64,000 bases of DNA from positions 64,001 to 128,000 of the forward strand of contig JBBHKE010000303.1 of the NCBI GenBank assembly GCA_037447655.1, read 5' to 3'. This DNA comes from Zygnema cylindricum. Its lineage: Eukaryota > Streptophyta > Zygnematophyceae > Zygnematales > Zygnemataceae. A program made the translations under genes and the position numbers. Position 1 is the stretch's first letter, and each line of letters opens with the position of its first letter. Below the pieces are notes generated by a model. That model was not told the DNA's origin. It saw only the letters and a list, made by a program, of their open reading frames with translations, and did no database searches. Shown here one piece after another: positions 1 to 64,000 of the stretch.

Positions 1-102
1 TTCGTCCTTCCACACATAGGGACACTTGAAATCCGGGTCGGGCAGATCCGCGCTAAAATACAAAGTATGCTCGCTAAGCTACAAAAAAATGTTGACATAC
101 CC
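1..102 (-). mobile_element. Family H TIR element, truncated by window edge (copy D)
   Basis: The first 100 bases are, in reverse complement, close to the left end of the complete TIR element at 51873-52595. The block around 'gacacttgaaatccgggtc' (21-39) matches 51935-51953 on the other strand, and the following 'aaatacaaag..gctaagctac' matches the subterminal part. It ends at about 102 next to a TCA triplet. Only the end is inside the window; no coding capacity is seen. Confidence 0.6.
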
Positions 103-105
103 TCA

Positions 106-2185
106 AGGTGTGTGGCTCTGTGCCCATGTGTTCAAGTAAGGGTTTTTTTCCGTCGTTTACACTGAAAATGGGACTTGCACCGATAAAATCATGCACCATA
201 CAAAAAATGGGCAAAAAACCAAAGTACATTTTGCGTCATCTTGGAACTTAAATAGTACGTCAATTTGGCGTTACTATCTTCGCGACCCACTTCCACGTCA
301 TGCCAGCTCATCTTCATACTTGTATTGGAATCAAATCGCGTCCTGATTTTGACTAGAATACTACCCTATTGACGAATCAAAAAGCGGAATTGCAGGCGTG
401 AAACGTTTTCAAAAAAATTTGCACAAAAGAAAGTACACGTTATTTTTTTCACTGCTCGTCACGCGCATGTACATAAGAAAATGACAAACATGTTTTGACC
501 CAATTTTTGCATGGTGGGTCCTTTGTAAAAGTTTAGTTTGTCCTCGTCTCTCTTCGTCTTTCTCATTCAACCACTCTTATTTCTCTCTTCACTAAATGAA
601 ATGCGGCAATGATGGTTTCAAATAAAAGGCATATTTTTTAACTTTTTTTTGAATATCTTTGGTCGTAGTTTGATGGCATATCGAATGATAAAAGATAAAG
701 AAAAGAAATCGGACGCCACGGAAAGTTTACGTACTAATGACGTCATTGTTGAAATTTAAGTACTTTTTGGTCTATATTAGGATAGAAAAGGGTAGAGGGA
801 GTCTGCCTCAAACTCCTTTCTCCAAGCCCACACACTTGTCGTAGTCACTGAAGGCTGGATAGGGAGCTAGAACCACGGCTGCTTAGGCACTCTAGCCGGA
901 CAGAGAGTAGCTTTGGTGGTTTTACCTAAAAGAAGATTGTAGGACACAGGACTTGATCTTGGTACCTGCCATCTGTCAATCTACTTGTAGCCGTAAGCTT
1001 TGGACTATAGACTAAAACCTGTGCTGGAGAATATAAGGTTTGACAGATATTTAAAAATTTACAAGTGGAATAATTATTTTAACGTAACAAATAGGATTCT
1101 CAACACATAGATACAGCTAGATTTAGTAAGAATAAGGACACCGCACGAAATAAATGTGTGGCACATTTATTTCGACGGCTAGAATTAAAATCTGGTCTTG
1201 ATCGGACGGCCATGGTATGAGCCGATATCGCGGAGTGGGCGTTTGGCGTTTTCGGTCACCGCCACTCCGGATGACACGTGGCAAGATCTTACGGGTTTGC
1301 GAAATCTCCGGAGCGTAGGATAACAAGTTCGGATATGACACGTCATGGCCGTGCCATACAAATGCCTTACAAAAAGTACTCCGGCACATGTACTTTATGT
1401 ATAGTACAGTCTTGTGACAAGTGCCGTACCTGAGTAGTAGAGGATTTATAGTGGGGTTTAGGACTTGAAAAATAGTAGGTAGATCCCTCTCTCCCAAAGA
1501 GCTCCTGTACAAAAGGTCAACTTTGACCCTTCATAACTTACTACTCAGGGGAGCAAATTGAGTGATTTTTTTTGCTACAAACTCAGGGGAGTCCAGGTTA
1601 CACAGTGGTGTAGTCGGTCATAGTCTTTGCCAGCCAAGGTGGTGGTATTTCTAAGGGAAAGTTAAAGTGGGAAATGTTGTCCAAAACTCATATTCTAACT
1701 TTGCATTTTGAGGTGGAACTGAGCACAAAGAAAGTCTTATTTCACAAGGATGAAGCTGTATTAGGGTTCTGACTGTCACGTTGTCAATCATTTGGGTTTG
1801 TATCAACTTGGAGTCGGTACTATCTAAATAAGCTTCTTTGGATATGTGAATTCTATGGGGGAATGGACCCCATTGAGATTTAGTCACAGCGTGGCGTGAC
1901 TTCGCAATGTCAAAACCCTAAACATCTACAATGTCACAAAAAACCGGACGTCTACAATCGTCACCATTTTTGTAGATGTGCCTTATTTTAGTAAGTTTCG
2001 CAATAGTCTACATTTTCGTTTCGTAGTCTGTCGCACATTTTGTAGTTGTCTAGAATTGCCACAAATTTGAAGTATTGAAAGCGCAAGTAATGATTGACAT
2101 AGGAACACTTTAAAAAACACACCGTAAAATTTGCTCTAAAATCCAAAGTAACGTTTTAAAGTTTCGGCTACATGGGCACACACCC
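106..2185 (-). mobile_element. Family H TIR element (copy A), non-autonomous, with TCA target duplication
   Basis: The left end 'ggtgtgtg..tgcccatgtg' and right end 'acatgggcacacaccc' are inverted copies of each other, and TCA flanks both sides (103-105 and 2186-2188). The left 150 bases match the reverse complement of 52450-52595, and the right 130 bases match 51600-51725 (copy C), so A, B, C and D are one family. A 3-bp TNA target duplication and GGG-starting termini fit the PIF/Harbinger superfamily. No transposase is inside; without the nested solo LTR it is about 0.94 kb. Ends are imperfect, so the superfamily assignment is inference. Confidence 0.6.
747..1882 (+). mobile_element. Solo LTR, copia family X subtype a
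   Basis: The LTR starts 'tgttgaaattta' as the LTR at 22632 does and ends 'attgagattta' (expected ..tttca). It is flanked by gtcat (742-746) and gtcac (1883-1887), a 5-bp target duplication with one transition. Body blocks such as 'gtggaactgagcacaaag' recur in the LTRs at 13127-13563, 22632-23728 and 27551-28859. Nothing in it is coding; open frames here are chance. It is nested in TIR copy A, so it is younger than A. Confidence 0.75.
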
Positions 2186-2188
2186 TCA

Positions 2189-3844
2189 GTCTTTCTTTGT
2201 CATTGGGTCCTATACAAAAGCATACGTCGTCACTGCCTCTCCCCCTCCCACCCCAGTATCGCTTCCCTCTCCGCTTATTAGAATGAAACCCTACTGGTAT
2301 TGAATGGAAGTGCTCTAAAAGAATAAAAAATACACTATCTCAACTCTTACATTGGTGTCAGTGAGAGAAAAAAAATACAAAAAACAAAATACATGAACCA
2401 TGGCAAAAATTCCAAAATTACAAACGTCGAGGGTGTTAAAAGTAAACACGATTTCGTAATCTAACAAAAACCTAGGCTCTACAATGTCCCAAAAAACTAA
2501 ACAACTACAACGTCACTAAAAAAAAACAAAATTTATAATATGGAAGAGGCATCGTGGTATGTAGCATAAGAAGAGGATTTTACCGTCAAAAACGCAATGG
2601 ATAAACCATCAAAAACCATGATTGCCAATTGAAATTGTTTTTAAACATTATAGGTAAAAAATCTAATCCCTGATAACTAATAACAATAAAAAAGCTCAAC
2701 AACACTAAAACCTAAAAGTGAAAGTTAGTAAAACATATCAAAAAGCCAAATACCAAACTATACAAGCACCATAAACTACATTATAATTGGTTTTAAAATA
2801 GAGAGGGAGCCATTGGCACAAAAAACTATGCCACATTAAAGGTATGAGGTCTTTATATGCATTCGGTGGCTAGGAAGTAAGTTTCTCAATCCTCGACCGC
2901 CAGTCACCCATCAAGCACCACCGTATAATATTTTGTAAGTGTCGAGTTTGGGAACATTGAAAGGCGATATAGATACATTAGCGGTAGAAGGTTGACACGA
3001 GATTTACGAAAGGGTTGCGAAGTCCTCAAAACTGTAAAGATTGCCGAACACAATCAAGTAGGAATTTGTTGAAGAAAGGGTCTACGGTCTTGAAAATCTC
3101 CAAGCCAAATGATACGACGTCATCTAAAAGGTTCCAACGTGCGTAGACGCGTTTCATGGAGGTTGTTCCATCTCAAGCCGCAACAATAGTACATGTTGTG
3201 CGTGAGGAGAAATGCGACGTCGAAACCTATGGCCAGACGTATCGTGACATGGAAAAAAATAGGCAAAGGAATGGTGAATAAGAGTGTCGAATGCACAATA
3301 GGAATTGATCCATTGACAAAAGATCTGTTGATTTGAAAAGTTAGTTTCGTGCATACGCGACATTTTGTGCGCACGCAAAATTTCGTATTCAACGTATTAA
3401 TTGGATTTAATGTGAAGGTTCAAATAGATTCACGGATTGGGGGAGCTAACGTATGAATAAAACTAAAGTGACGTAAGTGAATAAATGAGTGGCGTGAACA
3501 AGCATTAAGAAATGGACGGCGGATCGCTTCGCGATCCGATATATTCTATTCGAAATACCTCTAAGCATACGGCGCACATACGGAATTGATTGCGGCTGTA
3601 CGATTTTATTTCTGCAAGAAGGGCGGCCGCCGACATAGCCCGCCGCTATTTTTTTCTTAGTAGTGGGGATACGAAATCGCGTCAACCACACAATATTTAA
3701 TATTGGACGTACCAGATTCTTTGACGAGATCCGCGGAGTCTTGTTGACTTACGATGAATCAACATACGATTTTGTGAGATTATGTGTAAATATTTGCAAC
3801 ATTGGTTTGTCTTATGTGTATTAGTTATTAGTGACGATTTACTC
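2189..3844. other. Gene-free stretch
   Basis: About 1.65 kb without recognisable coding potential. Short open frames (for example 3120-3392 on the minus strand) overlap each other in several frames and show no motif. The text is mildly AT-rich, with low-complexity A runs near 2500-2790. Confidence 0.5.
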
Positions 3845-4375
3845 ATTCTGACATACCTCGAAGTATTCGGGTATACTAACACTAATATATGTTGCTGGTA
3901 GATTACGTACGGCTGGTATGCCTCCGTACATTAAGTAGTGAGCTCTAGTATATAAGTGTAGGACTTGGTCATTTTTGGATTTAGGAACTTTTGGGACAAA
4001 AACTGTTTTGCTCATTTTTTGGTAATTTCATCTAAGGATTGCTCTCAGTTGTAATGGCATAATTATCAGAACCTGCCCTGGTCAATAAAATATTGTACAA
4101 CTTCTTGGACCTATTTATTGTCTAGTTTGTTTGGAATTATTGTAGTGGTCATTTATCAAAGTTCTTGCAATTTGTTTTCTTGCAACTTGACTTGGTGATG
4201 TAGGAATTCGGTTGGTATCTTTATGAGAATTTGAGGGAATACTTATTGGCTTAGAACTATCTTTGTGGATTTCAGCCGGTTTTGAAAATTCTGTAAAATT
4301 CTATGGAATCAAGAGGTTGTTTTGGGGTAGTCTGTGGTGCTTCCGAGGGGAAATCCATGGCTCAAAATGGCTATG
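3845..4375 (+). repeat. LTR fragment, W-like copia family
   Basis: This block is repeated with divergence at 26899-27365 and more loosely within the W LTR at 36510-36900. Shared phrases include 'gtaggacttggtcatttttgg', 'aatttcatctaaggattgctc' and 'tgtggtgcttccgagggg'. The order of shared blocks is the same, in plus orientation. No clean ends or target duplication were found, so it is an LTR remnant. Confidence 0.5.
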
Positions 4376-4949
4376 GACAAGATAAACAAGCGAGAATCTA
4401 TGATATGATAAAATCACCAATGACTTTCGTCGTCTCTATGTAGTTGGCCAAATTGTTAATCATCTTCGCCCCGTCGGAAAAAGTAACAAATTTATATGTC
4501 TTTTATATATGCCTAGCTGTATAAATCTTCAGAGGAAGAGACAATGGTTGTCGCCTTGATAGCCAAGAGGGTAAAGTAAGAGGAGGGAAAGAGATAAGAG
4601 TAGTTCTTAGCAAAAAAGGTGGACTATTCGGGATTTGATTATCGGCCTGAGAGAGTCTATACCAGTCACCCTATTCGCCTACCTTAAACAATTGACGTAG
4701 AAAAATCATTACATACATAGGGCGTGAATCCTTAATAAAAGAGTTAACATAGAGAAATTTCATTTAACGAAATGAAACTGTATTTCGCACATGGAGCGGA
4801 TTATGTATACGAGCGCACACAACATTATGTGCGCTGCATAGATGGACGGACGAAAATAAAAGTCAAACATTTGATCGGACGAGCCATATTGGTGTTGGCT
4901 ACTCAAAATGGTTATTTTAGAGGTTTACGTTAAAAACACCATAGATTGA
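4376..4949. other. Gene-free stretch
   Basis: No coding or repeat assignment is possible here beyond short AT-rich runs. It is the left flank of the Z-element LTR that begins at 4950. Confidence 0.4.
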
Positions 4950-5417
4950 TGCAACTCGGAGACCTCCATTGGTCCTCGGAGTAGGCAGCTCATACGGAGC
5001 CCCTAGGATAACCCTGACCCCTTGGTGTTTCACCAAAAATAAGTGCCACCCCGCCAGATGAAAACTCAAACCAACTTCATCGCTGACAAGACAAGACTCC
5101 CCTAAGTCGATAGCAAAAAGAGTTATTGAATTTGCTCCCATAAGCAGTAAGTTATGAAGGGTCAAAGATGACCTTTTGTACAGGAGCTCTTTGGGAGAGA
5201 GGGGTCTACCTACCAAATTTTCTAAGTCCTAAATCCCTCTCTAAACCCTATACTACTAGAATACGGCACCAATCAGATTATTGTGTCTTATAAAAAAGTA
5301 CAAGTGCCGATGTACTTTCTGTACGAGAATCCTACGGCAGGCCAAAAAGTCGATGCCTGCCACATCAGGATTCGTTCCCGTATTCTCCGGAGATGCCACA
5401 AGCCAAAGTGATTGTGT
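4950..5417 (-). repeat. LTR of copia Z (X subtype b), distal part, interrupted by Y1
   Basis: Read on the minus strand, this is the 3' part of an LTR ending 'ggtctccgagttgca', the counterpart of 'ggtctcagagttaca' at the end of the solo LTR 20821-21861. The rest of the same LTR resumes at 11159 after the Y1 insertion. The U3/R zone has the GTAC-rich block typical of the family (5270-5350). Confidence 0.65.
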
Positions 5418-6115
5418 TGTTGTTTTTGGAAAGCTTTAAGTCTTTGTAAATTAGTATGAGGACACTGGTCATCAACTAAAGTACTGTTTCATGTATCTTC
5501 GTTTAACACTTACGTCCACGTCACACATCAAGGGATGACAACGCAGCTGCGATACAGCAATGTTGTTGCGACGAAGTTAGGACAACGCAACTGCGATTAC
5601 ATTTGATACGATCCTTGCGGACGACGCAGCTGCGGATAGTGTAATATGATTCAGTTTAGTATAGAGCAGCTGCGATAAATATGAATCTAGTTAGATCAGC
5701 GGTAGCTTAGTGGTAGCTCAGTGGTAGCTTCATAGATTAATATTAGCTTGGTTGTTTGACGTACCACTTAGGTACACTAGTATCATTGGTACAACACACG
5801 TATAAGACTTAGGACTTAGAACACAAAGTGTATCCAGACTTCCAAGTAGTAAACTGCAAACGGTTTTTGGGAAACTTCTCAGTATTATATCTTGAGTATT
5901 GTCTGGTCAATTGTGCTTAAAGTTTGGGAGTTGGCACTGTTTATGCTACTCTATATTCAGATAGAATTTTGTGAGGTTTGGATGTTTGTATAAGATTTGG
6001 TGAGCACTTGAAATCAGTTGTTTGATATAATTCTTGATAGCTTCTGAGAGTGTATCATGTCTACTTCTACTACTACTGCTGCTCCTCCACCTGCACCGGT
6101 GGTCGTAGAACAACA
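5418..6115 (+). repeat. 5' LTR of Y1, including the gag start codon
   Basis: It starts 'tgttgtttttgg' and ends 'gtagaacaaca', giving TGTTGT..ACAACA termini. These ends are proved by the solo copy at 25788-26512, which has perfect target duplications. The ATG at 6057 and the first 20 gag codons lie inside the LTR. CAGCTGCGATA-type tandem units are near 5540-5680. Confidence 0.8.
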
Positions 6116-9100
6116 CGTTATGGGCGTGTCATCAAGAATTCCTATCTTTTCGGAGGAAAAGTATGTTAATTGGGTGGATATGGTGGAGACACATTTTGAG
6201 AATGTCAATCTTTTGGACATATTGGATGGTTAGCTTGATGAATTTGATCCGTCATGGTCTAAGAAAAATACGCAAGCTCGTTCTATTCTAAAATTTTGTA
6301 TACCTGAGGACTTAGCTATGTCTCGGATTAAAATGAAAAAAACAATTGATATCTGGAAATCTCTTAAAACTCATTTTGAAAAAGCTAATGTCCCAGAAGA
6401 ACTCCAATTGGCCGGAAAAATTTGGGAGTATAAATACACTGGCGGTACAATGGCTGAATATTCTAACAAGTTTCGCATCCTTGTAGATGCACATGCTTGC
6501 GTAGGTGGGGAGTTTCCTCAGTTTCAACAGGCAGCATTGCTCATGCGGGGTCTCCCTCGTAGTATGAAATGAGCATCTGATATGCTCAAACATGAGGATA
6601 AAGCTAGCTGGACTTTACAGTTAGCTATCAATTTTTGCTAGAAGAGGAAGCTACATCAAATATTCTCAATGTAGAGCAGGGAGAGGCTTTTATTTCAGAC
6701 TTTGAGAGGAAAGGTTAGTTAAATTAGCAAAGAAATCAGTTTAATCAGGTCAGACAGTTTAATCAGGGTGGTAATAGACAATCCAACAATGCATGTTTTT
6801 ATTGTAGTGAGAGGGGTCATGGATACAAATTTTGTCCTAAGCTTAAAAAAGCTTACGATACAGGTTTATACAAGTCGGGGTGGCAACAAAGTCAATTTGA
6901 CAAAACCTTCACGGGGCCTCCTCATCGTGGAAATGCACTATCTTCAGCATCTTCATCACTCCAAGACGAGCATCTGACATTTTCTGAGGAGGATGAAACG
7001 GATCTATTTGCTATGGCGGCAGCGATGGAGGGCGCGAAGGACCCGGGATGGATAATGGATACTGGAGCGTCAACCCACATGTGCTGGAACAAAGCCATCT
7101 TCAAAAATCTGAAAACAACGTCGGAGAAAAACATTTATTATGCTTGTGGAATGAGTGTTCAAACTCGTGCTGTGGGTGATGTGTCTTTGCTAGTGAATGT
7201 GGAGGGCAAAGCAACTGAAAGAACTCTTCACAATGTATTATTTGTGCCTGACTTAAGAAAACTTTGTTTTCTACGTCCTTGGTAGAGAGTAAAGGCTTTG
7301 AGGTTAATTTAAAATATGGTAGGCAAGTTGTTAGCAAAAACGGCAAAGTTGCAGTTAGAGGTACTAGAGATAATAACAAGATGTACCGAATGGATACGGC
7401 TAATACCAAGGAGAATGATGTTCTATACTTTGGTGTTTTGCATTTGGATGAGTTGTGGCATAAAAGATTAGGCCATGTAATCTATGATAGTTTGAGAAAA
7501 ATGGTATTTGCGAAAAAAATAGAGGGTGTGTCAATCACAAATCAGCCGGTCAAAACATGTGATGGCTGCGCTTTGGGAAAAATCCACAAAATACCATTTC
7601 CTAAAGAGTCCGAGCATCGGTCCACAAGACTTTTACAACAAATTCATTCGGATGTTTTTCGTCTTGCGAAGGTTCCATCTTCTGGGGGAATGAAATGTAT
7701 GGTCACCTTCACAGATGATTTCTCCAGGTTTACAAAAGTTTACTGCATAAAATAAAAGAGGGAAGTGTTTGGTCACTTCAAACACTAAAAAACATATGTT
7801 GAAAAACTTCATAATTCACCTATTTTGCAGCTCAGATCAAACAATGGTGGTGAATATACATCAAAAGAATTTGAAACCTTTTTACTCAAAGAATCTACTA
7901 ACTGCTCCATATTCACCAGAACAACACGGGGTATCGGAGAGATTAAAAAGAACTCTCACGGAAAGCTCCAGGTCAATTCTCGCAGATAAAAATGTGGATC
8001 CGAAATTCTGGGCTGAGGCTCTAAATTGTGCAGTTTATATTAAAAATAGGATAGGATCAAGATAAGTAGACTCTACTCCTTACGATATCTGGACAGGTAG
8101 CAAACCTGATGTTAGCCACTTCAAAGTCTTTGGTAGTCAATGCATTATCTTGGATACGTCTACGGACAGATGGAAAATGGAACCGAAGGGTTTACCGGGT
8201 ATTTTGTTAGGATATGATAATCACTCTTAAGGTTACAGAGTCTTTGTGTTTGAGAGGCAAAAAATAGTTGTAGCAAGGAACATTATATTCAAAAATGACC
8301 TAAAATCGATAGATTTAATTCAAATGACAGAGCAGCAAAAGCAGCAAAAAGTACAGGAGTATGTCAACTTAGATTGCATGCAAGAAATTGTCCCGCATGT
8401 GCAACATTCTCCAGTGGTGACTCCAGAGTCAGACTCTCTCCGAATTCCTCATCAAGTTCAGTTCAAACCGGACCAACAACAGTCAATACGCACGGATCGC
8501 AACCAGCGCAATCAACCCAATCAACGCAATGCGCGGCATCCGACGATCTCAGCCTCAGAATTTCCAGAGAGAAGAAGATCCAGCAGTCGCCTCCAAGCAA
8601 GCTCTCACTTTTCCTACTCCGCAGCCTCAATGGAGCCCTTGACCATCGAAGAGGCCGTCTCATCATCAGAGCGGAATCACTGGATTGAGGCAGCAAACGA
8701 CGAAATGAAGTCGATCATATAGGCTCAAACATGGGAGATTGTGGAACTTCCTGCGAATCGAAAAGCGATCGGCAACAAATGGGTATTCAAGGTGAAGTTA
8801 AATCCCAATAACACCATTGAACGATATAAGGCCAGACTTGTGACGAAGGGTTATAATCAAAAGGAAGGAATCCATTTTGAAGAAACATTCTCTCCGATTG
8901 TAAGATTTTCGACAATTAGGATTTTGTTGTCCCTAGCTGCTATAGAGGATATGGATATACATCAGATGGATGTTATGACAACATTTTTGCACGGTGAACT
9001 AGAGGAGACTATTTACATACAACAGCCTGAAAAATATACAAAACCAGGAAAAGAGCACTTAGTATGCAAGTTGCTACAATCTCTGTATGGCATAAAACAT

Positions 9101-10209
9101 GCCCTTAGACAATGGAATCTGAAGCTTGATGAATTTTTGACTAGCCTAGGATTTCAAAGAATAAGTTCAAATCACTCTATCTACGTACTAAAAGGTGAAA
9201 ATGGGTTAGTGTATAATGTGGTGTATGTAGATGATATACTATTAATTAGCAAATCAATGGCTTAAATTAACAAAATCCAAACTGCTCTACACTTAGGATT
9301 CGAGAAGAAAGATCTTGGTGAGGCAAAATATTTTTTAGGTATTAAAGTAGAGAGGGACAGAAATAAGAAAGTAAAAAAATTGACTCAAAAAGAGGCTATT
9401 GGAAACATGTTAGATGAGTATGGAACGCGGGGGGCAAAAGGATGTCTAACTTTAATGGAGTTTCGGCAGAAGCTAGAGGGAGAAGAGACAGAACCAGGTG
9501 TCATTGTTAGCGAGTATTTAGAGTCACAAAGAATGATTCTATGACACAAATACCTTACAGACAGATAGTGGGAAACTTAATATATTTCATGAACTGTACC
9601 CGTCCTAACATTGCTCCAGCAGTCGGGGTACAGAGCATGAGTCTAGAGAATCCGAGAAAAACTGATTTTGATGCAGCAAGGAGAGTATTAAGATATTTGG
9701 CAAGAACAAAAGACCTCAAACTCACACTAGGCAGAGGAGAAGTGAAGCTGCAAACGTGGAGTGATGGAAGCTATGGCGACATGCCAAGCGGAAAATCCAC
9801 CACGGGATTCGTTTTGCAAATTGGGAACGGAACGTGCTACTAGAGCATCAAACTTCAAAGGGTTACAGCACAGTCGACAATGGAGTCAGAATATATGGTA
9901 GCAACCTTGGCCCTGAAAGAACTCTTATGGGTAAAATCCATGTTGCAAGAATTAGGATTTATGCAGGTTGGGCCGCAAGTGATCTGGTGTGATAACAAGG
10001 CTACCATAGCCATTGCCTCTAACCCAAGTCACCACTTCAAGAGTAAGCACATGGATGTGCGATTTCACTTTGTAAGAGAAAAAGTGTTCTCTAAGGCCAT
10101 CAAATTATGTTATCTGTTAGACGCAAGAATTGTTGGTGATATGCTTACTAATGCTCTTCGTACTTCGAAGTTGAAGTATTGTAAGGATGCAGTAGGATTA
10201 GGTGAATAG
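6057..10209 (+). pseudogene. Y1 gag-pol polyprotein, Ty1/copia, broken
   Basis: A single gag-pol frame of about 1,385 codons is intended, but it is cut by many stops and frameshifts. In order: UBN2-type gag (6117-6720); a CCHC zinc knuckle with C-F-Y-C..H..C at 6794-6835; aspartic protease with D-T-G-A at 7058-7069; gag-pre-integrase region with 'ELWHKRLGH' near 7450; the integrase zinc site ending 'CDGCALGK' near 7560; integrase core to about 8200; RT with 'YKARLVTKGYNQKEG' near 8825 and Y-V-D-D at 9224-9235; RNase H with 'WSDGSYG' near 9760 and 'WCDNKATIAIA' near 9985. Stops include 6572, 8722 and 9265. It cannot make a working polyprotein. Unlike Y2 and Y3 it lacks the two nonsense codons those copies share. 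Confidence 0.85.
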
Positions 10210-10405
10210 ATAAGTAGCTCCACTACGATACTGCCATGCTGCACTATCCCAAATTTAGGATGTAGTGGAACCAGGTGATTAGTTGGCTTCCTGCGCTGCT
10301 ATGTTGCCATGTTGCGTTGCTATGGCTGCGCTGCTATGCTGCCATGCTGCGGTAAGTGTGACATCGCAGCCGCGTTGATACATTGAGTCTAAAGCTTTAG
10401 GGGAG

Positions 10406-11158
10406 TGTTGTTTTTGGAAATCTTTAAGTCTGAATAAATTAGTATGAGGACACTGGTCATCAACTAAAGAACTGTTTCATGTATCTTGCTTTAACACTTA
10501 CGTCCATATCACACATCAAGGAATGACAACGCAGCTGCGATACAACAACGCAGCAGCGATACAGCAACGCAACTGCGATTCAGCAACGCAGCTCCCATAC
10601 ACAATTGTAGTTGCGACGAAGACAGGACAACAAAATTGTGATTACATTTGATACGATCCTTACGGACGACGCAGCTACGGATAGTGAAATATGATTCAGT
10701 TTAGTATAGAGCAGCTGCGATAGATATGAATCTAGTTAGATCAGCGGTAGCTTAGTGGTAGCTGAGTGGTAGCTTGATAGATTAGTAATAGCTTGGTCGT
10801 TTGACGTACCTCTCAGGTACACTGGTATCATCGGTACAACAGAAATAAGACTTAAGACTCAGAACACAAAGTGTATCCAGACTTCCAAGTAGTAAACTGC
10901 AAACAATTTTTCGGAAACTTCTGAGTATTATATCTTGAGTGTTGTCGGGTCAATTGTGCTGAAACTTTGGGAGTTGTCGGTGTTTATGCTACTCTATATT
11001 CTAATATAAATTTGTGAGGTTTGGGAGCTTGTATAAGATTTGGTGAGCACTTTAAAATAGTTGTTTGATAGGATTATCGATAGCTTTTGAGAGTGTATCA
11101 TGTCTACTTCTACTACTACTCCTGCTCCTCCACCTACACTGATGGTTGTAGAACAACA
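10406..11158 (+). repeat. 3' LTR of Y1
   Basis: Begins TGTTGT right after the purine run ending 'ttaggggag' and ends 'gtagaacaaca'. It is 753 bp against 698 bp for the 5' LTR; the difference lies mainly in the CAGCTGCGATACAACAA-type tandem repeat (10530-10600). An unused copy of the gag ATG lies at about 11100. Confidence 0.8.
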
Positions 11159-11733
11159 TGCGCCACGTGTCATTTGACGTGGCGATGACCGAAAAACGCC
11201 AAAGCGTCCATTCCACAATCTCGACATCTATCATGGCCGTTCGATCTAGATCAACAATTAATTATAGCCGTCAGATTGGTTGTGTGGTGTTTGTTTTTTG
11301 GTTGAAACAAATGCGCAATATTCGTTTTGCGGAGTAACGTAGGCTGTACTTTACAAAACTGTGTCTATGTCTAAAAATATGTTCCACCATTAAACGAACT
11401 TGTGTACGTATACATTGTTAAATATTTATCAGACCCCACATGTACCAGCACCGATGTTAGACTATTAGGATAAAGCTATCAGCTACGGCTGAACTTGACA
11501 GATGGCAAGTACTAGGACGAAAACCCGGGTTCTTCCAGTCCCATTTCGGTAAACCTAACAAAACTGCTACCTGTCTTACTCTAGACACCATAGGCAGCAA
11601 TGGCTCTAGCTCCCTTTTCAACTTTTAGTGAATGCGATAAGTGTGGGAGTTGAAGGAGAGGAGTTAGAGGCAATCTGCCTCTACTTCTTTTTTGCTTTTT
11701 ATCTAGAAAATCTAAAAACCTTTAGTTTCTACA
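11159..11733 (-). repeat. LTR of copia Z, proximal part
   Basis: Continuation of the minus-strand LTR split by Y1. Its 5' terminus reads 'tgtagaaactaaagg' on the minus strand (right edge 11733), matching the start of the solo LTR at 21861. A purine-rich tract on the minus strand, 'aataaggtgag', lies immediately outside it (11734-11745), so this is the 3' LTR of Z. Confidence 0.65.
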
Positions 11734-12350
11734 CTCACCTTATTTGCTAGTGACTCTTCAATTTCAAAACCTTCTCTTTGCCAAATAATAGCTTAGGGGA
11801 AGGCACAGATTTGGTCATCATGTTTGTTACGATCTCGCTATATGGTCTATACTCTAAACTGATTATTTTGTTTTCTACCTTCTCTCTAACAAAGCTGAGT
11901 CTTGTATCCATGTGATTGGCTTTAAAATGATGTTTAGGATTGGCAGCAATGGCGATTGCTGCTTTATTATCACAAAAACGTTTCTGCACACCAAAAGGTT
12001 AAGTCATAGATCTTAAGGTGACCATGATCACCAAGCAAAGACTTCACCCACATTCATTCTTTTACTGCAGAGCAAGAGGCCAAATACTCAACCTCCATGG
12101 TGGATTGAGCAATAACCTTTTGTTGTTTGCTACTCCAGCAAGAAGCTTCATCACCCACATATAATACTTATCCGGAAGTACATCTCCTCATCGGAGCATC
12201 ACCATAACTAGCATCACTCCAAGTAGTGATGTCAGTATTCCCTCCACCCATATGCAACTATAGATCCCTATTTCCTATCAAATACCTAAGCACTCTCTTA
12301 GCTGCCGACCCAGGATTTAATCCCGCTACCTCCATTTCGTCACATTGCCC
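11734..12350 (-). pseudogene. Copia Z RNase H region, truncated
   Basis: On the minus strand this reads the copia RNase H domain: 'TTWSDASYGDAP' near 12200, 'MEVEYLASCSAVKE' near 12090, and 'CDNKAAIAIAANPKHH' then 'KANHMDTRLSFVREKVE' within 11747-11989, so the acidic D-E-D residues are present. The frame stops at 11747 just before the polypurine tract. Stops and a frameshift occur around 12000-12160. Everything upstream (RT, integrase, gag) is missing because the sequence changes abruptly to an LTR fragment near 12355. Confidence 0.75.
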
Positions 12351-12361
12351 GATAGCGCTCA

Positions 12362-13121
12362 GCTTTATCCTATTAGACTAGAATCAATGCCAAATGCTAT
12401 AGCGTGTGATAGATGTATATACATTTAGGAAGGAACAAATCCATTTAACTAAAACTGGATACGGCGTGCATAGATACAGTTTTAGTACGACATCATTTCA
12501 GAATGAATACCTCGCATTTATTTGAAAGCGAAACAAATGTCGCGCAAGTAACTATAACGGCTAAGATTACGTCTCATTACAAATCCGACGACGCACGTCA
12601 TCGGCGAAATCTTGAAGTGGTCACCTTGGCGTTTTGTGATGTGGCATGACCTGGAGCCACGTGGAGAGATGACATTCGGTCATAGGAATTCCGAGGAATG
12701 TACGGACAAGTAAAAAGCAGACACGCGTCCGCTTAATAGCCTTGTCGTACAAGGCCGTACAAAAGGTACACATCGACAGTAGTAATTTTTGGTACGCTAC
12801 AGTAATTTGATTGGTCCGCACTTGAGTAGATAGAAGTTATTAGAGGGAATCAGGACTTAGAGAGTTTTGGTAGGTAGTCACCTCTCCATTTGAGAGTTTG
12901 TAAAAATTGGAATTTTTAATGCCTCATAACTTATCGCCTGGTTGGGCGTTTTCAGAGATTCTTTTTCCTACGGACTCAGGGGAGTCTATGCACCAGAAGG
13001 GTGCAATTAGATTGTCAGTTTGATTGCTTGGGCAGCAGTGGCTGTGGCTTAAAGTGGGCTAGTTAAAAACTATCTAGAGGCTTTCTGTATTCTGTAGTAT
13101 AATGGAGGACACAGAATTACA
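12362..13121 (+). repeat. LTR fragment, X subtype b, 5'-truncated
   Basis: A plus-orientation LTR lacking roughly its first 300 bases; it ends 'gacacagaattaca', as subtype b LTRs end in ..TTACA. Immediately after it comes ggtag (13122-13126) and then the 3' part of the X1 5' LTR. It therefore probably inserted into that LTR and later lost its left end together with the Z element's 5' part. Confidence 0.55.
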
Positions 13122-13126
13122 GGTAG

Positions 13127-13563
13127 TCATGAGTAGGCAGACTAAGACTTAGTGATATTTCTGTACCTCTCTATAAGAGATCTTGTAACTATAAAGGTCA
13201 TCTTTGACCAGCCATAACTTAATGCTCGGGTGAGCAAATTCAGTGATTCTTTTTGCTGCGGACCCAGGGGAGTCCAAGCTACACAGGGGTGTAGTTGGTC
13301 ATAGTCTTTGCGTGCCAATGTGGCACTTATTCAGTGGGAAATTCAAAGTGTGGAATATTGTCTAAATCACATATTCAAGCTTTGCATTCTGTGGTGGAAC
13401 TGAGCACACAGAAGGTCTTCTCTTCACAGGGGTGATGGTTTATTGGGGTTCTATTTGTCAAAGGATTATTCATTTGGGTTTATACCAACTTGGGGTCGGC
13501 ACTATATAGATTAGCTTCTTTTGGATCTGCGATTCTGTGGGCAATAGAGCCTATAGAAGTTCA
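13127..13563 (+). repeat. 5' LTR of copia X1, 3' portion
   Basis: Collinear with 23282-23728, the 3' LTR of the same element; shared phrases are 'catgagtaggcagactaag' and 'gtggaactgagcacacag'. It ends 'atagaagttca' directly before the primer-binding site. Confidence 0.65.
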
Positions 13564-13579
13564 GGTTATGGGCCCACCA
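13564..13579 (+). other. Primer-binding site of X1, half-tRNA type (initiator tRNA-Met)
   Basis: The 16 bases GGTTATGGGCCCACCA are the exact reverse complement of the anticodon-arm segment of plant initiator tRNA-Met (from memory of that tRNA), not of its 3' end. Copia of Drosophila is known to prime from a tRNA-iMet fragment in this way. The site overlaps the gag coding frame. Confidence 0.7.
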
Positions 13580-14398
13580 TCTATGGTGCCTATGTTCGAT
13601 GGAAGATATTTCACTTATTGGGAGTTTAGAATGGAGGGATTGCTTTTCGAGAAGCAATTATGGGGAATAGTTTCGGGACAAGTGAGATGTCTGCCACCTG
13701 GCTTTGGAGGAGCTTACTATCGAGAACCATATGAGGCTGCCTAGAATATCAACTGGAGTTCAGATGCAACGAAAGGTAAAAGGAAAAACATTTCCGTGGA
13801 TGGGGATATAGGGGAGAAGGATAAAGGGACACCAATGGTGAGGGGAGCTAGGCTCTTGGCTACAATTCAACTTGTGGGGGTTATAACTGAACCAAAAATT
13901 GAAGAAAACGACAAGAAAATATGGGAATACAAAAACACTATAGCAAAACATCTCACACTTAGATACGTGTCTAAGTTTATTGCTATTACTCTTTTAAATC
14001 TAACCAAGTCTTCAGAAATTTGGGAAACACTAACTCAAATTTATAAGGGTGAGACTATACAGAGGCAACAGTTAGTAAAACAAGAAATAGAGGCCTATGT
14101 TTATAAAGGCGTTAACATGATAGAGTTTTGCAATGATGTTGCTGCGTTATATGTTAAGCTTGCTAGTGCGGGATATGTAGAAACTGAGAAGAGAAAGATA
14201 AATACACTACTCATGAAACTCCCAGAGGAGTACGAAAAACATCATTAATTGTATGTAGGCAATGGGTGGCTCCTCATGGACTTGGAGCTTTACCGCGGGG
14301 ATAATTCTTGTGAGGGAAAGAAGTTCGGAGCTTCGTAGGGGAAGTGACAGGGTGAATGCATTTACAACTGGTGGTGATTGGCGGAAGCGTGATGAGAG
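13570..14398 (+). pseudogene. Copia X1 gag, N-terminal part, split by Y2
   Basis: Two open stretches carry the UBN2-type gag of Ty1/copia. The first has 'MVPMFDGRYFTYWEFRMEG' (13587-13643), the usual F-x-G-x-N/Y-Y-x-x-W motif. The second (13796-14248) has 'SSEIWETLTQIYKGET' and ends 'INTLLMKLPEEYE', equivalent to the copia 'LL.sLP..y' motif. A stop at 13742 separates them. Translation runs on past 14248 only in another frame and is interrupted at 14398 by the Y2 element; the gag resumes at 20467. Role when intact: capsid formation and RNA packaging. It is a relic now. Confidence 0.75.
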
Positions 14399-15321
14399 TG
14401 TTGTTCTACAACCACCGGTGCAGGTGGAGGAGGAGCAGTAGTAGTAGAAGTAGACATGATACACTCTAAGAAGCTATCAAGAATCATACCAAACAGTTGT
14501 TCTTAAGTGCTCACCAATTCTTATACAAGCATCCAAACTTCACAAAACTCTACCAGAATATAGAGTAGCATAAACAATGATAACTCGCTAAGTTTCAACA
14601 CAATTGACTTGACAGCACTCAAGATATAATACTCAGAAGTTTCCCAAAAATTGTTTGTAGTTTTACTACTTGGAAGTCTGGATACATAATATGTTATGAG
14701 TCCTAAGTCTTATACTTGTGTTGAACTGGCAAAACTAGTGTACTTGAGAGGTACATCAAACCACCAAGCTACCACTAATTTGTCAAGCTACCATTAAGCT
14801 ATCACTAAGCTACCACTGAGCTATCACTAAGCTACCACTGAGCTATCACTAAGCTACCTAGAATTGTATCTATCGCAATTGCTCTATCCTCTACAGAATC
14901 ACATTAAGAATATCAGACGTTGCGTTGTCCGTACGGACCATATCAAATATAATCGTGGTTGCGTTGTCCTGTCTGTGTTGCAGCTTCGCTGCTGCGCTGC
15001 TCTGCTGCTGCGCTGCTCTGCAATATAGCAGCTGCTCTGCTGTATAGCAGCTGCTCTGCTGTATAGCAGCTGCTCTGCTGTATAGCAGCTGCTCTGCTGT
15101 ATAGCAGCTGCTCTGCTGTATAGCAGCTGCTCTGCTGTATAGCAGCTGCTCTGCTGTATAGCACCTGCTCTGCTGTATAGCAGCTGCGCTGCTCTGCTGT
15201 ATAGCAGCTGCGCTGCTTTGTTGTATAGCAGCTGCGCTGCTCTGTTGTATAGCAGCTGCGCTGCTCTGTCTGTAAAGCAGCTGCGCTGCTCTGAGACTGA
15301 AAGCTTTCCAAAAAGACAACA
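14399..15321 (-). repeat. 3' LTR of Y2 with expanded minisatellite
   Basis: Minus-strand termini are TGTTGT (15321) and ACAACA (14399). It has two tandem arrays. Units of 21 bp built on 'gcagctgctctgctgtata' run through 14990-15290 with more than ten copies. Units of about 22 bp, 'aagctaccactgagctatcact', run through 14760-14870. The LTR also contains a copy of the gag start (ATG at about 14458 on the minus strand). Confidence 0.85.
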
Positions 15322-15481
15322 CTCCCCTAAAGCTTTAGACTCAGTATCCTGGCGCAGCTGCGGTGATAAACTAGCGCAGCATCGCAGCATAACAATATAC
15401 CAATTAGCAAGTCACCCAGTCCCATTACCTCAAAATAGTGGAATTATCACTGAGTGACAGTATAGCAGTGCAGCAATTCAA

Positions 15482-18400
15482 CTATTCACTTAATCCCACT
15501 GCGTCCCTACAATACTTCAGCTTAGGAGCAGGAAGGGCTTTAGTGAGCATATCAGCAATCATTTTTGCATCTGGCAAATAACATAATTTAATCACTCTAG
15601 AGAACACCTTCTCTCTTACAAAGTGTAATCGTATATCCATGTGTTTGCTTTTGAAGTGATGACTCGGGTTAGAAGCAATGGTAATGGCAGCCTGGTTATC
15701 ACACCAGATTACCTGTGGATCAACTTGCATGTATCATAGTTCTTGTAATATGGATTTTACCCATAAGAGTTCTTTGAGGGCCGAGCTTGCTGCCATATAT
15801 TCTGACTCCATTGTCGACTGTGCTGTAACCTTTTGAAGTTTGTTGCTCCAGCAGCAAGTACCGTTCCCAATTTGTAGAACGAATCCCGTGGTGGATTTCC
15901 GGCTTGGCATGTGGCCATAGCTTGCATCACTCCATGTTTGCAGCTTGACTTCTCCTCCCCCTAAAGTGAGTTTGAGATCTTTAGTTCCTGCCATATATTT
16001 TAAGACTCTCCTTGCTGCATCAAGATCAGATTTTCTCGGATTTTTTAGACTCCTGCTCAGTACCCCGACTGCTGCAGCATTGTCAAGACGGGTAAAGTTC
16101 ATGAAATATATTAAGCTTCCCACTATCTGTCTATAAGGTATTATTGTCATAGGATCATTCTCCCCTGACTCTAAATACTCGCTAACAATGACACCTGGTT
16201 TTGTCTCTTCTCCCTCTAACTTCTACCGAAACTCCATTGGAGTTAAACATCCTTTTGCCCCCCCCATTCCGTACTCATCTAACATGTTTCGAATGGCCTA
16301 TTTTTGAGTCAATTTTATTATTTTCTTATTTTGACCCTCTCTACCTGGATACCCAAAATATATTTTGCCTCATCGAGGTCTTTCATCTCGAACCGTGAGT
16401 TTAGAGCAGTTTTAATTTTGTTAATTTCAGCCATTGGTTTGCTAATTAACAGCAAATCATCTACATATACTGCTATATATACTATTCTATTGTCACCCTT
16501 TAGAACGTAGACAGAGTGATCAGAACTTATCCTTTGAAATCCTAGGCTAGTCAAGAATTCATCAAGCTTTAGATTCCACAGTCTGGGGGCCTGTTTTAGG
16601 CCATACAAAGATTTTAGCAACTTGCATACTAAGTGCTCTTTTCCTGGTTCCACATACTTTTCAGGCTGCTGCATGTAAATGGTCTCTTGTAGTTCTACGT
16701 GCAAAAAGGCCGTCTTTTCATCCATCTGATGTATTTCAATATCTTCTATAGTAGCTAAAGACAGCAAAATTATAAATGTCGGAAATCTTACAACTGGAGA
16801 AAAAGTTTCTTCAAAATCGATTCCTTCCTTTTGATTATACCCCTTCGCCACAAGTCTGGCCTTATAGCGTTCAATGGTGTTATCAGGATTTAACTTCACC
16901 TTGAATACCCATTTGCTGCCGATCGCTTTTCGGTCTGGAGGAAGGTCCACAAGCTCCCATGTTTGAGCCTCCATGATGGACTTCATTTCATCGTTTGCTG
17001 CCTCGATCAGTGATTGCGTTCTGGTGATGAGAAGGCTTCTTGAATGGTCAAAGGCTCCCCGAGGCTGCCGAGTAGGCAAAGTGAGAGTTTGCTTGCAGGC
17101 GGCTACTTGATCTTCTTCCCCCCGGAAATTCTGAGGCTGAGATCGTCGGATGCCGTGCGTTGCGCTGATTGCGCTGGTTGCGATCTGTGTGTACTGACGG
17201 CTGTTGGTCCGTCTGGATCCGAATTTGTTGAGGAACTTGAAGAGAGTCCGACTCCGGAGTCATCACCGGAATTTGTGGAATCTGCGGGACAATATCTTGC
17301 ATGCAATCTAAAATGATATATTATTGTACCTTTTGATGCTTTTGCTGCTCTATCATTTTAAATAAATCTATGGAGTCTAGTTCATCTTTAACAAGGATGT
17401 TCCTTGCTACAACTATTTTCTGCCTCTCAAACACAAAGACTCTATAACCTTTTGAGTGATCATCATATCCTAACAGAATACCCGGTAATCCCTTCGGTTC
17501 CATTTTCCATCTATCTTGAGAAGTATCCAATATAAAGCATTGACTACCAAAGACCTTGAAATGGCCAACATCTGGTTTGTTTCCTGTCCAAATCTCGTAA
17601 GGAGTAGTTCTTACCGATCTTGATCCTATCCTATTCTTAATATAAACTGCACAATTTAGAGCCTCAGCCCAGAATTTCGAATCCACATTTTTATCTGCGA
17701 GCATCGACCTACAGCTCTCCGTGAGAGTTCTTTTGAGTCTTTTTGACACCCCGTTTTGTTTCGGTGAATATGGAACAGTCAATAGATGACTTATTCCCTC
17801 CTCGAGTAAAAAGCCTTCAAATTCCTTTGATGTATATTCAGGGTCATTGTCCGATCTGAGCTGCAAAATAGGTAAATTATGAAGCTTTTCAGCACATGCT
17901 TTATAGTGTTTGAAGTGACCAAACACTTCACTCTTCTCCTTCATGAAGTAAACTTTTGTAAACCTGGAAAAATCATCTGTGAAGGTGACCATATATTTCA
18001 TCCCCCCGGCAGATGGAACCTTCGCCAAACCAAAGACATCCGAATGAATTTGTTGTAAGAGTTTCTGTGACCGATGCTCAGACTCTTTAGGAAATTGCAA
18101 TCTGTGGATTTTGCCTTAAGCGCAACCATCACAGGTTTTGACCGGCTCATTTGTGATTGATACACCCTCTATTTTTCTAGCAAGGACCATTTTCCTCAAA
18201 CTATCATAGAGTCCTTGGCCTAATCTTTTATGCCACAACTCATCTGAATGCAAAACACCGGAGTACAAAACATCATTCTCCTTTGTATTAGCCATATCCA
18301 TGCGATACATCTTGCTACTATCTCTAGTACCTGTAACCGCAACCTTGCCATTTTTGCTAACAACCTGCCGACCATTTTTCAAATTAACCTCAAAGCCTTT

Positions 18401-19635
18401 ACTCTCTACCAACGACGTAGACACCAGATTTTTCTTAAAGTCGGTCACAAATAAGACATTGTGAAGAGTCCTTTCAATTTCTTTTCTTTCTACATCAACT
18501 AGTAAGGACACATCACCCACAGCACGAGTCTGGACACTCATTCCACTAGCATAATAAAAATTATTCTCCGACGTTTTTTTCAGATTTTTGAAGATGGCCT
18601 TGTTCTTGCACATGTGGGCTGACGCTCCTGTATCCATTATCCATCGAGGGTCCTTTGCGCCTTCCATTGCAGTCGCCATAGCGAATAGATCCGTCTCATC
18701 CTCCGTAGAAACCGTCAAAGTCTTGTCTTGGAGAGACGAAGAAGCCGAAGATAGTGCATTTCCGCGAGGTGTAGGCCCCGTGAAGCCTTTGTAAAACGAG
18801 CTTTGTTGCCATCCCGGCCTGTATAAACCTGTATCGTTAGCTTTTTTAAGCTTAGGACAGAATTTGTATCCATGACCTCTCTCACTACAATAAAAGCATG
18901 CATTGTTTGATTGTCTATTTCCACCTTGATTAAACTGTCTGAACTGATTAAATTGATTCCTTTGCTGATTAAACTGTCCTTTTCTCTCAAAGTCCGAATT
19001 AAAAGCCTCTACTTGCTCAACATTGAGAATATTAGACGTAGCTTCCTCTTCTAGTAAAATATTGATGGCTAACTGCAAAGTCCAGCTAGCTTTATCTTTT
19101 TGTTTGAGCATGTCAGATGCTCCTTTCATACTACGAGGGAGACCCCTCATGAGCAATGCTGCCTGTTGAAAAGGAGGAAACACCCCACCTGCACAAGCAT
19201 GTGCATCTACAAGGATACGAAATTTGTTAGAATATTCAGCCATTGTACCGCCAGTGTACTTATAGTCCCAATTTTTCCAGCCAATAGAAGCTCTTCCTGG
19301 ACATTGGCCTTTTCATAATCACTTTTAAGTGATTTCCAGATATCAATTGTTTTTTTCATTTTTATCCTAGACATAGCTAAGTCCTCAGATATACAAAATT
19401 TCAGAATAGAACGAGCTTGCGTATTTTTCTTAGACCATGACGGATCAGATTCATCCAGCGAACCATCCAAGATATCTAAAAGATTAACATTTTCAAAGTG
19501 TGTCTCCACCATATCCGCCCAGTAAACATACTTATCCCCGGAAAAGATAGGAATTCTTGATGACAGGCCCATAACCTGTTGTTCTACAACCACCGGTGCA
19601 GGTGGAGGAGCAGCAGTAGTAGTAGAAGTAGACAT
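15482..19635 (-). pseudogene. Y2 gag-pol polyprotein, Ty1/copia, nearly intact
   Basis: The start codon at 19635 lies inside the 5' LTR. Order on the minus strand: UBN2 gag; CCHC knuckle 'CFYCSERGHGYKFC' near 18880; protease 'WIMDTGASAHMC' near 18630; 'ELWHKRLGQGLYD' near 18220; integrase core 17400-18100; RT 16318-17000 with 'YVDDLLLISKP' (Y-V-D-D codons 16457-16468); RNase H 15482-16150 with 'TWSDASYGHMPS', 'MESEYMAAS' and 'CDNQAAITIA'. Stops: TAA at 18116-18118 after 'CDGCA', one near 17320, TGA near 15733. Frameshifts lie near 19270, 17060 and 16160-16320. The first and last stops are identical in Y3. Without suppression no full polyprotein is possible. Confidence 0.88.
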
Positions 19636-20466
19636 GATACACTCTCAGAAGCTATCAAGAATCCTACCAAACAGCTGTTCTTAAGTGCTCACCAATTCTT
19701 ATACAAGCATCCAAACTTCACAAAACTCTATCAGAATATAGAGTAGCATAAACAATAATAATCTCCTAAAGTTTCAGCAGAATTGACCTGACAACACTCA
19801 AGATATAATACTCAGAAGTTTCCCAAAAATTGTTTGCAGTTTTATTACTTGGAAGTCTGGATACATAATATGTTATGAGTCCTAAGTCTTATACTTGTGT
19901 TGAACTGGCAACACCAGTGTACTTGAGAGGTATATCAAACCACCAAGCTACCACTAATCTGTCAAGCTACCATTGAGCTATCACTAAGCTACCACTGAGC
20001 TATCATTAAGCTACCACTGAGCTATCACTAAGCTACGTAGAATCGTATCTATCACAGTTGCTCTATCCTGTACAAAATCACATTAAGAATATCACATGCT
20101 GCGTTGTCCGTACCGACCATATCAAATATAATCGTGGTTGCGTTGTCCTGTCTGTGTTGCAGCTTCGCTGCTGCGCTGCTCTCCTGCTGCGTTGCAATAT
20201 AGCAGGTGCTTTGATGTATAGCAGCTGATCTGCTGTATAGCAACTACTCTGCTGTATAGCAGCTGCTCTGTTGTATAGCACCTGGTCTGTTGTATAGCAG
20301 CTGCTCTGCTGTATAGCAGCTGCTCTGGTGTATAACAGCTGCTCTGCTGTATAGCAACTGCTCTGCTGTATAGCAGCTGCGCTTTTCTGTTGTATAGCAG
20401 CTGCGCTGCTCTATATGTATAGCAGCTGCGCTGCTCTGAGACTGAAAGCTTTCCAAAAAGACAACA
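19577..20466 (-). repeat. 5' LTR of Y2
   Basis: 890 bp, with termini TGTTGT at 20466 and ACAACA at 19577 on the minus strand. It ends after codon 20 of gag; the next bases (19561-19576) are the primer-binding site, 'ggttatgggcctgtca' on the minus strand. The minisatellite (20180-20430) is long but its units are more diverged than in the 3' LTR. Confidence 0.85.
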
Positions 20467-20820
20467 GAGAGGTACGGCGGTGACGAGCGGAAGCGAGATG
20501 AGAGGAAAAAAGACGAAGGTAAACCTTATCGGAACTTTGGTGGAAAAAGAGGGAGAGGAAAAGAAAGGGGAGCTTTGAAAAAGGGTGTTTGCTTCTTTTG
20601 TAGGGAACCGGGTCATTATATGGAGGAATGCCCTTGTTTGGAAGAACTTAGAAGTTGGAATGTGGATGAGGAGGAAGAAAGGGAAGAGCAGAAAGAGGAT
20701 AAAGAAATCTTAGAGCTTCTCCACATTGGTAGAATGGAGAAGAGAGAAAAGTACACAGAAATTCCACGAAAGCAACAGTGTGCTTTTGGAGGTATAAGGG
20801 AAGTAAAGGGAAGGGAGGTA
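20467..20820 (+). pseudogene. Copia X1 gag C-terminal part with zinc knuckle
   Basis: Continuation of the X1 gag after Y2. The frame holds 'GVCFFCREPGHYMEECPCL' (about 20584-20640), a C-x2-C-x4-H-x4-C retroviral zinc knuckle, preceded by an Arg/Lys/Gly-rich RNA-binding stretch and followed by an acidic Glu-rich segment. It is cut at 20820 by a solo LTR with an AGGTA duplication and continues at 21862. Identification as gag is firm; function is lost. Confidence 0.75.
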
Positions 20821-21861
20821 TGTAACTCTGAGACCTCCATAAGTCCTCAGAGTGGACAGCTTCCAAGAAGCCTCTAGGATAATCCTGACCCCTTTGTGTT
20901 TAAGCAAAAATAACTGCCACCCTGGCAAACAAAAACCCTGACAACCTGCACCCTTGTGAAGGCAAGACTCCCCTGAGTCAGTAGCAAAAAGAATCTCTGA
21001 ATTTGCTCCCCTGAGCAGTAAGTTATGGAGGGTCAAAGTTGACCTTTTGTACAGAAGCTCTCTGGGAGAGAGGGTCCTATCTTCTAATTTTTCTAAGTCC
21101 TATCTCTCTCACAGACTCTATCTACTGATGTACGGAACCAATCAGAATTGAGTTCCGTACGCAAAAGTACAGCCGCCGGTGTACTTTCAGTACGGACATT
21201 GTACGACATGGCCTAAATGTCAACACATGTCAAATCCGGATTCGGTGCCATAATCTCCGGAGATTCTGCAATCCAATGGAATTTCGCCACGCGTCATCCG
21301 ATGTGGCGATGGCCACAAACCGCCGAAATCTTCCTCCGCGATCTCGGCGCTAATTCCGGCCGTCCGATTAAATTCAGATTTAATCGTAGCCGTAATAAAT
21401 ACATGCGCGGTATTTATTTCACTTCCGAAACAAATGCGCGGTATTGATTTGTAATCCGTACCGTCATCCGTACCGGATCTATGTATCCCGTAATCCGTAA
21501 CAGTTAAATGAATTTATCGTACGTATACATCTTTAAATTATTATCAAACTATATAGTACGTAACACTAATCCTAGACTTAACGGCTAAGGCTACCGGCTA
21601 CTTCCTATCTGCCGGCCGGTAGGTACAGTGATCAAATCCTGCCGCCGGCACATATCTTTTAGATAAATAAATAAACCCTAAAATAAAATTCCCGTAAACC
21701 TTAGGATAGCCATGGTAGCCATGGCTCTAGCTTCCTCTCCAATGTCTCAGTGACTGCGACAAGTTTGAGAGTTGGAGAGAGAAGTTAGAGGTAGACTGCC
21801 TCGGCTTCTTTCTATTTCTATTTAGACCTAGAAAATACTAATAAATCCATTAGTTTCTACA
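20821..21861 (-). mobile_element. Solo LTR, copia family X subtype b
   Basis: 1041 bp with termini TGTA..TACA, flanked by perfect AGGTA target duplications (20816-20820 and 21862-21866). On the minus strand it starts 'tgtagaaactaatgg' and ends 'ctcagagttaca'. It interrupts X1 between the gag zinc knuckle and pol. This copy defines the exact ends of subtype b. Confidence 0.9.
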
Positions 21862-22631
21862 AGGTATTTAAAGGAGTTAGACATGATGTGGATGTCAATG
21901 AGTATATTAAGTCAAATCAAGAATCTATAATTGAAAAAGGGAAAAATAAAATTGGAAATTGGAAATAGAAAACTTATCGGAAAGGAGGACTTCAACGGCT
22001 TTTGAGGAAAGGGGAGAAGTAAATAAAGAAGGAGTTTTAAAAGATAGGGGAGAAGATGAATATTTAACGAAAGGTTTAGGGGAGGAGAAATATTTATTGG
22101 GAATAAAAATAGAAAGTGATTGTGGAAAGAATTCCATGGGAGAGAGTGAGGAAAGTTCAGAAAATGGGGTGAGTATCATGGATAAAAATATGAGTACGGA
22201 AGACGTAGATCTTATGAGGAACTTAGTGGGGACACTTATTTTTTGGGAAACTTTGGGGGGTAATGGATTTGACATCACTAATGGGAGGGATGGCATTTAT
22301 GAAAGTGTGCCTATAAAAAGGTTAGCATCTTGTTGTGTGTTGCAGATTGGAGATGGGGCTGGCTATTTGAATTGCAAGAGGAAATTGGATTTATTGGGGA
22401 TGGAAAAGAAATGAGGTGGATAAAGTATTTTCTCGGATTTATGAAAAATGGCATGCAAAATAAAATGTGTGATGTAATTATTATTTCGGTTCATCTCATA
22501 CACTTCTTTAAATACAAGGGTATTCACTTAGAATTTTATGAGGAGAAAAGAAAGAAGAAAAAGAAAAAGAAGAAAAAAAAAATTGTGATTAGTGGGAGTT
22601 GAAAAGAAAGTAGACTAGAAAATAAAGGGAG
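21862..22631 (+). pseudogene. Copia X1 pol remnant (protease/RNase H region) and polypurine tract
   Basis: The open stretches 21959-22414 and 22330-22602 are strongly rearranged. The second resembles a decayed copia RNase H end: 'RWIKYFLGFMKNG', then 'MCDVIIIS' in place of the usual C-D-N/S, then 'FKYKGIHLEFYEEK' in place of 'KRTKHIDVRYHFVRE'. Most of integrase and RT is missing, so X1 has an internal deletion. A poly-Lys (AAG) run at 22553-22582 is low complexity. The purine tract ending 'aaataaagggag' at 22631 precedes the 3' LTR. Confidence 0.55.
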
Positions 22632-22833
22632 TGTTGAAATTTATGTATTTTCTAGGTCTGTATTGGAAAAAATGAATAGAGTGTTAAAAAGAGGTGACTA
22701 ATAGTTCACTTCTATATTTTAGTTAGAATGTAAAGAGAGAGAAAGAGAGGACCAAAGGCACGCCATGGTTGGCGCATCATTTAAGAGGAGGCAGAATGAA
22801 TTAGAAAGTGTTTTACTAGTTTTAGCAAAATAC

Positions 22834-22908
22834 TGCCGCTGGCCGGATTTGAACCGGGGTATGTAGGCTACTAAATAGACCATCGTCTTATCCATTAAGT
22901 CACTAACG
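22834..22908 (-). tRNA. tRNA-like sequence inside the X1 LTR (probably a pseudogene)
   Basis: On the minus strand there is a D-arm-like 'gacttaatggataagac' and a canonical B box GGTTCAAATCC (22845-22855), with spacing like a tRNA and a look of plant tRNA-Arg. The acceptor and anticodon stems do not pair well, so it is unlikely to be a working tRNA. It may be a tRNA-derived insertion or a chance internal Pol III promoter. Confidence 0.25.
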
Positions 22909-23250
22909 AAACAATACACGTGGAACGTTTCACGCGTATTTAACTATTGATTCAAAGGACTAATTCGCAGCAAACTAACGAAAACGCGCATTAATCAATT
23001 CATACATGGAAGCGAATCGAAGCCGTATAAATACAACTGATCGGACAGCCACCATTACAGCCGCCACCCGCAATAAGCTTTCGGCGGCCTTTGGGGATAG
23101 CGTCACGCGGTGCCACGTGGCTCCACATTATTTGACACCGAAAAAGATGGGAGGAGGAACCATGGCTCCCGATTTGGCACATGTCACCTTGTAGACCATG
23201 TCGTACAATGGCTGTACAATAAGTACATCGCCCATCGTACCTTCTTGTAC

Positions 23251-23257
23251 TATATAG
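23251..23257 (+). promoter_or_regulatory. Probable TATA box of the X1 LTR
   Basis: TATATAG sits about 50 bases downstream of the GTAC cluster and upstream of the region corresponding to R/U5. The position fits an LTR promoter; it is inferred from motif and context only. Confidence 0.35.
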
Positions 23258-23728
23258 TGTTCCTCTGGGACTAGGGTTTAGTAGTAAGTAGTCATGAGTA
23301 GGCAGACTAAGACTTAGTGATATTTTGGTACCTCTCTCTAAGAGAGCTTGTAACTATAAAGGTCATCTTTGACCAGTCATAACTTAATGCTCGGGTGAGC
23401 AAATTCAGTGATTTTTTTTGTTGCGAACTCAGGGGAGTCCAAGCTACATAGGGGTGTAGTTGGTCAAATTCTTTGCTTGCCAGGGTGGAACTTATTCAGT
23501 GGGAAAGTCAAAGTGTGGAATATTGTCCAAAACACATATTCAAGCTTTGCATTCTGTGGTGGAACTGAGCACACAGAAGGTCTTCTCTTCACAGGGGTGA
23601 AGGTTTATTAGGGTTCAAATTGTCAAAGGATCATTCATTTGGGTTTATATCAACTTGGGGTCGGCACTATCTTGATTATCTTCTTTTGGATCTGCGAGTT
23701 TGTGGGCAATGGAGCGTATAGAATTTCA

Positions 23729-24578
23729 GCATTGATGATCATTGAGAGAGGTGCGATTGTTTTAAAACCTTTCATTGTTGCCCTACGTGTGTTGGAAGGG
23801 GAAAGTTATGTAGCGTTGAGTTGGGTGCCGGTAATTGTCCACTCACTACTTAAAGGACTAAAAAAAGTAGTGGATGACACATCAAATGGAGGATGTGATG
23901 ATATGGCAATTTATGCAATTGCGAAGACGATGATAACCGATTTTGAGGGTCAATTTGGAACGTGTGAGTTAAAAACTCTCCCGATGACGATGTTTATTGC
24001 TTTTGCACTAGATCCTAGGACGAAAAACCTAGGATTTTTAACACCTTTAGAGATAGATAAGGTATGGCAAGAAATTGTCAACATGATGTTAGGAAAGTTT
24101 GACATGGATGCCGAATTAATTGGACATTCGAAGGGTGGTAATGATGGGTTGATGATGGAGATTGGAAACAATTCAAATGAGAAAGGTGTGAATGAAGTTG
24201 AAGATGATGATGAGGATGACATTTTCATACCATTACAAAAAGAGCATCCCATTTCTTCGGTTATCGAAACCGTTCAAAATTTTTGGCCTCGAAACTCACG
24301 CGAGATGAGTTTAAGGAGCATTTGCTCCAAGAAATTCAAATTTACAAAGGAAAAAGTGTTTTAGAACACTCACAACACGAACGGGCAAACCCATTGAAGT
24401 GGTGGGCCAAAAACAAAAAGTTGTTTCCAACATTCAGCTTTTTGGCTCGAATCATTTTAGCTATACAGGCCACTTCGGCTCCTCCCGAGCGAATTTTTTT
24501 CATGGCGGTCAAATAAGCTCGATTAAGCGAAACCAGTTGACTCCGGAATCGGTTGAAATACTTGTTTTCTTGAAATGA
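23729..24578 (+). pseudogene. hAT-family transposase, C-terminal half
   Basis: The frame enters directly from the X1 LTR at 23729, so the 5' half was displaced by that insertion. Visible features: a long helical segment around 'AKTMITDFEGQFG' (23923-23961), 'ALDPRTK' (24006-24026), an acidic linker, then the hAT dimerisation region 'ANPLKWWAKNKKLFP' and 'ATSAPPERIF' (24386-24498). After a frameshift near 24500 comes 'RNQLTPESVEILVFLK' and a stop at 24578. The W-W pair and A-T-S-A-P-x-E-R are diagnostic of hAT (Ac/Tam3-like). A frame change also occurs near 24280-24300. The N-terminal zinc finger is absent. It is the oldest layer of this nest. Confidence 0.8.
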
Positions 24579-25214
24579 TCATGGCAAGCAACAGAATCGC
24601 TCATTAATATTCATGATGACAAAGGAAAGGAGATTGAAAAAGAGGGAGATATTAACGACAACGATAACAATAAGGTTGTTTCCAAGAAACATCAGAACGA
24701 AACGGGAAAAGAAATTGGAGATTGGTGGAATAATTTACCCAACAAAAAATGATTATGCAAAATTATGTTTTTTTTAGAAGATTTGTATGGTGCACGGTTA
24801 TGAGAGTTTGAATTTCAGTTTATTACTTTTAGAAACATTGTGTAATTTACATTTGGATTTCAAATATTGGAAACTTGGGAAAGTATAAAATTTGGGATTT
24901 TGGGATTATAAAATAACCATATGTTTGAATGTGAGAGATGTCAAACTAAACAAATGTTTTAGACATGTCGAATTTTGAAATATTTGCGAGTTTGAATATT
25001 TTTCATTTAGGGAATTAGATTTGAAATTTGGGAAAATAAATAATTAACATTAATGTGAAAATATGGGTTACTTGTGGCCACATATTGATTTATATTATAT
25101 ATTTGGAATTGGTTTTCGAATTATATTGCATTTTTTGAATGGTAAAAAAATTGGATTTTTAATTTTATTGATGTTATAATTAGAAGTGTAATATCACAAA
25201 TTTGGAATAGTAGG
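24579..25214. other. AT-rich non-coding stretch after the hAT relic
   Basis: Probably the 3' part of the hAT element: AT-rich, with repeated 'ttggga' and 'aatttgg' words and no open frame. No terminal inverted repeat was recognised. Confidence 0.4.
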
Positions 25215-25787
25215 TAATACTACCAAGTAGCACTAGTACTAGCAGCTGCAGCTAGTACTAGCAGTTATACTAGTAGCTATTAATGCTAGTACTAGTGCTG
25301 CAGGTGGTAGTACTAGCTGCAGCTACTAGTACTAGTGCTGCAGCTGCTAGCACTAGTGCTGCAGTTGGTAGTACTAGCAGCTGGTAATACTAGCAGCTGT
25401 TGCTAGTACTAGTGTTGCAGGTGGTAGTACTAGCTGCAAGTGATAGCACTAGTGCTGCAGCTCGTAGAATAGTAGCACTAGCAGCAGCTGCTAGCACTAG
25501 TGCTGCAGTTGATAGTAATAGTTGCAGCTGCTAGCACTAGTGCTGCAGCTTGTAGTACTAGCAGCAGCTGCTAATACTAGTGCTGCAGCTCGTAGTTGCT
25601 AGCACTAGTGCTGCAGCTGGTAACACTAGCTGCAGGTGCTACCACTACTGCTGCAGCTCGTAGTACTAGTAGCTGCTAGCACTACTGTTGCAGCTTGTAG
25701 TACTAGCTGCAGCTGCTAGCACTAATGCTGCAGCTCGTAGTACTAGCAGCTGCTGCAACTACTAGTGCTGCAGCTCGTAGTACTAGC
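25215..25787. repeat. Degenerate minisatellite rich in CTAGTACTAG and CAGCTGCAG palindromes
   Basis: The interval is built from variants of 'gctagtactagtgctgcag' in head-to-tail and inverted order. The spacing of 'ctagtgctgcag' words is about 40-50 bases. Every unit contains short palindromes. It continues at 26513 after the Y LTR insertion. Not coding. Confidence 0.75.
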
Positions 25788-26512
25788 TGTTGTCTTTTTG
25801 GAAAGCTTTTAGTCTCAGAGCAACGCAGCTGCTTTACAGTCAAAGCAGCGCAACTGCTGTACAGACAGAGCAGCGCAGCTGCTATACAACAGAGCAGCTG
25901 CTATACAGCAGAGCAGCGCAGCAGCAGAGCAGCTGCTATACAGCAGAGCACCGCAGCAGCAGAGCAGCGCAACAGCAAAGCTTAAACACAGACAGGACAA
26001 GGCAACCATGATTATGTTTGATATGGTCCGTACGGACAACGCAACATCTAATATTCTTAATGTGATTCTGTACAGGATAGAGCAACTGCGATAGATACGA
26101 TTCTAGTTAGCTTAATGATAGCTTAGTGGTAGCTTAGTGATACCTCAATGGTAGCTTGACAGATTAGTGGTAGCTTGGTGGTTTGATGTACCTCTCAAGT
26201 ACAATGGTGTTGCCAGTTCAACACAAGTATAAGACTTAGGACTCATAGCATATTATGTATCCAGACTTCGAAGTAGTAAAACTGCAGACATTTTTTGGGA
26301 GACTTCTGAGTATTATATCTTGAGTGTTGTCGGGTCAATTGTGCTATAACTTTGGGAGTTATCAGTGTTTATGCTACTCTACATTTTGATAGAGTTTTGT
26401 GAGGTTTGGATGCTTGTATAAGAATTGGTGAGCACTTAAGAACATCTGTTTGGAAGGATTCTTGATAGCTTCTGACTGCTCCTCCACCTGCACTGGTGGT
26501 TGTAGAACAACA
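25788..26512 (+). mobile_element. Solo LTR of copia family Y
   Basis: 725 bp, TGTTGT..ACAACA, with perfect CTAGC target duplications (25783-25787 and 26513-26517). It proves that the Y LTR runs past the gag start region to 'gtagaacaaca'. In this copy about 33 bases holding the gag ATG and Ser/Thr codons are deleted (near 26475). Confidence 0.92.
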
Positions 26513-26725
26513 CTAGCAGCTACTAGCACTTGTGGTGCAGCTGGTAGTACTAGCTACAACAAGTAGTACTAGCTGTAGCTGCTAGCACTAGTGCAGCAAC
26601 TGCTAGTACTAGAAGCAGATGCTAATACTAGTGTTGCAGCTGGTAGTAGCTACAACACTAGTACTAGCACCTGCCGCCAGTACTACTAGCTACAGAAGCA
26701 GTAGTACTGGCAGCAGACTACAAAA
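26513..26725. repeat. Second half of the CTAG/CAGCTG minisatellite
   Basis: Same unit type as 25215-25787, resuming exactly at the CTAGC duplication. Units become more degenerate to the right and end in 'ctacaaaaaaaataaaac'. Confidence 0.7.
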
Positions 26726-26734
26726 AAAATAAAA

Positions 26735-26840
26735 CTCGAAATTCATTCGATATATCGCGATATATTATATCAGCGATAGATCAGCTAAATATCGCGATAT
26801 TTCGATAATCGATATATTGAGGCGATATATCGATTATCGG
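26735..26840. repeat. Cluster of TATCGCGATA / TCGATATATCG palindromes
   Basis: Within about 100 bases there are several overlapping self-complementary words: 'tatatcgcgatata' (26751-26764), 'tatcgcgata' near 26790 and 'cgatatatcgat' near 26823. Composition is strongly AT with CG steps. Function unknown. Confidence 0.5.
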
Positions 26841-26889
26841 GTACCTAAAATTCGGTACATATCGAACATCGGCAAGTGGTTCTCGATAC

Positions 26890-27365
26890 CCAACACTATT
26901 TGTAGGACACTTAGTCATTTTTGGACTGAGGAACTTTTCTGTACCAAATCTGTTTTTGGTCATTTTTGTTAATTTCATCTGAGAATTGCTCACACATCTA
27001 TCAGCCGAACTATCTGATATTTTGCATGTGTGTTCCTCATTGTATTAAAAATATTAATGCAAATTTGCAGACCTAGTGTGTGTCTATTTTAACTGGGGCT
27101 TCATTGTAAAGTTGGTCAAATTTATCAAAGTTCTGGCAAACTGTTTTTTTGCAAATTTGAGTGAGTGATGTGATCGGTCAGCTTGGTATTTATATATGAA
27201 AATTGCTGGGAATACTAAGTGGCCTAGAAAATACCTATTAATGTAGTTTAAAATGTTTTTTTTTATTCTGTAGAATTCTGAGTGGATTCAAAGTAGGTTG
27301 TTTTTGGGGTAGTTTGTGGTGCTTCCGAGGGTAAATCCATGGCTGGAAATGGCTATGGACAATAT
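26890..27365 (+). repeat. LTR fragment, W-like family
   Basis: Collinear with 3958-4372: 'gtcatttttgga', 'aatttcatctgagaattgctc', 'ttgtttttggggtagtttgtggtgc'. No clean termini. Followed by 185 bases of unassigned DNA up to the solo LTR target duplication. Confidence 0.5.
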
Positions 27366-27550
27366 CACTGACCTTAAACCGTTGACAAACCCAATAAATT
27401 ACCAACCGGTAGACCTCAGGTTTCTTGGTCAACGATTTGCTGGTTTCAGCTAACTGATGTGTATCACTGGATGATTTTTTGTTGAAAGGCAGAAAGTCCA
27501 ATTTGGCAGCAACTAACGATATCATCTCGATTAAAGTAAATGGTCCGATG

Positions 27551-28859
27551 TGAAATTCTATGGGCTCCATTGCCACACAGAATTCGTAGGTCCAAAGGAA
27601 GCTAATTTAGATAGTGCCGACTCTAAGTTAATATAAACCCAAATGATTGACCCCTTGACAATCATAACCCCATTACAGCTTCACCCTTGTGAAATAAGAC
27701 TTTCTGTGTGCTCAGTTTCACTACAGAATGCAAAGTTAGAATAGTAGTTTAGGATAACATTCCCCACTTTGACTTTCTCTTAGAAATGCAGCCACCCAGG
27801 CAGGCAAATAATATAACCGACTACAACCTTGTGTAGCCTGGACACCCTTGAGTCCGCAGCAACAAGAATCACTGAATTTGGTCAACTGAATTGATAGTTA
27901 TGGCTGGCCAAAGTTTGCCATTTATACAAGGTGCTCTCTTGGAGAGGCAGCTACCTACCAGAAATATTCTAAGTCCTAAACCCCTCTCTAAACCCTCTAG
28001 TACTGAGGTACGAACCAATCACATTACTGTATAGTACAAAAAAGTACAAATGCCGGTGTACCTTTTGTACGGACATCGTACGACATGGCTAATAAGTCAA
28101 CATATGTCCTATCCGGATTCGCTCTTGTATTCTCCGGAATTCCTGCCTCCAAATCTTATCTCTCCACGTGGCGCCAGGTCATGCCGCGTCAGAAAACGGT
28201 ACCGTACAAGAAAGTACAAGTGCCGGAGTACTTTCTGTACGTACATTGTACAATGTCGCCATAGTGCGACATTTGTCACTCCCGGATTTGTTTTCTGCCG
28301 TTCCGGAAATTCCGTAATCCCGTACGATGTTGCCACGTGTCATCCGGAGTGGCGGCGTCTGCAAACTGCCAAATTTTCCTTTCCGCGATGTCGGCGCTTA
28401 CCACGGCCGTCCGATTTACATCGTAACTAAAACGGACCGTCGAAATAAATGTCCGTACTATTTATTTCGTCCGGTGCTAAAAGTACAGCTGTTTCTATGC
28501 CCTGAATACCGTAATCAAGTTAAATGGAATTCCCTACCTGTAACTATATAAATATCTATCAAACCCTACATATAATAGCACTAGTCCTAGACTAAATGGA
28601 CAAAGCTAACGTCTACGGGACGATTCACTGACGGTAGGTACCAGGATCAATTCCTAGGTCCGTCAAATACCATTTTGGTAAACATACCTATATTATCTAT
28701 TCCTGTCTCTCTGGAGAGCTTAGGCAGCCATGGCTCTAGCTCCCTCTCCAGCCTTCAGTGACTACGACAAGTGTGGGGGCTTGGAGAAGGGAGTCAGGGG
28801 CAGACTGCCTCTACTCTTTTCTATCTAATAAAGACCTAGAAAATACCCAAATATCAACA
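27551..28859 (-). mobile_element. Solo LTR, copia family X subtype a, with internal duplication
   Basis: Perfect CGATG duplications flank it (27546-27550 and 28860-28864). Minus-strand termini are TGTTGATATT..GAATTTCA. At 1309 bp it is about 200 bases longer than its relatives because the GTAC-rich U3 block is present twice (about 28020-28150 and 28195-28335). Apparent open frames inside it are not genes. Confidence 0.9.
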
Positions 28860-28868
28860 CGATGTACT

Positions 28869-29585
28869 TGTTGTCTTTTTGGAAAGCTTTCAGTCTCAAA
28901 GCAGCGCAGCTGCTTTACATATAGAGCAGCGCAGCTGCTACACAACAGAGCAGCGCAGCTGCTATACAGCAGAGCAGCTGCTATACAGCAGAGCAGCTGC
29001 TATACAGCAGAGCAGCGCAACAGCAGAGCAGCGTAGCAGCGAAGCTGCAACACAGACAGGAAAACGCAACGTCTGATATTCTTAATGTGATTCTGTACAG
29101 GATAGAGCAACTGCGACAGATACGAATCTAGTTAGCTTAGTGATAGCTCAGTGGTAGCTTAGTGATAGCTCAATGGTAGCTTGACAAATTAGTGGTAGCT
29201 TGGTGGTTTGATGTACGTCTCAAGTACATTGGTGTTGCTAGTTCAACACAAGTATAAGACTTAGGACTCATAACATATTATGTATCCAGACTTCCAAGTA
29301 GTAAAACTGCAGACAATTTTTGGGAAACTTCTGAGTAATATATCTTGAGTGTTGTCAGGTCAATTCTGCTGAAACTTTGGGAGTTATCAGTGTTTATGCT
29401 ACTCTATATTCTGATAGAGTTTTGTGAGGTTTGGATGCTTGTATAAGAATTGGTGAGCACTTAACAACAGTGGTTTGGTAGGATACTTGATAGCTTCTAA
29501 GAGTGTATCATGTCTACTTCTACTACTACTGCTGCTCCACTACTACTGCTGCTCCTCCACCTGCACCGGTGGTTGTAGAACAACA
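28869..29585 (+). repeat. 5' LTR of Y3
   Basis: 717 bp, TGTTGT..ACAACA; the minisatellite has about six 'gcagctgctatacagcaga' units (28900-29030). It contains the gag ATG at 29510, with a duplicated 'actactactgctgctcc' block (29520-29552) that changes the N-terminal Ser/Thr/Ala run. The primer-binding site 'gttatgggcctgac' follows at 29587. Confidence 0.85.
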
Positions 29586-32500
29586 AGTTATGGGCCTGAC
29601 ATCAAGAATTCCTATCTTTTCCGAGGATAAGTATGTTTACTTGGCGGATATGGTGGAAACACATTTTGAAAATGTCAATCTTTTGGATATATTGGATGGT
29701 TCGCTGGATGAATCTGATCCATCATGGTCTAAGAAAAATACGCAAGCTCGTTCTATTCTGAAATTTTGTATATCTGAGGACTTAGCTATGTCTCGGATAA
29801 AGATGAAAAAAACAATTGATATCTGGAAATCTCTTAAAAGTGATTATGAAAAGGCCAATGTCCAAGAAGAGCTTCTATTGGCTGGAAAAATTTGGGACTA
29901 TAAGTACACTGGCGGTACAATGGCTAAATATTCTAACAAATTTCGTATCCTTGTAGATGCACATGCTTGTGCAGGTGGGGTGTTTCCTCCTTTTCAATAG
30001 GCGGCATTGCTCATGAGGGGTCTCCCTCGTAGTATGAAAGGAGCATCTGACATGCTCAAACAAAAAAAAAAAAGCTAGCTGGACTTTACAGTTAGCCATC
30101 AATATTTTACTAGAGGAGGAAGCTACATCTAATATTCTCAATGCTGAGCAAGTAGAGGCTTTTAATTCAGACTTTGAGAGAAAAGGACAGTTTAATCAGC
30201 AAAAGAATCAGTTTAATCAGTTCAGACATTTTAATCAAAGTGGAAATAGACAATCCAACAATGCATGCTTTTATTGTAGTGAGAGAGGTCATGGATACAA
30301 ATTTTGTCCTAAGCTTAAAAAAGCTAACGATACAGGTTTATACCGGCCGGGATGGCAACAAAGCCAGTTTTACAAAGGCTTCACGGGGACTACACCTCGT
30401 GGAAATGCACTATTTTCAACTTCTTCGTCTCTCCAAGACGAGACTTTGACGGTTTCTACGGAGGACGATACGGATCTATTCGCTATGGCGGCTGGAATGA
30501 AGGGCGCCAAGGACCCCGGATGGATAATGGATAGAGGAGCGTCAGCCCACATGTGCTGGAACAAGACCATCTTCAAAAATTTGAAAGCAACGCCGGAGAA
30601 AAATATTTATTATGCTTGTGGAATGAGTGTCCAAACTCGTGCTGTGGGTGATGTATCCTTACTAGTTGATGTAGAAGGAAAAGCAATTGAAATGACTCTT
30701 CACAATGTCTTATTTGTGCCTGACTTTAAGAAAAATTTGTTTTTTACGTCGTTGGTAGAGAGCAAAGGCTTTCAGGTTAATTTGAAAAATGGTCGGTAGG
30801 TTGTTAGCAAAAATGGCAAGGTTGCGGTTACAGGTACTACAGATAGTAGCAAGATGTATCGCATGGATTAACCAATACAAAAGAGAATGATGTTTTGTAC
30901 TCTGGTGTTTTGCACTCAGATGAGTTGTGGCATAAAAGATTAGGCCATGTTAATTATGATAGTTTGAGGAAAATGGTCATTGCAAGAAAAAAAGAGGGTG
31001 TATCAATCACAGATGGGCCGGTCAAAACTTGCGATGGTTGCGCTTAAGGCAAAATCCACAGGTTGTCATTTCCTAAGGAGTCTGAGCATCGGTCAACGAA
31101 ACTTTTACAACAAATTCATTCGGATGTCTTTGGTCCGGCGAAGGTTCCATCTGCCGGAGGGATGAAATACTTGGTCACCTTCACAAATGATTTCTCCAGG
31201 TTTACAAAAGTTTACTTCATGAAGGAGAAGAGTGAAGTGTTTGGTCACTTCGAACACTATAAAGCATGGGCTGAAAAACTTCATAATTAATCTATTTTGC
31301 TGCTCAGATCGGACAATGGTGGTGAATATATATCGAAAGAATTTGAAACCTTTTTACTCGAGGAAGGCATTAGTCATCTATTGACTGTTCCATATTCACC
31401 GGAATAAAATGGGGTGTCGGAAAGACTGAATAGAACTCTCACGGAAAGCGCTAGGTCTATGCTCGCAGATAAAACTGTGATTCTAAAATTTTGGGTTGAG
31501 GCTCTAAATTGTGAAGTTTATATTAAAAATAGGATAGGATCAAGATCAGTAGAAACAACTCCTAACGAAATCTGGACAGGTAGCAAACCAGATGTTAGCC
31601 ATTCAAGGTCTTTGGTAGTCAATGCTTTATATTGGATACGTCTATAGATAGATGGAAAATGGAACCGAAGGGATTACCGGGTATTCTGTTAGGATATGAT
31701 GATCACTCAAAAGGTTATAGAGTCTTTGTGTTTGAAAGGCAGAAAATGGTTGTAGCTAGAAACATCATAAGGATGAACTAGACTCCATAGATTTATTTCA
31801 AATGACAGAGCAACAAAAGCAACAAAAAGTACAGGAGTATGTCATCTTAGATTGCATGCAGGAAATTGTCTCGCAGATTCCACAAACTCTGGTAATGACT
31901 CCGGAGTCAGACTCTCTCCAAGTTCCTCACCAACTTCGGGTCCACACGGACCAAGAGCAGTCAATACACACGGATTGCCCCCAGCGCAATCAGTGCAATC
32001 AGCACAATGCGCGGCATCCGATGATCTCAGCCTCAGAATTTCCGGAGGGAAGAAGATCAAGAAGCCGCCTACAAGCAAACTCTCACTTTGCCTACGCGGC
32101 AGTCTCAGGGGAGCCCTTGACCATCCAAGAGGCCTTCTCATCACCAGAGCGGAATCACTGGATTGAGGCGGCAAACGACGAAATGAAGTCGATCATGGAG
32201 GCTCAAACATGAGAGCTCGTGGGCCTTCCTCCAGACCGAAAAGCGATCGGCAGCATATGGGTATTCAAGGTGAAGTTAAATCCCGATAACACCATTGAAC
32301 GCTATAAGGCCAGACTTGTGGCGAAAGGGTACAATAAAAAGGAAGGAATCAATTTTGAAGAAACATTTTCTCCGGTTGTAAGATTTCCAACAGTTAGGAT
32401 TTTGCTGTCCCTAGCTGCTATAGAAGATATGGAAATTCATCAGATGGATGTAAAAATGGCCTTTTTGCATGGAGAACTAGAAGAGACCATTTACATGCAG

Positions 32501-33687
32501 CAGCCTGAAAAGTATGTGGAACCAGGAAAAGAGCACTTAGTATGCAAGTTGCTAAATCTTTGTACGGCCTAAAACACGACCCCAGACAATGGAATATAAA
32601 GCTTGATGAATTCTTGACTAGTCTAGGATTTCAAAAGATAAGTTCTAATCACTCTGTCTACGTTCTAAAGGGTGAAAATGGGATAGTGTATATAGCAGTA
32701 TATGTAGATGATATGCTATTAATTAGCAAATCAATGGCTGAAATTAACAAAATCAAAACTGCTCTAAACTCACGGTTCGAGATGAAAGACCTTGGTGAGG
32801 CAAAATATATTTTGGGTATCCAGGTAAAGAGGGCTAAAAATAGGAAAATAATAAAATTGACTCAAAAAGAGGCTATTGGAAACATGTTGGATGAGTACGG
32901 AATGCGGTGGGCAAAAGGATGTCTAACTCCAATGGAGTTTCGGCAAAAGTTAGAGGGAGAAGAGATAGAACCAGGTGTCATTGTTAGCGAGTATTTAGAG
33001 TCAGGGGAGAATGATCATATGACAATAATACCTTATAGAGAGATAGTGGGAAGCTTAATATATTTCATGAACTTTACCCGTCCTGACATTGCTGCAGCAG
33101 TCGAGGTACTGAGGAGGAGTCTAGAAAATCCGAGAAAATCTGATCTTGATGCAGCAAGGAGAGTCTTAAGATATTTCGCAGGAATCAAAGATCTCAAACT
33201 CACTCTAGGCGGAGGAGAAGTCAAGCTGCTAACATGGAGTGATGCAAACTATGGCCACATGCCAACCCGAAAATCCACCACGGGATTCGTTCTACAAATT
33301 GGGAACGGTACTTGCTGCTGAAGCAGCAAACTTCAAAAGGTTACACCACAGTCGACAATGGAGTCAGAATATATGGCAGCAAGCTCGGCCCTCAAAGAAC
33401 TCTTATGGGTAAAATCCATATTACAAGAACTATGATACATGCTACTTGATCCACAGGTAATCTGGTGTGATAACCAGGCTGCCATTACCATTGCTTCTAA
33501 CCCGAGTCATCACTTCAAAAGCAAACACATGGATGTACGATTACACTTTGTAAGAGAGAAGGTGTTCTCTAGAGTGATTAAATTATGTTATTTGCCAGAT
33601 GCAAAAATGATTGTTGATATGCTCACTAAAGCCCTTCCTGCTCCTAAGCTGAAGTATTGTAGGGACGCAGTGGGATTAAGTGAATAG
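29510..33687 (+). pseudogene. Y3 gag-pol polyprotein, Ty1/copia, broken
   Basis: Same domain order as Y2. Gag runs to a TAG at 29998; the CCHC knuckle 'CFYCSERGHGYKFC' is near 30265-30310. The protease reads 'WIMDRGASAHMC' (30530-30541 = D-R-G-A), so the catalytic D-T/S-G triad has lost its Thr. 'ELWHKRLGHVNYD' is near 30930; a TAA at about 31045 follows 'CDGCA', identical to Y2. Then integrase core 31063-31650; RT from 32219 with 'YKARLVAKGYN' and Y-V-D-D at 32701-32712; RNase H with 'LTWSDANYGHMP'; a TGA near 33434 identical to Y2; then 'WCDNQAAITIASNPSHH'; end at 33687. Additional frameshifts are near 30070, 31600 and 32560. Confidence 0.86.
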
Positions 33688-33847
33688 TTGAATTGCTGCA
33701 CTGCTATACTGTCACTCAGCGATAATTCCACTATTTTGAGGTAATGGGACTGGGTGACTTGCTAATTGCTATATTGTTATGCTGCGATGCTGCGCTAGTT
33801 TATCACCGCAGCTGCGCCAGGATACTGAGTCAAAAGCTTTAGGGGAG

Positions 33848-34520
33848 TGTTGTCTTTTTGGAAAGCTTTCAGTCTCAGAGCAGCGCAGCTGCTTTACAGA
33901 CAGAGCAGCGCAGCTGCTATACAACAGAGCAGCGCAGCTGCTATACAGCAGAGCAGCTGCTATACAGCAGAGCAGCGCAGCAGTAGAGCAGCGAAGCTGC
34001 AACACAGACAGGACAACGCAACGTCTGATATTCTTAATGTGATTTTGTATAGGATAGAGCAATTGCGATAGATACTATTCTAGTTAGCTTAATGATAGCT
34101 CAGTGGTAGCTTAGTGATAGCTCAATGGTAGCTTGACAGATTAGTGGTAGCTTGGTGGTTTGATGTACCTCTCAAGTACACTGGTGTTGCCAGTTCAACA
34201 CAAGCATAAGACTTAGGACTCATAACATATTATGTATCCAGACTTCCAAGTAGTAAAACTGCTGACAGTTTTTGGGAAACTTTTAAGTAATATATCTTGA
34301 GTGTTGTCAAGTCAATTTTGCTGAAACTTTGGGAGTTATCAGTGTTTATGCTACTCTATATTCTGATAGAGTTTTGTGAGGTTTGGATGCTTATATAAGA
34401 ATTGGTGAGCACTTAACAACAGTTGTTTGGTAGGATACTTGATAGCTTCTGAGAGTGTATCATGTCTACTTCTACTACTACTGCTCCTCCTCCACCTGCA
34501 CCGGTGGTAATAGAACAACA
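33848..34520 (+). repeat. 3' LTR of Y3
   Basis: 673 bp, the shortest Y LTR; it has only four or so minisatellite units (33885-33985). It ends 'aatagaacaaca' and is followed at once by gypsy integrase sequence in the opposite orientation. Confidence 0.82.
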
Positions 34521-36095
34521 GTTTTTAGGAGCGAATTTCCTCGTAAGATCTAATTTTCCCTCGATCTTGCACCTGTAATGAGTTGTTGAAAGCCAAACTT
34601 TGTCACCTTTACTTACCACCCAATCACTTCGTTTAGGGTTAGAATTTTATTCTTTTCTTCTTTGTGCCTCCACTAATGCATCCCTAACTGTTTTCCAAAT
34701 CTTTTGAATGCATTCACAAAACTTCGTTCCAAAACCCCTACTCTCTTGAGTGACCCATGTTATTAAGTCTAATGCTTCTCTCGGTTGATATTCGTATGCA
34801 ACTTCAAACGGTGAGAATCTTGTACAAGCATGTCTACATGAATTGTATGCAAATTCCATTAATGGTAGTTTACATTCCCACTTGTTTTGAACTCCACTCC
34901 AAACAGTCCTTAGCATTTTTTCCAGTGTACGGTTCATCTTTTGTGTTTGTCCATCTGTTTGAGGATGATAAGAGGTACTCATTGTTAATTCAGTGCCTAA
35001 ATTTTGCTGCAATTCTTTCCAAAATGCAGACGTAAATCTAGTATCCCTATCACTGACTATAGAGAGTCGAGCCCCATGATATCTGACCACGTTGTCAAAA
35101 TATAACTTTGCAATAACTACAAGTGGATGAGTAGTTTTGCAAAGGATAAACATTGGCATTTTACTGAACCTATCTACTACGACCATGATAATGTCATTTC
35201 TTTTAGATGTGGTTGGCAACAAGATAATAAAATCCCTACTGACACATTTCCATGGTCTTTTGATGATATCTAAAGGTTTTAAGAGAACTGTAGGTTTCTG
35301 GTTACTAAGTTTAATCTGCTGACAAGGGACACAACATTCCACGTGTTTCGACACCTCATTTGCCATCCCGGGCCAAAACAATCTACTCTTCAACCGACTA
35401 AGAGTTTTATCTCGACTTAGATGTCCTGAATGCTCATAAGCTTCCCGTAAAAGTTGTTTTTTTAAGTCTCCTACTTCAAGAATGCATAATCTCTCATCTG
35501 TTTGCAAATTCAGTAAACAATATTCTATTCTAAAGTTTTTAACATGCCTCACATTCAATGTGTCAAAATTCCTTCACAAAATAATCTTACAAATCACAGC
35601 AAAATAAAATTCTTTATCATAACCATTTCTAACAGCATCTAAAACCAATTCATCCCGAAACATCACACTTATTTCAAAACATCTACTTAAAGGGCTTGCG
35701 AGTACATTGGTCTTTCCAGGAATATGTTTGACATTAAATTTAAAATGTGACAATATCTGCATCCACCTAACCTGTCTGTCAATCATAATATGTGCATCAC
35801 TTAATCTTTGTAGATAGGAGAGTGCCAAATTATCACATTGAACTGTAAATTTTTTATTATGCAAATAACAAAGCCATTTCACCAATGCATGAACTATTGC
35901 AAGTAATCCCTTTTCCAGTGCCAGATAGTTTTTTTCAACATCATTGAATTTCTTGGACTAAAAAGCAATAGGATGAAAATGTTTGCCGAATTTTTGATTA
36001 TTCAATGCACCTAGACCTTTATCACATGCATCTGTAGTGATCCAAATTTCAAACTCCCCAATAGGATCAAGATACACCAGTGTAGGGGCAAAGGT
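34521..36095 (-). pseudogene. Ty3/gypsy relic G2: RNase H and integrase
   Basis: Minus strand, entering within RNase H near 36095 ('FEIWITTDACDKGLGALN', 'FNDVEKNYLALEKGLLAIV') and continuing 'KHIPGKTNVLASPLSR' (35574-35885). After a stop and frame change comes an integrase (34647-35558): zinc site H..H..C-x2-C ('YEHSGHLSRDKT', 'CVPCQQIK'), catalytic D in 'VSRDFIILLP', D in 'IVSDRDTRF', E in the region after 'SYHPQTDGQ' (here Q-K-M-N; the usual T-E is changed, so the Glu is lost). A GPY/F-like C-terminus 'GDKVWLSTTHYRCKI' lies near 34610-34570. RT, protease, gag and LTRs are missing. It differs clearly from G1. Confidence 0.82.
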
Positions 36096-36145
36096 CTGCT
36101 GTTTTGAAAGCTTTAGTCCTCACTAAGCTTCATAGGTGAGGGGAG
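36096..36145 (+). other. Internal tail and polypurine tract of copia W
   Basis: 'ttgaaagctttagtcctc' and 'ataggtgaggggag' parallel the sequence just before the Y 3' LTRs ('aaagctttaggggag'). It therefore marks the end of a W internal region before the LTR that starts at 36146. Confidence 0.45.
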
Positions 36146-36977
36146 TGTTTTCTCATTACTTAGAATATTTTGTGAAAGTCTAATTCAGTATGTACCAGAA
36201 TTAATGTTACAGTGAACAGTGAGGGAGTTCACGGTGTGACACACTTCAAGACACGCGTCGGTAAATGAGACACTCTACAATGATCCGTTCGCACTATTCA
36301 GATTTACCATAAAGACCGAAGTGTCACATAAAAGTTTCATCTTGGATGAAATTTCGAAATGAAAGACGGTGAAGATTTGCTGCCGACGAAAGGTGGTCAT
36401 CCGGGACCACGTCTGTAATTATCTGACGTGTTTGTACACGGTGTACTGTGACGTTACTTATCTCCAGTTTGTACAGAAGCTTGTTTTGTTTGATTAGTGT
36501 CTCATTTCAGATTCATTCTATATGACATACCTTGACACATTCAGGTATCCTCTTTTAGATAGTAGATATTATTGATGCATGGCTGGTATGCCTCCTTTGT
36601 TTAGTTAGGGCAGTATGTTGCTACTAGCTCTTGGAAGAATGGATCTTTTAGGTATAAGAATAGGACTTAGCCATTTCAGAATTAGGAACTTGTTGTATCA
36701 AAATTATACTGTGACATTTTTGATATCCTCTAACTGAGAATATATCTCAGATCTATTTGCAGATTTCTGTGTAAATTTGCGCTTGTGTTCCTTTGTATAT
36801 TATTTGCATTGTGTCAGATTTGTAGGCCATTTGGTTGCCTAAATTATCTTTGGTTGTGTTCCAAAGTTGTATGTATTTTTTTGAGCATCTGTGAGAGCTT
36901 CTTGCTTATCTTAATTCTGTGATGACTACTCGAGCATCATCTTCATCTTCAGTTGGTGTGGTAGTCACAAAACAACA
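36146..36977 (+). repeat. LTR of copia W
   Basis: 832 bp, TGTTTTCTC..AAAACAACA. A polypurine tract lies before it and a primer-binding-like site after it (36978-36992, 'ggtcacaggcccacc', a diverged form of the X1 site), so internal sequence occurs on both sides. As in family Y, the gag start (ATG at 36922, Ser-rich 'RASSSSSVGVVV') lies inside the LTR. Confidence 0.65.
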
Positions 36978-37003
36978 GGTCACAGGCCCACCCTCACGGA
37001 TCC

Positions 37004-37013
37004 NNNNNNNNNN
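37004..37013. other. Assembly gap, 10 N
   Basis: Ten N bases. Real missing length is unknown; a fixed 10-N filler is likely. It falls inside the gag of copia W. Confidence 0.98.
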
Positions 37014-37149
37014 CCGGCCTCAACGACTACATCAATAATTCAAACCTTCTCGAGGCCATAGGTGGTGACGTAGAACCATGTGCGGCATAGGTAATTCAAA
37101 TTTTAAAGGGCAGGACAAACAACAAGATGTTGGTGGCAGTTGGTCAGCG
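37014..37149 (+). pseudogene. Copia W gag fragment
   Basis: Reads 'GLNDYINNSNLLEAIGGDVE', then a stop, then 'VIQILKGRTNNKM'. The position relative to the primer site and the gag-like pattern suit the N-terminal region of a copia gag. It is truncated by an X LTR fragment on the right and the N gap on the left. Confidence 0.45.
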
Positions 37150-37264
37150 TTTTTGTCTGCCAGGGTGGCAGTTATCTTTGCTTAAACACAAAGGGGTCAG
37201 GATTATCCTAGAGGCTTCTTGGAAGCTGTCCACTCTGAGGACTTATGGAGGTCTCAGAGTTACA
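37150..37264 (+). repeat. Terminal 115 bp of an X subtype b LTR
   Basis: Reverse complement of 20821-20930, nearly identical, ending exactly at the LTR 3' terminus 'ctcagagttaca' (37264). Confidence 0.75.
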
Positions 37265-37380
37265 GTGAGCGCTTAAGAACAGCTGTTTGGTAGGATTCTT
37301 GATAGCTTCTGAGAGTGTATCATGTCTACTTCTACTACTATTGCTGCTCCTCCACCTGCACCGGTGGTTGTAGAACAACA
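37265..37380 (+). repeat. Terminal 116 bp of a Y LTR
   Basis: Starts 'gtgagcgcttaagaacag', carries the gag ATG at 37321, and ends exactly at the LTR terminus 'gtagaacaaca' (37380). G1 protease sequence follows without spacer. Confidence 0.8.
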
Positions 37381-37879
37381 AACAGGACGGGAAATTTTAA
37401 ACTTAATGGATACGGCGTGTACCAAGATGCAGTGGTGGATACCGGAGCTCTTCCAAACTTAATAACTACATCAGCAACTCCGGCCAAAAATTAGTCCAAG
37501 TGACATATGCTTAAGCACAGTCAGCAGTGGCAGCCAACCAGTATATGGGATCATAAAAGCCATGGAAATCGAATTTGCTGACGACGCAGGCCAGCATGTG
37601 CAGATTCGGCTTCCCTTCCTAGTGGTTGAAGGTAAGCAATTTGAAATTTTGTTGGGTATGGCTACGTGGACAAGGTTGAACATGGAGTTGAGCGTATGGA
37701 AGGAACAAGTTACAGTCTCAGACCTTGAGGATCCGGAAGGCACAAAAGTGGTGGTCCCCTTAGATTTGTGGAACCGGGGAAAAACGACTGTTCCGGTGTC
37801 TGGATGCTATCCCGTCTACTCTGCCTCAACCCCCTCGGAGCTGTTCAAATACTCTAACGATATCGCTGATTCTATCTAG
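37381..37879 (+). pseudogene. G1 aspartic protease
   Basis: 'DAVVDTGALPNLI' (37426-37464) carries the catalytic D-T-G-A of retropepsins. After a one-base slip in an A5 run (37486-37490) the frame continues to 'FLVVEGKQFEILLGMATW' (about 37615-37670), the conserved hydrophobic-I-L-L-G-x-x region, and ends at a TAG (37877-37879). The whole would be a typical retropepsin-like domain of about 150 residues. When functional it would process the polyprotein. Gag upstream is absent; a Y LTR end abuts it. Confidence 0.72.
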
Positions 37880-39107
37880 CAATTCCCTATTTCTTAGCGG
37901 TGGGAAAGGGAGTATCAGAACCGATTGCTACAGATGGCCACACTTCGGCGGGAGGTGGGAAGTGGACAGGAGCTTGGCTGCAATATCACCCAAAGCAGCA
38001 AAAGTCCCCCGGTCGGAACTTCCAATGGTTCCTAACAAAGGGAAAGACTTTAATCGACAAATGGTGTCACTACAAATCCCGCTTTCAGGACTTAGGATCC
38101 TATCCCTATTTTCTGGCATTAGTTCCGATCTGGAAGCTGTCCTGAAAGCTGGATACCAAGTACAAACTTACTCGGCAGTCGAGATTGACCCCGACGCCCG
38201 TGCAGTCAGTGAGTACCTCCTGCAACAGCTGCACCAACTTTACCCACAGCAACTCCCGATGTCCGCCATGTCTAACTCTCATTGCACGCTTCCCCAAAAT
38301 GTGGATAATATCACGGATTCCCATTTGGAAAAGCTCGGAAGGGTAGACTTAGTGGTCGCTGGATGGCCATGCCAGGGATATTCGTTAGCAGGACAGGGCC
38401 GAGGACACCAGGACGTCCGTAGCAGAACTTTCTTTCAAATGACCAGACTAATAACAGGGTTACAGGAACGCCAGGACACACCAGTGGGGTACGTCTTGGA
38501 GAACGTTCACCCCACAGATGATAAGAGATAACAGGTAGTCAACAGCTGGAACCAAGTGACCAAGGTTCTAGGGACTCCCATAGTTTTTGATGCAGCTCAG
38601 ATCAGATCGAGAGCCCACAAAGTTCGGGCATATTGGACCAACTTGGTTCCTCTTCCAATCCTCCAACAGCTGTTGAGAACACAGGTTCCAGATCCCAACA
38701 TCACGGTCCAACAGATCCTCGGACCGGGGAGAATGGCCACACCGGCGATCACAGCCGACAAAGCACCCTTCATTTGTTGTAATAAGCCTGGATATCCACG
38801 GAGGGCCCTACCAACTCTGGTATCTTTTCCTATCAGCCACGCTTACCGAAAGGGCGCACCAGGAATGATCTTTGACAGTACAACCGCCACGTGGACAGCG
38901 CCGAATATTACAGAACGGGAACTAGCAATGGGGTTTCAACAGGGAATCACAGCTGCGCCAGGGGTATCGGCCTTAAAAAGGTGCAGATTAATCGGACAGA
39001 GCATGGATTTAAATGCAATTTCCTGGGTGCTGAAACATTCTCTGGCTTTCTCAAGCCTTCAGTCTCCAGAATCACGGACAACATACCTTCAAGCTCCACA
39101 GTTGTGA
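37878..39107 (+). pseudogene. Cytosine-5 DNA methyltransferase domain, DNMT3-like, inside G1
   Basis: One frame, open from 37878, with a single premature TAA (38529-38531) and a terminal TGA (39105-39107). Motifs in canonical order: I 'LRILSLFSGISSDLEAVL' (SAM binding, 38090-38143); II 'AVEIDPDA'; IV 'VVAGWPCQGYSLAGQ' with the catalytic Cys codon at 38370-38372; VI 'GYVLENV' with Glu at 38499-38501; VIII 'IRSRAHKVRAYWTNL' (38598-38642); X 'RLIGQSMDLNAISWVL' (38985-39032). The unpermuted order excludes DRM-type enzymes; 'RAHKVRAYWTNL' recalls the 'AHRARYFWGNL' of DNMT3. No BAH, chromodomain or ADD is seen. It lies between protease and RT in the same strand and frame as the RT, so it belongs to the retroelement. 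Expected role: methylating cytosines, perhaps of the element's own DNA. Dead in this copy. Confidence 0.9.
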
Positions 39108-39110
39108 GCC

Positions 39111-40948
39111 ATGCAAGCAACTCTAAAGCTTGAGGGGGGGAGAGAGACAAGGAGGGAAAAATTCACATTCACCACTTCCTCAGTGGGGGGGAGAAATGGC
39201 ACACTGGACCCAGGAGTTTCTTTAGTGGGGGGGAACGGAGTCTCTGAACAGGACAGCTTAGAGGAAATTGTTAGCAGCAGCGTGTTAACAGCCGAACAAG
39301 GGACAGACCCACAGGTAGAGCTGACCTTCGACATCTCTCTCTTGGGTAGACCACCGGAAGCATTGGCGGCAGTGGAACCCGGGAAGATGGACTGGACTCT
39401 AGGTGAACAGCGAGACCCACAGCAGAAAGCCTGGCTCTCCAAGCTGTTAGAAGAGAACTGGCAGGTGTTCGCCTGGTGTGACACCGATGTAGGGATCTAT
39501 AAAGGGACTCCTTTTCGGATTGACCTGATCGACGAGACGGCTACTGTTTGGCAGAAACACTACCCTCTCAGTTTCAAGGAGAAGGAGTTCATCACTTCAA
39601 AGGTGTAGACTTTGGTGGAAGTTGGGCTGGTTCAGGAGAGTACAAGACTACATGGGTTTGCCTCACCAACCGTGCTCCCGCTAAAGAAAGACTCCTCCAA
39701 AAAAATTGTAGATTTCCGGATGTGTGGGGACTATCGGATGCTCAACGCGGCGACTGTCTCCGACCGTTATCCTATGTCTACCTCGGAAGAGATCTTCGAC
39801 TCTCTTACTACGGCCACCATTTACTCCATTTTGGGTATGAAAAATGGATTCCACAAGATTGCAATGGAGCCGAAACACCGAGAGAGGACTACTTTTTGGG
39901 CCGTATCCAGGCTATATGAATGGCTGTACATGCCATTTGGCCTCAAGAATGCACCTCCCAAATTCCAACGGGCCATGGACGAGGCTCTCCGGGGAATTGA
40001 TTTCGCACGGTGTTATATCGACGATGTTGTCATTTTCTCCAAGACATTCGAAGAACACTTGGAGCACATACAGATCGTTCTCCGGGCACTCCAAGCAGTG
40101 CGCTTGAAGTGTCACCCGAGGAACGGCATCTTTGGGGTGCAGAAAATTATTTATCTGGGTCATGAGGTGACCCCCGGGACAGTGGGTCCCCACATGGTTA
40201 AGGTGGCAGCCGTAGACGCTCTTCCACCCCGCATGACATTTCTGCTCTTCGTACTTTCCTGGGCCTTGCCAACTATTACCAGCGGTTTATTCTTGAATTT
40301 AGTAGCCACGCTCAGCCATTGAATCAATTGTTGCGAAAAGACCAGGAGTGGCAGTGGAAGGAAGTACAGCAGATAGCGTTCCAATTCCTGAAGAATTCCC
40401 TCAAACAGCATCCTGTGCTCCGGATGCCCGATCACCAGCGGCCTTTTCTCCTTTATACAGATTGGAGCACGTTTGGATTCGGAGCAATTTTGGCTCAATT
40501 GGACGACGCAGGGGCTGAGTATGTAGTTGCCTACGCAAGCCGGAGTAATAACAGAGCCGAAGGGAATTACAACAGTTACCTTGGGGAATTACTCGTCGCG
40601 GTTTGGGCCATCTAGCACTTCCGGCCTTACCTCTATGGAGTACACTTCACCCTTATTACGGATCACTAGCCCCTCAAATGGATCATGGAGAACAGTAAGT
40701 TGACTGGAAAGCTGGCCAGATGGGTTTTCATTTTACAGGAATATGAGTTCAGCATCATCCATAGAGCCGGGGTGATTCATGGGAATGCCGACGGACTCAG
40801 CAGGAATATGGACCCTTCCACCAGAGACTCTACAGGCGCGCGACATGACGAGGACCCTGAGCTCAGCCTGGGACTTATCCGAGCTTCCTCTGCTTTTATT
40901 TGCTGCCTCGAGCCGAAGGAGAACTGTCAACTTTTGCTGCAGATGTAG
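39111..40948 (+). pseudogene. G1 reverse transcriptase and RNase H
   Basis: The frame continues from the methyltransferase after TGA-A. A linker of about 110 residues leads to 'GTPFRIDLIDE' (39507-39539), the usual pre-RT element. After a TAG (39606-39608) come 'RMCGDYRMLNAAT' and 'LYMPFGLKNAPPKFQRAMD', Y-I-D-D at 40014-40025, and 'IIYLGHEVTPGTV'. A frameshift near 40225 gives 'FLGLANYYQRFI', then RNase H: 'FLLYTDWSTFGFGAIL' (D), 'NYNSYLGELLVAVWAI' (E), 'GVIHGNADGLSR'. TAG stops at 40613 and 40666 replace codons that are Gln in relatives ('H-Q-P-L' type). This makes cDNA and degrades template RNA in intact elements; non-functional here. Confidence 0.85.
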
Positions 40949-42165
40949 AGGGGCATGCCCCCATTGGAGCCAGCCGGAACGATATATGGAATGAGAGCGA
41001 TTCCCTCCAATCTATCCAGAAGGGCTCTCCTCTATCCCACCTTGCGGGAAGTCAATTGTCCCGTGTTCAGAACCGAATGGCGGCTTATGAATGGGACCGA
41101 GGCATCCTTCTTCGAAAATGGGCCGATGGGACGAGGAAAGTGGTTCCTCCTCCGGCAGATCAGGAAACGCTCATTGTTCGGCTTCACCAGCAATGCGGGC
41201 ACTTCGAACAGAAACGAACCACCTCGCTAGTCACAGGGTCGTATTGGTTGCATGGGTTGCGGGCCTAGGTCAATCGTGTGGTGCAGACGTGCCCTTCCTT
41301 TGACCGGGTAAAAGCAGTTTTTGACAAAAAGGGTGGGACTGAGCTTCACTCCCTCCCCATCCGGGGGATGTTTTACAGATGGTCACTGGATCTGCTAGGA
41401 CCACTTCCCATTAGCCAGAGGGGGGACCATTTTGTTCTGGTCATGATTGAACACTTCTCTAAGTGGATTGAATTGGTGGTTCTTCCCCGTAAAGAGTCCA
41501 AAGCAATCGCAGACGCATTCTTGCAGAGATTGTTCTCTCAATTTGGAGCCCCAGCCGAAGTTCTGACGGATCAGGGGTCTGAGTTTGCCGGAGAATTTTC
41601 TAACCTTCTGGAGAAGTGCCTCATTGACCACAGGTTAACCAGCCGAGACCACCCCCAAGCCGACGGCTTGGCCGAGAGGTGCGTACAGATAGTGAAGCGG
41701 TCACTACGGAAATATGCGGTTGAAGAGGATTTGGGGGAGTGGGACACACGGGTGCCTTGGATTGCCATGGGGTACAGGTTCAGCAGGCAAGCATCTCTCC
41801 ACTCCTATAGCCCTTACTTCATTCTCTTCGGCCGACATCCCATCCTACCAGGGGCTGCGTCGGCTCAAGCGATTGTTCTTCCGGAGATGGACCACCAGGG
41901 TACTGTAGAGAAACTGATTGCCGACCGGGCTAAGGTATTTCAGCGGGAAATACCTCTGGCCATGGGCAATTTACAAGTTGCTCAGCATAGAGATCAACTC
42001 TGGTATTCCCAACGAAGGAGCGGCAATTATGTCCCCCGGCAACGTCGATTTGTGCCCGAGGATTTTGTGTATCGCATGCAACAAAAGAAGGATACTTTGG
42101 ACATTTCGGCCGGACGAGTGATTCTGAAAGTTGTTGAGGTCTCAAACAAAGGGGATCTTACCTAG
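40949..42165 (+). pseudogene. G1 integrase
   Basis: Reading switches to another frame (open from about 40900). Zinc-binding region 'LHQQCGHFEQKRT' supplies the two His; the Cys pair is 'QTCPSFDRVKA', where the second Cys is replaced. The core has D in 'WSLDLLGPLP' (41381-41410), D in 'VLTDQGSEFAGEF' (41560-41598) and E in 'DHPQADGLAERCVQ' (41650-41691). A TAG at 41266 splits zinc domain and core. The C-terminal part runs to 'GDLT' and a TAG at 42163-42165, after which the frame stays open into the PHD finger. It would insert cDNA into the genome when intact. Confidence 0.82.
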
Positions 42166-42441
42166 GAAGGGAAGGATGGCCGCAAAATTAAAGAAAATCA
42201 GATCAATGTGGCCCCTTGCCATCTGCGAGGGTTAGAGGATGAACCCACTTTCCACCTCACTTACTTTGCAAACCCTCCAGCCTGTTCCTCTGCCTGCCAT
42301 GTGTCCTTCGTACCCAACCTCCTGTTGGTGTGTGAACGCTGTCACCAGGGGTGGCATGACTGCTGCCTACCTCTGAATTGGGAGCCCCTCTCTTAACCCG
42401 CAAATCCGTGGTTCTGTGGGGAATGCGAGTTTGGCGGCTAA
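42166..42441 (+). pseudogene. PHD-type zinc finger at the C-terminus of the G1 integrase
   Basis: In the same frame as integrase, after its TAG: 'CSSACH', 11 residues, 'LLVCERCHQGWHDCCLPL', 'NWEPLS', a TAA (42394-42396), then 'NPWFCGECEFGG' and a stop at 42439-42441. The spacing C-x3-C..C-x2-C-x4-H-x2-C..W-F-C-x2-C is the C4HC3 signature of a PHD finger, including the Trp two residues before the last Cys pair. PHD fingers usually read histone H3 tails. Many gypsy elements have a chromodomain at this place, so targeting of integration is the natural inference. Confidence 0.78.
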
Positions 42442-42485
42442 TCTGTCTAATCCTCTTAGTCACGTGGGACTAAGATGGGGGGGGA

Positions 42486-42690
42486 AATCTGGGGGGGTAC
42501 AGGGTACTTTTCTTTTCCACTCCATTCCTCCTTACTATCTATGCATATCCCTAGAGGGGGGGTAATGGGTAGAGATGGGCATTGTCACGGATCCGGGGAA
42601 GCATCAGCATTTGGGGTGGATTGCAGGTTTCTCATGCACACCTCCTTGGACATCTTACCTGAACCTCCCGGTTCCCAGGCACGCTCGACA
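42486..42690 (+). repeat. 205-bp direct repeat, copy 1, downstream of G1
   Basis: From 'aatctgggggggtacagg' to 'aggcacgctcgaca'. About 95 percent identical by eye to 43880-44087. It starts just after G-rich polypurine-like runs, as an LTR would. Confidence 0.75.
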
Positions 42691-43879
42691 GTTGTCAAGC
42701 TCGTGTGCATCTTCGGCACATTTGCACTCGTAGGAGTTCCGGGGCCTCATTCCACTTTGTACGGACTCTAGCGTTCAGAAAAGGAAGAGGAAAACTAGCC
42801 GGATCAGGTCTTTATATTTTCACTCTGGAGCCCTACGCAATTTAGTTCACCTTAAACGGAGGCCGAACGGCGGAGTTAGTCCGTTGCAAAGTGTCTGCTC
42901 CATTATATTGTGTGTTCTATGTAGCTCTAGTAGAGGGATACATTAGAGAACGACACGTAACATTTGGGATTATCCCGTAGATCCTACTGTTAGCTGTCAG
43001 TAGGATGTTAGTTTAGGCCCTACATCCGGGCAAAGCATTAATGAGTTTGGGTCAAAGTTAGGCGGTTTTACGTCGAGTCAGAACTTTGTTTCCATTTTGT
43101 GTATTATAGGAGGACCCTCGGCCGCTAATCCAGCCGGAACCAGTCGTCTAACTTTTAGCCCTGAGTGTAGTACAGTCTGTTTTGTTTTATGTCAGGACGA
43201 TAACAATTGCTGGCCGCTGATTGGCCTGTCACATTGTTTTGACTTTGGAACTTGCAGTAGGACAAACTCTGGTTGTATAAGGCACTTGGGGCCGAAGGAG
43301 ACAAGTTGCTTTTTCAGTACTGTCTCTTGAGAAAACCTCAAAGAATTAAATCAATCTTTCTGTTTGAGAACGGTTGCATTGTGTCGTTGACTCTATTGCC
43401 ATCTTTGTTTTGGATTGTCTTTTGTGGAGACCGTAGCACGGGTGGGTAGTTGGCACTATCTCCTCTTTGGGCGGTTTGGACTTTCGCTGTTTGAAACTAA
43501 GTAGAGTCTTGTCGGATCCTTGCCGTGGAACCGAGAGGGGTGAGGGAGACTCATACCTGTCATCGGGGCCATTGGGAGAGGTTTTCTTCTACTGAGTTTG
43601 GTCATCGTTGCAATCCGGGGTATGAGAATTCGCTTCACCATTATCATTTATTTCTATCTTTAATTCCATTCTCTGGGGCAAGGTGATATTGTTTAATCTG
43701 AAAAGCCGATATTTGTTATTTTTATATTTCTGCGTGGGAGTTATTTGCACACTCTTGTGGTCATCTTTGGGTTTGTCCGGAGTTTTTGCGGAAAGGATCG
43801 GACGACTCTCATTTCCTCCCTGTTCTTTGGAGAGTAGCTGGGAGTGTGGCATTTAGTGGGCTTCCAGCGGAGTAGCACG
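42691..43879 (+). other. Spacer between the two 205-bp repeats, putative LTR of G1
   Basis: No coding sequence is recognised. A TATATTTT box lies near 42813 in 'gtctttatattttcactc'. The segment could be the body of a long G1 LTR, or the inside of a small non-autonomous element bounded by the repeats. Confidence 0.4.
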
Positions 43880-44087
43880 AATCTAAGGGGGTACAGGGTA
43901 CTTTTCTTTTCCACTCCATTCCTCCTTACTATCTATGCATATCCCTGGGGGGGGGGGGTAAATGGACAGAGATGGGCATTGTCACGGATCCAGGGAAGCA
44001 TCAGCATTTGGGGTGGATTCCAGGTTTCTCATGCACACCTCCTTGGACATCTTACCTGAACCTCCCGGTTCCCAGGCACGCTCGACA
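43880..44087 (+). repeat. 205-bp direct repeat, copy 2
   Basis: Matches 42486-42690 with a few substitutions and a longer G run (43948-43959). It is followed immediately by copia V RT sequence, so its right edge is an insertion breakpoint. The long open frame that appears to fuse it with the RT is fortuitous. Confidence 0.75.
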
Positions 44088-45386
44088 AGGGAGGGGATAG
44101 ATTATACGATGACATATGCACCGGTTGTTAAGTTTGATTCTTTGAGGATGATTATTGCTATTGCCGCTGCCGGCAAAAAACACATTCACCAAATGGACGT
44201 AGAGACGGCGTTCTTGAATGGTGACTTAGAGGAGGAGGTTTATATGAAAGTTCCTGAGGGAGTAGTGTCGAAGGAGGGGAAGGTATGGCGGCTGCGAAAG
44301 TCCTTGTACGGACTAAAACAGGCACCGCAGACTTGGTATTTAGGATTACACAAGGTCCTTACTGAATTTGGATTCGTCCGAATAGTTTCAGACTTTGGAG
44401 TTTACGTAAATGGTGAGGGGGAAGATCAAATTATATTTTCTGTCTACGTGGATGATTTCTTGATGATATGTGACAAGTTGACGCGAATCGCGGAATTGAA
44501 GGAGTACCTACGTCTACATTATAAAGTCACAGATTTGGGGGACGTACGATATATTCTTGGAGTGGAAGTTTTAAGGTACGATAATGGAGATATTAAATTG
44601 TCGCAAACGCAATATTGCAAAGAAGTACTAACTAAATTTGCTATGTTGGACTCTAAGCCGGTTTTGACACCACTAGATTCCAAACTACAATATCGCAAAT
44701 TTGAGGAGGAGGAAACTGTCCACGTGCCCTATCATGAGGCCGTTGGAAGTTTAATGTATTTAAGTGTGGCCACGCGACCGGATATTTCAGCCGCAGTTTC
44801 TGTCGTGAGCCGATTTTGTCAAGCTCCTAAAAAGATTCATTGGGAGGCCGTGAAGAGGATATTTCGTTACCTTGCATGTACGGTCGAGATTGGTTTATTG
44901 TTCCGATCTGGACGGACATCTTTGGAGTGCGTGGGATATTGTGACGCAGATTGGGGTGGAGATTTTGATACATGAAAGTCAACGTCTGGATATGCTTTTG
45001 TCTTTGGCGGCGCGGCACATTCTTGGAGTTCACGACTCCAACCAACTGTCGCATTAAGTTCAACTGAAGCATAATATATGGTTGCGTGTCATACGTCTAA
45101 GGCGTCGATTTGGATTAAGGAACTACTTGGAGAATTGGGGATTTCAATTGGCTGTATGAAAATATTTTCTGACAGCATGAGTTCTATGGCATTGGTGAAT
45201 AATCATGTCTTTCACAAAAGGACAAAACATATTAGGATTCAGTGGCACTTCGTACGCGATTTGGTCACGGCAAATGAAGTTGAATTTTTGTATGTTTCGA
45301 CGTTGGAGGAAGCTGCGGATATGTTGACGAAAGCCGCGGCTTATGATGTACTTTTGAGGGGGAGACCTAAATTAGGTTTGATGTGA
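44088..45386 (+). pseudogene. Copia V reverse transcriptase and RNase H, 5'-truncated
   Basis: Begins inside RT: 'YTMTYAPVVKFDSLRMI', 'IHQMDVETAFLNGDLEEEVY', 'LRKSLYGLKQAPQTWY', Y-V-D-D at 44445-44456, 'YILGVEVLRYD', 'GSLMYLSVATRPDISAAV'. RNase H follows: 'GYCDADWGGDFDT' (D), a TGA at 44973-44975, 'VALSSTEA' then TAA (45074-45076) near the catalytic Glu, 'IFSDSMSSMALVNN' (D), 'KRTKHIRIQWHFVRD', end at 45386. Only two stops and no frameshift were seen, so it is younger or better kept than the Y copies. It belongs to a different copia lineage. Integrase, protease, gag and 5' LTR are missing. Confidence 0.88.
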
Positions 45387-45410
45387 TGATTACAAGTTTG
45401 AGAGGGGGAT

Positions 45411-45998
45411 TGTTAAGTCAAAGTTTGTAATCAGCCGTCGCGGTCTGTCGCGCGGCCGACTATTCTGTCTTTTTCAGTCAAAGTTGTAGTCGGCCGTCGC
45501 GGTCTGTCGCCCGGCTGGCTAAATTATCGTTACGTTAAGTTAGTGGGCTAATTTGTCGTTACGCTAAGTTAGTGGTCCCGGGTGGTTTTATTTACTCGTG
45601 TAGTGGATTATAGTTTTCGTGGTTTCGCGGAGATTCAGTTTGACGAAGACCACGTTATGTTGAGTTTGGTGTGTACGGTTAGTATGTATGTTTTGTCTTT
45701 AGTTAATTTTGGTTGTACGTGTGAGTTGTACCGGCAGTTCTTTGTGTTTCGCTGTTGACGCAAATTGACAGGTACGCACTTAGTGCGCACTATATGATTT
45801 GGGTTGATTTGTAGTTTGAAGTAGTGACGTCACAGTAACTGTACTATATACTGCAGATTAGAGGGAGTAGGAAGTAATCTTTTATGGGAGAAAATGTCTA
45901 TGAAATATATTGGCTTTTGTGGACAGTTCGTTCTCGTGTGATAATTTTTTTTTTTGCTTCCGTTGTAGTCTTGCACTCTGATTTTTTGTGTGAGATCA
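45411..45998 (+). repeat. 3' LTR of copia V
   Basis: Starts 'tgttaagtcaaagtttg' right after the polypurine tract 'ttgagagggggat'. Two near copies of 'agtcggccgtcgcggtctgtcgc' type (45430-45525) form a short duplication, as do 'gtcgttacgctaagttagtgg' words. A TATATA box is near 45845. The right end near 45998 is a guess. Confidence 0.6.
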
Positions 45999-46016
45999 TA
46001 TCAGGTGAGGGGGTCA

Positions 46017-46700
46017 AGGAGAGGGGGGATAGGGGAGAGGGAGAGGGCGAGGGATAGGGAGAGGGCGAAGGATAAGGAGAGGGAGGGGGAGAAAGAAAGG
46101 AGGCAGATCTAGAGGGAAAAGGAGTGGGAGGGGGGGGAGGTTGAGAGAGGGGGGGCAGATTTAGAAGGAAAAGGAGTGGGAGTGGGAGAGGGAGAGGAAG
46201 AGGGAGAGGGAGAGGGAGAGGAAGAGGGAGAGGGAGAGGGAGAAGAAGGCATATTTAGAGGGTCAAAGAGCGGGAGGGGGAGAGGGAGAGGGAGAGAGAG
46301 GGGGGGCAATTTAGAGGGAAAACGAAAAGGAAAGGGAGAGGGAAAGAAGGGAAAGAGGTAGATTAAGAGGGAAAAAGAAAAAAAGGGAAGAGGGAGAGGG
46401 AGAGGGAGAGAATAAGGGGGCAAATTTAGAGGGAAAAAGGGGGATCCATAATAGGGTGTGGTCGTGGGTGCACTAAAGAAAAAAAGAAAAAAGGGGGAGA
46501 GGGAGAGGGAGAGAAAAAAGGGGCAGATTTAGAGGGAAAAAGTAAGGGAGGAGAAGAGGGAGAGGGATAGGGAGAGGGGGGCAGATTTTGATGTAACAAG
46601 AGTGGGAGTGGGAGAGGGAGAGGGGAGTATTTTGAGGAAAAAAAAGTAGGAGTGGGAGAGGGAGAGGGAGAGGGAGTGAGAGGGAGGTGCTCACTTAGAG
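46017..46700. repeat. GGGAGA purine satellite
   Basis: Almost pure purine on the plus strand: GGGAGA/GGGAGT hexamers interspersed with 'ggcagatttagagggaaaa' units at intervals of 60-100 bases, which gives a higher-order repeat. Open frames in both directions (Gly/Glu/Arg or Pro/Ser/Leu repeats) are by-products. Confidence 0.85.
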
Positions 46701-46777
46701 GGGAAAACAGTGAAATGGTTCTCTAACTACAATCAAACTTGTGTCTTTCAATTTTGACAGCTCTCCTCACAGATAAC

Positions 46778-48060
46778 ATGTCCAAAAAAGGGAAGCAGAA
46801 TGCATCTCATAATAATATCATTAACACAAACGAGTCATTAATCAATCTTTCATCTTATACTTCAACCTCTTCCATGCATACCTTGCAAATGCCATCTACA
46901 ATACATCCGTTAACAAATCCTTTTTCTATTAATCATGTATTCTCTTACACCCCACCCTCTTCAATGCACACCCCGCAAATGCCACCTACATTATATCCGT
47001 TAACACATCCTCTCTCTTCTAATCCTATATTCTCTTACACCTCATCCTGTTCTATGCATACTGCGCAAATGCCACCAACAATTTCTCCACTAACTACTCC
47101 TCTCTCCGCAAATCCTGTAGTAGCCACCACAAATCTACTGTAAAAACCCGTAATGACCCCACCAAGACGTAAAAAAAACACGGAAACCCCCTCAACTAAA
47201 GGCGAAAAGTGGGAATTTGACGAGGTAGAGGTGTTGTGCCAGGCCAAAAAACAAGAGTTTCTTCAAAACCCAGAGATTAGTGCAAAGGCTAAATTCGGAA
47301 GCAAGGCTGAAAAATGGGGGGATCTCGCCAAAAATATGGAAAAGTGTGGGGTTCATCGACTTTGGCCTGAGTGCGAACGCAAATGGAATAATGTAATGAG
47401 TGAGTATAAAAAAATCAGAGATCATAACGAGAGAAGTGGTGTTGCCACCTATTTTACAATGGGAAAAAAAGAAAGGAAGACACATGGTTTGCCACCGTCA
47501 TTTCCTAAAGCAATTTTTGATGAATTAGAATTATGGTTGCCAATGCGAGACGCTATCAACCCCAAGGTTACGTGGGATACCGGGGATGACCCCCCAAAGG
47601 TGGATGAAGATTTAGACGATGACGAAGATACAGTTATTCTTCAGGAAAATCCAAAAAAAAAAAAAGTAACGTTGGTGGTGAAACTACGAGTGCAAACTTC
47701 GCGGAAGTACATGGATTTGACAAAAATGTATGTGACAAAAGGGAGAAGAAGAAGAGAGAGGATGAAGGAGATGATGAGAAGGGCACGGGATTTCATTCGC
47801 CTTGTAATGGGGATAAGTTCGCCTCCACTCGGAAACGAAAGCGAGTCGTGCGCAAAGGTAATCAAGAAAATTCGTCACATGCGGTAAAAGAAGTCGAAGA
47901 AATGTTGGATAACTCGGGCAAAAAACAGTTTGAGAGACAAAAAGAGATTGTGAGCATGCATAAAGAACTCCTGGGCTCCGTGGAGAATGTTCTTAAGGGG
48001 GTCATCGAGGAAATGAAGACGACAATCGCAACAAATGTAAAAAATATTTTCAATAGTTAA
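46778..48060 (+). CDS. SANT/Myb-like protein (ORF1) of a PIF/Harbinger transposon, with one stop and one homopolymer frameshift
   Basis: Main part 47153-48060. An N-terminal Arg/Lys patch is followed by a trihelix/SANT domain: 'KWEFDEVEVLCQAKKQEF' (47210-47263), 'GVHRLWPECERKWNNVMSE' and 'YKKIRDHNERSG' with Trp spaced as in Myb-like folds. A conserved 'LPPSFPKAIFDELELWLP' stretch and an acidic segment follow. A slip in an A13 run (47653-47665) changes frame; the next frame has the basic 'TRKRKRVVRKG' and a helical C-terminus to 48060. Upstream in the same frame (46778-47143, closed by TAA) lie three repeats of 'SMHT.QMP.T..PLT.P'. Such proteins are known to bind Harbinger DNA together with the transposase. 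The A13 change may be a sequencing error. Confidence 0.72.
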
Positions 48061-49175
48061 GTTTTTTGAATATAGTAATGTACCTCCAAATACTTAGATT
48101 TTTTGAGTTTTTTCAAATAGTAAAAACATCAAATATGTATTATAAAAAAAAAAAAAATGATTTTTGGGACTTAGCGTCAAGCATATGGTTAATTGGTTTG
48201 AGATATGATAAAAATTGGAAAACCAAAACTAATCAACGTGATTATTTTTTCTGTTTCTATTTTCTGTTTTGTGTTTTTTTTTCTTTTTTTTCTGTTTTTT
48301 TAGCAGGTTTTTTAATTTTGTAGTTTCTGTTTTCTGTTTTTCTTTCTCCTGTTTTCTCTCTTATGTTTTTAGTTGTGTTTTCTGTTTTATTTTGTTTCAT
48401 TTTCTCTGTTTTATGTTTTTTTACAGTTTTTATGTTACTGTTTTTTGTTTTTATTTCTCATGTTTTCTTTCTTTGTTTTCTGTCTTTTGTTTTTACTTTC
48501 TGATCTCTGTTTTGTTTTTTATGTTTCGATTTTTTTTGCAACCTTTTTTTCCTTTAATATGTTTCTTTGTTTCTATTTTCCGTTTTTGTTTTTTTGTATT
48601 TTCTGTTTCATGATTTTGTATTTAGGTGCTAAATAGTTTTTAAAATTTGTTTTCACATCATGACTCATGAAATATCGTGTTCACATTGACAATTCTAAAT
48701 TCTTGGTTTTTTTTAAGTGAATTCAAAGTTTGATACACAAAACTATTAAACATCGACTGAAACAAAACGCACCGAAGTAAACATAAGAAGAAAATATAAA
48801 AAATATGCATGAACACAAATCAAATGGATAAATAAAAATATCCTTCAAACAATCATTCATTGAAAACAAGTATTTTATAGCACCAGGTACATAAAGAATG
48901 GAATAGGATGTATATGACAACCAACACTGGGGAAGCACAAGATTTCAAAAACGAACATTGGCTGAAAAAAACAATGTCATACAAATTTGAATATCGAAAA
49001 AAATTATGTGGAAATATATAAAATTATTGAAACATAGATTTTAATGAAGCCCATAACTCATATTGAAAATAAATTGCTTTATAAACTATTGGGCAACTAT
49101 GTGCTAGCACGATTTCCTAAAAGACGAAAGAAAACCTTGACACCATTGTCCGAAAATCACAAAATACGCATTTTA
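48061..49175. other. T-rich region between convergent transposon genes
   Basis: 48240-48640 is a degenerate 'ttttctgttt' tract, encoding spurious Phe-rich frames. 48640-49170 is plain AT-rich DNA. It would hold the 3' ends of both transposon transcripts. Confidence 0.6.
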
Positions 49176-50502
49176 CTAATCGTCGATGTCCATTTCGTGG
49201 CCATTGTGGTCGTTGTCGTCAGTCAACATATCTACATCCCCTTCTCCATCCGCATGAGGAACATAAACGCCGGTATCGTTATGTTCACTCGCCCCACCCC
49301 TCATGACAAAATCACGTAAAATGTCTCTTACTCCAACACCCCGGAGTTTATGGGAGCGAGAAGCAGTTGGTCGTCTTTCCACATCTCCACTTGCTCGTGC
49401 TAGTCGTTCTCGAGCTCCAGACAAGCGAGAGGCCCTTTCTTCAATGCCAGTTACACTCTTTGCTTGTTCTTTCGCAAACTCCAACTCCCAATCGATATCC
49501 ACCTCGTTCCTCGCAATGGAAATGTTGTGTAATACACAAGCAGCGATGATGAAAGTCAACATCGTTTCTATCCGTGGATGGTAAATTTTTTGGAGATACC
49601 TCCATTGCCCTTTTAGCTTCCCAAAAGCCCTCTCAACAACCATCCTCAACCCCGAATGTTGAAAATTAAATTTTATCTCAGCTGCAGTAAGTCTCGCACC
49701 GGGGTACGGCACTACAAGGTTCAGGTGTAGTGCGTACCCCGCATCTCCAACGAGGTACGGAAAAACATTATTGTTTTCCCATTGGAAAACATTCCCACTT
49801 GATTCCATACGCCTTTGAAAATCTTGACCCAATTTTGATCTACGAAAAATCCGTGAATCGTGGATTGATCCGGGAGATCCTACATTGAGATCAATAAATC
49901 TCATTTTGTGGTCTACAACTGCTTGTACTACTGTGGAGTAATTGTGCTTAGCGTCAAAATAATCGATCGGTAACATATTTTTTCCAAGTGTCATTTGTAT
50001 GTGAGTACAATCGATAGCCCCTACACAATTGGGTAACCCTTTGTCTTTTTCGAAGAAATCTTTCGTCTCTTTGAGTTCGTCTTCAGTTGGCCACCTTACC
50101 CAAGTGACGTAGTTTTTTCACTATTGCCAGCACTACTTTACGAGAAATTGTACTAACAGTCGAACGTCCAATCCCAAATTCCTCTGAAGTACGTATCAGA
50201 CCTCCTTGGTGTCCTAACCTCATTAAGGCTATTAGAACCTGTTTTTCTGCGCTCAATTCTCTATTTGGGATGTTTTGGAGTCTTGAGGGAGGGTTAGTTT
50301 TGAGGTCACTCTCTAATTCTTTCACCAAAAACTCCACTGTATCTTTTTTCAATCGAAACATTTTTCGAAAACGCTCGTCACTATAACGTCCTAATTCTAC
50401 ATCGGCCCAATGTAATGACCTTGGCTCGATGTAGTAAACCCCATTTGTATCAGATTGGAAGCTTGAGAAATGTCGGAGGGTTATTTTTGCAATTTCGGGC
50501 AT
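49176..50502 (-). CDS. PIF/Harbinger transposase (DDE_Tnp_4, ALP1-like), one frameshift
   Basis: The N-terminal part (50083-50502) has 'YSDERFRKMFRLKKDTVEFL' and a helix-turn-helix-like 'GGLIRTSEEFGIGRSTVSTI'. An A6 run (50113-50118) breaks the frame; the continuing frame reads 'YVTWVRWPTEDELKET' and 'GAIDCTHIQM' with the first catalytic Asp. The C-terminal part (49176-49994) has 'PGSIHDSRIFRRS', the second Asp in 'YLVGDAGYAL' and the Glu in 'RMVVERAFGKLKGQW', completing D-D-E, then 'ACVLHNISI'. Total about 440 residues, usual for the family. The C-terminal tail is acidic, ending 'NGHEMDIDD'. It converges with the SANT-like gene. Upstream codons are readable to about 50560 but contain a TAG, so the true start is uncertain. 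Confidence 0.88.
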
Positions 50503-51195
50503 AACTTTCGCAAAAGTCTCTTCAAAAAGTTGTTCGCTTGGCTATCGTGTAACATGGGTGGTATGAGGAATTTGAATATCATTTGCAAAATTGTCGAGAA
50601 ACCCAATACAAGATTTTCAGTTATCATTGCCGCACAACGTTTTTTTTTTCCGGAGTCATCCTACAACACATTGCCTACCCCTTCAATATTATTATCTTGT
50701 TCGAAGGTTGTTATCATTTGTCAACTCTCTTTATAATTTCAGCCACATTGAAATGTCGATTTCAATTTTAATTTCAACTTTCAAATTGTAAGTGGAGTTT
50801 TTTAATTTCAATTTTAAACTTCAAAAATCTAAAAATTTTGATATCAATGTAGATTTCAATTTACAGTAACATTGCGTTTTTATTTAAGTTAGATTCTTAT
50901 TTTTGTTCCTAAAATTCCTTGTTTATTTTCAATCCGAATTGAAATATTTGTTTGCTTTTCAAATTGTAATCTGACTAATAATTTTAAATGTATACTTCCC
51001 ATTTTAATTGCAATTTGAATTTCAACAAACCCGAATGTGCTAGTTTAAGGGGTTTAGCCTATTACACAAGCATCTTTCGCTTTAGTGCTTCCAAATGTTT
51101 GATGTTTTCAAAAATTGTATGAAAACAATTTTGTTGGCAACCAAAATGATTCGGTTTTTCTCAAAAAGAATTTAGTGTACAGTAGAGGTAATGAA
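50503..51195. other. AT-rich upstream region of the transposase gene
   Basis: Includes repeated 'tttcaatttt' words (50740-50820). No gene is seen. It should contain the promoter and possibly one end of the Harbinger element, but no terminal repeat was identified with certainty. Confidence 0.4.
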
Positions 51196-51299
51196 GGGTC
51201 GTATGTGCTGCCCGTTTTTTCGTCCGAATGGCGAATGCTATAATTGCGTTAAATAGAAAAGCGTAGAAAATGCCAACAGGCAGGCGGACAAGATCCACC

Positions 51300-51725
51300 A
51301 GAACTACGCTCATGGCAGTGAAAGAAAGCGTGACGTCTACAATGTCACGCTGACCATTCAATGTCAATTTCACTACTTTTATAATGTACAGCCCATTTGT
51401 AGACGTAGGCGATTGATTATGTCGTTCACGTGTGGGCGTCAACAAATGACCGCTGGCTTCGACAATTGTCCCAGTATGTCTAGAGCTCTTTGCGGCGTAC
51501 AAATGTCCGCAGTTTCTTCGAAGATCGTTCGCCTCTACAAATGTCAGCAGTTTGTCGGCGTCTACAGGTGTCGCAAGTATTGGCGACGTGTACAACTGCC
51601 ACATATTCAAAATAATGAACGCCCAAGTAACGATTGACATAGGCACACTTTGAAAAGTACACCGTAAAATCAGCGCTAAATTCCAAAATAACGTTTCAAA
51701 ATATCGGTTACATGGGGACACGCCC
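51300..51725 (-). mobile_element. Family H TIR element (copy C), right end
   Basis: The last 120 bases match the right end of copy A (2070-2185): 'gattgacataggcacactt', 'acaccgtaaaat', 'gttacatggggacacgccc', followed by TTA (51726-51728). The interior holds several 'gtctacaa.tgtc' words (51335, 51534, 51560), also present in A near 1930-1960. The left end was not found. It could be an independent short element or the right end of a larger one that includes the Harbinger genes. Confidence 0.5.
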
Positions 51726-51872
51726 TTAGTCTGTTTGCTGAAAATCGAATGGCTTTAAGTCTTTAACATCGCCCGACACCAGCCGTACACCGCCTGCTAG
51801 GAAGGTCTACCTGGCCAGGTGACACCTGGTCGCATTTCGAGTGTGTCGACTGTCGAACCTAACCCCGTTTTA

Positions 51873-52595
51873 GGGTGCGTCTCCATGTACTTGTAACTTA
51901 GAGAAATTTCTTTGTTTTTTAGCGCAGATCCGGCGGACCCGGATTTCAAGTGTCCCTATGTGTAAAAACGGAATTAAAACTTAAGGGTGTGACGATTGTA
52001 TACGCTGACATGCGCGTGACGGTTGCCAACGTCTACAATCTGTGATTTTCCAAATTGTTCGTGACGTCGCATAATTGTACGGTGAGAGGCGGCGAGTGCG
52101 AGTTGATGTGGCGCCCTCAGAGATTTCTCACGTTTTCGTGAAATGGCATCGGAATCTTCAGATCCCCTGAAATGAAAAAATCCGTACTGAACGAAAACTG
52201 ACAAAACGAAACAAATTATGTACTTTGATGCACGCAAACGGACAAAACATACCGAAATGTGTATTTTTCGTCGTCGTTTGAATTCATTTGAATTGTTTTA
52301 GAAAAAAATATACACGTGTGAATACGTGTTATTATTTGTTTACCGAAAATACTTTGTTTTAAAAAACATCGCGCATGTTTTTTAAAGAAAAGTTTGAAGA
52401 TGACGTTTTTTGTCGTGGCCGTGGGTCGAAGAACACAAGACGACAACATGTAGTACATTTTAAATTCGATGATGACGCAAAATGTACTTCTCCTTTTTCT
52501 TTTTTTTGTACGGTTGACACTTACACGGTACGGCTCTAAGTTTTACAGGAAAACGACAGAAAAAAACCCTTACTTAGATACATGGAGACGCACCC
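51873..52595 (+). mobile_element. Family H TIR element (copy B), complete, 723 bp, TTA duplication
   Basis: Perfect 17-bp terminal inverted repeats GGGTGCGTCTCCATGTA at 51873-51889 and 52579-52595, flanked by TTA (51870-51872 and 52596-52598). This is the type of non-autonomous PIF/Harbinger MITEs. No open frame of note. It is the reference copy for A, C and D. Confidence 0.85.
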
Positions 52596-52712
52596 TTAGT
52601 CTCTGTCGTTCTCCCGTGGCCGGCGTTACTCTCGTCGCGCAACATGTCCTCCTCGGGTGTCCTTGTTTAGGGTTAACCGGCCCGGAGCTCTCCTCGCGAA
52701 GCTTCGTACCGG

Positions 52713-53372
52713 AAAAGGTACATTATACTGATGTTCTTTGCTGAGTATGCTGTACGAAAGCTCTCGTGATGATGTCGTTTTTATGGGAGCTCCAATCATG
52801 TTTGCGAGTTTAGCCAGTGAACCAGCCATATCCCCGTCAGCAAAGTCAAATTGCGGTAACTTTTGCTGCTCCCCCACCTAAATCTGATTCTGTGTACCTG
52901 GTAGTCAAAGTAAGTACGGTCCTGCCAATGTAACGACAACCTGTCGGAAATGCCGGATAGAAGGCTGTGGAAGAAGGCCGGTAAATGTGTAAGTTTCCGC
53001 CGGAATGTCCGATCGTATAAACCTTTACGGCAAATGTACATTCAAATGTGAACCCTGGCCGTCCGATCCATAGAACAAAGAGTAATATGTGCCGGCCGTC
53101 ATTCACAGCCTCGCAACCTGGCATCTCCGACAGATTGTCAGTACCTGGATGGTTCGTACTTATTGCTGACAACCAGGTACACAAAATCAGATTTGAGTGC
53201 GGAAGCAATAAAAGCTCGGTGTCCTTAATTTGAGTTCGATGACGTGTCATGAGAAATTGGTAGGTTCAATGGTTAAACTCGCAAACATGATTGGAGCTCC
53301 ATAACAGCAGCATCATCACGAGATCTTCCGTACATCATCGTCAGCAAAGCATACCAGCATAATGTACCTTTT
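52713..53372. mobile_element. Near-perfect foldback (long inverted repeat) element, about 660 bp
   Basis: Two arms of about 330 bp are reverse complements of each other around a centre near 53043, with almost no loop. Matching pairs: 'aaaaggtacattat' (52713-52726) with 'ataatgtacctttt' (53359-53372); 'ggagctccaatcatgtttgc' (52779-52798) with its complement near 53287-53306; 'accaggtacaca' (53173) with 'tgtgtacctggt' (52892). A transcript would fold into a long hairpin. Open frames on both strands are mirror artefacts. No target duplication was recognised. Confidence 0.85.
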
Positions 53373-55137
53373 GCGACGACGACATAGCTTTGACTTCACA
53401 TAATACATGCAGAAAGTTCATCCACTTTTGACCGTCAAAAAATAAATTTCGACGGCTAAGATGCGATTAACATTCGCACCTGCATGTGCAGAGAGCGGTC
53501 GCCCTGTTTTGCGAAGTATCGACAATTCCAAAAGTCCTTGTCGAGCGCGCCAATAGCGGGAACAGGAATGTCAACATCGCCTACGTGTCGAACGAAATAT
53601 GGAATTAGAAAATAGTTCAATGATTACGTGACAAATATCCTCAGAATATTGAAATATTCCCCACGTGCAAGCTTCATCTGCAGTCTACCTTTGTTGTGAA
53701 TTTGGTTTCGTACGGATCTCAACTGCAAAGTACTCATTCGTTTTAGAATCGATAGCCGCCGGCTAGCACCGGTCGCAGTCAGTTGATCCTCCCCTATTAA
53801 CTGACTGCGACTTCCATATAGACCATACGTTTACAACTTAGATAGTGTTCCGTATCGCATAAAATCGGAACCGATGTATCGCAGTTTTTGTCGATTGTCT
53901 CCTCGAGGAATTCTCAAATCGATATTTATGCGCTTCGCGACAAGACGGGTTAGACAAAACGCATTCTTAGCGCTGAAAGTGTAAATTTGTCCTTCAGTGT
54001 TAATAGCATTCAATATTTCAATGTCATTGTGGTTATTGCCGTCTATTGCATTGATTAGATAAGCCCTATCAATTCGAATATTCCAAAACCCTAAAAATAT
54101 AATACTTCTCGTACTTATAATACGAGAAAAAAATTAGGTTATTTTCTATCTACGTTGACAGCCACCTCCACGCTTTTTTACGTAGTGAATCTTCCGCCAC
54201 GTACGTCTCTAAAAAACAAAATAAAGGTACTGTACTATAGTCTTGACTTTCTGTAAGACCACTATATTTGTTTCTTTCATTTTTGGGGCCCAATAGAGAC
54301 CACGCAGATTCCCTCTGGCACGTGTCAAAGCTTCTAGGAAAAGCTTCACCAGCTCCTAACTTTTGCTTTATATTTCCAATGAGAATCTACACGTGTCGAA
54401 CATTTAGGCTCCAACAGCTGTCCCGCCTGCAGCTACGTGTGCATCTATGCAGATGACTTCTGAGAAAAAGGTCCAAGGCCGACCAAATATTGCCACGTAG
54501 CAGAAATTATGTCGAAAAATGTCCGCCTGGAAAATTTCCGTACGGCTACTCTTCCATTCCACTGTAGCAGTCCGTGTCTGTAGGGAAACTCTCTTGGTTC
54601 AAAAAATAATATTTTTTTACGTTTCTTGCAGTGCCTGAATTAGCCTGTAGCAGCACTCCAAGACACGTGGCAGTTCTTGTAGCTTGCTTTCAGGAAAACT
54701 ACAACTACAGGAAGTCGTGTATTGCGATTAGTGTTAAAAAAAATTCGCCACATAAAATATATTTCTTCGTACACACCTGCTCGATTTCTACATGGAGGCC
54801 GTCAATGGGAAGCTGAGAATCTTACCTTTCAATCGCAACCGTAAGATCCATAATCTGACAGGTGTGTACGGGGAAAAGATGTTTTTAGCGGCAAAAAAAA
54901 ACATCAACACTAATAGCGATTCACGGTGTACTTCAAATCTCTGCCGTACGATTGTAGCCTAAAAAAAAAAACCTTAAAAAGAAAAAAACTTTTTGTATGA
55001 GTACAGTAAAGTATAGTACAGTACTGTACGGTTGAAAAATTTGACAGCCGCAAAAATCTGCCGCCGCCTGGGATACCGTACGTACGGAAAATTCAATAAA
55101 ATTGAATGTCGAAACTATAGCAGAAAAAATATAAAAA
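53373..55137. other. Gene-free region
   Basis: No coding motif recognised. Short frames at 53831-54013, 54268-54456 and 54631-54816 show no similarity that I recognise. It contains the hairpin at 53772-53811. It may be upstream intron or flank of symplekin. Confidence 0.45.
53772..53811. other. Perfect 13-bp stem, 14-nt loop hairpin
   Basis: GTCGCAGTCAGTT and AACTGACTGCGAC flank a 14-base loop. GC-balanced stem without mismatches. Could be a structured RNA element or a protein-binding dyad; nothing further is visible. Confidence 0.55.
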
Positions 55138-55232
55138 ACTGTAGCGGGAAAAATACTGTAGCTGAAAAAAAAAGGCTGTAGCGGAAAACAAAAAACTGTA
55201 GCGGAGAAAAAAAAACTGTAGCGGAAACGCTA
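55138..55232 (+). repeat. Minisatellite of 'ctgtagcggaaaa' units
   Basis: Five consecutive units of about 19-21 bases, 'actgtagcgg' followed by an A run of variable length, ending at 'cgctagtcaagg'. Confidence 0.75.
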
Positions 55233-56631
55233 GTCAAGGGAATGTTCCATATTGCGTCAGAAAAAAAAACAGCGACGTCCATTTTGTTATTATTTTATTA
55301 TTATTATTATTATTTTATTTTTTTTGTGAAACTTCAAAATTTAATAAATGAAATTTTAAACAAATCGTTGTAGTTCGATTCGGTCTCACCCTAAAAGTCT
55401 CAAAGTGGAGCGAAACACTGTGTGCTACAATAAGGCGAAAGGCGTCAATGTCGAAAAATGAAAAGTGAAAAATCGTATACTATACGTCGTACCAAGCTCG
55501 CCGTACAAAACACGCAGTGTAAAAAAGAGTTTTAAAAGGCGGTCTGTCTTGAGTCATGTCCTATATGAAGGCATGATGAATTGCGTGCAAGCAACCAGCT
55601 CGTCTTCGTGAACCCCACTGTCGGTCGGTCCGTTTTTTGGTTAAGTCGTTGCACTGCCCACTGTTACGAACTGTATGCCACGAATGTTCTTGAAAATTGT
55701 AAAAGAACTTGTATGAAGTGATGGGACTCCGTTGTACTGGCATTAAACAATGTTGGCGCTAAACATGCAGTTTAGTCATTTACTGTATTGCCAAAAAAGT
55801 ATCACCATCCACCCAATCAAAATTGACGCGTTAGACAGTTTTAGTGAATATATATACCGGAAACAATATTATGATTTTGTACGTCATTTCACTATCAAGC
55901 CGCCCGCATTTTGCATTCGTTTAGCCTTCTATATAGCTTTCTCTTTTAGTCTTTTCCACGACAATCTTTTGCTGTTGATACTCTGTAAGTCGTCATGAGC
56001 TTAAAATTAAAAAACTAACAAAATAATACATTAAAATAAAAACAAAATATTAAAAAAAATAAAAAAAAAATTAGTAAACGTTTATATATAAAAAAAACCT
56101 TAATTAAATTAATAAAAAAACACAAAAAATATTAAAATTAAAATTTAAAAAATTAAAAAAATTTGTTTTATATTTTTCATGTAAAACAACATGATTGATC
56201 AAAGTAAAATCAATATCCTTTGTAAACACATTTCAAGCAATTTTCATGAAAAAATATACTCCACTTAATGTGTAAGGAAAATAAAAGTTCGTTAAACCAT
56301 GTAAAGCAACATGACTGAGCAACATGATTGGCCAACAAAAAAAAAGATCCGTTCATAAAAAACAATATGATTGGTTAAAATATATTATTTTAGTCGTATT
56401 TTAGCCAATTATATTTTAGCCATATTTTGGCTAATTATGTTACTTTACATGGATTTTTTGTTTTCTCACACATCTGTGTTTGTTTATGTGTCTCTCTCCT
56501 CCCCCCTACCCCTCTCTCCTTTCCTCCCCTCTCCTTTCCTCTCCTTTTCCTTCCTCTCCTCTCCTCTCCTCTCCTCGCCTCACCTCTCCCTCCTCTCCTC
56601 TCGCTTCCTCTCCTCTCCCTCTACCCCCCAG
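55233..56631. other. AT-rich stretch then pyrimidine tract, probably intron upstream of the first visible symplekin exon
   Basis: 56000-56170 is almost pure A/T. 56489-56631 is a C/T-only tract (CTCCT repeats) ending 'ctacccccca-g', a strong 3' splice site. No exon was found here. Confidence 0.5.
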
Positions 56632-59600
56632 TGGCGCGACCGTCTGGCGGATTCTCTGCGCAGTATGGGGGCAGGTGATGCGACAGATAGTGCTCTCAGG
56701 AGGCTGGAGAGGGCCGGGAGGGGGAGAGAGAAAGAGAGGAATGGATCTGTTAAGGAGCTCAAAGCGGCGAAGGTGAGTTTCCCAGCTCTCTCCCTCTCTC
56801 TCTCTCTGTCTCTCTCTCCCTAAAGATCTCTGGATCAATTTTTTTTTTGTCTCCCTCTCTCTCAATCAGTCTTTGTTTCATTCTCTCTCCATCTCTCTCT
56901 CTCCCCCCCCCTCTCTCTCTCTGTCTCTCTCTCTCTGTCTCTCTCTATCTCTCTCTCTGCGCCTCTGCAACGCTTCCAACGAATTCTATGCTCCATGTAC
57001 AGGTATTTAAAGCTGGAAAGTCTCTCTCTCTCTCTCTCACTTCCCGCCCCTCTTCTCTCCCCTCTCTGTCCTTCTCTCTTTTGTGATCCATCATCTATAT
57101 ATTTTGTCTTTTTGTCCTTTTCCTTTTTCAGGATGACCAAAGTCAACCAGGATCAACTCAAGCAATGAGAGAGGGTAATCGAAAAAGAGGAATCTCTCAA
57201 GAAAATGGAACAATCTCCTCCTCCCTTCCCACCACCCTAAAAGAAGGACATACAACAGAAGGACCTTCTCAGAAAAAACAAAGAAGTGAGAGAGGAATGG
57301 AGGGAACCAATAAGGGGCCTCCTCCCTCGGTTCCGCAAATCCCACAAGGAACCACTCCTCCTACTCCTCCTTCTCTCCCTCTCTCTCTCCCTCCTGATTC
57401 AGGAGTCGGGAGCGTTACTGGAACAGGGATAGGAGGAGGAATACTAGGACTAGGAGAAGTAGGAGGAGTAGGAATAGGAGTAGGATTAGGAGTAGTAGGA
57501 GTAGGAGGGGGATTAGGAGGAGTAGGAGTAGGAGTAGGAGTAGGAGGAGGTGTAGGAGGTGGAGGAGGTGGAGATCCCTCCGTTCTTTACGGGGCCGATA
57601 GTGGTCTCTCTCCTCTCCAACGAATGGTGGGAATGTTGGGGCAGATGGTAGAGAAGGGAGAGAAAGCGATGCCTTCGGTGGAGCTTTTAATCAATAATTT
57701 ACCCCCGGATCTATTAGCTGATGTGGTAATTACTTATATGCAACATTTACCTCCGTCTCGACCCGATTCGTCTTCTTCTGTGGGACCGTCTACCAATGTC
57801 ATGTCTACCGATGCCACAGGAGGGCCAGCGGGCGGCGAATCGGATTCGTCGCAGATTCGGAGGGATCCTCGAAGGGTAATTTTTTTTCTTTTAATTTTTA
57901 CCGTTCAACTTTTACTGTTTATTTACCTTTTATACTTACCGTTTTTACCATTTTTTACATTTTTGACCGTTTTTGACCGTTTTTTTAACCTTTTTCCATG
58001 TTTTTTTTACCGTTTTTACCTTTTTTCACCGTTTTTACCATTTTTTACCGTTATCATTTTTTTTTTCTTTTGTGTAACTAATCTTAATTAATTTCACTAT
58101 CTTATGAACTGAATAATTGATCATCAAGCTGGTTAATAAAGTAACCCATTTTTTTAACTTATGAAGAAATTAACGAACTGATTAACTAACTGATTAACCC
58201 TCCTTTTTCTATCTCTCTCCCTGCTGCCCTCTTTCTCTCCCTATTTTTTCTTTTTAGCACTCACTTATGAAATGCTCTCTCCCTCTGCTTTTCTCCCTCC
58301 CTTCCCCCCGTCTTTTTGTCTCTCTCTCTTTGTCTCTCTCGCACACTCTTGCTTTCTCTATCTCTCCCTCCACCCCACTCTCTCTCATTCTCTCTCTCCC
58401 ACTCCCTCTCATTCTCTCTCTCTCTCACTCTCTCTCTCCCTCTCTCTCTCTCCCTCTTTTTCCTTTTAACAATCGCTTATGAAATGCTGTCTCTCTGTCT
58501 TTCTCCGTCCCTCCACCTCTCTCTCTCTCTCCCTCTTACTGATGAATTGATTAATTAATCAGTTGACTTTTTAAGTTTCAAAATTTTGCTTACAAAATCC
58601 GATTCTTTTTGTCTTTTTATAGGATCCTCGCCGTCAAGAAAATCGACGCTCTCTCCTTCTCCCCCCAAACTCAGAAGCTCTCTCTCAATCTTCTCCATCA
58701 AAAATAAAGCAAGAAGACCTCTCTCTCTCCCACTCCACCCCACAAGATGACAAATTTCCTTCTCGACCTCACGCCTTTTCCGGTCTCTACGCTTCACTTC
58801 CCTCTCCTTCTCTCCTCTCCAAGTCAGAACCCATATCTGATGACACGATGACTCCCAACTCTCTTTCTCTCCTCACCCCCAAAGTTGAAGATGAAGACGA
58901 AACCGGTCAGGAAGAAGACGAATTAGCAGACGCGGGAAATTTAGGTGAAAACGGAGACCTCGGATTAACCGGAGGAGGAGGAGGGGGAGGGGGAGGAGGA
59001 GGGAGAGAGGTAGGAATGCCTCCGTGGATGGTAACTTCCTCGATCAGAAGTACTGGAGTGGGATTAGAAATAACCCCTTTAGAGTTAAGTTTAGAGGAGA
59101 AAGTCAAAATGAAAAAAATGGCACATTTTCGAATAATTGGGGCGCAAAGGGCCGTATTGGGAGCTGGAGCCGGAAGTCTCCATGTGGCACTTTTGACAAG
59201 ATTGGCAGTAGAGGTAAGGGAAATCTCTCCCTCTCTCTCTTTTTCTGTCTTTCTTTTTTGCTCTCTGTTTTGCTCTGTCTCTCTTTCTATCTCTCTCTCC
59301 CCGCCTTTCTCTCACTTCTTCTCTTTCTCTTTCTCTCTCCTCATCTGGTACTTCTGACAAGATTGGCAGTAGAGGTAAGTGAAATCTCTCCCTCTCTCTC
59401 TCTCTCTCCCTCTCTCTCTCGCTCTTTCTCTCTCTCTCTCTTTCTGTCCATGTGGCGCTTTTAACAAATTTGGCAGTAAAGGTAAGTGAAATCTCTCCCT
59501 CTCTCTCGCTCTCTCTTTTGCTCTCTGTTTTGCTTTCTATCGCTCTCTCCCCCCCTTTCTCTCTCTCCCCTTCTCTCTCTCTCTCTCTCTCTCTCTCCAT

Positions 59601-59731
59601 GTGGACCTTGCGGTAGAGGTCAGTGAATTCTTTCTTAACTCACTCACACACTCTGTTTCTCCATCCCTTTCTCGCTCTTGCGGTTTCTCTCCCCATCTCT
59701 CGATCACTGGATCTCTCTCTCTCTCTCGATA

Positions 59732-59783
<52 letters not shown>

Positions 59784-60453
59784 CCCTTGATTGCTCTACC
59801 TTGAAATTATCCATTCTGTAAATGTCTACCTTATCTCTCAACCTCTCATGTTCTCTTCCCTTCTCATACTCTCTATCTCTTCAACTCTCCCTCGTTTGTC
59901 TTACTTGGTAATTTGTTGCACTTTTTTTTCTCTCTCTCTCTCACTTCATCGTCTGTCCTAAATGTTCCCCACGCGCTCTGTTTTGTTTTTTTCATGTAAT
60001 TTACCTTTTGTTTCTTTTCCCTTTATCTCTCTGTTATCTCTCCTGTGTCCTCTTTTCCTCTCCCTCTTGTCTTTACCCTCATCTTTTTCTAATTTCTCAA
60101 ACCTGACCCTTCTTTTCGTCTCACCTCTCTTATCCCTCTCTTTCTCTCGTCTCTCCTCTGCTCTTCTCTCTCCAATCACTCCTCCCTCCTCACTCCTATC
60201 ACTCTCTGTGTCCTCTCTTCTCTTCTGTCCTCTCCCATTTTTCCTCTCTCGCCCCTCCTATCACTCCTTCCTCTCTCTTATCTTCTCTGATCTTCTCTCT
60301 CTTTTCTCTCTCCTCTATCCTTTCTTTCCTCTCCCTCCCCTTCTCTCTCCCCTCTCTCTCTCCTCTCTCCCCTTCCCAATGCAGTGTCTTTCAAAAGACG
60401 GAGCTTTGGAAAAAATTTTGGATCACATTTTGACGGACTATTCCGGACGACAG
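56632..60453 (+). CDS. Symplekin (mRNA 3'-end processing scaffold), four internal exons, partial
   Basis: Exons 56632-56772, 57132-57875, 58623-59213 and 60385-60453 are bounded by AG/GT, all in phase 0 (141, 744, 591, 69 bp; 515 codons). Exon 1 gives 'WRDRLADSLRSMGAGD'. Exon 2 has a Lys/Arg and Pro-rich part, a Gly/Val repeat (57400-57570), then the symplekin-type 'MPSVELLINNLPPDLLADVV' and 'YMQHLPPSRP', ending 'RRDPRR'. Exon 3 resumes 'DPRRQENRR', then an acidic linker, a Gly11 run and 'HFRIIGAQRAVLGAGAGSLH'. Exon 4 gives 'ALEKILDHILTDYSGRQ'. Symplekin holds CPSF/CstF factors together in the nucleus and binds the Ssu72 phosphatase. N- and C-terminal exons lie outside. The identification rests on the LLINNLPPDLLADVV and RDPRR regions. 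Confidence 0.78.
56778..57090 (+). repeat. CT microsatellite in symplekin intron 1
   Basis: (TCTC)n with few interruptions between exons 1 and 2. Open frames of Ser/Leu or Arg/Glu repeats here are artefacts. Confidence 0.7.
57876..58622 (+). other. Symplekin intron 2
   Basis: 747 bases, GT..AG. 57885-58070 has 'tttttaccgttttt' repeats. 58200-58545 is a CT microsatellite with a near-duplicate 'cttatgaaatgctgtctctc' segment (58265 and 58475). Confidence 0.65.
59188..59640 (+). repeat. Tandem copies of the exon 3 end and its 5' splice site
   Basis: 'ttgacaagattggcagtagaggtaag' at the exon 3 boundary recurs at 59347-59375 ('ctgacaagattggcagtagaggtaag'), in weaker form at 59462-59487 ('ttggcagtaaaggtaagtg') and once more near 59605-59625 ('gcggtagaggtcagtg'). 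The copies are spaced 100-150 bases apart by CT repeats. The first copy (donor after 59213) keeps the frame into exon 4. Confidence 0.75.
59641..60384 (+). repeat. CT-rich remainder of symplekin intron 3
   Basis: A pure (TC)n run at 59714-59780, then a looser C/T tract to the 3' splice site 'cccaatgcag' at 60384. Apparent frames here are low complexity. Confidence 0.65.
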
Positions 60454-63400
60454 GTATTTATTTATCTATTTATTATATGTATATATATATGTTTTTTTTC
60501 ATTTTTTTCTATTTTTTTTTTTTTTTTAGTAATTTTTTTATTTTTACAAAAAAATAAAAATAAGAACATTAGTAAATTAACGAACAAAAAAATAAAATAA
60601 AAAACAAAAATTAATATATTAATGAACAAAAGTAAATAAATTGATTAATTTTATTGTTATTTTTTTACTATTGTTTTTTTATATATTTTTTTATTTTTTT
60701 TTATGTTTTTTCATTAATTTAGTTGTTTATTAATAAATTAGTTTTTTCTTTCTTTTTCTTTGTATTTTTTTTTACTTTCTTTTAAAAAATTTCACTTTCA
60801 TTTTTTGTTTTTTTTTTATTTATTATTTTATTATTTTTCTAATTCATATAATTTGTTTAGAATTTGATTTGTTTTATTAAAATAAAAATATATAATTAAT
60901 AAACAACTAAATTAATGAAATTAAAAAAAAAAACGGCTTTCCATTTTTTTTCATAATCATTATTTATAATGGTATTTATTGTTATTTTATATTATTACAG
61001 GTATATTTGTAAAAAAAACAAAATAGTATCATACTTAAAATTAAAACGAGAAAAAAAAACAATAATGATTAAAAAAATATATATATATTTAAAAAAAAAT
61101 TATGATTTTTTTTAATGATTTTTTTTTTTATTGCCATTATTAATAATATTATTATTAAAGTATGTTTTTTCATTATAAACTATAATAATATAAAAAAATG
61201 TAAGTTTTTTTTTATTTTAATTTTAAATTTTTGATTGTAAAAAATATTTATTTCTAATTTACTTTATTAATAAGTTTAATGATTTTAACCCGTTCCTATG
61301 TTTTTTTTATTTGTCTTATTTTATATTTTAACATAATCTTTACAAGTCGAGAAATACGTTTTCTACCAGCGTACGAAATGTTCGTAATTTCAATATAGTG
61401 TGGAATAAATCAACCCACTCCGGGTTAAAAAACCGGAAAAGTCAAAAACACGAATCTGAATTTTGCAATTTTTACATTCGATGATTTGAACTTTTGAAGT
61501 CAAAAAGATTGGAGCAATTTTTACATTCGATGATTTTAACTTTTGAAGTCGAAAAGATTGGAGCTACAGCAGTCAACTTAAGAGAGCCAAATTAAGTTTC
61601 AAATTAACAATATTAATGAAACTTTTAAATCTAAAACAAAGTCGTCGCAGTTTCTTATGTGATTTTAAACTACGTCAAATTAAGATTCAAATTAACAATA
61701 TTTATGAAACTTTGAAATCTAAAACGAAGCCGTCGCGATTATTTCAGTGATTTCAAACTACGTACGAATACGTAACAATCGCAAATTCAAACGACTTACG
61801 TTAAAACAACAACGTCAAATTAAAATTCAAAATACTATTATTTTATAAAATTTCAAATCTAAAACTACAAAGGCTCACATATTCCAACAATTGCTAACAT
61901 GTCATTTTAGATGCACTTACAACTACACAGTTTTATGGAATAAAGTTAAGAAAACAGTATCAAAAAATAGAAACATCTTTCCCAAAAGTAGGAAAAAATT
62001 TACAATCTCACTCCGGGTTAGAAAATTGGGAAAATTAAAAACACGAATCACAATCATGCAATTTTTACATTCAATGATTTTAACTTTTGAAGTAAAAAAG
62101 ACTGTAGTCGCCCCAATTTTCTTAAGTGATTTGAAATTGTGTACGAATGCGTAGCAATCGTAAATTCAAACGACTTAAGAGCGCCAAATTAAGATTCGAA
62201 TTTACATTATTTTTGAAACTTTCAAATCTAAAATGGAACTTTTTCGTAAGTGATTTCAAATTGCGTACGAATATGTAGCAATCGCAAATTCAAACGATTT
62301 ACGTTAAAACAACAACGATAAATTAAGATTCAAATTAACTATCTTTTTGAAACTTTTAAATTTAAAACTACAAATGCTCATATATTCAAGTAATTACTAA
62401 CATGTCATTTTTAGATGCACTTGCAAATGCACAGTTTTATGGAATAAAATTGAAAAGACAACATCAAAAAATAAAAAAACATCTTTACCAAAAGTAGTAA
62501 AAAAATTACCATCTTCCCAAAATTTACTATCTTCCTTCTTATATTCTTACATAGGATGTCGAACGACTTTGGCCAATCATGTTCCTTTACATGGAAAAAT
62601 GTACTCAAATTTTTTATTTCAATATTTCACGTAGAAAGTTTCATTTTTTTTTTAACATTATAACCATATTTTTTCATTTTTTAACATTATAAGCGCAACA
62701 TTATAACTATGTTTTTTATTTTTTTAACATTGTAAGCGCAACATTAGAACCGTGTTATACGGTTCAAATTTTAAAATTGTTAGTATACTATAATGATAAT
62801 GATGTATTTCATTTCAACAAACAAATATTGTTTTTTTTGTAGGTTATTTAAGTTATTGTTTATTTTGTTGTATATTTTCTCATATATTTCAAATTTATAT
62901 TATATTTGTGATTTTTTTTAGTTTTGAAGTTTTCCCCAATCATTTACACAAATTTTTACATTAACGTTCAACTATTTTGTTTTTTCTCTCTCGCTCACCT
63001 TATATTTTTTTTCCCAAAATGAAAAATGATTTGCTTTTTAAAATAAAAGTTTGTGTAGTTTTGTACGATTTTGTGAGGAGTAAGTAACGTAATGTTGGTG
63101 CTTTATGTTTTACCTTTAAAAGTCAAAGCTTAAGTGATTTTATACGATTTTGTGGTTTAGTAGCTATTTTTTCAAAACCTTATAAAAAAATAAACATTCA
63201 CAAGAGTCATTCAATTCATGCCACCACTTCATGCATATCGAACATTGTTGTATTGTACTAAATATTAAAAAACAACAAAAACCGTTTTGCATGACTTTGT
63301 GGTTTAGTATCTAATTGTTCGGAACATTAGAAAAAAATAAACGTTCGCGTTAGACATTCAATTCATGCCACCACTTCATGCATATCGGAAATTGTTATTA

Positions 63401-64000
63401 AATATTGAAAAACCACAAAATCCACAAAAAATATATTGTATTTACAAGAAAGCAAAAGGCATCCATCGCAGTATTATTCATATGGTATAATTCAAAGTAA
63501 ACTAAATTTTAACTACGAGACAAAAAAAAGCATGCATCTCAATATTCGTCATTTGGTATAATTCGAAGTCCAACGTTGTACTGTACTCTCGTTCTACAAG
63601 TGTACAAATACGGGCCGGATAGTTATATGTGACATGATACATTATAGAATATAAAATAAAATATTGTGTAATATACAAAAATAACACAAAATAACTTTAT
63701 ACACTTGTTTATATACTGGCCTTAATATATTTATTTGTCACGGAGGGATATATATATGGCCCTTTTTTGTTTGACAACCGTTAAGAGATTATTGAAAGTA
63801 CCTCGATAGGAAATTTAACGATACACAAAATTATTTGTTATTGTTTTCGATACATTAATGTGATAATATGCATAGAAACACATTATGGTCATGCGTATCA
63901 TACATATGTAAAATATATGGCGAATTACCTATGATAATATACGACATTATGTCGTCGCCCCTAATATTTGGCCTTTAATTTGTTTTTATAACTAACTCGA
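60454..64000. other. AT-rich DNA, probably symplekin intron 4 or more
   Basis: No exon or gene could be recognised in 3.5 kb. 60470-61330 is extremely A/T-rich. 61420-62515 contains a diverged 0.5-kb duplication, and 63150-63410 a 145-bp duplication. Short frames (61891-62154, 62411-62608) lie in the duplicated segments and show no motif. Confidence 0.5.

What the first reader, a model, noticed from the sequence alone, without database searches (positions are those of the whole stretch)
37878..39107. A gypsy retroelement with its own DNMT3-like cytosine methyltransferase
All core C5-methyltransferase motifs (I, II, IV with PCQ, VI with ENV, VIII, X) are read in canonical order between retropepsin and RT, in the same frame as RT. 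An element that writes cytosine methylation could tag its own cDNA or alter host silencing. Retroelement-borne DNMTs are known from charophytes and dinoflagellates. The placement between protease and RT, and the exact lineage, deserve comparison with those.
Basis: partly seen in the sequence, partly recalled or inferred. Interest (0 to 1): 0.92.

Follow-up and report, generated by a model that had tools for sequence, protein, structure and literature searches.

The report
Jumping gene carrying a DNA-methylation enzyme
The window holds a decayed copy of a Ty3/gypsy retrotransposon of a green plant or alga that carries its own DNMT3-type DNA-methylating enzyme; it belongs to a kind first described in the alga Klebsormidium in 2018, here found in many copies in another lineage and joined to a histone-reading finger.

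Summary
Confirmed. Window 37962-39107 encodes a DNMT3-type cytosine methyltransferase between a retropepsin remnant and RT, in the RT frame. The copy is dead: three in-frame stops, frameshifts, gag and 5' repeat lost. The element runs from 37381 to 44087: PR, TAG, DNMT, RT, RNase H, integrase, PHD finger, split repeats B1-A2-B2. Of the 30 best PF00145 loci of the same 352.8-Mb genome, 29 carry this DNMT and 22 have PR, DNMT and RT hits in order. One copy has a single N-free 2,395-codon frame and identical 931-bp repeats. The DNMT shows Ka/Ks 0.11-0.41 in 28 usable pairs of 120. Gypsy Pol, DNMT3 and A-coding-B-A-B repeats match KnitGypsy-Dnmt3 (PMC5890265): a new member of a known kind. Not in the parts of that paper that I read: chlorophyte relatives, a second domain order (RT-RH-DNMT-IN-PHD), the PHD finger, a conserved in-frame TAG before the DNMT, and TG..CA ends with 4-bp target duplications (two copies) at a palindromic B|A junction, which suggests integration by a DDE integrase from circular cDNA. 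Self-methylation of cDNA is inferred, not shown.

The parts
37136..37380 (.). Pieces of copia-type repeats that border the element; gag and the 5' repeat A1 are missing in this copy
   Evidence: self-BLAST: 37265-37380 recurs next to copia copies, 37136-37264 matches 20821-20949; similarity to copies L032/L034 begins at 37381
37381..37771 (+). retropepsin remnant (DTGA ... ILLG), frameshifted
   Evidence: tblastn with P0007, frames 1 and 2; Pfam weak (RVP E 0.038 for 37387-37491; none for 37562-37876)
37877..37879 (+). TAG at the protease/DNMT border, followed by CAATTC; possible readthrough stop
   Evidence: TAG in 15 of 16 aligned sequences, TAA in one; CAATTC follows in 14 of 16
37962..39107 (+). 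DNMT3-type C5-methyltransferase (domain about 38091-39032); stop TAA at 38532-38534 and TGA at 39105-39107
   Evidence: PF00145 1.2e-11; family alignment
39108..40226 (+). linker and gypsy reverse transcriptase, same frame as the DNMT; stop TAG 39609-39611
   Evidence: RVT_1 2.8e-22; 73% identity to P0006 RT over 146 residues
40229..40858 (+). RNase H, shifted frame
   Evidence: RT_RNaseH_2 4.1e-25; tblastn
40933..42165 (+). integrase: H2C2 zinc finger and rve (DDE) core
   Evidence: rve 1.7e-13; H2C2 24.3 bits, below its cut-off 25.5; tblastn
42166..42453 (+). PHD finger behind the integrase, one stop inside
   Evidence: PF00628 20.9 bits, below cut-off 24; 24.1 and 44.6 bits in copies L034 and L033
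42477..42484 (+). G run, likely polypurine tract
   Evidence: sequence; a G run also precedes B1 in C1344, C1407 and C1915
42486..42690 (+). repeat B1, ending GCTCGACA
   Evidence: 94% to 43880-44087
42693..43879 (+). repeat A2, starting TGTCAAGC after the dinucleotide GT
   Evidence: 92% to the 5' repeat A1 of copies C544 (L038) and C1374 (L040)
43880..44087 (+). repeat B2, right end of the element (..GACA)
   Evidence: 94% to B1; ends GACA|AGGG

Best explanation
The window holds a dead copy of a KnitGypsy-Dnmt3-like Ty3/gypsy retrotransposon. SHOWN: Pol carries a DNMT3-type methyltransferase ahead of RT and a PHD finger behind the DDE integrase; complete copies have split repeats (A-coding-B-A-B); stop-free copies in the genome keep the DNMT under purifying selection; two copies end in TG..CA with 4-bp target duplications. 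INFERRED: (1) in the window's subfamily ribosomes read through the TAG to make DNMT-RT-RH-IN-PHD at a lower dose than the protease part; (2) reverse transcription gives B-A terminal repeats, the cDNA circularises, and the integrase cuts the palindrome GACA-NN-TGTC at the B|A border, which yields A-coding-B-A-B; (3) the DNMT, packaged with RT, methylates CG sites of the element's own cDNA, so that new copies enter the genome already marked (about 45% likely); (4) the PHD finger steers the integration complex to nucleosomes with a given H3 tail state.
For: PF00145 and DNMT3 match. The 50 Foldseek hits listed for the intact relative P0006 are all DNMT3 entries (of 1,239 with E <= 10). Same-genome copies. 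C1344 has one open frame of 2,395 codons without N, and A1 = A2 over 931 bp. Ka/Ks 0.106-0.407 in all 28 usable of 120 pairs. The catalytic Cys is kept in 17 of 18 family rows (the window and 17 relatives) and in 16 of 16 stop-free own-genome copies. Target duplications TTGG (C1344) and CCCT (C1915). The junction GACA-GC/GT-TGTC occurs in 6 loci. TAG in 15 of 16 aligned sequences. DNMT activity of another retroelement (SymbioDIRS) on CG in yeast is published (PMC5890265, section 10).
Against: The K. nitens DNMT showed no methylation in the yeast assay; the authors call this inconclusive. No methylation, RNA or protein data here. The window copy is dead. Ends of 8 other copies were examined: A-coding-B-A-B in C1344, C1915 and, with partly diverged A copies (75-95%), C449; B-A-B without a 5' A found in C1407; only A1 and B1, no target duplication, in C544 and C1374; no such repeat found in C82 and C2577. 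So only two copies show both ends with a duplication. In C544 a further stop lies in the protease frame, and in C1374 gag and protease are not in one open frame. Ka/Ks used only stop-free copies among the best-scoring loci, mostly one subfamily, in dependent pairs; near-identical pairs may be alleles. The DNMT evolves faster than RT (50% against 73% identity to P0006).
Confidence: 0.6

Rival explanations
1. A host DNMT3 gene into which gypsy pieces inserted, so that the association in the window is accidental.
For: The window copy is broken and lies among nested copia and gypsy pieces.
Against: PR, DNMT and RT hits in the same order in 22 of 30 fetched loci, and DNMT with RT or integrase in single polypeptides from other organisms. 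5.35 kb of PR..PHD..B1 is 92-93% identical to two other insertions whose similarity to each other stops at the element's ends. DNMT and RT/IN identity rise together across family pairs (Spearman 0.68 for each of two sets of 15 pairs, not independent).
Confidence: 0.02
2. The DNMT serves to keep the element quiet or host-tolerated: it helps to methylate and silence its own copies, lowering the cost to the host, rather than protecting or disguising cDNA.
For: Copies of KnitGypsy-Dnmt3 carry CHH and CHG methylation and are named among silent elements (PMC5890265 section 9); the authors name slower transposition as one option (section 11).
Against: High copy number here: 123 scored PF00145 places out of 782 candidates, host genes included, and 133 integrase places scored out of 6,282 candidates. 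A copy with identical repeats argues for recent movement.
Confidence: 0.25
3. The domain methylates element RNA or a protein partner, or only binds nucleic acid; the cytosine-DNA activity is lost.
For: The yeast test of the K. nitens domain gave no DNA methylation. Family-specific changes around motif IV (VAGWPCQ or VAGWECQ instead of GGSPCN), a longer stretch before motif IV than in DNMT3A, and a Tyr in place of the catalytic Cys in P0010.
Against: Catalytic Cys and Glu are retained in the other rows; purifying selection; the fold is DNMT3.
Confidence: 0.15
4. The TAG before the DNMT is not a readthrough stop; the DNMT-Pol frame is started from its own ATG by internal initiation or on a separate transcript.
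For: An ATG lies 18 codons into the open frame after the stop in L032 and L034. The other subfamily (L033) has no stop there.
Against: TAG and the following CAATTC are kept in copies only 80% identical over the border (L013, L028, L029), and in L034 the frame continues in register through the stop. Resemblance to the plant-virus UAG-CAA-UUA readthrough signal is recalled, not tested.
Confidence: 0.35

Closest known systems
KnitGypsy-Dnmt3 of Klebsormidium nitens (de Mendoza et al. 2018, PMC5890265); the protein P0015 = KFL_009030040 found here is my match to it by organism and domains
   Same: Ty3/gypsy Pol with rve integrase; DNMT3 without DRM rearrangement, in the Pol frame ahead of RT; repeats described as DIRS-like, matched here by A-coding-B-A-B; purifying selection on the DNMT.
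   Different: 42% DNMT and 50% integrase identity to the window; a TAG before the DNMT in the window's subfamily; PHD finger present here, unknown in the partial K. nitens chain; another host lineage; many copies.
Order-II relatives: P0013, P0016 (Chrzof1), P0012, P0014, P0017; by the DNMT tree alone also P0018 (Haematococcus), P0003, P0005
   Same: Same DNMT family and integrase type; PHD finger in 4 of the 5 chains with an integrase.
   Different: DNMT between RNase H and integrase (P0013, P0016) or directly before the integrase (P0012, P0014, P0017); one clade with 100/99 support in the DNMT tree.
SymbioDIRS-Dnmt3 of dinoflagellates (PMC5890265)
   Same: DNMT3 in a retroelement Pol with A-coding-B-A-B repeats.
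   Different: Tyrosine recombinase instead of DDE integrase; independent acquisition according to the paper.
Animal DNMT3A/3B
   Same: Fold and catalytic motifs.
   Different: About 19-23% identity in the fold alignments; fused to retroelement Pol.

Membership tests
KnitGypsy-Dnmt3-type elements | Ty3/gypsy Pol: RT, RNase H and rve integrase | tested here: met
KnitGypsy-Dnmt3-type elements | DNMT3-type domain with unrearranged motif order in the Pol frame | tested here: met
   open frame in L033, and DNMT-to-PHD frame in L032/L034
KnitGypsy-Dnmt3-type elements | DIRS-like split repeats A-coding-B-A-B | tested here: met
   C1344, C1915, C449 in part; B1-A2-B2 in the window. Not seen in C544, C1374 (A1 and B1 only), C82, C2577 (nothing found)
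KnitGypsy-Dnmt3-type elements | Purifying selection on the DNMT | tested here: met
   28 usable of 120 pairs of stop-free copies, Ka/Ks 0.106-0.407; the paper gives below 0.2 for K. nitens
KnitGypsy-Dnmt3-type elements | Common descent with the K. nitens element | tested here: inconclusive
   Trees had one outgroup row, so they cannot test whether the family is one clade; P0015 is the nearest row to the window in the integrase tree, not in the DNMT or RT tree
DNMT3 | Closer to DNMT3 than to DRM, bacterial and DNMT2 enzymes | tested here: met
   Family profile: DNMT3A 89 bits, DRM2 48, M.HhaI 41-42, DNMT2 29-30; no DNMT1 chain among the 58 matches
DNMT3 | De novo DNA methylation activity | not testable with these tools
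   Published yeast result for the K. nitens domain negative and called inconclusive
DIRS / tyrosine-recombinase elements | Tyrosine recombinase; no target duplication | tested here: not met
   rve integrase instead; 4-bp duplications in C1344 and C1915, none in C544 and C1374
DRM (plant DNMT3 relative) | Rearranged motif order VI-X then I-V | tested here: not met
   Motifs I, IV, VI, VIII, X in canonical order

The most novel reading that the evidence does not exclude
A green-lineage-wide family of gypsy retrotransposons carries both a writer (DNMT3) and a histone reader (PHD) in one Pol chain, has moved the DNMT between the PR/RT and the RH/IN position once while keeping it, and integrates with a DDE integrase from a circular cDNA opened at a palindromic repeat junction, a route otherwise associated with tyrosine-recombinase elements. 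The acquisition would then predate the chlorophyte-streptophyte split or have spread horizontally, instead of being private to the Klebsormidium lineage.
Probability: 0.4. Interest if true: 0.78.

Novelty: new member of a known kind. Interest (0 to 1): 0.6.

Why it matters
Another streptophyte lineage with many copies, and chlorophyte relatives, turn an isolated oddity into a family in which one can ask what a parasite gains from writing the host's silencing mark. The genome offers old, young and several subfamily copies side by side, so methylation by age and by presence of the DNMT can be read directly from long-read data. The split repeats with TG..CA ends and target duplications make the integration route of these elements testable. 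A statement in a 2019 opinion paper (PMC6338049, passages seen) that land plants lack such elements could be checked too, since the host carries GRAS genes and so should be a zygnematophyte alga or a land plant.

Tried and rejected
Host-gene origin of the domain: rejected. Viral or prokaryotic source: the scan of IMG/VR, with one peptide pattern, gave 26 stretches and one relative, L001, an ordinary phage-type C5-methylase among phage-like ORFs, 31% over residues 40-183; GTDB genomes gave 4 pattern matches and no relative. Such scans are narrow and do not exclude a viral source. Host identification by the Myb/SANT ORF: 115 candidates, none at E <= 0.001. LEAFY SAM domain: no match, but the control genomes gave none either, so it says nothing. 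CpG depletion: element 0.64, rest of the window 0.75, other TEs of the window 0.43-1.15; not informative. A 5,743-codon open frame reported around an integrase at C961 is an artefact of a run of N. In one search three pairs of loci were the same place twice; one search repeats the DNMT part without them, so the RT Ka/Ks (median 0.143) is only indicative. The DNMT trees rest on one long-branched DNMT3A row made of printed pieces, so neither the root nor the direction of the domain move is secure.

Unfinished: a count of DNMT against integrase copies (both scored lists are capped: 123 of 782 and 133 of 6,282 candidates); the search for a land-plant-only marker did not complete.

Full report
WHAT WAS CHECKED. 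The translation of window 36000-42500 in three frames shows, on the + strand, a retropepsin remnant, then a frame from about 37962 with C5-methyltransferase motifs, which runs on into a gypsy RT. Pfam gives PF00145 (1.2e-11) on the piece before the first stop, RVT_1 (2.8e-22), RNase H (4.1e-25) and rve (1.7e-13) on the following pieces; the second DNMT piece has no Pfam hit on its own. Its identity rests on alignment with DNMT3A motif VIII and the end of the domain (weak) and with 17 relatives. Three in-frame stops interrupt the DNMT-RT frame: TAA 38532-38534, TGA 39105-39107 and TAG 39609-39611.

KIND OF METHYLTRANSFERASE. Among PDB sequences the first piece matches DNMT3A best (38.7 bits), then DNMT3C and 3B, M.HhaI and, lower, DRM2 and DNMT2. 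A profile of five family members gives DNMT3A 89 bits, DRM2 48, M.HhaI 41-42, DNMT2 29-30. The predicted structure of P0006, the closest intact relative, has mean pLDDT 66 over 685 residues, but is confident over its DNMT part (ten-residue means mostly 90 and more between residues 41 and 360), and the 50 Foldseek hits listed are all DNMT3 entries. The motif order is canonical, so it is not a DRM.

RELATIVES. Two searches of 5.8 billion proteins gave 4 and 14 proteins at E <= 0.001, one shared, 17 in all. Named ones: Closterium sp. Naga37s-1 (P0004), Klebsormidium nitens KFL_009030040 (P0015), Haematococcus lacustris (P0018) and Cz02g39130.t1 in jgi/Chrzof1 (P0016; I read the code as Chromochloris zofingiensis from recall). 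Pfam on 14 of the 17: order I, DNMT before RT, in P0006, P0007, P0010, P0011 and P0015; order II, DNMT after RNase H and before integrase, in P0013 and P0016; DNMT directly before integrase in P0012, P0014 and P0017. P0008 and P0018 show protease and no RT; P0004 and P0009 show only the DNMT; Pfam missed the DNMT of P0018, which blast finds. Of the order-I chains Pfam shows a protease, below its cut-off, in P0007 and P0011 only. A PHD finger follows the integrase in P0012, P0013, P0016 and P0017, not in P0014 (the chain ends soon after the integrase core) nor in P0015 (partial). In the DNMT tree (19 rows) the order-II proteins with P0003, P0005 and P0018 form one clade (100/99); the integrase tree (8 rows) sets the five order-II rows apart (99/98) from window and K. 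nitens, and the RT tree (7 rows) puts the window with P0006, P0007 and P0011 (92/95). Pairwise identities of DNMT and of RT or integrase rise together (Spearman 0.68 for each of two sets of 15 pairs; pairs are not independent). This fits one capture carried along by descent and one change of place. One outgroup row with a long branch leaves the root uncertain and cannot test whether the family is one clade.

SAME GENOME. The host assembly has 352.8 Mb in 2,689 contigs; PF00145 gave 123 scored places out of 782 candidates, host methyltransferases included. The 30 best-scoring places were fetched, so they lean towards conserved copies; 29 have DNMT hits of this family, L008 has none. 22 of 30 have PR, DNMT and RT hits in this order in the 3.2-3.5 kb held; in L019 a deletion brings the integrase next to the DNMT. 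The window element is 92.5% and 93.4% identical at DNA level to C544 and C1374 over 5.35 kb. C1344 has one open frame of 2,395 codons (no N) with PR, DNMT, RT, RNase H, integrase and PHD by tblastn; in the Pfam scan of its pieces the zinc knuckle and the protease stay below their cut-offs, DNMT, RT, integrase and PHD are above. In the window's subfamily the DNMT-to-PHD frame is open for 1,525 and 1,520 codons. Of 32 sequences (window, 30 loci, L035), 16 have at least 85% of the domain free of stops; of their 120 pairs 87 are saturated, 5 too close, 28 usable, with Ka/Ks from 0.106 to 0.407. Choosing stop-free copies favours low values, and near-identical pairs may be alleles of one insertion. 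The catalytic Cys and the Glu of motif VI are kept in all 16; in the 18 family rows the Cys is Tyr in P0010 only.

THE PROTEASE/DNMT BORDER. In the window's subfamily a TAG separates protease and DNMT. Of 32 sequences 16 could be aligned there: TAG in 15, TAA in L018; CAATTC follows in 14 (TAATTC in L010, GAAATC in L018). In C1374 the protease frame is open for 279 codons up to the TAG and in register with the DNMT; in C544 only for 59, and gag and protease of C1374 are not in one open frame. Subfamily b (L033) has no stop there. A readthrough stop is my inference; the likeness to the plant-virus signal is recalled.

REPEATS AND INTEGRATION. C1344: A1 85514-86444, coding, B1 94737-94980, A2 94981-95911 (identical to A1), B2 95912-96154. 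The outer ends are TGTC and GACA, flanked by TTGG on both sides; B1 and A2 meet as GACA-GC-TGTC. C1915: A copies 99.5% alike over 1,475 bp, flanks CCCT and CCCT. C449 has A pieces at both ends and B twice, its A copies 93-95% alike in one part and 75% in another. C1407 has B-A-B; no 5' A was found in the stretches fetched. C82 and C2577 gave no such repeat in the ends fetched. The junction GACA-NN-TGTC is present in six loci, NN being GC in five and GT in the window. The window has B1 42486-42690, A2 42693-43879, B2 43880-44087. C544 and C1374 have A1 and B1 but no A2-B2 of their own in the stretches held and no target duplication. A G run precedes B1, so reverse transcription should end with repeats of the form B-A; the inserted form A-coding-B-A-B is its circular permutation, cut at the B|A palindrome. 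Hence the inferred route: circular cDNA opened by the DDE integrase.

COMPARISON WITH PRINT. PMC5890265 (abstract, passages and sections 9-11 read) reports KnitGypsy-Dnmt3: DNMT3 in the Pol ORF of an LTR gypsy, DIRS-like repeats with gypsy domains, Ka/Ks below 0.2, no activity in the yeast assay (inconclusive), and infers an acquisition in the K. nitens lineage. The features of structure and selection that I could test are met here. I saw no mention of PHD, readthrough or chlorophyte copies in the parts that I read. Full-text searches aimed at such work showed no such paper in their listings; some searches listed only 20 of 34, 12 of 59 and 8 of 21 papers, and apart from PMC5890265, PMC12344493 and PMC6338049 I did not open the papers listed. 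Supplements could not be read, and most subscription papers are outside the library. PMC12344493 (passages) speaks of DNMT3 in LTR Copia and DIRS elements of streptophytes and dinoflagellates; PMC6338049 (passages) says that methylase-bearing retrotransposons occur in green algae and charophytes, among others, but not in land plants.

HOST. GRAS genes are present (27 matches); [quoted passage not shown] The size is near that paper's 359.8 Mb for the copia-rich Zygnema cf. cylindricum SAG 698-1a_XF (3,587 scaffolds). That is a guess, not an identification.

VERDICT. Real, and a new member of the KnitGypsy-Dnmt3 kind, with extra features that widen the kind. Identity is about 95% certain; self-methylation of cDNA about 45%; the circular route with a DDE integrase about 55%.

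Noticed in passing
window 37877-37879; L002-L029: Conserved in-frame TAG with CAATTC between protease and DNMT; a possible programmed readthrough site in a plant or algal retrotransposon.
   Followed up: partly
window 42485-44087; L033, L035, L041, L042, L046: Palindromic B|A junction GACA-GC/GT-TGTC in six loci, with 4-bp target duplications at two complete copies.
   Followed up: yes
L032/L038 and L034/L040: Copies with A1 and B1 only and no target duplication; they could come from one-repeat circles or from later deletion.
   Followed up: no
P0012 residues about 1000-1224 and P0017 residues about 1200-1462: After the PHD finger lies a further stretch that by eye resembles a degenerate Rossmann methyltransferase (DPWAGN, APP or YPP); not tested.
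   Followed up: no
P0016 residues 737-780: A G-patch motif (PF01585, 23.6 bits, cut-off 22) between DNMT and integrase; a similar stretch can be read by eye in P0017.
   Followed up: no
window 34647-36045, - strand: Another decayed gypsy element with H2C2 integrase and RNase H, without DNMT in the part seen.
   Followed up: partly
window 15154-20310 and 28900-34007: Two copia copies in inverted orientation, 91% identical over 5.2 kb; a further copia RT frame follows directly behind the DNMT element (44088).
   Followed up: no
window 49176-49994 (-) and 47153-47887 (+): PIF/Harbinger-type transposase (DDE_Tnp_4) and a Myb/SANT ORF, perhaps one element; none of 115 candidate relatives of the Myb ORF reached E <= 0.001.
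   Followed up: partly
window 57165-58091 (+): Frame whose end resembles symplekin by eye (recalled likeness); Pfam gave nothing.
   Followed up: no
window 37004-37013: Run of 10 N, an assembly gap just upstream of the element.
   Followed up: no
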